Shown: positions 1 to 48,846 of the stretch, piece by piece
Layout: every line of letters starts with the position of its first letter
Numbering within the stretch: the stretch's first letter is position 1
Program-made: the position numbers and the translations under genes
Notes under the pieces: generated by a model
What the model saw: the letters and a program-made list of their open reading frames with translations, nothing else
What the model was told of the DNA's origin: nothing
Database searches by the model: none
NCBI GenBank assembly: GCA_017552965.1
Contig: JAFZNQ010000027.1
Coordinates: forward strand, 1 to 48,846
Direction: 5' to 3'
Source of the DNA: Abditibacteriota bacterium
GTDB lineage: Bacteria > Armatimonadota > UBA5829
DNA: 48,846 bases

Positions 1-22
1 GACCTGCTCACAGGTTTGGTCT

Positions 23-61
23 CGTGAGTAAATCCTGTTTTTCAAACAAGACTTACTCACG
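23..61. repeat. Long imperfect inverted repeat at the window edge
   Basis: The nine-base arms CGTGAGTAA (23-31) and TTACTCACG (53-61) are perfect complements around a 21-base loop. The loop holds a shorter GTTT/AAAC pairing, so the whole can fold as a two-step hairpin. It is AT-rich inside and has no T-tract, so it is not a standard terminator. No gene is visible from here to 235; the rest of this gap (62-200) is T-rich on the plus strand with no feature I can name. It could be the tip of a mobile element or a regulatory hairpin of a gene outside the window. Confidence 0.45.
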
Positions 62-201
62 GGACAAGGCCCCGAGCCGAGCCCGTCATTTATTCCTTTT
101 TACTTATTATTTCGTATTACTCATCATTCGTCTTTTGACTGGTGCAGGATATCCCTCTCTGCTGTGCTCTCGGTTCAGGAGAGTCCCTGCGCGCTGCAGG
201 C

Positions 202-236
202 AAAAAAAACAGCCCCCGCAGGGGCTGTTTTTTTCT
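202..236 (-). terminator. Rho-independent terminator after the pseudopilin pair
   Basis: Nine-base stem AACAGCCCC (208-216) and GGGGCTGTT (221-229) with loop CGCA. It has an A-run on its left and a T-run on its right, so it can act in both directions. It lies directly after the stop of the small minus-strand membrane protein. Confidence 0.85.
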
Positions 237-433
237 TATTGGGGAGGCTGCGGCGCCGCAGGCGCCTCGGCTCCGGGGATAGGCGCAGAGCCCGGTATGG
301 GCATCTTCATCGCGTCCTCCGGGGTGGTAAAGCCTCTTTCGGGGGCTGCCTTTTTCGACTGTATCACCACAGTGATCACTATAGCGATAACAGCCAGGAT
401 GATAATAGGGATAGCTACCTTTGGATTTTTCAT
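236..433 (-). CDS. Small single-pass membrane protein, Pro/Ala-rich tail
   Basis: I do not recognise this 65-residue protein. Residues 4-25 form one strongly hydrophobic helix rich in Ile, Val and Ala, and the remaining 40 residues are polar and rich in Pro and Ala. This fits a membrane anchor with a short exposed tail. It starts 13 bases after the pseudopilin stop, with AAAGGGG upstream as a ribosome binding site, and ends at the bidirectional terminator at 202-236. It is therefore very probably the last gene of a two-gene transcript with the pseudopilin. A role with the pilin-like protein is a guess from position only. No catalytic motif is visible. Confidence 0.7.
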   Translation of the reverse strand: MKNPKVAIPIIILAVIAIVITVVIQSKKAAPERGFTTPEDAMKMPIPGSAPIPGAEAPAAPQPPQ

Positions 434-446
434 AGCGCTGCCCCTT

Positions 447-1265
447 TTAGTCGGCGAAGTCGTAGCAGAGCTCGCCTCTCTGATATCTGAAGTCGTTGTG
501 CTTGGCGCCGTCTGAAGGCCAATCCCAGTCCCAGCCGTAGTAGGGATAGCCGGGGAGGGAAGCGCCGAAGAACCAGCGGGTCTGATTCAGAGCCACATTG
601 CCGGCATGTCCGTCGGCAAAGACTACGTTGTCCTTGGAGCCGCCGTCATATACGTTGCTCAGTGAGGGGTGCGGCTTGTGATTGTGATGGGGGGCAAATT
701 CGCCCATGATGACAAGGCCGGCCGGCTTGGGCAGAGCCGATATGACCATAGGGCCTTCCAGAGCGGTGCCTGTGTTGTTGATGGCCAGATTTGCGGGCAC
801 GCCGCCGATGTAGCATACTCTTCTGTAGAAGTAGCTGGTGTAATACTTGCCGTTCTGATAGTTGTCAAAAGAGCTCATGCCGTTCTGGCTGGGGCAATGG
901 AATATCTTGCCGTTTTTGCAATAGGGTGAAAGCTGCGCTACGTAGCCGTAGTTCTTGACGTAGTCGGCTATCTTGTCGGCATTGTAGCTGGGATGGAAGC
1001 CGTAGGCCCCCATATACCACTCGCCGCCTACCGGGTTGTGGATGCCTGCGGATACACCGTAGTTGTAATCGTACTGAGGCAGGCAGTCTTCCCAGTCTGA
1101 GGCATACATGGCCACGGCAGTACCGATCTGACGGCAGTTGCTGAGGCACTGTGTCTGTCTGGCTTTTTCTCTGGCCTGCGCAAAGACAGGGAAGAGAATG
1201 GCAGCCAATATAGCTATGATAGCTATAACGACCAACAATTCAATGAGGGTAAAACCTTTTTTCAT
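447..1265 (-). CDS. Type II secretion/type IV pseudopilin-like protein (DUF1559 style)
   Basis: A 272-residue prepilin-like protein. Residues 1-30 hold the class III signal: a short basic leader MKKG, then [20 protein letters not shown], which is the prepilin peptidase site (G/F) and the hydrophobic helix that packs in pilin fibres. The next stretch, [19 protein letters not shown], is characteristic of Armatimonadota-like and planctomycete-like genomes. Near the C-terminus, [10 protein letters not shown] resembles the H-X9-DG box of these proteins. Such proteins are numerous in their genomes and their individual roles are largely unknown; this one should be an inner-membrane or surface fibre subunit. 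AAAGGAGA precedes the ATG. A promoter lies at 1303-1331. Confidence 0.9.
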
Positions 1266-1302
1266 CGTGTGTCTCCTTTGAAATAGAATGCTTTACACCT
1301 TC

Positions 1303-1331
1303 ATCATACATCATTTTACGGGAGGCTGCAA
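1303..1331 (-). promoter_or_regulatory. Promoter of the pseudopilin gene
   Basis: Read on the minus strand: TTGCAG (1326-1331), a 17-base spacer, TATGAT (1303-1308), then the AAAGGAGA ribosome binding site and the ATG at 1265. Unlike most promoters here it lacks the TGn extension. The rest of the gap up to 1446 contains a long T-run on the plus strand (about 1343-1356) and nothing else I can name. Confidence 0.6.
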
Positions 1332-1446
1332 GAGATTTTCGTTTTTTTTTTTTTTTGAAAACTTCAGTCGGCGGCGGGCCGCAGCCCGTTAAAATACTAC
1401 CAAATAGCAATTCACCGGCTTGTTGTGGTGATATAAGCCGCATCTG

Positions 1447-1472
1447 AAAAAAACAGCCCCCGCAGGGGCTGT
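1447..1472 (-). terminator. Terminator of the GH32 operon
   Basis: Stem ACAGCCCC (1453-1460) and GGGGCTGT (1465-1472) with loop CGCA. The A-run at 1447-1453 is the U-tract on the minus strand. It follows the GH32 stop at 1487. The hairpin core is identical to that at 208-229. Confidence 0.85.
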
Positions 1473-1486
1473 GTCTTCAGGCCGTG

Positions 1487-2902
1487 TCACTTGGCGATGA
1501 TGCTCACTCTGGCCCGCCTGAGCTGAACGGGGGCGTGGACTGTGAGGCCGATCCTTTTGCCGTTGGCCCTTGTGGCCAGGGGCATATAGGCTTCGCCGCC
1601 GTTGGCGAAGAATTCCACGGAGTCCGTGTCTGTCAGGGCCCTCAGGGTCACTGTCTTCCGGGGCTCCAGCGGCTGATAAAAGTCATTGTATTTCAGCACG
1701 GGTTCCTGACCCAGCACCGATACCGTGCCGTTGGGGGTCTCCAGGTTCACAAAATACACGAAGGGGCTGTATTCAAACTCTATCTCGATATCCAGGGCCT
1801 TGCCCTCTATGCCTTCGAAGATATTTTTCCCGGGTACCAGGGTCTGCGGGCCGAACTCAAGGGTCTCCCGCCACAGGGTCTCCGTTTCCTTCACCGGGTA
1901 CCTGAGCAGCCTGAAGCCCCCGGGGGTCTCTCTCAGGCTCAGCTCCACCGGGATGCTCATCTGCTGCGACCAGGGGCGTTCCGGCAATATGGGGCACCTC
2001 ATCCAGCTGATCTGGACCACCCGGCCTCCGGGAGCGTCGGACCAGGTCTGAGAGGCGTAGTTGGAGTAGGACCTCATGGTCCTGTCCCTGTCCTGAGTGG
2101 GGGTAAAGGTCTTGCCGTCAAAGGTCCCCACTATATGGTCCATGTTGCCGCACAGCACAGTCCAGCGCTTCTCTTTGCTGCCCTCAATGGGCAGCTCCCG
2201 TATGTCCGGACATTCGTAGCAGCCGGGTATCAGGGAAAGCCTTTCCCAGCTTTTCAGGTCATGGGAACGGTAAAACACGTAGCCGGGGGTTTCGGTCCTG
2301 TCCGGGTGCTCGGTGTAATAGAGCATGAGCCAGTATTTGCCCGGGGCGTACCAGAACAGCCTGGGGTCCCGGTCGGTGCCGCCTCTGAAGGGTATCACCG
2401 GTTCCTCCGTGAGCTTGCGGAAGCTGCTGCCTCCGTCTGTGGAGTAATAGATGCACTGGCCGTTCAAAAATTCTGTGACGGCGATCAGCATCGTGGCTTG
2501 TTCGGGGGTGTTGAGGCCCAGGGTGTTGGGGACATCCATGGCGGCGGAGCCGGAATACATGTCGTATTCTTCTCTGGGGAGGGCGGTCCCCAGCTCTTCC
2601 CAGTGGACCAGGTCGCTGCTGACGGCATGTCCCCAGGCCCGTCTGCCGGTGGTGATGCCCTCGGGGTCCCACTGAAAAAACATGTGCCAGACCCCATGGT
2701 CATACACCAGACCGTTGGGGTCGTTCATCCAGTTCTTTTGAGGGGTGAAGTGATATACGGGCCGTCCGTATTTTTCGTTTTCCTTCTCCCTCAGCAGCCT
2801 CAGGTATTTGTTTCTGAGGGTTTGATTGTCCGTCAGGGCCGAAGCGCCAAGAGCGGAGGACAGGATCGCTATGGACAGCAAAATGGCATATATTTTTTTC
2901 AA
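1487..2902 (-). CDS. Secreted GH32 fructan hydrolase (levanase/inulinase/invertase type)
   Basis: This 471-residue protein should hydrolyse beta-fructosidic bonds outside the cytoplasm. Residues 1-23 look like a Sec signal peptide. All three GH32 catalytic residues are present in their usual motifs: the nucleophile Asp61 in WMNDPNG, the transition-state stabiliser Asp179 in RDP, and the acid/base Glu230 in CYECPD. The five-bladed propeller covers about residues 45-340 and a C-terminal beta-sandwich covers about 345-471. AAGGAGA precedes the ATG. It is the last gene of a minus-strand run ybaK, GHL6-type gene, malQ, GH32, 30 bases after malQ, and ends at the terminator at 1447-1472. The exact substrate (levan, inulin or sucrose) cannot be read from the sequence. 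Confidence 0.93.
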   Translation of the reverse strand: MKKIYAILLSIAILSSALGASALTDNQTLRNKYLRLLREKENEKYGRPVYHFTPQKNWMNDPNGLVYDHGVWHMFFQWDPEGITTGRRAWGHAVSSDLVHWEELGTALPREEYDMYSGSAAMDVPNTLGLNTPEQATMLIAVTEFLNGQCIYYSTDGGSSFRKLTEEPVIPFRGGTDRDPRLFWYAPGKYWLMLYYTEHPDRTETPGYVFYRSHDLKSWERLSLIPGCYECPDIRELPIEGSKEKRWTVLCGNMDHIVGTFDGKTFTPTQDRDRTMRSYSNYASQTWSDAPGGRVVQISWMRCPILPERPWSQQMSIPVELSLRETPGGFRLLRYPVKETETLWRETLEFGPQTLVPGKNIFEGIEGKALDIEIEFEYSPFVYFVNLETPNGTVSVLGQEPVLKYNDFYQPLEPRKTVTLRALTDTDSVEFFANGGEAYMPLATRANGKRIGLTVHAPVQLRRARVSIIAK

Positions 2903-2932
2903 GATCGTCTCCTTTTTGATCGACCGGGCGTA

Positions 2933-4375
2933 TCAGCAGCTTCTGTGATACATGGCGGTGATGTCCCGGAGAAAGTCCCTCTGCCGGTCTGTCACCTGCT
3001 CCCAGTCAAAGCGCCAGCCCCAGCAACCCTCCGGCTGTCCGGGCACGTTCATGCGGGCGGAGCCGTCCAGCTCCAGCAGGTCCTGCATGGGATATACCGC
3101 CGTTTCCGCCACGCTCATGGCCGCAGCGGTCATGAGCTGTCGGGATATGGCCCGGCCGTCTATGGACAGATAGCGGCGCACTCTGTCTCTGGTCTCTTCG
3201 TCCAGCTCCTGCCACCAGCCCAGAGTGGTGTTGTTGTCGTGGGTGCCCGTATAGACCACCTGATTTTGCCGGTGGTTGTGGGGCAGATACAGATTGTCCG
3301 AGCCGTCAAAGGCAAATTGGAGTATGCACATGCCCGGAAAGCCGCATGCGTCCCGGAGAGCCCGCACCCGGTCGTCGATGATGCCCAGGTCCTCGGCTAT
3401 GATGCATTTTGCCTTGCTTTTGGGCAGGGCTTTGTCAAAGAACTCCTTGCCCGGGCCCGGGAGCCAGCGCCCTTTTGCCGCCGTGTGTCGTTTGTTGGGC
3501 TTGATGTGCCAGGCCCGGGAAAAGGCCCGGAAATGGTCTATGCGCACTATGTCCACCGATTCAAACAGCATGGCAAAGCGCCTTTTCCACCAGCGGAAGC
3601 CGTCCTTTCTCATGGCGTCCCAGTCATACATGGGGTTGCCCCAATACTGGCCCGTGGCGCTGAAGTAGTCCGGGGGCACGCCGGACACGAAGGCGGGGTC
3701 CCGGCGCTCATCCAGCAGGAACTGATCTCCGTTCATCCATACGCTTTCGGATTCGTAGTCCAGAAAGATGGGCAGATCCCCCACGATCTTTATCCCCTTG
3801 CCGTTGGCGTAGGCCTTGAGGGCCTGCCACTCCCGGTAAAAGAAAAACTGCAGGACCGCGTGTTTTGAGTTCGCGATGACGTCCCTTTTCACCGGCTCCC
3901 AGTCCTTCCAGCCGGAGCCCCGGGTCTCCTTCAGATGCCGGAATACCATATAGGGGATGAGCCAGCTTTTGTGCTTTTCCACGTACCGGTCATATTCCAC
4001 CGAATATCCCCGGGCGGCAAAGCGTTCCGCCGCCTTTGAGAGCAGCTCTGTCTTCCATGGGGCCACCGAGGCGAAGTCTATCCTGCCGGAGCCGGCTGCC
4101 GGGGCGCCTGCGAGCTCCTCTTCTGTCACCAGACCTTCCTCAGCCAGAGCCTTGGGGCTGATGAGCAGGGGATTGGACGCAAAGGCGGAAAGCCCCTGAT
4201 AGGGGGAGGCGGAGCCGCCCACCGGGGACAGGGGCAGTATCTGCCATAGGCTCTGTCCCGTGTCTGCCAGAAGATCGACAAAACGGAAGGCGTCTTCGCC
4301 CAGGTCTCCCATTCCGTATTTCCCGGGCAGGCTGGTGATGTGGCACAGTATGCCGCTTTCTCTTTTGCCGTTCAT
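2933..4375 (-). CDS. malQ: 4-alpha-glucanotransferase (amylomaltase, GH77)
   Basis: MalQ transfers alpha-1,4-glucan segments between maltodextrins in the cytoplasm. The 480-residue protein has the GH77 hallmarks: an N-terminal GILCHITSLPGKYGMGDLG segment, the acceptor region DLPIFLDYESESVWMNGDQF, the nucleophile region IVRIDHFRAF, the acid/base region IIAEDLG, and VYTGTHDNNTTLGWW. There is no signal peptide. The ATG lies one base past the stop of the preceding GHL6-type gene, with GGAGGA inside that gene's end, so the two are probably translationally coupled. Length is normal for the short bacterial form. Its place beside GH32 suggests joint use of plant storage glycans. Confidence 0.95.
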   Translation of the reverse strand: MNGKRESGILCHITSLPGKYGMGDLGEDAFRFVDLLADTGQSLWQILPLSPVGGSASPYQGLSAFASNPLLISPKALAEEGLVTEEELAGAPAAGSGRIDFASVAPWKTELLSKAAERFAARGYSVEYDRYVEKHKSWLIPYMVFRHLKETRGSGWKDWEPVKRDVIANSKHAVLQFFFYREWQALKAYANGKGIKIVGDLPIFLDYESESVWMNGDQFLLDERRDPAFVSGVPPDYFSATGQYWGNPMYDWDAMRKDGFRWWKRRFAMLFESVDIVRIDHFRAFSRAWHIKPNKRHTAAKGRWLPGPGKEFFDKALPKSKAKCIIAEDLGIIDDRVRALRDACGFPGMCILQFAFDGSDNLYLPHNHRQNQVVYTGTHDNNTTLGWWQELDEETRDRVRRYLSIDGRAISRQLMTAAAMSVAETAVYPMQDLLELDGSARMNVPGQPEGCWGWRFDWEQVTDRQRDFLRDITAMYHRSC

Positions 4376-4376
4376 A

Positions 4377-6386
4377 TCATTCCTCCGTGGTGATCTCGAT
4401 CATGTCGTGGCAGAGAAAGGCGTCCGACACGAACTGCAGCATCCCGTCCGAGTATTCAAAGGGAATGTCATCTCCTCCGGGCACCCGGCGGACCGACAGG
4501 GGCCTTGAGGGGAGCCTCAGGACCACCGGCGTGTTGTACAGGGGAGTCAGGTCCTCTATGATCTCCACCTTGTGAGAGGGTCTCACGTAGCCCTCCGGCG
4601 ACAGCTCCTTTTCCGCTCCCCGGGTGACTATGTCGGCGCTCAGCAGATGGAGCACCAGACGGCCGGGCTGCCGGGTGAGGGTGGCCCGGGCAGTGGAGGG
4701 CAGGCCCACGGTGAGGGTCTTGTCCGGCAGCATGTATTCGATGCCCTTTACGGCCAGCTCCTTGTACACGGTGGCTCCCAGAGAGCCGTATATCTCAAAT
4801 ATGGGGTGGGCGTACCAGAGGACGTTCCCCGCCTTGTTGAGCACTGCTCCGGGATAGGGGGACGCCTTGCCGGCGGGAGCGTGCTGATGGCTGCAGAAGT
4901 GCTCCCAGGTGCGGTTGAACTCGGGATAGGTCACTGCGCAAAGCCCCCGGCCGTCGGTGACCCGGGCCTGCCTGCTCTTCATATACATGACTATGGGCGT
5001 ATCCACGTAGTCCGGCTGCAGGAAGCCTTCGCCCGTCAGGTAGTCCGGCTGATAAGGGCTCACGCCCGCGTATTCGCAGCCCGTGTCCAGAGCAAAGCCC
5101 TTCTTCTCCGGGTCCAGTCCGGAGTCGCCGGACAGTATGAGCCTGCCGCCTCCCGCCAGGTAGTCGTTGAGCCTGACGCGGAGCTCCTCGTCTATGAGTA
5201 TGTCGTCTGCCAGTATCAGGAGCTTGTAGGGCTCAAAGGGAATGCTGCGGTTGATGAGATCAAAGAGATAGTGGCCCTCCAGCAGGATCCTGCCGGTGCC
5301 GTTGTCCGCCTCTCTCGCTCCCGTCTCGGCTTCCCGGGACAGCACCCCTATGTCGGCTATCTGCTCCGCGCCGTCGCACCAGGGCTCCTTTTGTTCCACC
5401 TCTCTGTAGGCGCTGCCTATGAGCCTGTAGGTGGCCGGGTCCAGCCTGCCGGAGGGGGCCAGCTGGTCGCCCACCGAGCACTTGGAGCCGAAGGCCAGCA
5501 TCTGCATACATTCGTAGCGCAGGGCGTTGGGGTGCTTGAAGCCGCCGAATTCGCCCCAGGTGGTGTGGAATTTGCCGGTCATGCCCAGAAAATCCAGGTC
5601 CAGCTTGCCCGCAAACTTGGCTGACAGGGGGAAATGATCGTAGCCCCAGCCTCCGGTGGGCAGGCTTTCCAGCTCCAGGTGCGAAAAGTATTTCAGGACT
5701 TCCGTGTCGTTTTTGGCCACGTGGCCCGAGTTGTGGAACACCCTCATGCGGGGGGTCACGCTGCGGGCAGCCTCGGTGGAGCGGCGGTAATACTCTTCCA
5801 GAGCGTGGGCGGCGCACTGCCGTCTGCTCTCCGGCAGGGCGGGGTCCAGCCCCCGGTCACGCATCCATTTGATGCAGGAGGGACACATGCACTCACCCTG
5901 GTTGATGATGTCCAGAAAGATGCCGTCGCAATCGGGATAGAGCCGGGCTACCTCCTCGATCTGTCTGATGAGATAGTCCAGATAGGGACTGTGGAAGCAC
6001 AGCTTCAGGAATCCGGGAGCCAGGGCCCACTGGGTGTAGGTCCTGCCGTCGGGCGTCGGCCGGGCTTCCCGCCATTCGGGATGCCGGTCCGAGATCCAGG
6101 TGTCCACCCCGGCGGAAATGTAGATGGGAGCGTTGATGTCCGCAGCCTTACAGGCCTCGTATTGCTCCCTCAGGAGATCCCGGGTGAGATGGGGGTGGGG
6201 CACTCCGGTCCGGGTGGGATAGTAGCTGAGGCCGTGATGGCACTTGGCGAAAATGGTGATGGAGTTGACCCGGGCCTGCCGCAGGGTGTCGACCCACTCC
6301 GCGGGGTCAAAGCCGGCGCCTATGTCCTCTATGTCGATGTTGGTGTGAAAGTCCAGATGGACCTGTCTGAAACGCAGTTTTTCCAA
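4377..6386 (-). CDS. Putative GHL6-type glycoside hydrolase with beta-galactosidase-like trimerisation domain
   Basis: A 669-residue cytoplasmic protein without signal peptide. Residues 1 to about 330 look like the GHL6 hypothetical glycosidase barrel (HTNIDIEDIG, then a segment around ITIFAKCHHGLSYYPT). Residues about 345-500 resemble the flavodoxin-like trimerisation domain of GH42 beta-galactosidases (ILADDILIDEELRVRLNDYL and GGGRLILSGDSG). The last 100 residues look like a small beta-domain. The start is a TTG at 6386 with GAGAGGAA upstream. It follows ybaK by ten bases and touches malQ. Related proteins are annotated as possible alpha-L-fucosidase or galactosidase-like enzymes, but I know of no settled substrate. 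Confidence 0.75.
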   Translation of the reverse strand: MEKLRFRQVHLDFHTNIDIEDIGAGFDPAEWVDTLRQARVNSITIFAKCHHGLSYYPTRTGVPHPHLTRDLLREQYEACKAADINAPIYISAGVDTWISDRHPEWREARPTPDGRTYTQWALAPGFLKLCFHSPYLDYLIRQIEEVARLYPDCDGIFLDIINQGECMCPSCIKWMRDRGLDPALPESRRQCAAHALEEYYRRSTEAARSVTPRMRVFHNSGHVAKNDTEVLKYFSHLELESLPTGGWGYDHFPLSAKFAGKLDLDFLGMTGKFHTTWGEFGGFKHPNALRYECMQMLAFGSKCSVGDQLAPSGRLDPATYRLIGSAYREVEQKEPWCDGAEQIADIGVLSREAETGAREADNGTGRILLEGHYLFDLINRSIPFEPYKLLILADDILIDEELRVRLNDYLAGGGRLILSGDSGLDPEKKGFALDTGCEYAGVSPYQPDYLTGEGFLQPDYVDTPIVMYMKSRQARVTDGRGLCAVTYPEFNRTWEHFCSHQHAPAGKASPYPGAVLNKAGNVLWYAHPIFEIYGSLGATVYKELAVKGIEYMLPDKTLTVGLPSTARATLTRQPGRLVLHLLSADIVTRGAEKELSPEGYVRPSHKVEIIEDLTPLYNTPVVLRLPSRPLSVRRVPGGDDIPFEYSDGMLQFVSDAFLCHDMIEITTEE

Positions 6387-6396
6387 TATATTCCTC

Positions 6397-6873
6397 TCAG
6401 TCTGCCGTGATGTCCGCCGCCGTGACCGGCTGCGCCTTTCTCAGCTCCTCCAGGGAGCACTCAGTCTGGAGCCCTATCCTGCCTCCGGAGAATATGATGA
6501 GCTCGCAGTCCTCCGCCGTGCGGTGTATGTAGGTGGGAAACTGTTTTTTCATGCCTACGGGCGAACAGCCGCCGTGGACGTAGCCCGTCAGGGGCAGGAG
6601 CTCCCGCTCCCTGATCATGGAGATGCTCTTTTCGCCTGTGACGGAGGCCGCCTTTCTCAGGTCCAGCTCCTCCCGGGCCGGTATCATAAAAACGTAGTGG
6701 CTGCCGGAGCGGCCCCGGGTGACCAGGGTCTTGAATACCCGCGAGGGATCCGCGCCCAGCTTTTCGGCTATGGCTGTGGCGCTGAGGGCTTCGGGGCAGG
6801 GGTAGGACCGGGCCGTGTAGGCTATGCCCAGCCTGTCCATGATCCTCACGGCATTGGTCTTTTCTTTTTTCAT
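6397..6873 (-). CDS. ybaK: Cys-tRNA(Pro)/aminoacyl-tRNA deacylase, YbaK family
   Basis: YbaK hydrolyses cysteine mischarged on tRNA-Pro by prolyl-tRNA synthetase. The 158-residue length is typical. Lys48 in VFKTLV matches the conserved catalytic lysine of the family. The core AREELDLRKAASVTG and the GGCSPVGMKK loop are also family features. A GGCGGTGA box precedes the ATG. It is the first gene of the minus-strand run down to GH32 and has its own promoter at 6898-6927. Its grouping with carbohydrate genes has no evident functional logic. The window also carries tRNA-Pro(TGG) at 10793. Confidence 0.93.
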   Translation of the reverse strand: MKKEKTNAVRIMDRLGIAYTARSYPCPEALSATAIAEKLGADPSRVFKTLVTRGRSGSHYVFMIPAREELDLRKAASVTGEKSISMIRERELLPLTGYVHGGCSPVGMKKQFPTYIHRTAEDCELIIFSGGRIGLQTECSLEELRKAQPVTAADITAD

Positions 6874-6897
6874 AGTTCACCGCCTGTAATACGCCTT

Positions 6898-6927
6898 ATT
6901 ATAACATAATGGGGGCAGGGGATTCAA
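6898..6927 (-). promoter_or_regulatory. Promoter of the ybaK-GHL6-malQ-GH32 transcript
   Basis: On the minus strand: TTGAAT (6922-6927), an 18-base spacer ending in TGT, then TATAAT (6898-6903). It is back to back with the promoter at 6933-6961; only five bases separate the two -35 boxes. Confidence 0.75.
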
Positions 6928-6932
6928 GACGG

Positions 6933-6961
6933 TTGAACGGACGGGCCGGATGTGCTATAAT
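6933..6961 (+). promoter_or_regulatory. Promoter of the glycyl-radical enzyme gene
   Basis: TTGAAC (6933-6938), 17-base spacer, TATAAT (6956-6961) with TGC just before it (extended -10). The start codon is 29 bases downstream, after AAGGAGA. Confidence 0.8.
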
Positions 6962-6990
6962 ATAGTGATATCCGTTGCAAGGAGACAGTC

Positions 6991-9123
6991 ATGACAGTTA
7001 CCGAAGAACTGCGCCGGGAGTTCGAAGCCCCCGTCCGCGGAGATAAGCTGACCTACATATATCTGGCCAGAGGCTTTGCCGAGCCTGCAGACACCGTGAG
7101 CCGCAAAAGGGCCAACGGCTGCCGGGCTCTGTTTTCTCTGCCGGAGCCCTATATCTACAAAAACGACCTGATCTGCGGGTGCCTCCGCAGCATCTGGGGA
7201 GAGGCGGACCCCGCCGAGGCGGAGGCTGCCGGAGAGGCCCTCAGACAGCTGGGCGGCCGCAGCTTCGGCACCAACGCAGACCACTTTGCTCCCGACTACA
7301 GGACCCTGGTCGCCATAGGCCTCCCGGGGATGCTGGAGCGGCTTGAGGCTTCGGTGAAGGAGCACGCAGGGACTCCCGAAGGAGAATATGCCCGGGACAT
7401 GCAGATAGCCTTTGAAGGCTTTGTGGAGATGGTCCGGAACTATGCCGCCAAGGCGGAGAGCCTGGTGGGAGTAGAGGGCTACGATCCGGACAGGCTGGGC
7501 TTTATAGCCTCCAACCTCCGCGCCCTGCTTTCCGGCGCTCCCGACACCTTTGCCCGGGGGCTCCAGCTGGTGTGGCTGTGCCACCTGGCCTTTTTGTATG
7601 AAAACCGCTACGCCATGGCGCTGGGCCGCATAGACCAGTATCTGTGGGAGCTCTACGACGCCGACATCAGGGCCGGCAGGCTCACGGAGGACAGGGCGCA
7701 GGAGCTGCTGGAAAACGTGTTCATGAAGATCTACGAGCTCCACGCCTTTGTCGGCGGCGACGACGTGGTGAACATAGCCGTAGGCGGCCGGGACAGACAG
7801 GGCAGGGAGTCTGTGAATCCCCTGTCTCTCTGTGTGGTGCGGGCCGTGGGAGCCTGCAACGTGCCCGGTCCCAATCTGTCTCTCAGATATACCCCCGGTA
7901 TGAGCAAGGAATTCGTGGACGAGTGTCTGCAGGTCATAGGCACCGGTCTGGGCTATCCCGCCCTGATGAACGACGACGTGAATATAGCCGCCCTCAGCCG
8001 CTACGGCTACGAGCCGGAGGACGTGTACGACTACTGTATGGTGGGCTGCATCGAAAACTTCATCACGGGCTGCCAGCCCCCCTGGAGCGACAACCGCTTT
8101 GATACTCCCAAGTATATAGAATATCTTTTCAACAGGGGCAAGGACCCTCTGGGTATCGCCGACGGCCCGGACACGGGAGACATAGACGATATCCGGTCCA
8201 TGCAGGACTTTATGGACCGCTACGAGGCCCAGCTGCGGGCGGGCGTCAGGAGCTACGTGGACAGATTCTACTCCTACAACGTGATCAAAGACCCGGAGAA
8301 CTACACCCAGCCCTTCCTGTCCTGCCTGTGCAGGGACTGCATCAAGAGGGGTAAGGACATCAATATGGGCGGCGCCAAATACCCCTCGGTCCACGGGGCC
8401 GGGCTCATGGGCGTGGGCACCGTGGCCGACTCGCTGGCTGCCGTGGAAAAGGTGGTCTTTGAGGACCGGGAGACGGATCTTGCCACGCTGAAGCAGGCTC
8501 TGCTTAAAAACTTTGAGGGCTATGAAGCCCTGAGGCAAAAGCTGCTGGCCGCTCCCAAATACGGCAACAACGACGAATTCGTGGACAAATACGCCGTATG
8601 GTTCGTCAAATTCCTGGCGGGGGAATTCGCCAAATACCGCACCTATGACGGAGGCGGCATCTATATAGCCATGGCCTCCAATATCAGCAACATCTATTCC
8701 GGCGCTGCCACAGGCGCCACACCCGACGGCAGGAAGGCGCGGGCTCCCTTGTCCGACGCCTCGTCGCCCACCTACGGCAGGGACGTGAACGGGCCTACCG
8801 CCACGGTGCTGAGCCTGACCAAGCCCGACTATTCCGTGTGCGCCTGCGGCTCCGTGGTGAATCAGAAGTTTTCCCCGGACATGTTCAAGGGGGAAAACAG
8901 AGACAAGCTCCAGAGCCTTGTCAGGGCCTATTTTGCCCGGGGAGGCCAGGAGATGCAGATCAACGCTACCTCTCCCGAGGTCCTGAGGGACGCCATGCAG
9001 CATCCGGAGAATTATGGCAATATGGTGGTGAGGGTGTCCGGCTTTTCGGCAGTCTACGTGAAGCTGGCGCCGGAGGTCCAGGAGGATATACTCCACAGGA
9101 CCCAGCACGAATCCGCAGAATAA
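6991..9123 (+). CDS. Glycyl-radical enzyme, pyruvate formate-lyase-like family, substrate unknown
   Basis: A 710-residue cytoplasmic radical enzyme. The glycyl-radical loop is RVSGFSAVY with Gly684 as the expected radical site. The active-site loop is MVGCIENF with Cys353 as thiyl residue and Glu355 two residues on. The C-x-E arrangement is that of GRE dehydratases and C-N/C-S lyases; true pyruvate formate-lyases have adjacent cysteines instead. The protein is shorter than most characterised members (about 760-850). AAGGAGA precedes the ATG. The next gene, 13 bases on, is a zinc alcohol dehydrogenase that could reduce or oxidise the product. No radical-SAM activating enzyme is encoded in the window, so activation must come from elsewhere. 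Confidence 0.9.
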   Translation: MTVTEELRREFEAPVRGDKLTYIYLARGFAEPADTVSRKRANGCRALFSLPEPYIYKNDLICGCLRSIWGEADPAEAEAAGEALRQLGGRSFGTNADHFAPDYRTLVAIGLPGMLERLEASVKEHAGTPEGEYARDMQIAFEGFVEMVRNYAAKAESLVGVEGYDPDRLGFIASNLRALLSGAPDTFARGLQLVWLCHLAFLYENRYAMALGRIDQYLWELYDADIRAGRLTEDRAQELLENVFMKIYELHAFVGGDDVVNIAVGGRDRQGRESVNPLSLCVVRAVGACNVPGPNLSLRYTPGMSKEFVDECLQVIGTGLGYPALMNDDVNIAALSRYGYEPEDVYDYCMVGCIENFITGCQPPWSDNRFDTPKYIEYLFNRGKDPLGIADGPDTGDIDDIRSMQDFMDRYEAQLRAGVRSYVDRFYSYNVIKDPENYTQPFLSCLCRDCIKRGKDINMGGAKYPSVHGAGLMGVGTVADSLAAVEKVVFEDRETDLATLKQALLKNFEGYEALRQKLLAAPKYGNNDEFVDKYAVWFVKFLAGEFAKYRTYDGGGIYIAMASNISNIYSGAATGATPDGRKARAPLSDASSPTYGRDVNGPTATVLSLTKPDYSVCACGSVVNQKFSPDMFKGENRDKLQSLVRAYFARGGQEMQINATSPEVLRDAMQHPENYGNMVVRVSGFSAVYVKLAPEVQEDILHRTQHESAE

Positions 9124-9136
9124 AAAGGAGACAGAT

Positions 9137-10225
9137 ATGAAGACAGCCAAAGCGGCGGTGTTTATGGGGGCGGGCAAGCCCTTTGAGGTGAGAAGCTTTG
9201 ACGTGACCGAGCCCCCGGCGGGCTACGGCATGAGCACACTTGTGGCCAGCGGCATATGCGGCACCGACATACATATGACCCACGGCACCCTCATAGTGGG
9301 GTCGCCCTCCATCATCGGACATGAGTTTATAGGCAGGCTGGAAGCCTGCGACCCGGCGGAGGCGGCCCGATACGGACTGAAGCCGGGGGACTATGTGGTG
9401 GCGGATATAGCCGTGCCCTGCGGCGAATGCCTGCTGTGCAGGACCGGCGACGACGCCAACTGCGTCAATATGCAGGTGACCAACGGAGGCAGCATAGACG
9501 AAGCCCCCTATCTCTACGGAGGCTACAGTCAGGTGAACTACACCCCTCTGAAAAACCTCATCCGGGTGCCCGAGGGAGTGGACCCCCGGGCCGCTGCCGT
9601 GTTTGCCTGCCCGGGACCAACGGTGGTCCACGCCTGCAGACTGGCGGAGCAGGCCGGCGTCCGTTTTGAGGACATCGGCAGCGCCGTGGTGCAGGGAGCC
9701 GGGCCCGTGGGCATGTTTGCTATCATGTATCTGAAAGCAAAGGGCGTAAAAAAGGTCATAGCCGTGATGCGGTCGGACAAGCCCTTCCGCACCCGGGCTG
9801 CAGAGAGAGCCGGAGCGGACGAAGTGATGTTTATGAGCGAGGGCGGCGTCTGCGACAAGCTGGCCGCCGAAAACGGCGGACTGGGGCCGGACCTGTGCTT
9901 TGAGGCCTCCGGGGCTCCCGAAGCCATACCCGTGGGTATCGGCGTCCTGCGCAACAGAGGCGTGTATCTGGTGCCCGGCCAGTATTCCAACAGCGGGGGA
10001 GTGGAGATCCAGCCCCAGCTCATCACATTCAAGGCTCTCAGGATATTAGGCTCCTCCCAGTATTCCGTCATTGACGTCAGGGACTACCTGGAATTCCTGC
10101 GCAGCCACAGCGCGCTGGAAAGCGTCATCCTGTCCATGGGCAGCTTTTACCCCGTGGAGGACGTGAACGCTGCCATAGAGGCAGCCGACAAAGGGGAGAA
10201 CGTCAAGACCCTGCTGGTGCCTTAA
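9137..10225 (+). CDS. Zinc-dependent medium-chain alcohol dehydrogenase
   Basis: A 362-residue MDR-superfamily dehydrogenase that should interconvert an alcohol and a carbonyl with NAD(P). Catalytic zinc ligands are visible as Cys41 (GICGTD) and His62-Glu63 (GHEF). The structural zinc lobe is complete, with Cys95, Cys98, Cys101 and Cys109 in CGECLLCRTGDDANC. The nucleotide fold carries GAGPVG. AAGGAGA precedes the ATG, and the gene is clearly co-transcribed with the glycyl-radical enzyme, ending at the terminator at 10238. The pairing suggests it handles an aldehyde or alcohol from the radical reaction, but the substrate cannot be told. Confidence 0.92.
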   Translation: MKTAKAAVFMGAGKPFEVRSFDVTEPPAGYGMSTLVASGICGTDIHMTHGTLIVGSPSIIGHEFIGRLEACDPAEAARYGLKPGDYVVADIAVPCGECLLCRTGDDANCVNMQVTNGGSIDEAPYLYGGYSQVNYTPLKNLIRVPEGVDPRAAAVFACPGPTVVHACRLAEQAGVRFEDIGSAVVQGAGPVGMFAIMYLKAKGVKKVIAVMRSDKPFRTRAAERAGADEVMFMSEGGVCDKLAAENGGLGPDLCFEASGAPEAIPVGIGVLRNRGVYLVPGQYSNSGGVEIQPQLITFKALRILGSSQYSVIDVRDYLEFLRSHSALESVILSMGSFYPVEDVNAAIEAADKGENVKTLLVP

Positions 10226-10237
10226 AGAAACGATAAT

Positions 10238-10271
10238 AGCCCTGCCGAACGCTGCGGCAGGGCTTTTTTTT
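10238..10271 (+). terminator. Terminator after the alcohol dehydrogenase
   Basis: Ten-base stem AGCCCTGCCG (10238-10247) and CGGCAGGGCT (10255-10264), seven-base loop, then a run of T. Closes the GRE-ADH transcript. Confidence 0.92.
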
Positions 10272-10317
10272 CGCCCGCCCCCGCCTCCGACGGAAGAAAG
10301 ACCTTGTGTCATCCCGG

Positions 10318-10362
10318 CCAAAATCGCAACAGATGTAATGCGTCAGCATTACGCGATTTTGG
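10318..10362. repeat. Bulged two-step hairpin A in the gene-free region
   Basis: Outer arms CCAAAATCGC (10318-10327) and GCGATTTTGG (10353-10362) pair over ten bases. Inner arms TAATGC (10336-10341) and GCATTA (10346-10351) pair over six with loop GTCA. The 5' side has an eight-base bulge and the 3' side one base. The same layout recurs in hairpin C (10422-10468). Confidence 0.6.
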
Positions 10363-10379
10363 GGAAGGGATCTCGGGGT

Positions 10380-10405
10380 CCCCGGCGAAAAAGGTTTCGC
10401 CGGGG
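10380..10405. repeat. Perfect 11-base hairpin B
   Basis: CCCCGGCGAAA (10380-10390), loop AAGG, TTTCGCCGGGG (10395-10405). A diverged copy of the same palindrome lies at 10635-10660 (CCCC-A-GCGAAA, loop CATT, TTTCGC-C-GGGG). Confidence 0.6.
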
Positions 10406-10421
10406 TGTAATTCGGGCGGGA

Positions 10422-10468
10422 CCCGTTTGCCAGTTCCTTGCTCCGTCAGAGACGGAGGGGCAAACGGG
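10422..10468. repeat. Bulged two-step hairpin C
   Basis: Outer arms CCCGTTTGCC (10422-10431) and GGCAAACGGG (10459-10468). Inner arms CTCCGTC (10441-10447) and GACGGAG (10451-10457) with loop AGA. It has a nine-base bulge on the 5' side and one base on the 3' side, matching hairpin A in architecture but not in sequence. Confidence 0.6.
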
Positions 10469-10469
10469 G

Positions 10470-10792
10470 AGGACCCGGTCTCCGGTCCTGACGAGTTTAA
10501 TGGACATGCTCAAAGTCCGTTCCGACACTGAACCAGCTTTCTTTTCCTCATTTCGTTTCTCGGTTCGTCCGGGCAAGGGGGGCTTCCCCCCTTCGCATAC
10601 CCCCCCCTTTTTTTCGTGGGTATTGCATACTTTGCCCCAGCGAAACATTTTTCGCCGGGGACTTTATAATATATGGACCGGCCGGGGCGCTATGGGCCTG
10701 CAGCTCTCCTGCGCCGGGAGGACCCGGGAGCAGCCCGCCCGGGGCCTCCCGCTTGAAACGGAGCCCCGTTTGTGGTATAATCTTAGTGCATT
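10470..10792. other. Rest of the gene-free region: further hairpins, no coding sequence
   Basis: No reading frame here looks like a protein. Visible structures are AGGACC/GGTCCT (10470-10489), a strong AAGGGGGG/CCCCCCTT hairpin (10575-10593), the diverged copy of hairpin B at 10635-10660, and CGGGAGG/CCTCCCG (10715-10721 and 10745-10751). An isolated TATAAT lies at 10665-10670. The region ends in the tRNA-Pro promoter. The whole stretch 10266-10792 could be a structured non-coding RNA, a nest of repeat elements or a remnant; the sequence alone does not decide. Confidence 0.4.
10753..10781 (+). promoter_or_regulatory. Promoter of tRNA-Pro
   Basis: TTGAAA (10753-10758), 17-base spacer, TATAAT (10776-10781) with TGG in front (extended -10). 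The tRNA begins 11 bases later. Confidence 0.85.
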
Positions 10793-10866
10793 CGGGAAGT
10801 GGCGCAGCTTGGTAGCGCACCTGTTTTGGGAACAGGGGGCCGCAGGTTCAAATCCTGTCTTCCCGA
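10793..10866 (+). tRNA. tRNA-Pro (anticodon TGG)
   Basis: A 74-base cloverleaf. The acceptor arms CGGGAAG (10793-10799) and CTTCCCG (10859-10865) pair fully, with discriminator A at 10866. The D-arm contains GCGCAGCTTGGTAGCGC. The anticodon stem CCTGT/ACAGG encloses TTTGGGA with anticodon TGG at 10827-10829. The T-arm contains GGTTCAAATCC. CCA is not encoded. It has its own promoter and terminator, so it is a single-gene transcript. Confidence 0.97.
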
Positions 10867-10873
10867 CTCCTGT

Positions 10874-10897
10874 CCGGCTCCTTTGGGCCGGGCTTTT
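10874..10897 (+). terminator. Terminator of tRNA-Pro
   Basis: CCGGCTC (10874-10880), loop CTTT, GGGCCGG (10885-10891, one G-T pair), then GC and four T. It sits between the tRNA and the stop of the convergent DUF296 gene. Confidence 0.7.
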
Positions 10898-11336
10898 ATT
10901 TCAGCTTCCAGAAGCCGGTGCCTGTCTCCGGGTCATACACCTTGCGTATTTCTCCGCCCTCCACGGGTCTCAGCTCCGTTTCGCAGGTGTAGAGCACTCT
11001 CAGGCTCTTCATGTGTCCGCCTATGACCCGGTGTTCTCCGTCCTTTTTCATGGTAAACAGGGCGTGGGTGTGATGGACCGGCTTCCCGGCGCTCTCGTCC
11101 CACATCACGTTGCCGTTCATGGACACCAGCTCCAGCATACCCTCCACTGTCTCCGACTCAAAGTCGCCCTTCTCCGGGTCAAAGGTCATGACCTCCGCCC
11201 GGTCGCAGCCTCCTATGCCCGTATAGACCGCAGAGCGGATCTTTTCCCGTTTGCACACCTGCAGGATGGTGTCTATGACCTCCTCGCCCTTGTCGGTCCT
11301 GATGTAATAGGCGCTGCCAAAGCGTCTGTATTCCAA
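10896..11336 (-). CDS. DUF296/PPC-domain protein
   Basis: A 146-residue single-domain protein of the PPC (plants and prokaryotes conserved, DUF296) family. Visible family features are the opening YYIRTDKGEEVIDTI, the segment YTGIGGCDRAEV, and the histidine cluster VHHTHALF followed by IGGHMKS. These proteins form trimers; some bind DNA as fusions to AT-hooks, but the stand-alone bacterial form has no established role. The start is a TTG at 11336, because AAGGAGG lies just upstream and no ATG fits. It is monocistronic, with a promoter at 11367-11395. It does not belong to either neighbouring system as far as I can see. Confidence 0.88.
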   Translation of the reverse strand: MEYRRFGSAYYIRTDKGEEVIDTILQVCKREKIRSAVYTGIGGCDRAEVMTFDPEKGDFESETVEGMLELVSMNGNVMWDESAGKPVHHTHALFTMKKDGEHRVIGGHMKSLRVLYTCETELRPVEGGEIRKVYDPETGTGFWKLK

Positions 11337-11366
11337 AATGCGCCTCCTTTTTGTGTTCTATCTTCT

Positions 11367-11395
11367 ATTTTACTCTCCGGGGCGGGGTCTTTCAA
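11367..11395 (-). promoter_or_regulatory. Promoter of the DUF296 gene
   Basis: On the minus strand TTGAAA (11390-11395), 17-base spacer, TAAAAT (11367-11372), followed by AAGGAGG and a TTG start. Confidence 0.6.
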
Positions 11396-11404
11396 CAGGC
11401 GGTA

Positions 11405-11431
11405 TTGCGTAAAAGGGCCATTTGTTATAAA
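11405..11431 (+). promoter_or_regulatory. Probable promoter of the PTS permease gene
   Basis: TATAAA (11426-11431) preceded by TGT gives an extended -10; TTGCGT at 11405-11410 is a candidate -35 with a short 15-base spacer. The ATG is at 11465 after AAAAAGGA. Confidence 0.5.
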
Positions 11432-11464
11432 ATAATACTGTATCTACATAAAAAGGATCTGTAT

Positions 11465-12892
11465 ATGAAACACGAAGAATTGGTACAAGCCCTGATCCCC
11501 GCTCTGGGAGGCAGGGACAACATACTTCAGGTCATGAACTGCATGACCCGGCTCAGGGTCACCCTCGCAGACCCCGCCAAGGCCGATCTGGAAGCGGTGA
11601 AGCAGATAGAAGGCGTGTTGGGCGTGGTGGCCGACAGAGAGGAACGGCCGGAGATAGTGCTGGGGCCCGGCGTGGTGCGCCAATGCGCGGACATCTGCCA
11701 CAGCATGGGGCTGGGCGCTCCGGAAAAGACCTGGCAGGAAAACAAGGCTGAGATCAGGAGCCGCCAGAAGCAAAGCCCCCTCCGCGCGGGCCTGAAGACC
11801 TTTGGCGACATATTTATCCCCCTGATCCCCGGCGTGATCGCGGCGGGCCTTTGCGGCGGTCTGGCGACCCTGCTGGAACAGGCCTATCCCGGTCACAAGG
11901 ACATCCGGTGGTTTGAGACCCTGATCCAGCTCATGAAGATGATCAACGCCGCCTTTATGACCTACCTCACCGCCTGGGCCGGCTACAGGGCCGCCGAAAA
12001 ATTCGGCGGGACTCCCATACTGGGCGGCATGCTGGGCATGATCACAGGTCTGGACGGCATAAACACGGTGTCTGAGATATGGGGCCTCTTCAACGCCTCC
12101 GAGCCTCTCGCGTCCGTGCTGCGGGTCGGCAGAGGCGGCGTCCTGTCGGCTGTATTCGGAGTGTGGCTCCTGGTGGTTTGCGAGAAATGGCTCAGGAAAA
12201 GGATGCCCTCGGCTCTGGACGTGATCATTACGCCTCTTGTCCTCTTGCTGGGCTTTTGTATCCCGTATATATTCGTGGTCATGCCCCTGATGGGCTATAT
12301 CTCCAACGGTATCTGCTGGGTGGTGGAGCACGTCTGCATGTCCGAGAGCGTAGCCATCAGGGCTGTGGCAGGGTATGTGTCCGCGGCTCTCTTTTTGCCT
12401 ATGGTGTCCGTGGGTATGCATCACGGATTGGTGGCTCTCTACACGGTGCAGCTCAACACTCTGGGCTACGTGACCCTCTATCCCGCCCTGGCCATGGCCG
12501 GCGCCGGTCAGGTGGGCGCGTCCATTGCCCTGTGGATAAAGGCCCGCAAGGTGAAAAACGCCCGTCTGTCCCGGGTCATTGCCGGCGCTTTGCCCGCTGG
12601 CTTTCTGGGAGTAGGGGAGCCTCTCATTTACGGCGTCACTCTCCCTCTGGGCACTCCCTTCATCACCGCCGGACTGGGAGCCGGCTTCGGAGGCGCCTTT
12701 ATCATGGCCATGGAGGTGGCAGCCACTACCTGGGGACCTTCGGGACTTCTGGGCCTCTTTGTCATGACCGCCGGGCCCAATCCCGCCGCCAAGAGCCTCC
12801 TGTGCTATCTGACGGGACTGATAATAAGCTACATCATGGGCTTTATCATCACCACTATCGTCATCAAAAAAGAGGAGCTGACGGAAGAATAA
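11465..12892 (+). CDS. PTS sugar transporter EIIBC, glucose/sucrose/MurNAc type
   Basis: A 475-residue permease that should import and phosphorylate a sugar. Residues 1-85 form the EIIB domain with the phosphorylated Cys26 in NCMTRLRV. From about residue 115 the EIIC domain follows, with about ten membrane segments and the substrate loop GVGEPLIYGVTLPLGTP. Length and layout resemble MurP, the MurNAc permease, and sucrose/trehalose EIIBC. There is no EIIA domain, and no murQ-like etherase or glycosidase is adjacent, so the sugar is unknown. I chose the ATG at 11465, behind AAAAAGGA, over upstream in-frame codons because the EIIB domain starts there. A bidirectional terminator follows at once. 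Confidence 0.9.
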   Translation: MKHEELVQALIPALGGRDNILQVMNCMTRLRVTLADPAKADLEAVKQIEGVLGVVADREERPEIVLGPGVVRQCADICHSMGLGAPEKTWQENKAEIRSRQKQSPLRAGLKTFGDIFIPLIPGVIAAGLCGGLATLLEQAYPGHKDIRWFETLIQLMKMINAAFMTYLTAWAGYRAAEKFGGTPILGGMLGMITGLDGINTVSEIWGLFNASEPLASVLRVGRGGVLSAVFGVWLLVVCEKWLRKRMPSALDVIITPLVLLLGFCIPYIFVVMPLMGYISNGICWVVEHVCMSESVAIRAVAGYVSAALFLPMVSVGMHHGLVALYTVQLNTLGYVTLYPALAMAGAGQVGASIALWIKARKVKNARLSRVIAGALPAGFLGVGEPLIYGVTLPLGTPFITAGLGAGFGGAFIMAMEVAATTWGPSGLLGLFVMTAGPNPAAKSLLCYLTGLIISYIMGFIITTIVIKKEELTEE

Positions 12893-12923
12893 AAAAAAGC
12901 CGCCCTGCGGGGCGGCCTTTTTT
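12891..12923. terminator. Bidirectional terminator between convergent genes
   Basis: GCCGCCC (12899-12905), loop TGCG, GGGCGGC (12910-12916), with eight A on the left and six T on the right. It ends both the EIIBC gene and the minus-strand operon that finishes at 12929. Confidence 0.92.
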
Positions 12924-12928
12924 ATGCC

Positions 12929-13474
12929 TTATTTGGTCTTCACGACTATCACGGGGCGCAGCTCCGGATGGGCCGTGGCCACGCCAAAGCCCTCCTTGTT
13001 GATCCTGCCCTCGGGCTCCACAAAGGCGGCGTGGATCTCATCGACCCCGCTGTCCTTGAGCCACCACCACACCGGGCGTCTGTCCTTGTCGAAGAGGTTG
13101 AAGCAGGTCAGGTCCTTCTTCAGATACTTTTCCGCTTCCTTTACGGTCAGCAGACGCACCTTGAAGCCCTCCTTTTTCACTATCTTCTGCCTCTCCTGCT
13201 TGGTGAAGCATTTTTGCAGGAAGTCGCCGTTGAGATACTTGCACACGGAAGACTCCTCCCAGCTGGTCTTTTGGCTGATCTCGTTGTACTGCTTTCTGCC
13301 CAGCGAGTCCCTGCACAGCAGGAGGGCCGTGCCGTTGGTCTCTTCCAGCACTATCCACCTGATGGCCTTGGTCTGTCCCTTGTCGTCCTTATATTTGCCC
13401 ATGATTATCTGCTTGGCGCAAAGTGCCGGCAGGGCCATAAGGGCTATCACCAATACTGCAATAAGCTTTTTCAT
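12929..13474 (-). CDS. Secreted DUF6273-domain protein
   Basis: A 181-residue exported protein. Residues 1-20 are a signal peptide ending ALPALCA. The body has the order expected for DUF6273: an IRWIVLEE strand, LLLCRDSLG, the pair TSWEESSVCKYLNGDFLQKCF, a VRLLTVKEAEKYL segment, a WWWLKDSG stretch, and RPVIVVK at the end. DUF6273 resembles the C-type-lectin/sulfatase-modifying-factor fold and is common on gut bacterial surfaces; its function is not known to me. The ATG at 13474 overlaps the preceding gene's stop as ATGA, with CAGGAG upstream, so it is coupled to that glycosidase-like gene. It is the last gene of a five-gene operon. Confidence 0.75.
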   Translation of the reverse strand: MKKLIAVLVIALMALPALCAKQIIMGKYKDDKGQTKAIRWIVLEETNGTALLLCRDSLGRKQYNEISQKTSWEESSVCKYLNGDFLQKCFTKQERQKIVKKEGFKVRLLTVKEAEKYLKKDLTCFNLFDKDRRPVWWWLKDSGVDEIHAAFVEPEGRINKEGFGVATAHPELRPVIVVKTK

Positions 13475-14793
13475 TTTACTATACTCCTGTATTCGCGTAT
13501 TTGCTGCGACGCCAGGGCTCTCCATGCGTCGGATTGGTCCTTGTTCATAAATTCTCCCCCATAGGGGTGGTCGATATCGGGCTCGGCGGCTATGTGGGTG
13601 TCCACCATCTCGTTCCAGCTGTAAAAGCCGAAGCCGTCGCCTATCCTGGCGGCCTGAGCCCCTATGCCATAATAGTCCGTCTTTTTCTCCCGGATCATGA
13701 AGTCGGCCATAGCCCTGTAGGTGCGGTAGGTGATGACCAGATGCTGACCGGTGTCCTTTTGCCACTTGATAAGGGCGTCCTCCGTCTTTTTGCTCAGATA
13801 TCCGGTGCACCTGAGCACGTTGATCTCCGCGTGGCGGGTGGTCTCCGGCGTGGCGGCTCCGTAGGCTTCGTAGCCCCGGCCGTGGGGATGCTGAGAATAC
13901 ATCTCGTAGGGCAGCTCGGTGGCTATCAGCAGGTCGGGATATTTGTTTTTGAGCCGGCGTTTGATCTCCGCCATGGCGTCGTTCTGCACTCTGGCCCGAA
14001 AGTCTATCTGATCCTTGATGGCGCGGGTATGCCGGGCCTTGCCTGCCAGATAGGCCTCGAAGTCAAAGAGCTTCATGTCCATGAGCCTGATCTCGTCGGC
14101 GGAGCCGAATCGGGTGCCCCAGGCCTTGTTGATGCCGGCTATGTCGGTGTATTTTGCCAGCAAGTGCTTGCGGAACAACTGGCAGGATACCTCGTCGTCG
14201 GAGCCCTGCCATTCCAGCTCCACGGTGATGGCTATGACCGGCTTCAGCTTGCCCTCGTCCCACACTCTGAGCAGGGCCCCGTCATTGAGATATCTCTCCA
14301 GATACTCGTCGCAATAGCGGTAGCCTGCCTCGATGGTGCCGGCGTCATAGGGGATGATGCGGTCGGGCTTCCCTTCGCTGTCAAGACCCAGCTTCAGCTC
14401 GGCGCCGTAGGTCTCTTTGATGCGTTCCATGCGGTCCGGGGAGCCCAGGTCTGCCCATTCCTTGAGGCTCAGCCAGGGCAGGATCTCCAGCCCGGCTTCC
14501 CTGGCCAGCCTGTGGCCCCTGTCCAGCCAGAACCATTCCAGGGACATAGCCTGGATCCATTCGCTGTCTATGAACAGAGTATTGCAGCCCATGGCTTTTA
14601 TCTGCTTCAGATCCTTCAGAACGAGGGCGTCGTCGGTGCGCCAGGGCTCCCACCAGTGGAAGAAGTAATAAAAGCCGCACAGAGGGGAGTTGTCCCGGGT
14701 CCTCAGGGTGGTGTCCCTGCCGGCGGCCTGAGCTGCGCCCACTGCGGCAGCCAGCAGAAGCAATGCTGCCAATATACCGGTCAAGTGTCTCAT
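13471..14793 (-). CDS. Secreted putative TIM-barrel glycosidase, paralogue 1
   Basis: A 440-residue exported protein (signal peptide about residues 1-23). It starts with the module RDTTLRTRDNSPLCGFYYFF and continues with what looks like a (beta/alpha)8 barrel. Acidic candidates are the glutamates in ITVELEW and in YSWNEMVDTHIAAEPD; the latter resembles the WNE-EP motif of GH99/GH71-like and WbsX-like barrels. I cannot assign a family or substrate. It is clearly homologous over its full length to the next upstream gene (14790-16106), so the pair arose by tandem duplication. Its ATG overlaps that gene's stop as ATGA, and the next gene overlaps its own stop the same way. Confidence 0.75.
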   Translation of the reverse strand: MRHLTGILAALLLLAAAVGAAQAAGRDTTLRTRDNSPLCGFYYFFHWWEPWRTDDALVLKDLKQIKAMGCNTLFIDSEWIQAMSLEWFWLDRGHRLAREAGLEILPWLSLKEWADLGSPDRMERIKETYGAELKLGLDSEGKPDRIIPYDAGTIEAGYRYCDEYLERYLNDGALLRVWDEGKLKPVIAITVELEWQGSDDEVSCQLFRKHLLAKYTDIAGINKAWGTRFGSADEIRLMDMKLFDFEAYLAGKARHTRAIKDQIDFRARVQNDAMAEIKRRLKNKYPDLLIATELPYEMYSQHPHGRGYEAYGAATPETTRHAEINVLRCTGYLSKKTEDALIKWQKDTGQHLVITYRTYRAMADFMIREKKTDYYGIGAQAARIGDGFGFYSWNEMVDTHIAAEPDIDHPYGGEFMNKDQSDAWRALASQQIREYRSIVK

Positions 14794-16106
14794 TTTGCCT
14801 TCTCCAGATACTCCTTTATCTGCTGGGAGGCCAGACCCTTCCAGGCCCGGGACTCCTCGGGGGTGAATATCTCAAATTTGCCGATGGGATTCGACAGGTC
14901 CGGCTCGGCTGCTATATGGGTGTCCACCATTTCGTTCCAGCTGTAGAAGCCAAAGCCGTCTCCTATCCTGGCCGCCTGGTCGCCTATGCGGAAATAGTCA
15001 GTGTCCGAGCCCTTAAGCACCGCCTGTTCCTTGCCCTTGTAGGTGCGGTAGGTGATCACCAGATGCTGCCCCGTGTCCTTTTGCCACTTGATCAGGGCGT
15101 CCTCGGTCTTTTTGGAAAGCAGGCCGGTGCACCTCAGCACCGTGATATCGGCGTGGAGGGTGGTCTCGGGAGTGGCGGCGCCGTTTATCCTGTAGTAGAG
15201 CTCTGCCGGGTGGTCCGTAAACATCTCGTGGGGCAGCTCGGTGGCTATCAGCAGGTCGGGATATCTGATCTTCAGCCGCCGCTTGATCTCCGCCATGGCG
15301 TCGTTCTGCACCTTGGCCCTGAAGGCTATCTGGTCCTCTGTGGCCCGGTCGAGCTTTGCCTTGCCGGCGCTGCAGTCCTCTATATTAAAGAGCTTCGGGT
15401 CCATGAGCTCCACCTCGTCTATGCTGCCGAGCCGGGTGCCCCAGGCCTTGTTGAGCCTGTCGGTGTAGGAGTATATGTCCTTCAGATACTTCCTGAAGCG
15501 TTTGTTGGTCTCTTCGTCGTTGGAGCCGGACCACTCCAGCTCCACGGTGATGGCCACCACGGGCTTCAGCTTGCTGCCGTCCCTGACGCGCAGGATGGCT
15601 CCGTCCGAGAGGTATCTGTCCAGATAATCCACGCAGTAGCGATAGCCCGCCTCTATGGTGGCCTCGTCATAGGGGATGATGCGGTTGGGCTTGCCGTCGT
15701 AGTCCACGCCGGTCCTCAGGTCCACGCCGTACATCTTTTTGACCAGGGCGACGCGGTTCTCGCCTCCCAGATCGATCCATTCCTTCAGGCTCAGCCAGGG
15801 GAGTATCTCCAGTCCCGCCTCCTTGGCCAGCCTGTGGCCTCTGTCCAGCCAGAACCAGTCCCGGTCGATCATCTGGGACCATTCGCTGTCCAGAAAGATG
15901 ACGTTGCAGCCCATGGCCCTGATCTCCCGCAGGTCGCCGAGGGCCCGGGCGTCGTCCGAGCGCCAGGGCTCCCACCAGTGGGTGAAGAAATAAAAGCCGC
16001 ACAGGGGCGAGTTGTCCCGGGTCCTCAGGGTGGTGGGCCTGCCGGCTGCCAGAAGGGCGCCGGCGGACAGCGTGAGGATCAGGAGCATAGCAAAAACATA
16101 TCTCAT
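14790..16106 (-). CDS. Secreted putative TIM-barrel glycosidase, paralogue 2
   Basis: A 438-residue exported protein (signal peptide about residues 1-20, ending LLAAG). It shares with the following gene the opening TTLRTRDNSPLCGFYFF, HWWEPWR, DSEW, LEILPWLSLKEW, ITVELEW, LPHEMF, LSKKTEDALIKWQKDTGQ and YSWNEMVDTHIAAEPD. Most catalytic-looking residues are conserved between the two, which suggests that both are active. They differ most in the middle and at the C-terminus, so they may act on different linkages. AAGGAGA precedes the ATG. It lies 32 bases after a GH172 gene, which is the best clue that both act on the same glycan. Confidence 0.75.
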   Translation of the reverse strand: MRYVFAMLLILTLSAGALLAAGRPTTLRTRDNSPLCGFYFFTHWWEPWRSDDARALGDLREIRAMGCNVIFLDSEWSQMIDRDWFWLDRGHRLAKEAGLEILPWLSLKEWIDLGGENRVALVKKMYGVDLRTGVDYDGKPNRIIPYDEATIEAGYRYCVDYLDRYLSDGAILRVRDGSKLKPVVAITVELEWSGSNDEETNKRFRKYLKDIYSYTDRLNKAWGTRLGSIDEVELMDPKLFNIEDCSAGKAKLDRATEDQIAFRAKVQNDAMAEIKRRLKIRYPDLLIATELPHEMFTDHPAELYYRINGAATPETTLHADITVLRCTGLLSKKTEDALIKWQKDTGQHLVITYRTYKGKEQAVLKGSDTDYFRIGDQAARIGDGFGFYSWNEMVDTHIAAEPDLSNPIGKFEIFTPEESRAWKGLASQQIKEYLEKAK

Positions 16107-16138
16107 ATATTTTCTCCTTGTGTGTCAGATGTCCTGTG

Positions 16139-17203
16139 TTACGGTGTGTCCAGATAATAGTAGGCCGTGGTGATATAGTCGTTGGCCAGAGGGATGTATT
16201 CCTTGTTCCAGCCCAGGTCAAACATGGTGACGCGCAGGTCCTTTTTGAATTTCACCGGGTCTTTCACGTGCCATCTGTAGGCCATGAACCAGTCCTCGGC
16301 CCTGCCATCGCCGGTCTCGCTGTGGTTGATGCAGTAAAGGCCTGAGTAGAGGCCGGACACAGTGGTATATACCACCCCGTCCACCTCCCAGGCGTTGGAG
16401 CCTCCGAAGTAGTCCTCCAGTCCGGTGAAGTTGACCGTGGGCCTGTCCTTGTCCCCGTCTATGTAAAAGCGCACCTCTCCCTCGCACCAGCAGCCGCAGC
16501 CCCTGGCTTTTTCGGCGTCGCTCCGCAGACACAGGGCCGTGCCCGCATATTTGCCCGCGCCTTTTACATCCAGAACGGTAACGGGCACCCCGGGCTTTAC
16601 CGGGATGTTTTCCCTGTATTCCGTGTGGAACCGGCCGGCGTTCTTCGGCAGCTTCTTCAGGGTCCCGTTTATGGTATAATAGCTGACCCGGGCCCGGGAA
16701 GAGGTGTTCTCCAGGGTCATGCGGAAGCTCTTGCCGAAGGGCATGGCCCAGTAGCAGTTCATGCCCAGTCTGGGAGAGATGAACACCTGGGACGAGTCCA
16801 GCACCGGATATTTTTTGTCGTAGTGGTTCACGTTGGTGGGCCGGGCATGGGCAAAAAAGGCGGGCAGGGGGCACTCCACGGCGGGAGTCTTGGCTCCGTC
16901 CCAGTATATCCTCAGTATGAATTCCGGCGTCACGTCGCCGCCGAACCATATGCTGTCTATGGTCCCCGTTCCCTCATAGTCGGCGAGCGCAGCCGTTTCT
17001 CCGGGGCCGACGGTGATGGACGGAGAAGGCTTCAGACCTCCCCTGAGTTCGGATACGGCTCCTCCGCCCCGGGCGCCTGTGGGGTTCTCCGGAGAGATGG
17101 CAAAGGAGACTTCGTCCTCCAGCTCGTAGAGCTCTGCGGCGAAGATGGGCGCCGCAGCGGCAAGAATGGCAACAGACAGTAAGATGAGCATCATAGTTTT
17201 CAT
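16139..17203 (-). CDS. Secreted DUF2961/GH172 glycosidase, copy 2
   Basis: A 354-residue exported protein (signal peptide about residues 1-22). It matches DUF2961, now GH172, whose characterised members act on difructose dianhydride or on D-arabinofuranosides. Family signatures visible are SIWFGGD, LRIYWDGAKTPAVECPL, MNCYWAMPFGKSF, CEGEVRFYIDGD and TGLEDYFGGSNAW; the glutamates of the last two are the expected catalytic pair. It is a full-length paralogue of the gene at 17249-18289. The ribosome binding site is weak (AAGG). Position: second gene of the five-gene operon read from 18360 to 12929. The substrate is an inference from family; the operon has no transporter or regulator. Confidence 0.9.
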   Translation of the reverse strand: MKTMMLILLSVAILAAAAPIFAAELYELEDEVSFAISPENPTGARGGGAVSELRGGLKPSPSITVGPGETAALADYEGTGTIDSIWFGGDVTPEFILRIYWDGAKTPAVECPLPAFFAHARPTNVNHYDKKYPVLDSSQVFISPRLGMNCYWAMPFGKSFRMTLENTSSRARVSYYTINGTLKKLPKNAGRFHTEYRENIPVKPGVPVTVLDVKGAGKYAGTALCLRSDAEKARGCGCWCEGEVRFYIDGDKDRPTVNFTGLEDYFGGSNAWEVDGVVYTTVSGLYSGLYCINHSETGDGRAEDWFMAYRWHVKDPVKFKKDLRVTMFDLGWNKEYIPLANDYITTAYYYLDTP

Positions 17204-17248
17204 TGAGTTAACCTTGCCCCGGCCGGTCCGCCGGGGACGCCGGTCCCG

Positions 17249-18289
17249 TCAGGGCGTGTCCAGATAATAATATGCGGTGGCGCGTACGTCATCGGCCCGG
17301 GTCTCAAAGCCGGTGGTGTCCCGGTTCCAGCCGAGACTGAAAAGGGTGGCCTTCAGATCCCTGGCAAAATAGATGGGGTCCGCATCGTGCCATCTGTAGC
17401 CCATGAACAGGTCTCCCTTGTAGCCGTGGGTGCCGGGCGCCCGGTTGATGCAGTAGAGGCCGGCGTGAAAGCCGGATACCGTGTGGTAATCTCCGCCCAC
17501 CGTCCAGGCAAAGGAGCCGCAGAGATAGTCCTCCAGGCCCGTAAAGTTGATGGTGGGCCGCTCCCCGTCCCCGTCGATATAAAAACGCGGCTCGCCTTCG
17601 CACCAGCAGCCGGGGCTCTCGGTCCTGATGCACAGAGCCGTGCCCACGTATTTGCCCTTCCCCTTTATGTCGGCAAAGACCACCGGCTTTCCCTTTTCCG
17701 CGGCGCCTTGCCGGTATTGGGTATGAAAATAACCTGCGCTCCCGGGGATATGCCTCAGAGTCCCGTTGATGGTGTAAAACGTGGTCAGGGGACGCTCCGA
17801 CTCGTTGGTCAGAGTAATGCGGAAACCCTTCCTGAAGGGCATTTTCCAGTAGCAGTTCATGCCGTGATTTGGGCTGATAAGTATCATGGAAGAATTGAGC
17901 ACCGGGAACCTGCCGTCAAAATGGTTTACGTCCACGGGAGAGGCGTGGGCAAAAAAGGCGGGCAGGGGACAGTAAACTGCCGGCTCTTTGGCTCCGTCCC
18001 AGTATATGCGCAGGGTGAAGTCGGGAGAGACTTCGCCGCCTATCCAGATGCTGTTTACGGTCCCTTCGCCACTGAAGTCCGCTATAACGGCGGTCTCCCG
18101 GGGCTGAACGGTGACTGCGGGGGAGGGCTTCAGGCCACCCTTGGTTTCCGGCAGGGCCCCGCCTCCCTTTGCCCCCGATGGGTTTTCCGCAGACAGGGTG
18201 AAGGAGGAGGCTTCCTCCAGGGTAAACATTTCTTGCGCGCAGATGCGGCAGGGCAAAAGAGCCGCCAGCAAAAGGATCAACAGGTACAC
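17249..18289 (-). CDS. Secreted DUF2961/GH172 glycosidase, copy 1
   Basis: A 346-residue exported protein when started at the GTG at 18289, which has AAGGAGAGAG just upstream; that start also gives a clean signal peptide (about residues 1-19, ending CAQ after CRI). An upstream in-frame ATG would add 13 residues without a ribosome binding site and is rejected. GH172 signatures: SIWIGGE, LRIYWDGAKEPAVYCPL, MNCYWKMPFRKGF, CEGEPRFYIDGD and TGLEDYLCGSFAW, with both catalytic glutamates. It is the promoter-proximal gene of the five-gene operon and a tandem paralogue of the next gene. It ends in the same YYYLDTP tail as its paralogue. Confidence 0.9.
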   Translation of the reverse strand: MYLLILLLAALLPCRICAQEMFTLEEASSFTLSAENPSGAKGGGALPETKGGLKPSPAVTVQPRETAVIADFSGEGTVNSIWIGGEVSPDFTLRIYWDGAKEPAVYCPLPAFFAHASPVDVNHFDGRFPVLNSSMILISPNHGMNCYWKMPFRKGFRITLTNESERPLTTFYTINGTLRHIPGSAGYFHTQYRQGAAEKGKPVVFADIKGKGKYVGTALCIRTESPGCWCEGEPRFYIDGDGERPTINFTGLEDYLCGSFAWTVGGDYHTVSGFHAGLYCINRAPGTHGYKGDLFMGYRWHDADPIYFARDLKATLFSLGWNRDTTGFETRADDVRATAYYYLDTP

Positions 18290-18331
18290 GTCTCTCTCCT
18301 TAAATATGATCTTTGAGATATAATACAAGTC

Positions 18332-18360
18332 ATTATAACATATGACCCGGTCTTTGTCAA
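18332..18360 (-). promoter_or_regulatory. Promoter of the GH172/glycosidase operon
   Basis: On the minus strand a perfect TTGACA (18355-18360), 17-base spacer, TATAAT (18332-18337) preceded by TGT. It is close to the ideal consensus, so expression should be strong unless repressed; I see no clear operator. It diverges from the promoter at 18386-18414. Confidence 0.88.
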
Positions 18361-18385
18361 ACGCTTTTGCCCGGCGGCGTCTCTA

Positions 18386-18414
18386 TTGCCCGCGGAGCGT
18401 TTCTGTGATATAAT
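18386..18414 (+). promoter_or_regulatory. Promoter of the ricT-metG-ispE-dxs transcript
   Basis: TTGCCC (18386-18391), 17-base spacer, TATAAT (18409-18414) preceded by TGA. Confidence 0.8.
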
Positions 18415-18461
18415 ATAAATGAACAAATTAATCGAGATAAATACCCTAAAGGATATAACAT

Positions 18462-19703
18462 ATGCCAACAGTAGTAGGGGTCGCCTTCAAGAAGGCCGGC
18501 AAGGTGTACAACTTCGGCACCAACGGGCTGGAGCTGCGCGAGGGCATGAACGTCATCGCTCACACCAAGCGCGGCTGGAAGATGGGCATGGTAGTGACCA
18601 ACCCCAAAGAGATCACGGAAGAAGAGATAATAGGCGATTTTTGCGAGGTGGACCGCATCGCTACCCGGGCGGATATGGAAAAGGTGAAGAGACACCCGGC
18701 CATAGCGGCGGAGCATTTCAAGGTCTGCGAGCAAAAGATCGCCGAGCACGGGCTGCCCATGCGCCTTTTGAGCGCCGAGCTGTCCTTTGACGAGTCCATG
18801 ATCACCTTTTTCTTTGCCGCCGAAAACCGGGTGGACTTCAGAGAGCTGGTCCGGGACGTGGCCGGCGCCATCCACCTCAAGGTGCAGCTGATGCAGATAG
18901 GCGTCAGAGACGAGGCCAAGCTCATAGGGGGCTACGGCTCCTGCGGCCGGCAGCTGTGCTGCAGCCTGTTTATGAGCGACCTGTCCGTGTCGGTGAGCAT
19001 GAAGATGGCCAAGGACCAGTCGCTGTTCCTCAACCCGGCCAAGTTTTCCGGCTGCTGCGGCAAGCTCATGTGCTGCCTGAAGTTCGAGAACGAGTTTTAC
19101 AGCCAGATGCAGAGCGCTCTTCCCGCCGTGGGAGTGTATCTGAACACGGACAAGGGCGTGTGCAAGGTCAAGGAGTACAACTACATAGCCGGCACCGCCA
19201 TTCTGGTGGGCGAAGAGGGCTCCAGCTTCACGGTGCCTCTTGCCAAGCTCAATATGGAGGGCCTGTGCCGCAAGCACGGCATCCACACGGAGAACTGCGA
19301 CGAGAATTGTCAGACCGTGGACGTGGAAAGGCTCAGGGAGCTGGGAGTCATGACCCTCAAAAAGGACGAGGAAGAGACTCCCTTTACCATACCCTCCTAT
19401 GACGGCAGCACCTCCATCAGCTTTGACTTTCCCGAGGAAGAGCCCGAAAGCGAGGGCAAGGCCTCGAAGAAAAAGCATCGCCGCAGGCAGTCCGCTTCCA
19501 AAAACGGCAACAATCAGAAGATGCCCAAGGGCCCCAAGCCCTTTACCATGGGAGGAGACGACTCTCCCGATCTGGGCATCGTATTCAGGGATCTGAAGGA
19601 CGAAGCGAACCAGGCCAAGAAGAAAAAGAAGCACAGGCCATCAAAGAAGAACAAGCCGGGCGCCCCGGGCAGCCCGGAGCAAAAGGATACTGCAAATGAG
19701 TAA
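18462..19703 (+). CDS. ricT: PSP1-domain protein (RicT/YaaT-like)
   Basis: A 413-residue cytoplasmic protein with an N-terminal PSP1 domain (residues about 1-270). In Bacillus, RicT works with RicA and RicF as an iron-sulfur complex that assists RNase Y. Family features are YGSCGRQLCCS, SGCCGKLMCCLKFE and the later cysteine pair in the HGIHTENCDENC region, which probably take part in cluster binding. The C-terminal 130 residues are a low-complexity acidic then Lys-rich tail, longer than in RicT and probably disordered. AAAGGA lies upstream of the ATG. The stop overlaps the start of metG by eight bases; yaaT next to metG-type genes is a common arrangement. Confidence 0.9.
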   Translation: MPTVVGVAFKKAGKVYNFGTNGLELREGMNVIAHTKRGWKMGMVVTNPKEITEEEIIGDFCEVDRIATRADMEKVKRHPAIAAEHFKVCEQKIAEHGLPMRLLSAELSFDESMITFFFAAENRVDFRELVRDVAGAIHLKVQLMQIGVRDEAKLIGGYGSCGRQLCCSLFMSDLSVSVSMKMAKDQSLFLNPAKFSGCCGKLMCCLKFENEFYSQMQSALPAVGVYLNTDKGVCKVKEYNYIAGTAILVGEEGSSFTVPLAKLNMEGLCRKHGIHTENCDENCQTVDVERLRELGVMTLKKDEEETPFTIPSYDGSTSISFDFPEEEPESEGKASKKKHRRRQSASKNGNNQKMPKGPKPFTMGGDDSPDLGIVFRDLKDEANQAKKKKKHRPSKKNKPGAPGSPEQKDTANE

Positions 19704-21636
19704 AAATTATTATATAACCACTCCCATTTATTACGTCAACGACGTGCCTCATATAGGCAACGCCTATACCACCATCATAGCCGACTGCTTCAGCCGGTAC
19801 ACCAGGCTCATGGGGACGCCCTGTCATTTTCTCACGGGCACAGACGAGCACGCCACCAAGGTGGCGGCCGTAGCTCAGCAGAAGGGGATCCCCACCAAGG
19901 AATTCGTGGACGGACTGTCGGAGGCCTTTCAGCAGGTGTGGAAAAACCTGGACATAGAGTATGACGACTTTATCCGCACCACCGAGCCCCGCCACAAGGA
20001 CGTGGTCCGGGCCATATTCAGCCAGCTGCTGGACCAGGGCGACATATACAAGGGCGTTTACAAGGGCTGGTACTGCTCGCCCTGCGAGACCTTTTTCCTG
20101 GAGAGCGAGCTGGTGGACGGCTGCTGTCCCAACCCGGAATGCAGACGGCCCGTGCAGCTGGTGGAGGAAGAAAACTACTACTTCAGACTGTCCGCCTACG
20201 GCGACAGGCTGCTGGCATACATCAAGGATCATCCTGATTTTCTCCTGCCCGAGTCCCGCAAGAACGAGGTGGTGGGCTTTATCAAGCAGGGCCTCAAGGA
20301 CGTGTCCATCACCCGTAAGAACACGGGCTGGGGCATCACCGTGCCCGGCGACGACAACATGGTGATCTACGTGTGGTTTGACGCCCTCATCAACTATATC
20401 AGCGCCGCCGGCTATCTGGCCGACCCGGACAAATTCACCTCTCTGTGGCCTGCGGACCTGCAGCTCATGGGCAAGGACATATTCGTCCGGTTCCACTCCA
20501 CCTTCTGGCCCGCATTGCTGATGGCCCTCAATCTGGAGCTGCCGAAGCACATCATAGGCCACGGCTTCTGGACCATCAACGGCGAAAAGATCTCCAAGAG
20601 CAAGGGCAACGCAGTGAGCCCCGCCCAGATGGCGGAGGAGCTGTCGGAAAAGTCCGGCGCCTCCATAGAGGTGTGCAGAGACGCGGTGCGCTATTATCTG
20701 GCCAGAGAGACCACCTTCGGAGTGGACGGCGACTTCAGCTTCGACACCTTTTACGGCAGATACAACTCGGACCTGGCCAATGACCTGGGCAACCTGCTGA
20801 ACAGGTCTCTGGGCATGCTCACCTCCTACAACGAGGGCCGTCTGCCCGCGCCGGTGCCCGGAGCCCTGCGCATAGCCATCACAGACGCTCAGGCGGAATA
20901 CGTCAGAGGCATGGAAGCCTTTGCTCCCAATCAGGCTCTGGACGCCGTGTGGGACCTCATCAACGCCGGCAACAAATACATACAGGACAGCATGCCCTGG
21001 CAGCTCAACAAGGAGGGCCGCAGGGAGGAGCTGGACCTGGTGCTGTTCTCGGCTCTGGAGGTCATCAGAGCGGCGGCCATCATGGTGTCTCCCTTTATGC
21101 CCAACACTGCCCGGGAGATCCTGAAGCAGCTGGGCATAGGCTCCCGGGAGTTCAAATGGGAGGACGTGATCAGCCCCGATCCCTTTGCGGGAGCCGAGGG
21201 CATAGCGGCCCGGCCCATATTCCCCAGAATGGGGGGCAAGGGTGACAAAAAGCAGCAGGCTGCTCCCAAAAAGGAGGAGCCCAAGCAGCCGGCAGAGCCC
21301 GCCGGCAGCGACGACACCATATCCATCGAGGATTTTGCCAAGCTGGATCTGAGAGTGGGCAGGATCACTGCCGCGGAAAAGGTGGAGGGCGCCGACAAGC
21401 TCTACAAGCTCACCGTGGACCTGGGCTCCGAGACCCGCACCATCTGCGCGGGCATGGCTCCCTATTACGAGGCGGATTATATGGTGGGCAAGGAGATAGT
21501 GGTCATAGCCAATCTGAAGCCCCGGAAGATCAGGGGCATCCTGAGCCACGGCATGATGCTGGCCGGCGAGGACGCCAACGGAGTCAAGTTCCTGAGTCCC
21601 GAAGGACAGCTGGAGCCCGGCTCAAAGATCAGATAG
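19696..21636 (+). CDS. metG: Methionyl-tRNA synthetase with C-terminal tRNA-binding domain
   Basis: Class I synthetase that charges tRNA-Met, 646 residues. The HIGH motif is HIGN at residues 19-22 and the KMSKS motif is KISKS at 298-302. A zinc-knuckle region with cysteines (YCSPCE and CCPNPEC) lies near residues 127-155. After a Pro/Lys/Glu-rich linker (about 512-540), residues about 543-646 form a Trbp111/EMAPII-like OB domain (DFAKLDLRVGRI), which dimerises and grips tRNA. The start overlaps the end of ricT, so translation is probably coupled. Length and domain order are normal for the long bacterial form. Confidence 0.97.
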   Translation: MSKNYYITTPIYYVNDVPHIGNAYTTIIADCFSRYTRLMGTPCHFLTGTDEHATKVAAVAQQKGIPTKEFVDGLSEAFQQVWKNLDIEYDDFIRTTEPRHKDVVRAIFSQLLDQGDIYKGVYKGWYCSPCETFFLESELVDGCCPNPECRRPVQLVEEENYYFRLSAYGDRLLAYIKDHPDFLLPESRKNEVVGFIKQGLKDVSITRKNTGWGITVPGDDNMVIYVWFDALINYISAAGYLADPDKFTSLWPADLQLMGKDIFVRFHSTFWPALLMALNLELPKHIIGHGFWTINGEKISKSKGNAVSPAQMAEELSEKSGASIEVCRDAVRYYLARETTFGVDGDFSFDTFYGRYNSDLANDLGNLLNRSLGMLTSYNEGRLPAPVPGALRIAITDAQAEYVRGMEAFAPNQALDAVWDLINAGNKYIQDSMPWQLNKEGRREELDLVLFSALEVIRAAAIMVSPFMPNTAREILKQLGIGSREFKWEDVISPDPFAGAEGIAARPIFPRMGGKGDKKQQAAPKKEEPKQPAEPAGSDDTISIEDFAKLDLRVGRITAAEKVEGADKLYKLTVDLGSETRTICAGMAPYYEADYMVGKEIVVIANLKPRKIRGILSHGMMLAGEDANGVKFLSPEGQLEPGSKIR

Positions 21637-21637
21637 T

Positions 21638-22519
21638 ATGGAGATCAAAGCCTTTGCCAAGGTCAATCTGACCCTGGAAGTGGGAGAGAGGCGGCCCGAC
21701 GGCTACCACTCCCTGAGGAGCATCACGGCCTGCGTGTCCCTCTGCGACAGGCTGACCGTGACCCTCAAAGAAGGCGGGAAGATAGACCTGGACTGCTCCG
21801 ATGGGAGCATACCCACAGAGACCAACACGGCATACAGGGCGGCTCTGGCCTTCAGAGACGCCTTTTGCCCCGGTCTGGGAGCGGAGATCAGGCTGCAAAA
21901 GCATATACCCAGTCAGGCGGGCCTGGGCGGCGGGAGCAGCGACGCCTCGGCGGTGCTGCTGGCCCTCAACAGGCTCTGCGGAAGCCCTGCCTCCCCCCGG
22001 GAGCTGGCGGCTCTGGGAGCCGGTCTGGGCTCGGATATGCCTCTCTTTATTTACGGAGGCATCTGCCTTATGGAGGGCAGGGGAGAGAAGATCACCCCCT
22101 TGCCGGACTCCTTTCCCATGGACCTCATACTGCTGAAGCCCGGGACGGGAGTTTCCACCCGGGAGGCCTACGCCATGCTGGACCGGCGGGGGACCGCCGG
22201 GAGCCTGACAAGCCCCCGCAGCCTGCCCGGCAGCAGAGAAGAATACTACAAGATAGCCTGCAACTCCTTTGAGGAGCCCGCCGCGGCCCTCAACGGTGAG
22301 GTGCCCCTGGCGGCGGCTCACCTGAAGGCAGCCGGCGCGGAGTTCACCCTGCTGTGCGGCTCCGGGTCCGCGGTGATGGGAGTATATGAGGACCCGGCGG
22401 CCCGGGACCGGGCTCTGGAGCAGCTGCTCCGCGCCACAGATATGCAGGCTCTGCCCTGCAGAATAATGACGAGAGAAGAATACGCAAGAGAGATGTTCGG
22501 AGACATCACGATCCTGTAG
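21638..22519 (+). CDS. ispE: 4-diphosphocytidyl-2-C-methyl-D-erythritol kinase
   Basis: IspE phosphorylates CDP-methylerythritol in the non-mevalonate (MEP) isoprenoid pathway. The 293-residue protein has the GHMP-kinase layout: KAFAKVNLTLEV with the substrate-binding lysine at the start, RRPDGYHSLRSI, the ATP loop GLGGGSSDASAVLLALN near residue 97, and a C-terminal LLCGSGSAVMGVY motif. It begins one base after the metG stop, which implies coupling. dxs lies two genes downstream and dxr 4.5 kb downstream, so three MEP steps are encoded here. Confidence 0.96.
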   Translation: MEIKAFAKVNLTLEVGERRPDGYHSLRSITACVSLCDRLTVTLKEGGKIDLDCSDGSIPTETNTAYRAALAFRDAFCPGLGAEIRLQKHIPSQAGLGGGSSDASAVLLALNRLCGSPASPRELAALGAGLGSDMPLFIYGGICLMEGRGEKITPLPDSFPMDLILLKPGTGVSTREAYAMLDRRGTAGSLTSPRSLPGSREEYYKIACNSFEEPAAALNGEVPLAAAHLKAAGAEFTLLCGSGSAVMGVYEDPAARDRALEQLLRATDMQALPCRIMTREEYAREMFGDITIL

Positions 22520-22521
22520 CC

Positions 22522-23289
22522 ATGAAGATAGACGCAGTAGTATTGGCCGGCGCTCCGGCCAACGAATTTGAAGACGAAGTCCCCCTAACCTCCAGAGCCA
22601 TGGTCATGCTGGACGGCAAGACCATGCTGGACCGGGTGCTGGAGCCCATATCGGCCAACGAAAGCATCAGCCGGACCTGCGCCGTGGGTCACGTGGTCTC
22701 CGATTGTGCCGACGCCATACTGGAGCCGGGCGATACTCTGGTGGACAACGTGAAAAAGGCTCTCTCCGAGTTCGTGGATGCTGAGTACGTGCTGCTCTCT
22801 ACCAGCGACATCCCTCTCATAGACTCCGACTCCGTCTCCGACTTTCTGGCGCAGGCCCTGGAGGAGGACTGGGATCTGGTGTATCCCGTCTGCCGCAGGG
22901 AAGTGGCGGAGGGCCTCTATCCCGACCTGAAAAGGACCTACGTCAGGATAGCCGACGGCGAATTCACCGGCGGCAATATGATGCTCATCAAGACAGACTA
23001 TTTTGACCGTCTCCTGCCGGTGCTCTCCAAGCTCTACGAATACAGAAAGCAGCCTGCCAAACTGGCCGGCCTGCTGGGCCTGCAGATCATATTCCGTTTT
23101 CTCCTCTCCCGGATCAACACCGCCTTTCTGGACCTTGCAACCATCGAAAAGCACGCCTCGCGCATATTGGGAGGCGGCAGGATGAAGGCCCTCATCACCG
23201 GCCATCCGGAGATATGCGAAGATCTGGACAAAAAAGAGGAGCTGCCTCTCTATGAGGCCATTCTGAAGGAAAGGTCGGACAGTATATGA
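22522..23289 (+). CDS. Nucleotidyltransferase-like protein (GT-A/MobA-like fold)
   Basis: A 255-residue protein with a nucleotide-diphospho-sugar transferase-like N-terminus: a DAVVLAGA strand, then GKTMLDRVLEPI, and an acidic LLSTSDIPLID motif that would bind the metal and nucleotide. The usual Gly-rich GxGxRMG loop of IspD and MobA is replaced by AGAPANEFEDEVPL, so standard activity is doubtful. Residues about 150-210 (GGNMMLIKTDYF) are typical of this uncharacterised family. It lies between ispE (2 bases) and dxs (ATGA overlap), which ties it to isoprenoid genes. It could be a diverged IspD, another cytidylyl or mannosyl-type transferase, or a passenger. Confidence 0.75.
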   Translation: MKIDAVVLAGAPANEFEDEVPLTSRAMVMLDGKTMLDRVLEPISANESISRTCAVGHVVSDCADAILEPGDTLVDNVKKALSEFVDAEYVLLSTSDIPLIDSDSVSDFLAQALEEDWDLVYPVCRREVAEGLYPDLKRTYVRIADGEFTGGNMMLIKTDYFDRLLPVLSKLYEYRKQPAKLAGLLGLQIIFRFLLSRINTAFLDLATIEKHASRILGGGRMKALITGHPEICEDLDKKEELPLYEAILKERSDSI

Positions 23290-25160
23290 TCAAGGTCAAC
23301 AGCCCCGAGGATCTGAAACATCTGTCTCTCGAAGAAAAAAAGCAATATGCTGCAGAGCTGAGAGAGACCATCATCCGCACGGTATCGGAAAACGGAGGAC
23401 ATCTGGCCTCCAACCTGGGAGTGGTGGAGCTGACTATAGCCCTGCACAGCGTGTTTGATTCCCCCAGGGACAAGATCATCTGGGACGTGAGCCATCAGGC
23501 CTACGCCCACAAGCTCATATGCGGCCGTTCGGAGGAGTTCCATACCCTGAGAAAGCCGGGAGGCATCTCCGGCTTTACCAACACGGGGGAGAGCCCTCAC
23601 GACGTCTTTACCTTCGGACATGCCGGAGCCAGCATCTCCGCCGCCATGGGACTGGCCAAGGCCAGGGACCTGAGCGGAGGCAGCGAGCGCATAGTGGCCG
23701 TCATAGGCGACGGCTCCATAGGCTCGGGCCTGTGCTTCGAGGCCCTGAACAATCTGGTGTCTGCCAGGACCAATCTGATAGTGGTGCTCAACGACAACAC
23801 CATGTCCATTTCCCGCAACGTGGGCGCCTTTGCCAAGCATCTGACCAAGCTGAGACTGAAGAAAAAGCTGGCCAAGCGCTACAGGGATATCAGGGCCATG
23901 CTGACGCCCCTGCCCGGAGGCAGCTTTTTGTACAGGGCCATCAAGGGCATCATCAACGGCTTTATCCGCCTGTTCCAGTCCCAGCAGGGCGTCATGTTCG
24001 AAGAATTGGGCTTCAGCTATCTGGGCCCCTATGACGGGCACAATATAGCCGAGCTGGAGGACGTGCTGTCCGCCGCCGGCCGTCTGGGAGGCGGCGTGGT
24101 GGTGCACGTGATCACCAAAAAGGGCATGGGCTACTGTCACGCCGAGGAGCACCCGGACAAGTTCCACGGCATCAGCCCCTTTGAGCAGGATTCGGGACAG
24201 GTGATAGCCAGGTCCGCGTCTCCCTCCTTCACCGAGCTGTTTTCCAAAAAGCTGGTGGAGCTGGGTGAAAAGGACCCCCGCATCACCGCCATCACGGCAG
24301 GTATGGCGGACGGCACCGGCGTCAGGAGCTTTGCCACCCGGTTCCCGGAGCGCAGCTTTGACGTGGGCATCTCCGAGGGCCACGCCGTCACCTTCAGCGC
24401 CGGCCTTGCCAGAGGCGGCCGCATACCGGTGGTGGCCATTTATTCCACCTTTTTGCAGAGAGCCTATGACAGCATAGCCCATGACATCTGTCTTCAGGGA
24501 CTGCCGGTGATACTGGCCATAGACCGGGCCGGGCTGGTGGGGGACGACGGCCCCACACATCACGGAGTCTTTGATATAGCCTATCTCAGGCATCTGCCCA
24601 ATATGACCATATGCGCTCCCCGCAACGGAGAGCTGCTGGGCGCCCTGATGGACTTCGCAGCCGCCAGCGGCTCGGCCGTGGCAGTCAGGTATCCCAGAGG
24701 AGCCGCCCCCGAGCCTTTGGCAGGGGAGCCGGCCTTTGAGGGAGAAGCTCAGTGTCTCCTGAGAGGCAGCGACGCCCTCATAGCCGCGGCGGGCCCCATG
24801 GCATACACGGCCCTTCGGGCTGCGGAGCTGCTGTCGGCAGAAGGCGTCAGCCTCGAGGTGTGGGACCCCGTGTTCCTGAAGCCCCTGAGCCCTGCCCTCT
24901 GCGCCCGCATGACAGAGCTGGGACGCCCTGTGTTCACTCTGGAGGACGGAGCGGCCGCCGGCGGCTTTGGCTCGGCGGTGGGAGAAATGCTGACGGAGGC
25001 AGGCTGCCCCGGGCTCCACGTCCACAGCTTCGGCATCCCCGACAGATTTGTGGAGCATGGCGGAGTCAAGTATCTGAGAGAGCAGCTGGGCCTTTCGGCG
25101 GAGGCTGTGGCCGCAGAGATAAAAGCGCGGCTGGCAAGCTGCCGCCGGGACAATGGGTGA
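23286..25160 (+). CDS. dxs: 1-deoxy-D-xylulose-5-phosphate synthase
   Basis: DXS condenses pyruvate and glyceraldehyde 3-phosphate in the first MEP step, using thiamine diphosphate. The 624-residue length is normal. Visible are the N-terminal NLGVVELTIALH, the SHQAYAHK histidine, the thiamine/Mg motif GDGSIGSGLCFEALNN, the SEGHAVTFSAGLA segment with the catalytic glutamate, and DRAGLVGDDGPTHHGVFD. The ATG overlaps the stop of the previous gene as ATGA. A terminator at 25167-25194 closes the ricT-metG-ispE-dxs transcript. Confidence 0.97.
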   Translation: MIKVNSPEDLKHLSLEEKKQYAAELRETIIRTVSENGGHLASNLGVVELTIALHSVFDSPRDKIIWDVSHQAYAHKLICGRSEEFHTLRKPGGISGFTNTGESPHDVFTFGHAGASISAAMGLAKARDLSGGSERIVAVIGDGSIGSGLCFEALNNLVSARTNLIVVLNDNTMSISRNVGAFAKHLTKLRLKKKLAKRYRDIRAMLTPLPGGSFLYRAIKGIINGFIRLFQSQQGVMFEELGFSYLGPYDGHNIAELEDVLSAAGRLGGGVVVHVITKKGMGYCHAEEHPDKFHGISPFEQDSGQVIARSASPSFTELFSKKLVELGEKDPRITAITAGMADGTGVRSFATRFPERSFDVGISEGHAVTFSAGLARGGRIPVVAIYSTFLQRAYDSIAHDICLQGLPVILAIDRAGLVGDDGPTHHGVFDIAYLRHLPNMTICAPRNGELLGALMDFAAASGSAVAVRYPRGAAPEPLAGEPAFEGEAQCLLRGSDALIAAAGPMAYTALRAAELLSAEGVSLEVWDPVFLKPLSPALCARMTELGRPVFTLEDGAAAGGFGSAVGEMLTEAGCPGLHVHSFGIPDRFVEHGGVKYLREQLGLSAEAVAAEIKARLASCRRDNG

Positions 25161-25166
25161 CACGGC

Positions 25167-25194
25167 AGAGAGGACAGAGACCTCTCTTTTTTTT
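25167..25194 (+). terminator. Terminator after dxs
   Basis: AGAGAGG (25167-25173), seven-base loop, CCTCTCT (25181-25187), then a T-run to 25194. Confidence 0.88.
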
Positions 25195-25243
25195 GCCCCG
25201 GGCGCCGAACTGAATATAAAAAGGACCACAAGGAGACCCTTTT

Positions 25244-26350
25244 ATGCGTATCATCTTTATTTCCCTTTTGCTGTGCGCATTGTGCGCCGCCGCAATGGCG
25301 GTGGAATACAGATCCGCCACTGTCGAAGAAGACGTGGATTGGTACAACGCCAACGAAAAGCCCCTGAGGCTCTACGGCCTGTTGCCTCCCACGGAGGAGG
25401 AGCCCTATTTCCACCGGATGCCGGGAGAGGCGGCCAAGCGGGTGTCCGGGGGAGTCTATGACAGCCAGATAGTCACCTCCGGGGGCAGAGTGCGCTTTTA
25501 CACCGATTCTCCCTTTATAGTCATCCACACCCGGCTGTGGCGGGCAGGCCTCAGGAGCTTTATGAACCGCATCATCTACGCCGGCTTTGACGTATATCTG
25601 CAACGGGACAGGGAGATCCCCAGATACGTGGGCTACGTGACCACGGATCATGACAACTACGGGGACGACGACACCCTCCTGCGGCTGCCTTCTCCCGGGA
25701 CCGTCACCGTGTTCACGCCTCTCTACGGAGGGGTCAGGGAGCTCTATATCGGGGTGCAAAAGGGTTCCGTCATCAGGGAAGCCCATGACTACAAATACGA
25801 GAAGCCGGTGGTCTTTTACGGCTCCTCCATCACCCACGGCGCCTGCGCCTCCCGCAACGGCAACTCCTACGAGGCCCTGCTGTCCCGGTCGCTGGACATG
25901 AACTTTGTCAATCTGGGCTTTGGGGGCTGCGCTCTGGGAGAGCAGGCCATGGCGGAATATATAGGCGGGCTGGATATGAGCGTCTTTGTCATGGACTACG
26001 ATCACAACGCCCCTACGGAGGAGCATCTGCGGGACACCCACTACGCCTTTTACAGGACAGTGCGGGATCGGCAGCCGGAGGTGCCCATCATCATGCTCTC
26101 CCGGCCCAAGCCTCAGCTGTGGACCGACGAAGCCGAGAGAAGGAACATCATCAGGAATACCTGGAAGAGAGCCCGGGACGAGGGTGACAAGCACGTGTAT
26201 TTCATAGACGGCTCCACGCTGGTGGACGCCTATGCCGGCGACGCCTGGTCCGTGGACCGGGTGCACCCCAACGACTACGGCTTTGTGAACATGGCCAAGG
26301 GCATCGAAAAGGTGCTGAAGCCCCTGCTGACCCACAAGGCCGGCAAGTGA
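25244..26350 (+). CDS. Secreted SGNH/GDSL-type esterase
   Basis: A 368-residue exported hydrolase. Residues 1-19 are a signal peptide. An N-terminal beta-sandwich (to about residue 175) resembles the SGNH_hydro accessory domain. The catalytic domain has block I GSSITHGAC with nucleophile Ser195, block II FGGCAL, block III MDYDHNAP with the oxyanion Asn, and block V DRVHPN with Asp338 and His341. Members of this group deacetylate or deacylate carbohydrates, which suits a glycan-degrading lifestyle; the exact ester is unknown. AAGGAGA precedes the ATG. A weak TATAAA at about 25215 may serve as its -10. Confidence 0.88.
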   Translation: MRIIFISLLLCALCAAAMAVEYRSATVEEDVDWYNANEKPLRLYGLLPPTEEEPYFHRMPGEAAKRVSGGVYDSQIVTSGGRVRFYTDSPFIVIHTRLWRAGLRSFMNRIIYAGFDVYLQRDREIPRYVGYVTTDHDNYGDDDTLLRLPSPGTVTVFTPLYGGVRELYIGVQKGSVIREAHDYKYEKPVVFYGSSITHGACASRNGNSYEALLSRSLDMNFVNLGFGGCALGEQAMAEYIGGLDMSVFVMDYDHNAPTEEHLRDTHYAFYRTVRDRQPEVPIIMLSRPKPQLWTDEAERRNIIRNTWKRARDEGDKHVYFIDGSTLVDAYAGDAWSVDRVHPNDYGFVNMAKGIEKVLKPLLTHKAGK

Positions 26351-26363
26351 CGGAGGACGCGCC

Positions 26364-26570
26364 ATGAACGTAAAGTGGATAGACGGCTTTGAGATCAGGA
26401 CGGAGGCCGCCGGCGGCGCCGTCTCTATCAGGGCCAACAGAGAGGGGCTGCTGTCTCTGGCGGGCATTTTTGCCGCCCTGGCGGAGGAGCCCGACGGGAG
26501 CCATATACATCTGGACGCCTTCAATTCCCTGGAGGAGGGCTCGGCGGAGCTCATCGTGGAAAAAGGATAG
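26364..26570 (+). CDS. Small protein resembling the Imm32 immunity family
   Basis: A 68-residue protein starting at an ATG with GGAGGA upstream, 13 bases after the esterase. The pattern VSIRANREGLLSLAGIFAAL, then SHIHLDAF and SAELIVEKG, resembles the Imm32 immunity-protein family of polymorphic toxin systems. No toxin gene is near. It could equally be a housekeeping relative of that fold; my recognition is by pattern only. It is probably co-transcribed with the esterase. Confidence 0.55.
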   Translation: MNVKWIDGFEIRTEAAGGAVSIRANREGLLSLAGIFAALAEEPDGSHIHLDAFNSLEEGSAELIVEKG

Positions 26571-26613
26571 CAGCGTCCGGGCAAACTTTTTTCGTTCCCG
26601 TGGCGCAAACGCC

Positions 26614-26642
26614 TTGTTTTTCACGGCGGATTGTGATATAAT
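26614..26642 (+). promoter_or_regulatory. Promoter of the orphan 116-residue protein gene
   Basis: TTGTTT (26614-26619), 17-base spacer, TATAAT (26637-26642) preceded by TGA. The start codon follows after GGAGGA at about 26680. Confidence 0.75.
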
Positions 26643-26691
26643 AATATAGCGTAACACTAACAGGTAACTACACTCGTCGGAGGATACGATA

Positions 26692-27042
26692 ATGGCAACA
26701 GGCAAAATATCTAAAAATGCGCGCCGTTCCGGACTTATGTCCCAGGGTGAGCACAAAGTTGTTATAGAGAACGACACCACCAGAGGAAAGGTCTTTGTAG
26801 AGATCCGCTCCAAGCTGGAAGAGGGCAACGTGCCCTTCCAGAATCTCTCTTCGAGCCATCCTATTTCCATATCCAAGGGCTCCTTTGAGCAGGCTGCCGA
26901 GATAGTCAAGGCTGCGCTGGGCGACCGCTACAGCGTGGAAAAGGAAGAGGCCGGCTGTCTCGTGATGGTGGAAAACACCCCCAAGACTCCTGCCCGCATG
27001 GTAGTCAGGGAAAGCCCCTTCAGCTGGTATAAGGCCAACTGA
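26692..27042 (+). CDS. Conserved-looking 116-residue protein of unknown function
   Basis: I do not recognise this protein. The first 15 residues are basic (ATGKISKNARRSG), which could bind nucleic acid. The rest alternates strands and one helix (VFVEIRSKLEEG, then SFEQAAEIVKAALGDRY, then CLVMVENT), so a small alpha/beta fold is likely. There is no signal peptide or membrane segment. Good promoter and ribosome binding site plus its own terminator indicate a well-expressed single gene. Codon use is like its neighbours, which argues for a real gene. Confidence 0.75.
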   Translation: MATGKISKNARRSGLMSQGEHKVVIENDTTRGKVFVEIRSKLEEGNVPFQNLSSSHPISISKGSFEQAAEIVKAALGDRYSVEKEEAGCLVMVENTPKTPARMVVRESPFSWYKAN

Positions 27043-27051
27043 TCAGGAGAA

Positions 27052-27093
27052 ATGCAAGCACCGCGCAGTCGGTGCTTTTTTTTACCGTCATGA
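27052..27093 (+). CDS. Possible 13-codon leader ORF overlapping the terminator and dxr start
   Basis: ATG at 27052 opens a 13-codon frame (MQAPRSRCFFLPS) that runs through the terminator stem and T-run and stops at TGA 27091-27093, overlapping the dxr ATG (27090) as ATGA. AGGAGA lies at 27045-27050, but its spacing of one base is too short for good initiation. If translated, it would both couple to dxr and interfere with the hairpin. Confidence 0.3.
   Translation: MQAPRSRCFFLPS
27056..27083 (+). terminator. Terminator immediately before dxr
   Basis: AAGCACCG (27056-27063), loop CGCAGT, CGGTGCTT (27070-27077), then T to 27083. The dxr ATG is only seven bases beyond the T-run, so dxr either needs read-through or an unseen promoter upstream. 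See the separate note on the dxr leader. Confidence 0.85.
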
Positions 27094-28241
27094 TCAATAT
27101 TTGTTTGCTGGGGTCCACGGGCTCCATCGGCACTCAGGTGCTGGACGTAGCCCGGCGTCTGCCGGACCGGATACATATCACGGCCCTGTCCGCCATGTAC
27201 AACGGGGAGAGGCTGCTGGAACAGATACGGGAATTTGGCCCGGAATACGCCTCCATAGGCACGGAAAAGGGCTTTGAAGAATTGAAGGACCGGGCGCCTG
27301 CGGGCACGGAGCTCCTGTGGGGCCCCGACAGCATGATCCATATGGCGACTCTGCCGCAGATATCCAAGACCGTGGTGTCCGTGGCGGGCTTTCCCGGCTT
27401 TGCCCCCACTATGGCGGCCCTGAAGGCCGGCAAGACCGTGTGCCTGGCCTCCAAGGAGGTGCTGGTGGCCGGAGGGCATCTGGTGAGCCGTCTGGCCAAA
27501 AGGATGCAGAGCCCCATAGTGCCCATCGACTCGGAGCATTCAGCCGTGTTCCAGTGTCTGCAGGGAGAGCGCCGGGAGTCGGTCAGAAGGATCATCATCA
27601 CCGCCTCCGGCGGCGCCTTCAGAGACAGGACCACCGAGGAGATGCGCCACGTGACCCCCGCCCAGGCATTGGATCATCCTACCTGGAAAATGGGCAAAAA
27701 GGTGACTGTGGACTGCGCGACCCTCATGAACAAGGGTCTGGAGGTCATAGAGGCAAAGTGGCTCTTTGATCTGGAGCCGGAGCAGGTGTCAGTGGTGCAG
27801 CACAGGGAGAGCATAGTCCACAGCATGGTGGAATATCATGACTCCGCTGTCATAGCCCAGCTGGGCGCGCCGGATATGAGAGTGCCCATCCAATACGCGC
27901 TGCTCTATCCCGACAGAGCGGCCTCGGGACTGCCGGGGCTGGACCTGGTCAAGGCCGGAGCCCTTCATTTCGAGGAGCCGGACACGGTCCGTTTCCCCGC
28001 GCTGGAGCTGGCCCGGTCTGCCTTGAAGGCAGGGGGCAGCGTTCCCTGCGTCATGAGCGCGGCGGACAAGGCCGCCGTGGACCTGTTTCTCGACGGGAAG
28101 ATAGGCTTTTTGGATATAGTGCCTCTGGTGGAGAGGGAAATGGAGAGGACGCCCTTTGTCCCGGACCCCTCCCTGGAGGAGATCATCGCCATCAACGACG
28201 AAGTGGAGCAGCGGGTCCTGAGAGAACACGGGAGCGGGTAA
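27090..28241 (+). CDS. dxr: 1-deoxy-D-xylulose-5-phosphate reductoisomerase
   Basis: DXR converts DXP to methylerythritol phosphate with NADPH and a divalent metal. Starting at ATG 27090 the protein has 383 residues, normal for the family. Visible are the NADPH loop GSTGSIGTQVLDV, LASKEVLVAGG, the metal site PIDSEHSAVFQ, TASGGAFRD, the substrate region HPTWKMGKKVTVD with ATLMNKGLE, and HRESIVHSMVEYHD. No Shine-Dalgarno precedes this ATG because the T-tract of a terminator is there; an upstream GTG at 27072 lies inside the hairpin and is unlikely. Together with ispE and dxs this gives three MEP enzymes in 7 kb. Confidence 0.95.
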   Translation: MINICLLGSTGSIGTQVLDVARRLPDRIHITALSAMYNGERLLEQIREFGPEYASIGTEKGFEELKDRAPAGTELLWGPDSMIHMATLPQISKTVVSVAGFPGFAPTMAALKAGKTVCLASKEVLVAGGHLVSRLAKRMQSPIVPIDSEHSAVFQCLQGERRESVRRIIITASGGAFRDRTTEEMRHVTPAQALDHPTWKMGKKVTVDCATLMNKGLEVIEAKWLFDLEPEQVSVVQHRESIVHSMVEYHDSAVIAQLGAPDMRVPIQYALLYPDRAASGLPGLDLVKAGALHFEEPDTVRFPALELARSALKAGGSVPCVMSAADKAAVDLFLDGKIGFLDIVPLVEREMERTPFVPDPSLEEIIAINDEVEQRVLREHGSG

Positions 28242-28259
28242 GAGCCCGCTCTCTTTTTT
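28230..28259. terminator. Terminator between dxr and the convergent URO-D gene
   Basis: Nine-pair stem (28230-28238 with 28245-28253, including one G-T pair) around a six-base loop that carries the dxr stop, followed by a T-run to 28259. Confidence 0.85.
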
Positions 28260-29274
28260 AGCTGTAGACTCCTTCTTCTATGAAGATATGCCTGGCCCAA
28301 TCGGCCCATTCGTCCCGGACTCCTATGTCGTCCAGGGTGGGGTAGTCCTTGGCTATGAGGCCGCCGCCGTGGGACCCGAAGGTGCGGAGCATGAGGCGGG
28401 CCTCCGCCTCTATCTTGTCCCGGTCGCCTGTGACCAGTATCTTTTGTATGTCCACGGGGCTCCAGAAGGTGCACCGGCCTCCGAACTCCTTGTCAAGCCT
28501 TTCGGTGCCCGCCAGCTGGGGCTGGTCAAACTGAAACACGTCCACCCCTGCCTCGATCAGGTCCCCTATGATGTCATACACCCAGCCGCAGGAGTGCAAC
28601 AGCATCTTCATGTCCTGCCGGTGGCACTGACGGGCAAAGGCGGTGTAGAGAGGCTTGAACACCTCCCGCCACAGCCGGGGATTCAGGAGCATGCGCTCCT
28701 GGGTGCCCAGGTCGTCGGCAAAGCACACGGCGTCCACCCCGCGGCCTTTCCAGCAGGAGAGTATCTCCGAATAATACGAAAAGAGCTTGTCCAGCAGAGT
28801 GAGCACCTTGTCCTTTTCCAGCAGGATGTCCATCAGGTAGTTTTCCAGCCGACGGAAATTGTAGGTGCCGGCAAAAAAGCCGTTGCAGCCCACCAGAAAG
28901 AATTTGTCGCTGCGGCGGGCTGTCTGCTCCACCTCGTCAAAGTAACTCCTGTCTAAGGCGGGCATCTCAAAAGAAGCTATGTCCTCCCACAGGCTGTTTT
29001 CCAGACCTCCCTTGAGGCATTCCCCCTTGGTCTTGCCGTTGAGCCTGCCGTATATGTCGCCGTTGGCGTTCTGCATCAGCTCTCCGTCAAAATCCGGAAA
29101 GAGCTGCACCAGCTCGGGATGCCGCCCCCAGGGGGCCAGCTCCGGCCGGGGATGCACGGGCCTGTAGGCTCCCGCTCCCTGCATGTCCGTCTTGTGTATC
29201 AGAGGAAAGTCCAGACCTATCCTCTCCGGCCTGTCAAACTCTATCACTCTTTTTATGAGTTCCTTGCTCGTCAT
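28258..29274 (-). CDS. Uroporphyrinogen decarboxylase (URO-D) family protein, probable methyltransferase-type
   Basis: A 338-residue cytoplasmic protein of the URO-D superfamily, which includes haem-pathway decarboxylases and the MtaA/MtbA corrinoid methyltransferases. The segment MLLHSCGWVYDIIGDLIEAGVDVF carries the His-x-Cys motif that binds zinc in methyltransferase members, and the N-terminus lacks the typical HemE RQAGRY motif. It is therefore unlikely to be HemE. No corrinoid protein or methyltransferase partner is adjacent, so the substrate is unknown. GGGAGGAG precedes the ATG. It is transcribed alone, convergent with dxr. Confidence 0.82.
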   Translation of the reverse strand: MTSKELIKRVIEFDRPERIGLDFPLIHKTDMQGAGAYRPVHPRPELAPWGRHPELVQLFPDFDGELMQNANGDIYGRLNGKTKGECLKGGLENSLWEDIASFEMPALDRSYFDEVEQTARRSDKFFLVGCNGFFAGTYNFRRLENYLMDILLEKDKVLTLLDKLFSYYSEILSCWKGRGVDAVCFADDLGTQERMLLNPRLWREVFKPLYTAFARQCHRQDMKMLLHSCGWVYDIIGDLIEAGVDVFQFDQPQLAGTERLDKEFGGRCTFWSPVDIQKILVTGDRDKIEAEARLMLRTFGSHGGGLIAKDYPTLDDIGVRDEWADWARHIFIEEGVYS

Positions 29275-29479
29275 GGCGCTCCTCCCTCTCAGGACCCTCG
29301 GTTTGGCCTGCCGCGGCAGCGCCCGGGCTCCTGTTATTCATATTATAGCACAATGACGGGACCGGGGCAACAGGGACCCTGCCTGCGGCAAAAAGAGACC
29401 GCCCGCTCGGAGATAATCCTCATGCTATCCTATCCGACAGAACCGCAAGCCCCGGCCGCGGACCAAGCCGGGCCGGGAT

Positions 29480-29508
29480 TTGATTATTTTGCCCTCATCT
29501 GCTATACT
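29480..29508 (+). promoter_or_regulatory. Promoter of the secreted beta-sandwich protein gene
   Basis: TTGATT (29480-29485), 17-base spacer, TATACT (29503-29508) preceded by TGC (extended -10). Confidence 0.65.
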
Positions 29509-29545
29509 GTCTCTGTCACTACGTATATCAATATGGGAGAAGCCT

Positions 29546-31072
29546 ATGCTGAAGATCCTCTGTCTGCTGCTGGTCCTGGCCTGCTCTGCAGCCTACTGCA
29601 AGTCCCCGGTGCTGTATCCGCCCGGCCATGCCCGGACTGCGGCGCCTGCCGCTTCCCGGCTGGCAAAGGCTCTGGGAGCAGCCCGGTGGTCTGCCCTTCC
29701 CGGCGAGGCAGAGGGCGGCTACGGAGTGTTCGTCCTGGGGCTTGGGGACACTGCTCCCTCCGAAGTGCCGGAGAGGAGCGTGCTCTTTACTCCTTACGGC
29801 ATATATCCCTCCTCCGAATCCTATTTTGACGAAGCCGCCGATTATTACATTCAGGAATACCTGACAGACGGCGAGTCTCACTGTCCGGGCTCCGAGGTGG
29901 TGTCTATCCGGGGCATACGGCTGGCCCTCAGGAGGGAGGGGTCTCCCTGCAAGACCAGCTACTCCGACTTCAACCCCGAATTTTCAGAGGAGCAGCTCCT
30001 CTCCTTTGACACTGCCGACATAGAGGGCGAGGCCTTCAGCAACTGCGAGGTGTCAGTGGACACCCGTTTTCAGCGGGAGGGGAAGGGGGCCCTCAGGATG
30101 GACATAGGAGGCGAAAAGAATACCCTGCGCAACGTGATGTGGCGCAGCGGCGCCGCCTTTCATCTCAACGTGGAGGACAAGCAAAGGACCACTCTCAAGC
30201 TGTGGGTCTACATAGAGGACACGGACTTCTTTGCCACAGACCACGACGCCATCTACGGCCGGCAGACAGATCAGGCCACTCTGTTTTTCCGCATCATTGA
30301 CGCCGAGGGCCGCTATCACGCCTGGAACCACACCCTCATGGGCAGCGGCTGGCACGAGGTGGAGCTGTCCTTTGCGCAGAACAACGGCTATTACGCCGAT
30401 CTGAACTATCATGATCTGGTGGGCTTCGGACTGCTGCTGGACGCCGACCCGGGGACTGTGGTGGAGCTGGACAGCCTGAGGGCAGTGAAATACAGGACCG
30501 TTCACAAGCCCTCCCGCCTGCCGCTGCCGGCCCGGCTCATCTCCGACTGCGAATACGACTCCTACGACGGCTGTATAGTGTCGGAGTGGTACGGGGGCTA
30601 TTTCTCCATGGGTGACAGCCTGTTCGGCCGCAGCTCCTACGCCATCAGGACCCACAGCGACAACGGGGATTTCAGGCAGTACGTGGGCTGCAACACGGGC
30701 CTCCGGCTGGACTACTACAACGACGAGCTGGTGCTGTGGATGAAGGTCAACGATCTCAATGCTCTGGAGCGCCTCTTCATAGAGCTCAACGAGGATCAGG
30801 ACCGCTTTGAATACGAAAAGAGCTTCACCCTTGAGGAGCTGCAAACGTACGGCCTGACTGCTCCCAATGAGTGGCGCCGGGTGGCTCTGCCTCTCACGGA
30901 TATGTGGGCCGGCTGTCCCGAGGAGCGAAAGGACGAAAAGTATCGTATGCCCCTGAATGCGGTGCGGTTTTACGCCTCGGCCAGAGACCACCGGCTCCTG
31001 GTGATGAAGCTGGACAAAATATACGTCACGGATAAACGCCGGCCTGACCCGGTCACTCCTCCCCGCAAATAA
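29546..31072 (+). CDS. Secreted protein with tandem beta-sandwich (CBM-like) domains
   Basis: A 508-residue exported protein; the start at 29546 has GGGAGA upstream and gives a signal peptide (about residues 1-18). After a 125-residue N-terminal part, two segments look like jelly-roll carbohydrate-binding or laminin-G-like domains: about 135-330 (SVDTRFQREGKGALRMDI, LKLWVYIED, then GWHEVELSF, VVELDSLRAV) and about 345-500 (SSYAIRTHSDNG, ELVLWMKVND, EWRRVALPL, VMKLDKIYV). The repeated order suggests an internal duplication. No catalytic motif is evident. It is convergent with the GH36 enzyme gene, which could act on the same polymer, but they do not share a transcript. Confidence 0.75.
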   Translation: MLKILCLLLVLACSAAYCKSPVLYPPGHARTAAPAASRLAKALGAARWSALPGEAEGGYGVFVLGLGDTAPSEVPERSVLFTPYGIYPSSESYFDEAADYYIQEYLTDGESHCPGSEVVSIRGIRLALRREGSPCKTSYSDFNPEFSEEQLLSFDTADIEGEAFSNCEVSVDTRFQREGKGALRMDIGGEKNTLRNVMWRSGAAFHLNVEDKQRTTLKLWVYIEDTDFFATDHDAIYGRQTDQATLFFRIIDAEGRYHAWNHTLMGSGWHEVELSFAQNNGYYADLNYHDLVGFGLLLDADPGTVVELDSLRAVKYRTVHKPSRLPLPARLISDCEYDSYDGCIVSEWYGGYFSMGDSLFGRSSYAIRTHSDNGDFRQYVGCNTGLRLDYYNDELVLWMKVNDLNALERLFIELNEDQDRFEYEKSFTLEELQTYGLTAPNEWRRVALPLTDMWAGCPEERKDEKYRMPLNAVRFYASARDHRLLVMKLDKIYVTDKRRPDPVTPPRK

Positions 31073-31077
31073 CAGAG

Positions 31078-31106
31078 CGCCCGCCGCGGAAGCGGCGGGC
31101 GAATTT
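31078..31106. terminator. Hairpin between convergent genes
   Basis: A perfect ten-base stem CGCCCGCCGC (31078-31087) and GCGGCGGGCG (31092-31101) with GGAA tetraloop, followed by only AATTTT. Probably terminates the plus-strand gene and shields the minus-strand one. Confidence 0.75.
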
Positions 31107-31119
31107 TCGTGTGGGCATT

Positions 31120-33690
31120 TCAGTCCGTCAGGCTGTATTCTACGAGCAGGCTGCCGGGCCGGTCGTAGATGATGGCAGTATAGCGCTGCAGCTCACTGCC
31201 CTCCATCACCTTTTCCTCGTCAAGGTCAAAGCTCCTGTAGGTCTTCACCCTGTAGCGGGCCGACGGGTCTATGTCTCTCAGGTCGAGAGTCAGGCCCGCG
31301 TAGTCCGTCTCCGAGCGCCGGAACACCATGGCATAGCCCCGGCTCCTGTCCTCTGCCGAATACTGCCAGGCGCACCAGCAGTTGTCCGTCAGGTCGCCGG
31401 CAAACAGCAAATTGTAATTCAGCAGGTGATAGGGCCGCAGGCGTTTGAATTCCTCCAGAGCCTTCTTCACGGTCTCTCTGTCATAGTCCTCTCTGATGAG
31501 GGCCGGCTCCGCAAAGGACAGCCCCGTGTTGTAGGCGCTGCGCAGCTGGTAGGGCTCGTCTCCCTGACACCCGGAGGTGGACCAGGGTATGAAGTAGTTG
31601 AGCCCCGAGGTGATAATCTGGTTCATATAGGCCGACCGGTTGCCGGCTGTGTAGAGACCGCAGCTCACGTCGGTGCGCCACATGGAGATGGTGCGGCTCA
31701 TCATTTCCAGATCCAGACGGGAGCCGCCGGCGCAGCAGTTGTCTATCACCAGCCCCGGATTTGCTGCCAGCATGCCGTCCCAGAAGGCATAGAGGCCGCA
31801 GCAGTATTTGTTCTCGGCTATGCCCCGCCGGTCCTCCGTGTCGTCCTCCCGGTAAAAGCCGTTCAGATTGTCCTCGCTGATGCCGGAGTCCGTGCGGAAG
31901 ATCTTCACGTGATACTTTTTGATGGCGCTGTTCATCAGGCCCAGCATGTATTCCCGGGCGTCCTTTTCACCGACTGCCAGCGAGTGGACCGGGTCCTTGT
32001 CGCTCTGCATCACGTATTCCGGATGCTCGTTGACCACGTAGGTGTTTGTCTGCACGGTCTCCGGGCCGAACCACATGAGTATGTTCATGCCGTCCTTCTC
32101 CGCCAGCTCCACCAGAGGCTCCAGTCCGTCGGGATACCTCTCGGGGTCCACCATGTCTCCGATGGGCTCGTGGTAGTTGCCTATGCCTGCGGGCCACTTG
32201 TCCCGGGTGTACCAGGCGTCCATCCAGCAGGTCTCCAGACCCAGCCCGGATATGGCCTCTATGTATTTTCTGTCTGTCTCCGCCGTGGCGTTCATGGCCT
32301 CCAGCACCGAGAGAGACGCCGCCAGAGGTATCATGGCCGGCTGTCCGTCCACCTGAGGGCTCACGTGTCTCAGCATGGCCCTGCGCCAGGCGTTGAAGCC
32401 CTGCTGCAGGTCGCCGCCCTCATACAGAGCAGCCATGGCTCTGGGGCTGCGGACCTGTTCGCCGGGCTTCAGATACGTGTGGAATTTGTCTCCGGGGAAG
32501 CCGGCGGATATCCTCACGGAGCTGCCGGTCCTGCGGAAGGAGCCGGTCCAGTTGCCGGTCCAGCCCAGACCGCAGACGGCGCCGCCGCCGGAGGTCCTTA
32601 TTGCCCAGTAGGGGGCGTATTCGCCCCAGGTGGGCCAGATGTTCAGGGTGTTGTGTATGGACACGGATTTTCCGTCACAGAGCCAGGAGGGCATGACTAT
32701 GAACTCTCTGAACACGTCGGCCGTGTGTCCCGGGTCTGAGCCGTGGAGAGTCAGCAGCTCCACGTCTTTGTCCTGCGCCTCCTCGTCGGGGCTGTGGGCA
32801 AAGAGCCCCTTCGGCGCGTCCGGGTCCGGCCTGCCGGCAAAGAGCTCCAGCTCCAGGGCGTTCACGTCGGTGAGGATGGGGGTGTTGCCGCTGCCCGTGT
32901 TCTCAAAATACACGGTCCAGTCCAGAGCGGGGGCGTCCTTGTATATCCTCACCACAGCCTTCACGGACAGTGGACCGCCGGGCTCCTGCCAGGCGTAGGT
33001 CTTGCGGACCTCGCCGGGGGACAGGTCCTCCGTCGTCTCGCTCAGCTGCCAGCCGGGCAGCAACAGGTCGGAGGCCTGACCATCGTAGGTGAAGGAGAAG
33101 GGGTATCTGTGGCGGAAGCGGCTTTGGGCCACTATCTCGTCGGCGTATATGACGCTGCCGTCCTCCATCTCAAACCGGGCGTCGCACCAGTCGAACTGGT
33201 CGCAGCTGATGCCGTCGCCGGCGTCGTCCAGGATCAGGTCCACGGTGTCGGCGCCGCCGCAGGGGGCGCTGATATCAACGCTTTGGCCCACCCGGCACAC
33301 GGGGGAGGCGTAGACCTTTTTGCCCACGGCTTCCACCGAGGCCCGCGCCGAGGCCACGTCCGGCCTGCCGTCCTGGATGCCGCCTGTAGCCAGGAAGGAC
33401 TTTACCGGCTTTTGAAATACGAAGCGCATGTGGGTGTTGGCGTGGGTGCCCAGGCCCCGGGCGAACTGTCTGCCCCCAACGGAAAGGTTTTCCGGGATGG
33501 TGTGGGCGGAACGGTTGATACGGATGGTGCCCGGCAGCAGCTCCTCTATGACCTCCATATAGGCCTCCGCGCCGGAAAGAGTGTTGTCACCCCGGAAGGC
33601 CCGGTCGGCAAATTCCTCCGGAGTCTCCGCGGCTGCGGGCAGGGCTGCAAGGATCAACAGAATGAGAGAGATAAATATCATGGTTTTCAT
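31120..33690 (-). CDS. Secreted NPCBM-GH36/GH27-like alpha-galactosidase-type enzyme
   Basis: An 856-residue exported protein. Residues 1-21 are a signal peptide. Residues about 40-180 form an NPCBM domain (GLGTHANTHMRFVF, then DLILDDAGDGISCDQFDWCDA). A long beta-sandwich follows, then a GH36-type barrel. The nucleophile should be Asp601 in FRTDSG and the acid/base Asp660 in the NCCAGGSRLD motif, corresponding to the GH36 KxD and SGGGRxD boxes. The normal tryptophan-rich MWRTD box also follows. A small beta-domain ends the protein. The active-site motifs deviate from classical alpha-galactosidases, so N-acetylgalactosaminidase or other specificity is possible. The lysS terminator lies just upstream. 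Confidence 0.85.
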   Translation of the reverse strand: MKTMIFISLILLILAALPAAAETPEEFADRAFRGDNTLSGAEAYMEVIEELLPGTIRINRSAHTIPENLSVGGRQFARGLGTHANTHMRFVFQKPVKSFLATGGIQDGRPDVASARASVEAVGKKVYASPVCRVGQSVDISAPCGGADTVDLILDDAGDGISCDQFDWCDARFEMEDGSVIYADEIVAQSRFRHRYPFSFTYDGQASDLLLPGWQLSETTEDLSPGEVRKTYAWQEPGGPLSVKAVVRIYKDAPALDWTVYFENTGSGNTPILTDVNALELELFAGRPDPDAPKGLFAHSPDEEAQDKDVELLTLHGSDPGHTADVFREFIVMPSWLCDGKSVSIHNTLNIWPTWGEYAPYWAIRTSGGGAVCGLGWTGNWTGSFRRTGSSVRISAGFPGDKFHTYLKPGEQVRSPRAMAALYEGGDLQQGFNAWRRAMLRHVSPQVDGQPAMIPLAASLSVLEAMNATAETDRKYIEAISGLGLETCWMDAWYTRDKWPAGIGNYHEPIGDMVDPERYPDGLEPLVELAEKDGMNILMWFGPETVQTNTYVVNEHPEYVMQSDKDPVHSLAVGEKDAREYMLGLMNSAIKKYHVKIFRTDSGISEDNLNGFYREDDTEDRRGIAENKYCCGLYAFWDGMLAANPGLVIDNCCAGGSRLDLEMMSRTISMWRTDVSCGLYTAGNRSAYMNQIITSGLNYFIPWSTSGCQGDEPYQLRSAYNTGLSFAEPALIREDYDRETVKKALEEFKRLRPYHLLNYNLLFAGDLTDNCWCAWQYSAEDRSRGYAMVFRRSETDYAGLTLDLRDIDPSARYRVKTYRSFDLDEEKVMEGSELQRYTAIIYDRPGSLLVEYSLTD

Positions 33691-33702
33691 ATCGGCTGTT
33701 GT

Positions 33703-33731
33703 AAAAAGAGCGGCGGCTCACAGAGCCGCCG
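33703..33731 (-). terminator. Terminator of lysS
   Basis: CGGCGGCTC (33711-33719) and GAGCCGCCG (33723-33731) with a three-base loop. The A-run at 33704-33708 is the U-tract on the minus strand. It lies between lysS and the GH36-type gene, which may therefore have its own promoter or depend on read-through. Confidence 0.85.
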
Positions 33732-33742
33732 TCGCTGTGTGA

Positions 33743-35719
33743 CTAATAGAGCTTGGCTCCCGCGGGGATCCGGGGATCCACCATGAGCACGTGGAGCTTT
33801 TCCTCGCCCTCTTCTTCATGGACTGCGGAGATGATCATGCCGCAGCTGTCGATGCCCATCATGGCTCTGGGAGGCAGATTGGTGATGGCGATGAGGGTCT
33901 TGCCCACCAGCTCCTCGGGCTCGTAGAAGGGATGGATGCCGCTGAGGATGGTCCTGGGGGTGCCGCTGCCGTCGTCCAGCAGGAACTTGAGGAGCTTCTT
34001 GGACTTCTTCACCGCTTCGCACTCCAGCACCTTCACGGCCCGGAAGTCGCTCCTGGAGAAGGTCTCAAAGTCCACCAGGTCCTCAAAGAGGGGCTCCGTC
34101 CTGACTTTGGAGAAGTCTATCTCGGCGGGCTCCGGCTCGGCAAAGGGCAGCTCGGGCCCCTTTTCGCCGGCTTCGGGCTTCATCTGAGGGAAGAGGAGCA
34201 CGTCGCGGATGGACTTCTGGTTCAGGAGTATCATCACCAGCCTGTCTATGCCCATGCCAAAGCCGCCGCAGGGAGGCATGCCGTATTCCAGGGCCCGGAT
34301 GTAGTCCTCATCCATGGGATGGGCCTCCTCGTCGCCGGCGGCCCGCTGCTGAGCCTGGAGTATGAACCGCTCCTTCTGGTCTATGGGGTCGTTGATCTCC
34401 GAAAAGGCGTTGCCGCATTCCTGCTTGGCTATATAGAGCTCAAACCGGCGGGTGAGGGAGGGGTCGTCCGCCCGCATCTTGGCCAGAGGTGAGTTCTCCG
34501 TGGGAAAGTCGGTGATGAAGGTGGGCTGCACCAGCCGGGGCTGCACAAAGCGCTCGTGTATCTTTTCGATGATGCCGCCTACCATGGTCTCGCCCTCGGT
34601 ACTGAGCCCCAGGCTCTTCATGGCTTCCAGGGCGCTGTCGAGGTTCTTGAAGGCCTCGGGCTTGACGCCCGCGTATTCCTCTATGCCCTGCAGCATGGGG
34701 AGCCGGCGGAAGGGCTTGGAAAAGTCTATTTCCTCGTCGTCGTACATGCAGGCCGCCTTGCCGTGGACCCTGACGGCTATGAAGCGCAGCATGTCTTCTA
34801 CCAGCTGCATCACGTCGTCCAGGTCCGCGTAGGCCTCGTAGGATTCCATGAGGGTGAACTCGGGGTTGTGCCGGGTGTCTATGCCCTCGTTGCGGAACAC
34901 GCGGCCTATCTCAAACACCTTTTCCAGACCGCCCACTATGAGGCGCTTCAGATAGAGCTCCAGACTGATGCGCAGATGGAGCCCCATATCCAGGGCGTTG
35001 TGATGGGTCAGGAAGGGTCTGGCGGCGGCTCCGCCGGCCACGGACTGCAGCACGGGGGTCTCCACCTCCAGATAGCCTCTGGACTCGTAAAACTCCCGCA
35101 TGGCCGACACTATCTTTGACCGCAGCATGAATATGTTTCTGCTCTCCCGGTTGATGACCAGGTCCACGTAGCGCTGGCGGTACCTGAGCTCCACGTCGCT
35201 CATGGTGTTCCAGGTCTGGCCGTCCTTTTCCTTGCCGAAGGGGATGGGCCTCAGGCCCTTGGCCAGCACCGTCAGGCTGCGGGCGTGCAGGCTGACCTCG
35301 CCGGTCTTGGTACGGAAGAGAAAGCCTTCCACCCCGATGAAGTCGCCCATATCCAGCAGCTTGACCATCTCATAGTCCTCTATGTCGTCCTTGCGCAGAT
35401 AGACCTGCAGCATGCCGGAGCGGTCGCTCACTGTGCAAAAAGCTGCCTTGCCCATAAGGCGCATACCGGTGATCCGGCCGGCGTAGCCGGCGGTGATCAC
35501 GTTGTCGGAACCGTCTTGTTCCAGCTTTTCAAATTCTGCTTTAAGGGCGTTGCTCTCAAAGGAAATGTCCGCCAGCTTCCGGTTCTGGGAGTCGGTGATG
35601 CAGGCAAACCGCGGGCACCGCTCCACCCGGAAGGGGTCCCGGCCCATTTCCTTCATCTTTTCCAGCTTTTGCTTTCTGACTTCTATAAGCTCATCCTCGG
35701 GAATTCGCCTTTCTTCCAA
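33743..35719 (-). CDS. lysS: Lysyl-tRNA synthetase (class II) fused to a C-terminal tRNA-binding OB domain
   Basis: Charges tRNA-Lys. I place the start at TTG 35719, six bases after GGAGG, giving 658 residues; a TTG nine codons upstream lacks a ribosome binding site. Residues about 65-165 are the anticodon-binding OB fold. The catalytic core has motif 2 (RVFRNEGIDTRHNPEFTLM) and motif 3 (GGFGMGIDRLVMILL). The usual protein ends near residue 500. Here a linker is followed by residues about 549-658, an EMAPII/Trbp111-like domain (FETFSRSDFRAVKV, TLIAITNLPPRAMMGIDSCGMI) as in MetRS. Such an addition to LysRS is uncommon. Its promoter at 35752-35781 diverges from that of rpsB. Confidence 0.95.
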   Translation of the reverse strand: MEERRIPEDELIEVRKQKLEKMKEMGRDPFRVERCPRFACITDSQNRKLADISFESNALKAEFEKLEQDGSDNVITAGYAGRITGMRLMGKAAFCTVSDRSGMLQVYLRKDDIEDYEMVKLLDMGDFIGVEGFLFRTKTGEVSLHARSLTVLAKGLRPIPFGKEKDGQTWNTMSDVELRYRQRYVDLVINRESRNIFMLRSKIVSAMREFYESRGYLEVETPVLQSVAGGAAARPFLTHHNALDMGLHLRISLELYLKRLIVGGLEKVFEIGRVFRNEGIDTRHNPEFTLMESYEAYADLDDVMQLVEDMLRFIAVRVHGKAACMYDDEEIDFSKPFRRLPMLQGIEEYAGVKPEAFKNLDSALEAMKSLGLSTEGETMVGGIIEKIHERFVQPRLVQPTFITDFPTENSPLAKMRADDPSLTRRFELYIAKQECGNAFSEINDPIDQKERFILQAQQRAAGDEEAHPMDEDYIRALEYGMPPCGGFGMGIDRLVMILLNQKSIRDVLLFPQMKPEAGEKGPELPFAEPEPAEIDFSKVRTEPLFEDLVDFETFSRSDFRAVKVLECEAVKKSKKLLKFLLDDGSGTPRTILSGIHPFYEPEELVGKTLIAITNLPPRAMMGIDSCGMIISAVHEEEGEEKLHVLMVDPRIPAGAKLY

Positions 35720-35751
35720 TTGTCGCCTCCGAATGTGTGGTATCAATAGTT

Positions 35752-35781
35752 ATTATATTACAAAATACCCCTGTTTTTCAA
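35752..35781 (-). promoter_or_regulatory. Promoter of lysS
   Basis: On the minus strand TTGAAA (35776-35781), 18-base spacer, TATAAT (35752-35757). No TGn extension. Confidence 0.75.
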
Positions 35782-35794
35782 GGAAGGGCGGCTC

Positions 35795-35823
35795 TTGCAT
35801 TTTGGCGGGGCTTTTGATATAAT
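35795..35823 (+). promoter_or_regulatory. Promoter of the rpsB-tsf-pyrH-frr operon
   Basis: TTGCAT (35795-35800), 17-base spacer, TATAAT (35818-35823) preceded by TGA. Confidence 0.82.
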
Positions 35824-35829
35824 AAAATA

Positions 35830-35927
35830 GAATGCCACAATCACCATGCCCGACGGTTAAAAGGTGCCTCTCCGAGGTATGATAACGGGAAGACGGCATG
35901 GGATGAATCTAACCTTTGGAGGAAAAA
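35830..35927 (+). promoter_or_regulatory. Structured rpsB leader, possible S2 autoregulatory element
   Basis: About 95 bases of untranslated leader can fold: CCATGCC (35844-35850) pairs with GGCATGG (35895-35901), enclosing a six-pair hairpin TGCCTC/GAGGTA (35865-35870 with 35874-35879, one G-T pair). CCCG/CGGG near 35849 and 35885 offers an alternative pairing. Ribosomal protein operons are often controlled by such leaders; that this one binds S2 is inference. Confidence 0.5.
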
Positions 35928-36794
35928 ATGGCTCAAGTTACTATGAAAGAGCTCCTGGAAGCCGGCGTGCATTTCGGTCACAGGACTCACAGATGGAACC
36001 CCAAGATGAAGCGGTATATATATGCCGGCCGCAACGGTATATATATCATCGACCTGCACCAGACCCTGAAGCTGTTTGAGCAGGCGAGAGACTTCATACA
36101 GGATATAGCTGCCAAGGGCGAGCACATCCTGTTCGTAGGTACCAAGAAGCAGGCCCAGGAGGCCATCGAGACCGCGGCCAAGAGCTGCAACATGTTCTAC
36201 GTGAACCAGCGCTGGCTGGGCGGTATGCTGACCAACTACAAGACCATCCAGAGCCGCATCGCCAAGCTGGCCGAGCTGGAGAGGATGAAGGAAGAGGGCG
36301 ATTTTGAGCGCCTCACCAAGAAGGAAGCCTCCCTGAAGCAGGAGCAGATGGACAAGCTGGAAAAGTTCCTGGGCGGCATCAAGAATATGCCCGGTATGCC
36401 CGGCGCCATGTTCGTGGTGGACCTGAAAAAGGAAAAGAACGCCGTAGCCGAAGCCCACAGACTGGAGATCCCCATCGTGGCCGTAGTGGATACCAACTGC
36501 GATCCCGATGATGCGGACTACGTGATCCCCGGCAACGACGACGCCATCAGAGCCATCAAGCTCATCTGCACCAAGATGGCAGAGTCCATCAACGAGGTCA
36601 TCGCTCCCGCCACCGAGGGTGAGGAAGTAGGCGAAGAGCCTGCCGAGGATGAGGAAAAGCCCGAGGTCGCCGATGAGATCCCGACCATTCCCCCGGCAGC
36701 TCCCATCACCGAAGTAGCCGAAGCTCCCGTTGAAGAGGAGGCTGCTCCTGCAGCAGAAGAGGCGGCTCCCGAGACAGCGGACACCGAAGAATAG
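35928..36794 (+). CDS. rpsB: 30S ribosomal protein S2
   Basis: S2 of the small ribosomal subunit, 288 residues from ATG 35928 (GGAGG upstream). Family motifs include [52 protein letters not shown], and [14 protein letters not shown] followed by [13 protein letters not shown]. The globular part ends near residue 228. The remaining 60 residues are a Glu/Ala/Pro-rich acidic tail not needed in most S2 proteins. First gene of the canonical rpsB-tsf-pyrH-frr operon. Confidence 0.98.
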
Positions 36795-36803
36795 GACAAA
36801 TGC

Positions 36804-36831
36804 AGCGGAGCGGCAGCAAAGCCTCTCCGCT
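36804..36831 (+). promoter_or_regulatory. Intercistronic hairpin between rpsB and tsf
   Basis: AGCGGAG (36804-36810) pairs with CTCCGCT (36825-36831), and inside it GGC pairs with GCC. No T-run follows, so it is more likely an mRNA processing or stability element, or a partial attenuator that sets the S2 to EF-Ts ratio, than a terminator. Confidence 0.5.
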
Positions 36832-36858
36832 TACAGTTATATAGAGAGGACAGATACA

Positions 36859-37731
36859 ATGGCAATTACTGCAGCAGACGTAAAAAAACTGAGAGAACAG
36901 ACCGGCGTAGGCATGATGGACTGCAAAAAAGCCCTGACACAGGCCGACGGCGATTTTGAGGCGGCTATCGCCATACTGAGAGAAAAAGGCATTGCCGTAG
37001 CGGCAAAGAGAGTGGACAGGACCGCAGCCGAGGGCGTGCTGGTCATCAGAAAGAACGGCGACGCCATCAGCATGGCCGAGCTGAACTGCGAGACCTCCTT
37101 CGTGGCAGCCAACGAAGACTTTGTGAAGCTGGCCGAGGATATAGCCGACAAGGCCTGCGGCTTTGAGGGCGACCTGGATGCTCTGAAGGAGCAAAAGCTC
37201 GCTTCCGGCAGGACCATAGCCGAGAGCATCACCGACACCATGGCCCGCATAGGCGAAAAGATCGACTGCCCCAGATTTGCTACCATGAAGGCAGGGGAGA
37301 AGGACGCTCTGGACGGCTACGTCCACTTTGACAAACTGAAGGGAGTCATAGTGAAGCTGTCCTGCGGCAGCGCCGAGGCTGCCGCCGACCCGGACACCGC
37401 GGCTCTGGCCAAGGATATAGCCATGCACGCTGCCTGGACCGCTCCCAAATATCTGGACGTGAAGGACGTTCCCGCCGAAGAGGTGGAGAAGGAGAGAGAG
37501 ATCCAGATCAACAGAGCCAAGGAAGAGGGCAAGCCCGAAGAGATAGCCAGAAAGATGGTGGAAGGCCGCCTGAGAAAAGAGTTCTTTGCCAATATCTGCC
37601 TCACCCAGCAGGCCTTCATCAAGGACGAAAAGATGACCATCGCCCAGCTCATAGCCGGCTACGCCAAGGAAAAGGGCTACGACGTATCCCTGGCCGCCTT
37701 TGTCCGCTTCAGAGTAGGCGAGCAGAACTAA
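36859..37731 (+). CDS. tsf: Elongation factor Ts
   Basis: Nucleotide exchange factor for EF-Tu, 290 residues from ATG 36859 (AGAGAGGA upstream). The N-terminal UBA-like domain has VKKLREQTGVGMMDCKKAL, and the core has the AELNCETSFVAANEDF motif and a C-terminal QAFIKDEKMTIAQLI segment. A longer frame starting upstream overlaps rpsB in another frame and is not used. tuf itself begins at 48583. Confidence 0.98.
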   Translation: MAITAADVKKLREQTGVGMMDCKKALTQADGDFEAAIAILREKGIAVAAKRVDRTAAEGVLVIRKNGDAISMAELNCETSFVAANEDFVKLAEDIADKACGFEGDLDALKEQKLASGRTIAESITDTMARIGEKIDCPRFATMKAGEKDALDGYVHFDKLKGVIVKLSCGSAEAAADPDTAALAKDIAMHAAWTAPKYLDVKDVPAEEVEKEREIQINRAKEEGKPEEIARKMVEGRLRKEFFANICLTQQAFIKDEKMTIAQLIAGYAKEKGYDVSLAAFVRFRVGEQN

Positions 37732-37732
37732 G

Positions 37733-38440
37733 ATGGCATACAGGCGCATACTGCTGAAGCTGTCGGGCGAGGCCTTTGCCGGTCCGGATAAGGTCGGTAT
37801 CAACGGCGAGACCGTCCGCAGCATAGCCATGGAGGTCAAGAAGGCCTGGGACACCGGAGTCCAGATAGGCATCGTCATAGGCGCGGGCAATCTGGTCAGA
37901 GGAGCCACGGCTCAGGGCCAGGGCATAGACCGCACCGACGGCGACTATATGGGCATGCTGGGCACCGTGATGAACTCCATGGCCATGCAGGCCGCCCTTA
38001 CCAATCTGGGCGCCCCCGCCGTGGTCCAGTCCTCCATCACCATGAACCAGGTCTGCGAGCCTTTTGTCAAGAGAAAGGCCGTGAGACACATGGAAAAGGG
38101 CAGGATAGTGCTCTTTGGCGGAGGCACGGGCAATCCCTTCTTCACCACTGACACGGCTGCCGCGCTGAAGGCTCTGGAGATCGGCGCAGAAGCGCTCTTC
38201 AAGGCCACCAACGTGGACGGAGTATATACGGCTGATCCCAAAAAGGACCCCTCCGCCGTGAAGTTCGACTCCATCAGCTGCGCCGAGGCTCTGGAAAAGG
38301 GGCTCAAGGTCATGGATTCCACAGCATTTTCCATGTGCCGGGATCACCGCCTGCCCATCATCGTTTTTGACATCAGGGGCGAGGACAACATCAAAAACGC
38401 AGCCCTTGGGAAAAAAGTAGGTACCTTTGTAGGAGAGTAA
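37733..38440 (+). CDS. pyrH: UMP kinase
   Basis: Phosphorylates UMP to UDP, 235 residues. Amino-acid-kinase family features include RILLKLSGEAFAG, IVIGAGNLVRG, the DYMGMLGTVMNSMA segment specific for bacterial UMP kinases, LFGGGTGNPFFTTDTAAALKA, and KATNVDGVYTADP. It starts one base after the tsf stop, as expected for coupled translation in this operon. Confidence 0.98.
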   Translation: MAYRRILLKLSGEAFAGPDKVGINGETVRSIAMEVKKAWDTGVQIGIVIGAGNLVRGATAQGQGIDRTDGDYMGMLGTVMNSMAMQAALTNLGAPAVVQSSITMNQVCEPFVKRKAVRHMEKGRIVLFGGGTGNPFFTTDTAAALKALEIGAEALFKATNVDGVYTADPKKDPSAVKFDSISCAEALEKGLKVMDSTAFSMCRDHRLPIIVFDIRGEDNIKNAALGKKVGTFVGE

Positions 38441-38445
38441 ACACT

Positions 38446-39003
38446 ATGTCCAACGACGTTATCTCTAAAGCTGAAGACAAGATGAAAAAGGCGGTGGAGT
38501 TTGCCGTCGCCGATTTCGGCACTCTGCGCACCGGCAAGGCCAGCGCCAGGATGCTGGACGGCATTGAGGCCAGCTACTACGGCACCAATATGCCTATCAA
38601 TCAGATAGCCTCCATCTCGGTGCCCGACCCCAGCATGATACTGATCAAGCCTTACGACGCTTCGGCGCTGAAGGACATCGAAAAGGCCATCCTCGCATCG
38701 GAGCTGAACATCAACCCCACCAACGACGGCCAGGCTATACGTCTGTCCATCCCTCCTCTTACCGAGGAGACCAGAAAGGGCATCATCAAGCAGCTCATGA
38801 AGAAATCCGAGGAGCACAAGGTGGCTGTCCGCAACATACGCAGAGACGCCAACGAAGCTCTGAAAAAGGAGCAGAAGGCCGCCGCCATCACGGAAGACGA
38901 TCTGAAGCGGGAGCAGGACAAGATCCAGAAGCTCACCGACAAGTATATCGCCGAGCTGGACAAGGCCTGTCAGGCCAAGGAAAAAGAGTTAAAAACCATA
39001 TAA
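38446..39003 (+). CDS. frr: Ribosome recycling factor
   Basis: Splits post-termination ribosomes together with EF-G, 185 residues as usual. Motifs include EFAVADFGTLRTGKASARMLDGI, YYGTNMPINQIASISVPDP, the RLSIPPLTEETRKGI hinge region, and VRNIRRDANEALKK. AGGAGAG precedes the ATG. A terminator at 39019-39042 ends the operon. Confidence 0.98.
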   Translation: MSNDVISKAEDKMKKAVEFAVADFGTLRTGKASARMLDGIEASYYGTNMPINQIASISVPDPSMILIKPYDASALKDIEKAILASELNINPTNDGQAIRLSIPPLTEETRKGIIKQLMKKSEEHKVAVRNIRRDANEALKKEQKAAAITEDDLKREQDKIQKLTDKYIAELDKACQAKEKELKTI

Positions 39004-39018
39004 AGTGTTTGAAAGAGC

Positions 39019-39042
39019 GAGCCACCTTTCGGGTGGCTCTTT
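39019..39042 (+). terminator. Terminator after frr
   Basis: GAGCCACC (39019-39026) and GGTGGCTC (39032-39039) with a five-base loop and TTT after it. It ends just upstream of the next gene, and an apparent longer frame of that gene would have to translate through it. Confidence 0.8.
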
Positions 39043-39083
39043 CCGTATTATATCGGCGCAAGAGCGTTAAGGGATCGGGCATT

Positions 39084-40493
39084 ATGAAAACTATACTTGT
39101 CATCATGGTTCTGCTTGCTGCCGGCTGCCTCTGGGGGCAGACGGCCCTTGGGCCTCTGTCCGTACGCGGCACCAACTACTATCCGGCCCTGACCCCCTGG
39201 GGAGACATGTGGAGCGACAAGACACCTGCGGGGACCTATGAGAAGGATATGGCCCTGGCTGCCTCACTGGGAGTGAACACAGTGCGCACCTTCCTCTTCT
39301 TCGACGTTGACCGGGGCTACAACACCGCCGACGGAGAAGTGACTCCCGCTATGCTGAAGCGGTTCGAGGAGCTGCTGGCGGCGGCGGACAGGCACGGAAT
39401 AAAGCTGATACCCTGCTTCGAGGGGCTCCGGGACAAGGACGAAAAAGTCCGGCGCGCCTTTATAGCCTCCTTCGCCCGCCGGTATAAAAACGACGGCCGC
39501 ATCCTCATGTGGGACCTCATCAACGAGCCCGGCGGAGCCGTGGGGGGACCTCTGGGGGATCCGCAGACCGCAGAGTTCATCGCAAGTGACTTTCCCTATC
39601 TCAAGAGCCTGGACCCCAAACACCCGGTCACCGTGGGCCTCTGCTACGAGATATACCAGCTGTCCCAGATCATCGTTCCGGACACCTCCCACTTTCACGA
39701 CTACGCCCCCTGGAAGGACTACCGGGAGCAGGGGCTTGCCCGCATAGGGGGCACCGTGGCTATGATGAGGCAATACGCCCCCTCCCGTCCCGTGATAGTG
39801 GGGGAATACGGCTGGGCCAGCCGGGATGACAAGAACGAGCTGGGCACCGCCGATATGACAGAGCGGCTCCAGGCTTACCGCTACGGTATATGCCTCACGG
39901 GCTACGAGCGTTACAGAGTGGAGGGCGTGCTGAGCTGGTGCCTGCTGGACTATCCCGTTCCCCTGTGGCAGGACGCCCAGAGATATTACGGCTGCGTGCG
40001 CTTTGACGGCTCCCTGAAGCCCTCCGCCATAGTCATGAAGGATTTCTATACCAAATGGGCGGCGGGGGCCGATTACGGCTTCAGCGAGGACTTCAACAGC
40101 CCGTCGAGCTGGCAGCAGACGGAGAACTGCCGGCTGGAGGACTATCTGGAGGACGACGGCCTCATACTCCAGCGCTCGGAGGCCGGCGGCAGGGCCTTTG
40201 CGGCCCAGACCCGGACAGTGAACCCGGGGCTTTATCCCTGGCTCACCGTGTCCCTGCCGGAGCTGTCGGAGGGGGCATCGACCCGGGTGGAGATAGACGC
40301 GGAGGGCAAAGCATATGCTTTTCCGGAGATAAAGGAGCCGGGCGTGTATGAGTGGGACGTCCGAAGCGTTATGACTACCCGGGACAGGCCCGAAAGCCTC
40401 ACCGTGAAAGCAGTGCTGACGGGCCCCGCCGGCTGCGAAGCCATGTGGGGGCGGATAAGCCTCGGGAACAAAAGACAGCTGCCGGCAAAATAG
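39084..40493 (+). CDS. Secreted GH5-like glycoside hydrolase (clan GH-A)
   Basis: A 469-residue exported enzyme starting at ATG 39084 (AAGGGA upstream); a longer frame from 39009 would run through the frr terminator and lose the signal peptide (residues 1-18). The (beta/alpha)8 domain has the clan A pair: acid/base Glu148 in LINEPGG and nucleophile Glu241 in IVGEYGWAS. Residues about 345-469 form a C-terminal beta-domain. Similar domain orders occur in beta-mannanases and in cellulase-like GH5 enzymes; substrate is open. No clear promoter was found; TATTAT at about 39046 is a weak candidate. Confidence 0.85.
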   Translation: MKTILVIMVLLAAGCLWGQTALGPLSVRGTNYYPALTPWGDMWSDKTPAGTYEKDMALAASLGVNTVRTFLFFDVDRGYNTADGEVTPAMLKRFEELLAAADRHGIKLIPCFEGLRDKDEKVRRAFIASFARRYKNDGRILMWDLINEPGGAVGGPLGDPQTAEFIASDFPYLKSLDPKHPVTVGLCYEIYQLSQIIVPDTSHFHDYAPWKDYREQGLARIGGTVAMMRQYAPSRPVIVGEYGWASRDDKNELGTADMTERLQAYRYGICLTGYERYRVEGVLSWCLLDYPVPLWQDAQRYYGCVRFDGSLKPSAIVMKDFYTKWAAGADYGFSEDFNSPSSWQQTENCRLEDYLEDDGLILQRSEAGGRAFAAQTRTVNPGLYPWLTVSLPELSEGASTRVEIDAEGKAYAFPEIKEPGVYEWDVRSVMTTRDRPESLTVKAVLTGPAGCEAMWGRISLGNKRQLPAK

Positions 40494-40540
40494 ATTTTTG
40501 GCCGGCGCTGTGGCAAAAACAGGCAACCAAGTAACTTTTG

Positions 40541-40549
40541 TGTTATAAT
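40541..40549 (+). promoter_or_regulatory. Extended -10 promoter of the duplicated-module protein gene
   Basis: TGT followed by TATAAT (40544-40549), with no good -35 box at the right distance. The ATG at 40613 has GGAGGA upstream. Confidence 0.6.
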
Positions 40550-40612
40550 ATTTACGACTGCATAGGGTCTCCGCAACATATATCTGCCACAGAAGACCCG
40601 GAGGAATATGCT

Positions 40613-42745
40613 ATGAACAGATTTTCGTCTTTCTTGCTTGTGTGCGGCGTCGTATGCGTTGCTGCCGCGGCCGGCAGCGCTTTCTGCTGGGTCAGGTTTG
40701 CCCCCAATGGCGCCGATCGGTCCGGGAAGCCGGGAGGCAGGGTCCTTGTTGCCGACAGCTCTGCCCGCGCCCACGTTGACTCGGCTCCCATCTTTATGCC
40801 CATGCCCGGGAACGACTACACCATCCCCGAAACCAAGGACAGTATAAAAGTGCTGTTTCAGAGAGAAAACAGCGAGCTGGTCTATCTCGACGTCGATGGA
40901 GATAATTCCGACAAGCTGTGGGATATGCCGGATATCCTGTTTTCCAAAAAGCTTCTCCCCGATCTCAGACTGTATTCGGTGAACGTTTACAAAAACGGCA
41001 ATGAGGTCCGGAACAGGATCACCTTTGCCAAGCTGTCGGACTCTGAGTCCTACAAGACCCATTATGACGTGACTGTCAATGAGCACCCGAAATACGTGAT
41101 GTATGATATCGGCGATCATTTCGCCCGACTCTACCGCGAGGACCCGGCAGACTTTGAAAAGAAGTTCAGGCTCAGAGAGACTGCCTCTCCCGGAGCCGGC
41201 CTCCGGCTGGAACGCTGGGATATACAGCGGCAGTCGAAGAAGTATATCGAAGACTGTGAACGCGCCGTGAGGGAGCGCAGAACGGTCCTTGCGCCGCCTC
41301 TGGGCTTCAATACGGATCTGGAGGTCCTGAAGGACTCTTCGGGAAAGGTGCTGTGGTCCTCTTCGGAAACGCGTTTTCTGAAGGCCGAAAAAAAGGACAA
41401 CGGCTACGCGCTGATCTCCACTGCCGGCGTGTCTTTTCTTTCTTATAATAACGGCTCGCCTGTTTACTACACTTATGAAAAAAGCTTTTACTTTTTCCCG
41501 CCGGACCCGAAGAGCGCTCCGGTTGCCCCGGTAAGCGCGCAGCTGCTCTCGGACAATATCGTGCGCATACAGTATGCGGACGGCGCCGAAGCGGACTGGC
41601 GGCTCCTGCTGTCGTATAAGGATTATATAAACAACAAAAACAAGGACAGATACCCCGCGGCTTCGGTGGTGTGGTACAACGGGAAAAAGCCCATCGATAC
41701 GAAATATCTTGCCTGGGATACGGACTCCGACACTTCCAAAAAGCCCGTGTATCGGGAAACCCTGCCGGCATTCGTCCCCTTTACCGCCGGACCCGGTCGC
41801 GTTCCGGACCCCTATGACGGAAAAGAACGCCGCAAATCGGACAGCTTTGTGGTAAAGGACTGTGTGAAAGGAAGGATCGACTGCTTTCGCCACGGCAATT
41901 ATGACAGGTGGAAGGAGATGCCCGTTTTTATGCAGCCCGACACCCGGCATCTGGCGGATACAGGGGTATATACCGTGAGCGTTTACAGCTTCGGGGGCCT
42001 GACCAAAAACGTGTGCCGGTTCGACAAACGTTCCGTATATACCGTGACCCCGGAGGACGTTATCATCAACCCCGGCCGGTCCAGCGACCTGTTGGACCAT
42101 TTTGCATATATCTATCTGGAGTCTCCTCAGGCTTTCGGAAAGAGCTTTGGCTTGTTGAGCCGCCGTCAGGCGGCGGAAGGGCTGTATCTCGACACCTTTT
42201 CGATCTCCGGCAAGAAAGAGGAATACCTGAAGGCCCGGGATGCCGGCCTGCCGGAGTTCTGGACCCGCCGGGACTACACCGACACTCTTGCAGCGCTCAG
42301 GGACGCCGGCGGAAAGACCCTTTGGGCCTCCTCCGTCGCAAAGGTCCTGGACGTGCGGACAGCGGAGAAAAGGGGATCCGGCTGCAAATACGTCGTGCTC
42401 ACCGACTGCGGCGCGGTATATATCTTTGTTGACGACAAGGGCGCCGTGATGGCGGACGAATATCTCAGATCCTTTGCCGCAGACGGCATCCTCGAAGAGG
42501 GACAGCAGGTCCCCGCCCTGAAGAGCGGCAGGATGCTGGACGACTTTCAGGCCGAGATCACCTATGACAACGGGCTCGTGGTCCGGTATATGGTCCGGCT
42601 CCATTCCCGGGATCTGAAGGCGAATCTGACCCGGGCGAAGGCCCCCGGCGCCTCCGTGTTGTGGAGCAACGGGAAAAACAGGATCAGGGAGAACGCCATG
42701 GGCTGGGCGGGGCTGGAAGAAGGGTTTCTCAACACCGACCCCTGA
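40613..42745 (+). CDS. Membrane-anchored or secreted protein with two homologous modules, function unknown
   Basis: A 710-residue protein starting at ATG 40613 (GGAGGA upstream). Residues 5-25 are one hydrophobic segment, either an uncleaved anchor or a signal peptide. The remainder shows an internal repeat: a first module at about residues 60-385 and a second at about 405-705. Each has a strand-rich part, a segment on a derivative such as KVLWSSSETRFL or KTLWASSVAKVL, a QLLSDNIVRIQYADG or RMLDDFQAEITYDNG segment, and a closing ASVVWYNGKK or ASVLWSNGKN motif. I recognise no family. Base use is slightly less GC-rich and codons are less biased than nearby genes. A terminator follows. Confidence 0.75.
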   Translation: MNRFSSFLLVCGVVCVAAAAGSAFCWVRFAPNGADRSGKPGGRVLVADSSARAHVDSAPIFMPMPGNDYTIPETKDSIKVLFQRENSELVYLDVDGDNSDKLWDMPDILFSKKLLPDLRLYSVNVYKNGNEVRNRITFAKLSDSESYKTHYDVTVNEHPKYVMYDIGDHFARLYREDPADFEKKFRLRETASPGAGLRLERWDIQRQSKKYIEDCERAVRERRTVLAPPLGFNTDLEVLKDSSGKVLWSSSETRFLKAEKKDNGYALISTAGVSFLSYNNGSPVYYTYEKSFYFFPPDPKSAPVAPVSAQLLSDNIVRIQYADGAEADWRLLLSYKDYINNKNKDRYPAASVVWYNGKKPIDTKYLAWDTDSDTSKKPVYRETLPAFVPFTAGPGRVPDPYDGKERRKSDSFVVKDCVKGRIDCFRHGNYDRWKEMPVFMQPDTRHLADTGVYTVSVYSFGGLTKNVCRFDKRSVYTVTPEDVIINPGRSSDLLDHFAYIYLESPQAFGKSFGLLSRRQAAEGLYLDTFSISGKKEEYLKARDAGLPEFWTRRDYTDTLAALRDAGGKTLWASSVAKVLDVRTAEKRGSGCKYVVLTDCGAVYIFVDDKGAVMADEYLRSFAADGILEEGQQVPALKSGRMLDDFQAEITYDNGLVVRYMVRLHSRDLKANLTRAKAPGASVLWSNGKNRIRENAMGWAGLEEGFLNTDP

Positions 42746-42780
42746 GGCGGCCGCGGCGGCTTTTGACCAGTGACGCCACT

Positions 42781-42808
42781 GCTCCCCGGGAAGGGGAGCG
42801 TTTTTTTT
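42781..42808 (+). terminator. Terminator after the duplicated-module protein
   Basis: GCTCCCC (42781-42787), five-base loop, GGGGAGC (42793-42799), then eight T. Perfect seven-base stem. Confidence 0.93.
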
Positions 42809-42884
42809 GCCCCGGTTTTCTGCCCTCCCGGCTCCTTGCCGGAAAGGCGGCTTTTTTCAGGTACGGAGACGAGACCTCTTTTTG

Positions 42885-42893
42885 TGGTATAAT
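42885..42893 (+). promoter_or_regulatory. Extended -10 promoter of the GT83-ADPRH-ankyrin transcript
   Basis: TGG followed by TATAAT (42888-42893). No good -35 is visible. The start codon at 42920 is 27 bases downstream. Confidence 0.65.
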
Positions 42894-42919
42894 AAATATG
42901 AGGTTTATGGGAGGTGGTC

Positions 42920-44593
42920 ATGACAGAAAGATCGTTTGCCCGCCGGCGGGGCTATGTGTTTCTTGCGGCACTGGTATTGTTTGTTGCCTTCAACGCCAAT
43001 ATACCCCCTATGGGGCTGGACGAATCCATGTATATGACAGCCTCTCAGGAAATGGCGGCCTCCGGGGACTATCTGATCCCCACCTACAACGGCAGCCCTT
43101 TTTTTGACAAGCCGCCGCTGGTCTATTGGCTCCAGTCTGCCTCCTGCGCTTTTTTTGACGTGTTTTTCCGGGGCGCCCGGCTCACGGACAATTTGGGTCC
43201 CATACGCATGGACGGCCGCTTCTTTGGCTACAGGGCGGTGTCCGCAGGGGCTGCCCTGGCTTTGCTGTGGCTGGTGATGCACGCCGGCCGGCGCCTGTTC
43301 GGAAAAAAGGCCTCTCTGTGGGCCGGCGCGGCCTTTGCCCTGTCGCTCCTGACCTGCGCTCTGGCAAAAATGGCCATTATGGACATGCTGCTGACCCTGT
43401 GGTGCAGCCTGTCCCTGTTTGTCTTTTTCTTCTGCTATCAGAAGCTCCTGAAAAAGCAGTGGATCATCGCGGCCTTTGCCTGTCTGGGTCTGGCCCTCCT
43501 GACCAAGGGGCCCGTGGCCTTCGGCATAGTGGGACTGCCGGTCCTGTGCTTTCTCGCCGCCAAAAAGCGGCTCCTCTTTATGTTTGACAGATATACCCTG
43601 GCGGGGCTGCTGGTCATGCTGGCCATAGCGGTCCCCTGGTATGCGCTGGCGGGAGCCGCGGACGGACGATTCTATCAGGAGTTTTTTGTCCACCAGAATC
43701 TGACCAGGGCTCTGGGAAAGGATTTTGCCCACGGCTACAACCCTCTGATATATCCTGCAGTCATCCTGCTGGGCATGGCGCCCTGGAGCCTGTTTTTGAT
43801 CCCGGCCTGTATGCCCGCCCGCAAAAAGACCGGGCCGGAAGAGCTGTTTCTGGTGGTGTGGATAGTCAGCCTGCTCATTATGTTCATGCTGATCAATTCC
43901 AGGCTGCCGGGGTATATCTTCCCCGTGTTCCCGCCGGCGGCTGTGCTCATAGGCAGGTATCTGGACCGCTATCGCCCCGGCAAGGCCGGCGCCGCGGCCC
44001 TCACCGCCAACGTGGTCCTGTCGCTGGTTCTGGGAGGGGCTGTGGCCGCCGCTCCCCATCTGCTGACCTATCAGGGCCCGGCAGTCAAGGCGATAGCCGG
44101 GGCCGCAGGCCTGTGGCTTGCGTTCTGGGCAGCGCTGGCCCTGTGGAAGAAAAAGGCCGGGCCCGCTCCGGCTCTGGCGGCTCAGGCGGGAGGCTTTCTC
44201 CTGCTGGTGGTCCTGCTCCTGCCCGTCCTGGCTCTGGATCCGGACACCCTGAAGGACGAGGTGGATTCCAAAAGTGATCTGCTGGGGACCACAGGCTATA
44301 TCCTGTGCAGGGATCTGGAGATACCCTCCATGTCGAAGGACATAGCCTTTGTCAGCTACCGGCTGCATCCCCTGCAGGTGAACTTTCCTCTGCTGGCGGA
44401 GAGGCAGGTGGCCATGCCCGCCGACAGAAAGGCTCTGGAGAAGACCCTCAAAGAACATCCCCGTTACCTGCTGGTGACGTATGACGATATTGCCCGCCGG
44501 GAAGACCTGGACTCCCTGGCGGAGGGAGGCAGGCCTATGGACCCCCGATACAGGGGTAACAGGGGCTTGCGTATATATGCAAAATATTTTTAG
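42920..44593 (+). CDS. ArnT/PMT-like membrane glycosyltransferase (GT83 type)
   Basis: A 557-residue polytopic inner-membrane protein with about ten to twelve hydrophobic segments. The first periplasmic loop carries the DE motif (Asp34-Glu35 in GLDESMY) needed in ArnT and protein mannosyltransferases, followed by GDYLIPTYNGSPFFDKPPLVYWL, here split by my reading into its GDYLIP and FFDKPPL parts. These enzymes transfer a sugar from a polyprenyl-phosphate carrier to lipid or protein outside the membrane. The start is ATG 42920 behind GGGAGG rather than a GTG six bases upstream. It is followed after nine bases by the ADP-ribosylglycohydrolase gene. Confidence 0.9.
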   Translation: MTERSFARRRGYVFLAALVLFVAFNANIPPMGLDESMYMTASQEMAASGDYLIPTYNGSPFFDKPPLVYWLQSASCAFFDVFFRGARLTDNLGPIRMDGRFFGYRAVSAGAALALLWLVMHAGRRLFGKKASLWAGAAFALSLLTCALAKMAIMDMLLTLWCSLSLFVFFFCYQKLLKKQWIIAAFACLGLALLTKGPVAFGIVGLPVLCFLAAKKRLLFMFDRYTLAGLLVMLAIAVPWYALAGAADGRFYQEFFVHQNLTRALGKDFAHGYNPLIYPAVILLGMAPWSLFLIPACMPARKKTGPEELFLVVWIVSLLIMFMLINSRLPGYIFPVFPPAAVLIGRYLDRYRPGKAGAAALTANVVLSLVLGGAVAAAPHLLTYQGPAVKAIAGAAGLWLAFWAALALWKKKAGPAPALAAQAGGFLLLVVLLLPVLALDPDTLKDEVDSKSDLLGTTGYILCRDLEIPSMSKDIAFVSYRLHPLQVNFPLLAERQVAMPADRKALEKTLKEHPRYLLVTYDDIARREDLDSLAEGGRPMDPRYRGNRGLRIYAKYF

Positions 44594-44602
44594 GAGGTCG
44601 CT

Positions 44603-45544
44603 ATGAAGCTTTTGGACAGATTTACCGGCAGCATGCTGGGTATGGCGGTGGGGGACGCCCTGGGAATGGGCACGGAGTTCATGCGGGAAAGCGATATACC
44701 CGCCAATTTCGGCATGACCGTGGACACCTATTATGCCAATCCCCTGTTGAGCTATCAGCCCGGTGAATACACCGACGATACGGAAATGGCCGTATGCATA
44801 TCCGAATCCCTTTTGGCTTGCGACGGGGTGGACCTTGAGGACATAGCAGCCAGATTCGTGGAATGGAAAAGGAGCTGCTATGATATAGGCAACCTCACCA
44901 GCAGCGTGCTGGAGCGCATCAGAAAGGGCGAGGACGTCCGGGACGCCGCCAGATACGAGTGGGAGGCCACGGGCAAAAGCAGCGCCGGCAACGGCGGCCT
45001 TATGCGCACTGCTCCCGTGAGCCTGTTCTTCTACGACGATACGGAGGCCATGATGAAGGCCTCCCGGGATATATGCCGCATCACCCACTATGACCCCAGA
45101 TGCGTCCTGTCCTGCCTGGCCCAGAACGTGCTCCTGTGGGGCCTGCTCCACGGCAACAGCCCTTCCGAAGCCTATGAGCTCATGTGCGACTCTCTGGCAG
45201 ACAGCTTCAACGACGAGGAGTTTGACGAAGCGGTCACCCTGGGCAGGGAAAGGCCCATCAGGGATATGACACTGGCAGTGCCCTGCAGGAGCGGCTACAC
45301 CTATCTGTGCCTTACGGTGGCCGTCAGCGCCCTGATGAACTACGAGGATTACCGGACTCCCATAGTGGAGATAGTGAACAAGGGGGGAGACGCCGACACC
45401 AACGCCTGCGTGGCAGGCGCCCTGCTGGGAGCTCTCTACGGCGAGCAGGGTATCCCCCGGGTCTGGCTGGACGAGCTGTCCGGATATTCGTATATCAGCC
45501 GTCTGGGACGGAGCTTTTTTGACAGGACGGGAGAAGCCGAGTGA
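44603..45544 (+). CDS. ADP-ribosylglycohydrolase family protein
   Basis: A 313-residue cytoplasmic enzyme of the ADP-ribosylhydrolase (DraG-like) family, which removes ADP-ribose from proteins, nucleic acids or small molecules. The metal-binding TDDTEM (residues 57-62) and the C-terminal GGDADTNACVAGALLGALYG motif supply the binuclear Mg site; GDALGMGTEF starts the domain. All expected acidic ligands are present. GGAGG precedes the ATG. Its stop overlaps the GTG of the secreted ankyrin protein (GTGA), so the two are coupled. No ADP-ribosyltransferase is in the window. Confidence 0.92.
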   Translation: MKLLDRFTGSMLGMAVGDALGMGTEFMRESDIPANFGMTVDTYYANPLLSYQPGEYTDDTEMAVCISESLLACDGVDLEDIAARFVEWKRSCYDIGNLTSSVLERIRKGEDVRDAARYEWEATGKSSAGNGGLMRTAPVSLFFYDDTEAMMKASRDICRITHYDPRCVLSCLAQNVLLWGLLHGNSPSEAYELMCDSLADSFNDEEFDEAVTLGRERPIRDMTLAVPCRSGYTYLCLTVAVSALMNYEDYRTPIVEIVNKGGDADTNACVAGALLGALYGEQGIPRVWLDELSGYSYISRLGRSFFDRTGEAE

Positions 45545-48471
45545 AAAGGATAGTATTGCTCCTGGCGCTGACAGCCTTGGCTCTGTCCTTGCAGGCCAAC
45601 ACCTCCGACGACCTGATCGCCCTGATACACAAGGGAGACTATGAAGCGGCGGCTGCGGCCCTGCCGGAAGACGTGGATCTGCCCGCCGAGACCGGCGACC
45701 TGCCTCTCATAGCCTGTGTGGCTGCGGGAGACGGCGCTCTGGGGCTGGCTGAGCAGCTCATAGGAGCGGGAGCCGACGTGAACCGCCGGGACGCCGCTCT
45801 CAACACCCCGCTGTGCGAGGCTGCCCGCAGCAGCGCCGCCTTTACCCGTCTGCTGCTGGACAAGGGGGCTGACGTGTCGATCCAGGACGCCTATGGCAGG
45901 ACCCCTCTGTTCCGGGCCGTGGCCGAGCAGATGTCCGACGTGATCTCCATGCTGCTCTCTGCGGGCTCCGACGTCCACAAGACCGACACCACCGGCAACT
46001 CGCCTCTCAGTCTGGCCATAGATTCGGACAAGCCGGAGCTGCTGCAGCTGTTTATTGACGCGGGCGCGGATATGAACGCCCCCACGGGCACCGACGGCCG
46101 CCTGCCCATAGAGCTGGCTATGCTGACGGGCAAGGACCGGATACTGGCCGCCCTCAATTCTTCGGGGCTGATAGATTATCAGGCTCTGAACGGCAACGGG
46201 TCTCACATCATCGGCGCGGCCATCAGCTCCGGCAACACGGAGATGTGCAGCCTGATACTGGACAAGGGTCTCAATATCAACGCTCCCGTGGACCTGAAGG
46301 AAAATACTGCTCTCCACGTGGCAGCCAGTCTGTCCCGGACCGAGCTCATCACCCTCTTTACGGACAGGGGCGCCGGCGTCAATATACGCAACGGCGGCGG
46401 AGATACCCCTCTCATGCTGTCTCTCATCAGCCCGGAAGCGGCTGCCATGCTCATAGAAAAGGGCGCCGACGTCAACATGAAAAACAATATGCTCCTCTCT
46501 CCCCTGGCGGTGGCCTCCCGTATGCCCCGCAGGGAGAGCCTCATCAAATTGCTCTGTGACGCCGGGGCCGACACCCGTTCCGAGGATCTGGAGGGCTCCA
46601 CTCCCGTGAGTCTGGCTGAGAAATACAATCCCTCCTATCTGGAGATCATGAAGGAGAGCCCGTCCTATGCCCCCGCCCCTTCTCCTCTGGTGGCGGCAGT
46701 GCTGGCGGACGACATAGAAAAGGCCCGGGCCGAAGCGACACCCGACAACGTGAACGCCCGGGACCACAGCGGGGCCACTCCTCTGTTTTATGCCCGTTCC
46801 GCCGAGATGGTCGGGCTCCTGACAAGCGTGGGAGCGGACGTCATGGCTCTGGACCACAGCGGCAGAAACGCTGTGTTTACAATTGCGCAGGCAGACGCAG
46901 TCCCGGCGCTGGAGGACCTCTTTGGGCGGGTCGTCAACACGGACGCTTCGGATTATTCCGGCATGACCCCTCTCTTTTTCGCCGGTCCCGCAGCCGGCAG
47001 GCTGCTCCTTGACAAGGGCTCCGACCCGAACCAAAAGACCCTGACCGGCAACACGCCCCTGTTTTCCGCCGTGGCGGCCATGGCGCCGCTGCTGCTGGAG
47101 AAGGGGGCTGAGCTGGACCACAGAAACAACAGGGGAGAGACCCCTCTCTTCTACGCTCTGTCCGCCGGGAGAGTGGACTGCGCCGCCGCCCTCGCAGAGG
47201 CCGGAGCAGACGTGTCCGCGGAGGACGACTCGGGGGCCGAGCCCATATTTCCCGCCGTTCTGGCGGGAGCCGACGCCGTGGCCATGCTCATAGGGAAGGG
47301 GGCCGACGCCAACGTCACCGACGGAGCGGGCCGCACGCCCCTCATATACGCTGCGGAAAAGAATGCGCCCATGGAAGTGTTTGCCCTGCTGGCAGACAAG
47401 ACCGAGGATCCGGGCAAAAAGGACGGCTCCGGCTTCAGCGCCCTCTATTACGCAGTGTCCGGCGGGAGAGAGGATATGACCCGGACTCTGCTGGAAAAAG
47501 GGGCCAGGCCGGACGACAGGGAAAACCTCTTTGTCAATCTGTATCTTGCCAATGATCCCGCCTGTCATCTGCCCCTGACCCGGCTGCTGCTGGACGCTGG
47601 AGCGGACCCGAACCACAGGTCCCCGGCGGGGAGCCCGCTGCTCTTTGCGGTCTGGTTCGGGGAGGCGGACACTGTAGAGCTGCTCATAGATAAGGGCGCC
47701 GAAGTCAAAGGGGACCCGGAGGCCGCTTTTGCCTCGGTCAAAAGAGGCGGGGAGACCCTGCCCCTGCTGCTGGCCGGGGGAGCGGACCCCAACGCAAAGA
47801 CCGGGGACGGCATCACTCTGCTGATGCAGGCTGCCAAATACTGTCCGCCGGAGATCATAGCCGCTCTGACGGACGCGGGAGCTGATCCCGCCCCGGTGTC
47901 CAAGGCCAACTACACCCCCATGCACGGAGCCGCCTACAACAGCCGCAGCGCCGAGACTGCGGAGCTGCTCATAGCTAAGGGAGTGTCCGTGGGCATATCC
48001 GCGGAAGGCGAGACTCCCGTATATATAGCCTCCATGATGAACCGGCCCGAAATGGCGGCGGCGCTGATGGCAGCCGGAGCCGATGCGGGGCAGAAGTCCG
48101 GCGACGGCAAAACGCTGGCCCGGACCTGCCGGGACATGGGCTACGAGGCGGTGGCCAACGCGCTGGAGGGCAAGGCTCCCGGGGAATACGACCCAACGAT
48201 CAGCGACAAGCTGAGATACGAATACGTCATCAGGGGCGTGCCCACGGCTTTTGAGACGGCCTGTGTGGTGAGCTGTCTGCAGGACAGCCTCTACAACGGT
48301 ATGTTTGACTGGGAGTCGAAGGACGGAGACCTCTTTATCCACGTGACCTCCGCCCTGACCCAGAGCAAGGTCAACTCCAGAATGTCGGGCCTGTCCAGGA
48401 CCGGTATCTTCAGGCTGGAGATGAACGGCCGGGACGAAAATACGGTGGTCCTGTCTTATGTAGATATTTGA
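45541..48471 (+). CDS. Large exported ankyrin-repeat protein
   Basis: A 976-residue protein with a signal peptide (about residues 1-19, MKRIVLLLALTALALS...) and about two dozen ankyrin repeats of the form G-TPLFYA-...-LLL-GAD-N between residues about 25 and 885. The last 90 residues are non-ankyrin, end in strands such as VTSALTQSKVNSRM, and may be an anchoring or interaction domain. Start: GTG 45541, overlapping the previous stop. Long ankyrin arrays bind proteins; exported ones in bacteria are often surface or periplasmic, sometimes effectors. Repeat-to-repeat identity is moderate, so the array looks old rather than freshly expanded. It has no enzyme motif. Confidence 0.9.
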   Translation: MKRIVLLLALTALALSLQANTSDDLIALIHKGDYEAAAAALPEDVDLPAETGDLPLIACVAAGDGALGLAEQLIGAGADVNRRDAALNTPLCEAARSSAAFTRLLLDKGADVSIQDAYGRTPLFRAVAEQMSDVISMLLSAGSDVHKTDTTGNSPLSLAIDSDKPELLQLFIDAGADMNAPTGTDGRLPIELAMLTGKDRILAALNSSGLIDYQALNGNGSHIIGAAISSGNTEMCSLILDKGLNINAPVDLKENTALHVAASLSRTELITLFTDRGAGVNIRNGGGDTPLMLSLISPEAAAMLIEKGADVNMKNNMLLSPLAVASRMPRRESLIKLLCDAGADTRSEDLEGSTPVSLAEKYNPSYLEIMKESPSYAPAPSPLVAAVLADDIEKARAEATPDNVNARDHSGATPLFYARSAEMVGLLTSVGADVMALDHSGRNAVFTIAQADAVPALEDLFGRVVNTDASDYSGMTPLFFAGPAAGRLLLDKGSDPNQKTLTGNTPLFSAVAAMAPLLLEKGAELDHRNNRGETPLFYALSAGRVDCAAALAEAGADVSAEDDSGAEPIFPAVLAGADAVAMLIGKGADANVTDGAGRTPLIYAAEKNAPMEVFALLADKTEDPGKKDGSGFSALYYAVSGGREDMTRTLLEKGARPDDRENLFVNLYLANDPACHLPLTRLLLDAGADPNHRSPAGSPLLFAVWFGEADTVELLIDKGAEVKGDPEAAFASVKRGGETLPLLLAGGADPNAKTGDGITLLMQAAKYCPPEIIAALTDAGADPAPVSKANYTPMHGAAYNSRSAETAELLIAKGVSVGISAEGETPVYIASMMNRPEMAAALMAAGADAGQKSGDGKTLARTCRDMGYEAVANALEGKAPGEYDPTISDKLRYEYVIRGVPTAFETACVVSCLQDSLYNGMFDWESKDGDLFIHVTSALTQSKVNSRMSGLSRTGIFRLEMNGRDENTVVLSYVDI

Positions 48472-48483
48472 CCGGCTGACTGA

Positions 48484-48513
48484 TTGACAAACCAAGGGCG
48501 CCTGTGATATAAT
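48484..48513 (+). promoter_or_regulatory. Promoter of tuf
   Basis: Perfect TTGACA (48484-48489), 18-base spacer, perfect TATAAT (48508-48513) preceded by TGA. The 70-base leader includes a weak GAGAG/CTCTC hairpin (48540-48544 with 48553-48557) before GGAGGA and the ATG. Confidence 0.92.
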
Positions 48514-48582
48514 TATAAAGAATGTGTCAGGAATATTCTGAGAGACCAATAGCTCTCTGTTTCTATGCTACTGGAGGAAAAA

Positions 48583-48846
48583 ATGGCTAAAGAAAAATTT
48601 GAAAGAACGAAGCCCCATATCAACATCGGTACCATCGGTCACGTTGACCATGGCAAGACCACACTGACCGCTGCCATGACCGCAGTGCTGTCCACTAAGG
48701 GCTGGGCCAAGTATCAGCCTTACGACAAGATCGACTCCGCTCCCGAAGAAAGAGAGCGCGGCGTGACCATCAACATCTATCATGCCGAATACGAGACTGC
48801 CAACCGGCACTACGCTCACGTTGACTGCCCGGGCCACGCCGACTAC
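48583..48846 (+). CDS. tuf: Elongation factor Tu, 5' part (runs off the window)
   Basis: The first 88 codons of EF-Tu, cut by the window end. It delivers aminoacyl-tRNA to the ribosome. The P-loop GHVDHGKTT, the effector region with ERERGVTIN, and the DCPGHADY switch II motif are present. GGAGG lies upstream of ATG 48583. The near-consensus promoter matches the very high expression expected. It has its own promoter here, separate from the rpsB-tsf operon. Confidence 0.98.

Follow-up and report, generated by a model that had tools for sequence, protein, structure and literature searches.

The window, as we call the 48,846-nucleotide stretch of DNA from a rumen Abditibacteriota bacterium analysed here, harbours an operon coding for two GH172 proteins and two (beta/alpha)8 barrel proteins, which we regard with some preference as a genus-restricted set of exported glycosidases retargeted to another glycan, on which the enzymes would act in turn. 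The sugar linkage attacked has probably not yet been assigned to any enzyme, because the GH172 pocket appears to be rebuilt and the barrel proteins belong to an unnamed family. More tentatively, we propose that the operon represents a two-family, twice-duplicated exported pathway for such an unassigned linkage, combining GH172 enzymes retooled at the -1 subsite with barrel proteins that would be the first of their family to be studied and whose catalytic acids may lie off the clan GH-A positions.

The five genes of the operon, all of them open and in the order first noted, lie with their promoter and terminator on the minus strand between positions 18360 and 12892 (Table 1). They are flanked by a divergent PSP1 gene starting at 18462 and by a convergent PTS gene whose end is at 12892, with the terminator sitting between the latter and the operon. 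The promoter had been described as near-consensus, and it matches the consensus throughout; the window has two exact copies of this pattern, whereas 100 shuffled versions have none. The ATGA joins reported between the last three genes are both real (14793-14790 for barrel A/barrel B, 13474-13471 for barrel B/DUF6273 gene). Together with the single promoter and the terminator, these overlaps indicate that the five genes are one transcription unit, as the preliminary description had it. An N-terminal hydrophobic stretch followed by a plausible signal-peptidase site was seen by eye in each of the five proteins, in keeping with the signal peptides first noted. The sole correction to the earlier gene description concerns the start of GH172a, whose ORF spans 17249-18328 and whose likely start is the GTG at 18289. 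No Rfam match was found around the operon, which contains neither a transporter nor an isomerase gene.

Table 1. Features of the operon, with positions in the window
Feature	Position	Strand	Remarks
Sigma-70 promoter TTGACA-17-TATAAT	18332..18360	-	12/12 consensus matches
GH172a (DUF2961)	17249..18289	-	GTG start, AGGAG upstream; signal peptide; CWCEGE and GLEDY variant motifs
GH172b (DUF2961)	16139..17203	-	Signal peptide; variant motifs as in GH172a
Barrel A, (beta/alpha)8 glycosidase-like	14790..16106	-	Signal peptide; invariant E189, E290, E392, D395
Barrel B, barrel A paralogue	13471..14793	-	Signal peptide; ATGA overlap with barrel A
Small exported protein, partial DUF6273	12929..13474	-	ATGA overlap with barrel B
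Intrinsic terminator	12892..12923	-	14-pair stem and T run

The last protein of the operon matches the DUF6273 Pfam model at 42.5 bits (cut-off 23.5), with only positions 1-60 of the 172 profile positions covered. As 21 DUF6273 stretches are found in the genome, the domain is generic here, and we ruled it out as a specific clue to the role of the operon.

GH172a and GH172b are 60% identical, and the barrel proteins 67%; both paralogous pairs of the preliminary description are real and old. Both GH172 proteins match the DUF2961 model over positions 4-234 of 235, at 197.3 and 205.3 bits, respectively (cut-off 27). Like the known GH172 exo-alpha-D-arabinofuranosidases and alpha-D-fructofuranosidase (ExoMA1, 8ic8; DgGH172a/c; alphaFFase1, 7v1v), they are proteins of about 350 residues with DUF2961, along their full length, as the single domain. 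The catalytic residues assigned in alphaFFase1, E270, E291 and D292 (PMC8605356), have equivalents in all four operon GH172 proteins, namely the two of the window and the two of a sister species, the yak-rumen MAG G009 of the same genus. In GH172b, these are E241, E263 and D264, the putative acid/base, nucleophile and neighbouring Asp of a retaining double-carboxylate machinery.

The operon GH172 proteins differ from the solved enzymes in the surroundings of these carboxylates. Alignment to the solved enzymes revealed the replacements Y187G, W267C, G269C and T290L (alphaFFase1 numbering) in all four, at positions corresponding to G180, C238, C240 and L262 of GH172b. Y187 and W267 are the Tyr and the Trp that line the -1 subsite. 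Both are present in all 29 nearest non-operon relatives and in the three solved enzymes aligned, and none of the four replacements was found in any of these sequences. Position 299 is probably Ala, with the limit that a two-residue shift of the alignment is possible near 298/299. GH172 enzymes have a double jelly-roll fold and a trimer-based assembly; the AlphaFold model of GH172b, built from four sequences, is all-beta but too poor to use (pLDDT 42, pTM 0.38), and the pocket change therefore rests on the alignment to the solved enzymes. On that basis, the -1 subsite is likely rebuilt around intact catalytic carboxylates. In the tree, the four proteins are nested within canonical Armatimonadota GH172 on a stem of 3.07 changes per site, their next-closest relatives in the phylum being only about 41% identical.

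The characterized GH172 enzymes considered here act on alpha-D-arabinofuranose and alpha-D-fructofuranose. A D-arabinofuranose or difructose dianhydride linkage had been suggested for the operon, a reading in which the conserved catalytic residues still fit. However, it is weakened by the replacement of the sugar-holding -1-subsite residues in all four proteins, and also by the presence elsewhere in the genome of a third, canonical GH172 near a gene for a FucI-like isomerase. An ordinary D-arabinan or alpha-D-fructofuranoside set, with GH172 exo-alpha-D-arabinofuranosidases and endo-acting or debranching barrel enzymes, is thus unlikely, although it has the best claim among the alternatives. 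The exo-alpha-D-arabinofuranosidase ExoMA1 is the closest solved relative of both GH172 proteins (164 bits for GH172a, 173 bits for GH172b), and Ala299 could admit a 1-hydroxymethyl group, as Gly299 of alphaFFase1 does for fructofuranose according to the text of the alphaFFase1 paper. Nevertheless, the equivalents of Y187 and W267 are lost, and in alphaFFase1 the Y187A variant keeps 0.7% of the pNP-Araf activity while W267A could not be produced (PMC8605356). The canonical GH172, which is one of the 29 relatives with the usual pocket residues, is encoded on another contig, one gene away from the FucI-like gene, in an arrangement also found in G009. The D-arabinan loci of Dysgonomonas gadei (PUL42) and Microbacterium arabinogalactanolyticum likewise group GH172 with other glycosidase genes. 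In contrast with those loci, the operon has no transporter or isomerase gene of its own, and a search for DUF4185/GH183 endo-D-arabinanases gave no match in the 97% complete genome, nor in the control genomes. Given the loss of the Tyr and the Trp, with G269C, T290L and the probable A299, the GH172 pair would most likely cleave a furanoside or a bulkier sugar other than alpha-D-arabinofuranose and alpha-D-fructofuranose.

The loss of two -1-subsite aromatics and the very long stem might also mean that the GH172 proteins are no longer hydrolases and instead have a binding or scaffolding role after export, the barrel proteins alone being enzymes. We consider this rather improbable, since both catalytic Glu residues and the adjacent Asp are kept in all four proteins and the genes are under purifying selection at present. 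The dN/dS values (NG86) relative to G009 are 0.14/0.78 for GH172a, 0.12/0.74 for GH172b and 0.10/0.54 for barrel A, i.e. about 0.17-0.18. A caveat for the preferred reading is that the long stem could in part result from past lowered constraint rather than from new function.

For the barrel proteins, structure prediction and fold searches yielded a (beta/alpha)8 glycosidase fold; in the Pfam search, they reach the cut-off of no family. The AlphaFold model of barrel A (pLDDT 82.4, pTM 0.84) has its eight barrel strands in order and matches GH42, GH14 and GH35 enzymes. Among the structural matches are GH42 beta-galactosidases of clan GH-A (best Z 26.4 over 354 residues, rmsd 4.1, 5e9a), with which the barrel proteins share a FRxWLxxKYxxxxxLNxAWGT segment after strand 4 and a full-length profile alignment of 385 columns. 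GH42 is also the best Pfam match of the window proteins, which represent a divergent branch of their family, at 17.6 and 20.4 bits, below the cut-off of 21. The family members scanned elsewhere score between 25.9 and 54 bits, with matches centred on strand 4 and the following segment. GH14 beta-amylases gave the lowest Foldseek E-values (4e-12) and share the segment after strand 4, but they are only about 15% identical and score at most 17 bits in every member scanned (cut-off 27). The barrel motif WNEMVDTH may resemble GH99/WbsX-type motifs; no such family was present among the fold-search matches listed.

The catalytic positions of GH42 are not retained. In GH42, the acid/base Glu follows an Asn where strand 4 ends. 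In 22 barrel-family members, the aligned column holds E, A, G or D, mostly Ala or Gly, without an Asn before it. Where GH42 has its nucleophile Glu, at the end of strand 7, the HLVITYRTY segment has no carboxylate, and the Glu of the GH42 MEQ motif falls opposite a gap in a low-depth sequence-profile alignment. The family has instead its own invariant residues, E189, which lies two residues before the acid/base column, and E290, E392 and D395 (barrel A numbering). Eighteen of its 35 invariant residues are found at the C-terminal ends of the eight strands (p = 7e-6). We thus view the barrel family as GH42/GH14-like, without the GH42 nucleophile and with a putatively displaced acid/base. As strand 7 is devoid of the usual nucleophile, the catalytic acids are likely E189 of strand 4 with either E392/D395 of strand 8 or E290 of strand 5. 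Barrel B deviates at two near-invariant positions (S77I, D81S), so that one of the two copies might be less active.

In the preferred reading, the single promoter would drive four exported glycosidases together with a small accessory protein. The enzymes may act in turn on one glycan, with two related linkages or chain positions covered by the members of each pair, and the products would be taken up through other genes of the genome. A GH172 branch combining intact carboxylates with a rebuilt -1 subsite would broaden the range of linkages open to the family. Since the barrel family has neither a Pfam or NCBIfam model nor the clan GH-A catalytic positions, a single assay could be enough to establish a new CAZy family. 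The operon also provides a concrete candidate function for uncultured rumen Abditibacteriota.

In G009, GH172a, GH172b and barrel A follow one another in the order seen here, and a second barrel gene begins after them before the contig ends, in the same neighbourhood but with a rearrangement beside the operon. The proteins are 79% (GH172a), 80% (GH172b) and 86% (barrel A) identical between the two species, and that of the neighbouring dxr gene 66%. The set is missing from a third genome of the genus. The barrel family occurs patchily in Armatimonadota, and we analysed 17 other loci outside the genus whose sequence reaches well past the barrel gene. The barrel gene adjoins a GH172 gene in none of them and has no conserved neighbour in the stretches examined. 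Gene order is shared with one other species of the genus, from GH172a into the fourth gene. The suggestion that the barrel proteins might found a new glycosidase family retains its basis in their fold and the lack of a family model, but that family does not have GH172 as its general partner. In two of the 17 loci (same family, f12), a GH172 gene lies about 8 kb from the barrel gene. We rejected these as the same arrangement, as their GH172 proteins are not adjacent, have two domains, are divergent and carry the canonical WWGxG motif.

This distribution, and the fact that GH172 is common across the phylum, might suggest a loose assembly of genes with a shared promoter and unrelated substrates, the barrel family acting alone as in most other hosts, but this is quite improbable given the tight gene overlaps, the order kept in two species despite the rearrangement, and the long stem common to the genus for each gene pair. 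Joint action of the GH172 and barrel proteins on one substrate, as in the preferred reading, is suggested by one operon in two species. As a separate observation, a BNR_4 domain, absent as a separate gene from the genome studied here, is carried by GH172b of the sister species.

The operon is a genus-restricted, selected and exported glycosidase set that combines a variant pair of GH172 proteins with two divergent members of an unnamed family of (beta/alpha)8 barrel proteins. The gene set and order given in the preliminary description were confirmed, the start of GH172a being the sole adjustment, and its structural reading of the operon holds. ATGA overlaps join the last three genes (barrel A, barrel B and the DUF6273 gene), and no transporter or regulator is encoded inside the operon. 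Beyond the terminator lies a convergent PTS EIIBC gene, whose top family is an N-acetylmuramic acid transporter, with a score well below the family cut-off.

Features of the operon in the window
Feature	Coordinates	Strand	Remark
sigma-70 promoter	18360-18332	-	perfect
GH172a	17249-18289	-	GTG start
GH172b	16139-17203	-	
barrel A	14790-16106	-	
barrel B	13471-14793	-	
DUF6273 gene	12929-13474	-	
intrinsic terminator	12923-12892	-	

The window corresponds to contig C27 of a genome of 2.78 Mb that is 97% complete. The closest relative carrying the operon is a yak-rumen MAG of a sister species, labelled Abditibacteriota (G009, contig C233, taken to be the same record as L010 because their gene coordinates agree; operon stretch L010 or L059). 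The gene order is the same there: GH172a and GH172b are followed by barrel A and then by a second barrel cut off by the contig end after 82 residues, so that the comparison stops before the DUF6273 gene. Between the two species, the operon proteins are 79-86% identical, dxr 66% and the other flanking gene 82%, and NG86 dN/dS values are 0.18, 0.17 and 0.18 for GH172a, GH172b and barrel A, respectively. These values indicate that selection maintains the operon genes. As GH172a groups with GH172a and GH172b with GH172b across the two species in the GH172 tree, that duplication is older than their split; the second G009 barrel is too short to date the barrel duplication in the same way. This partial copy (L059 7693-7938) has Asn where the other members read have Glu46, giving HWWNPW for HWWEPW or nearly so. 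The G009 GH172b continues into a BNR_4 domain (L010 4092-6308; 28.6 bits for a cut-off of 27.3) with no counterpart in the window genome. No barrel was found in the third genome of the genus, whose only GH172 is a canonical one and whose PSP1-metG stretch has a different gene upstream.

GH172a and GH172b match DUF2961 of Pfam over the full length of the domain, and their top solved relative is the exo-alpha-D-arabinofuranosidase ExoMA1 (8ic8). The catalytic residues described for the family, E270 and E291 with D292 beside them in alphaFFase1 (PMC8605356), or E233 and E254 in DgGH172c (PMC10115798), have equivalents of E270, E291 and D292 in the operon proteins. Nevertheless, residues enclosing the sugar are replaced in all four operon GH172 proteins of the two species (alphaFFase1 numbering: Y187 to Gly, W267 to Cys, G269 to Cys and T290 to Leu), Y187 belonging to the neighbouring subunit. 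Tyr, Trp and Gly occupy positions 187, 267 and 269 in 29/29 of the nearest non-operon relatives in the phylum, chosen by similarity, as well as in ExoMA1, alphaFFase1 and BACUNI_00161. At position 290, two of these 29 relatives have Val or Ala and none has Leu. Beyond them, only two more distant GH172 proteins, of family f12, were compared, and they likewise retain WWG. In alphaFFase1, the Y187A variant retained 0.7% of the activity towards pNP-arabinofuranoside, and the W267A variant was not obtainable (PMC8605356). The position that splits arabinofuranose from fructofuranose specificity (Asn253 in ExoMA1, Gly299 in alphaFFase1; PMC10509167) is Ala in all four proteins, the least certain of these changes as the 298/299 register may slip by two residues. 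The substrate inference made at the outset from the known GH172 linkages, D-arabinofuranose or difructose dianhydride, is not upheld by the sugar pocket. Judging from these replacements, the pair has probably abandoned the classical substrate or taken a larger one.

If the organism degrades D-arabinofuranosides, a better candidate locus is found on contig C54 of the same genome, in a conserved five-gene block (L112 5282-11160) that G009 keeps. A canonical GH172 gene lies there one unassigned gene away from a FucI-like gene, in which all three domains of L-fucose isomerase are present, and near PIG-L-like and pectate-lyase-like genes. When D. gadei was grown on D-arabinan, no other carbohydrate enzyme was as abundant as a fucose isomerase (PMC10115798). 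No GH183 match was obtained in the window genome, nor in the control genomes.

Neither Pfam nor NCBIfam names barrel A or B. A 22-member profile of their family matches solved GH42, GH14 and agarase proteins, chiefly via the segment after strand 4. The AlphaFold model (pLDDT 82.4, pTM 0.84) has eight barrel strands; beta-amylases and GH42 proteins rank top with Foldseek, and a GH42 ranks first with VIA-align (Z 26.4 over 354 residues). The profile-profile alignment with GH42 spans 385 columns with a probability of 94%, although it is shallow, with only two sequences on the GH42 side. In this alignment the acid/base column holds Glu, Ala, Gly or Asp, with an invariant E189 two residues before, and there is no carboxylate at the nucleophile position. 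The invariant carboxylates of the family are D52, D73, E189, D197, E290, E392 and D395, among which we infer the catalytic acids to lie. Active sites of such barrels are located at the C-terminal ends of the strands, where 18 of the 35 invariant residues fall (about 7 expected, p = 7e-6, with windows set after the columns were seen). Given this concentration and the loss of the GH42 positions, the family is probably enzymatic, with a catalytic arrangement of its own.

Long stems in both trees, 1.19 changes/site for the genus in the barrel tree and 3.07 for the four operon proteins within an otherwise compact Armatimonadota GH172 tree, show that both gene pairs are divergent branches. A search of 291 genomes of the phylum found the barrel family in 21, of which 19 belong to other genera. 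We read 21 loci outside the genus, those 19 (same phylum by the genome collection's grouping; titles include Armatimonadetes and Chthonomonadales) plus those from Kiritimatiellota and Hydrogenedentota. The suggestion that GH172 is the general partner of the family does not extend to them: the GH172 profile matched in only two (L040 and L042, both f12), where the GH172 is a divergent protein of two domains and its gene lies about 8 kb away from that of the barrel. Four loci are short (L015, L043, L045 and L046; 5.5-9.7 kb), making absence weak there; the other 17 have a longer flank on one or both sides. No other neighbour gene was found to be common to barrel loci widely across families. Three f30 genomes encode a two-barrel protein whose C-terminal half is the family member (L050 7638-10088, L052 254-2641, L053 7136-9670), and the N-terminal half of the L050 protein alone scores 29.2 bits to GH42.

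At the upstream edge of the operon (window 18332-18462; L059 2883-3093), the maps of the two species part at a rearrangement breakpoint. G009 237-2883 aligns to window 26627-29274 and is directly followed by the operon; in the window, the operon has the opposite orientation and is placed about 8 kb upstream of this region. An inversion spanning PSP1 through the gene at 28258-29274 would account for both maps, the G009 contig ending short of the other breakpoint.

Elsewhere in the window, a glycyl radical enzyme gene precedes a zinc alcohol dehydrogenase gene (6991-10225, +); the former is closest to the PFL2-3 subfamily, although it scores below cut-off for each of the NCBIfam models listed. 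A GHL6/alpha-L-fucosidase-like protein (4377-6386, -) adjoins a GH77 4-alpha-glucanotransferase gene (2933-4375). The whole rumen genome has 21 DUF6273 stretches and 31 GH42-type matches.
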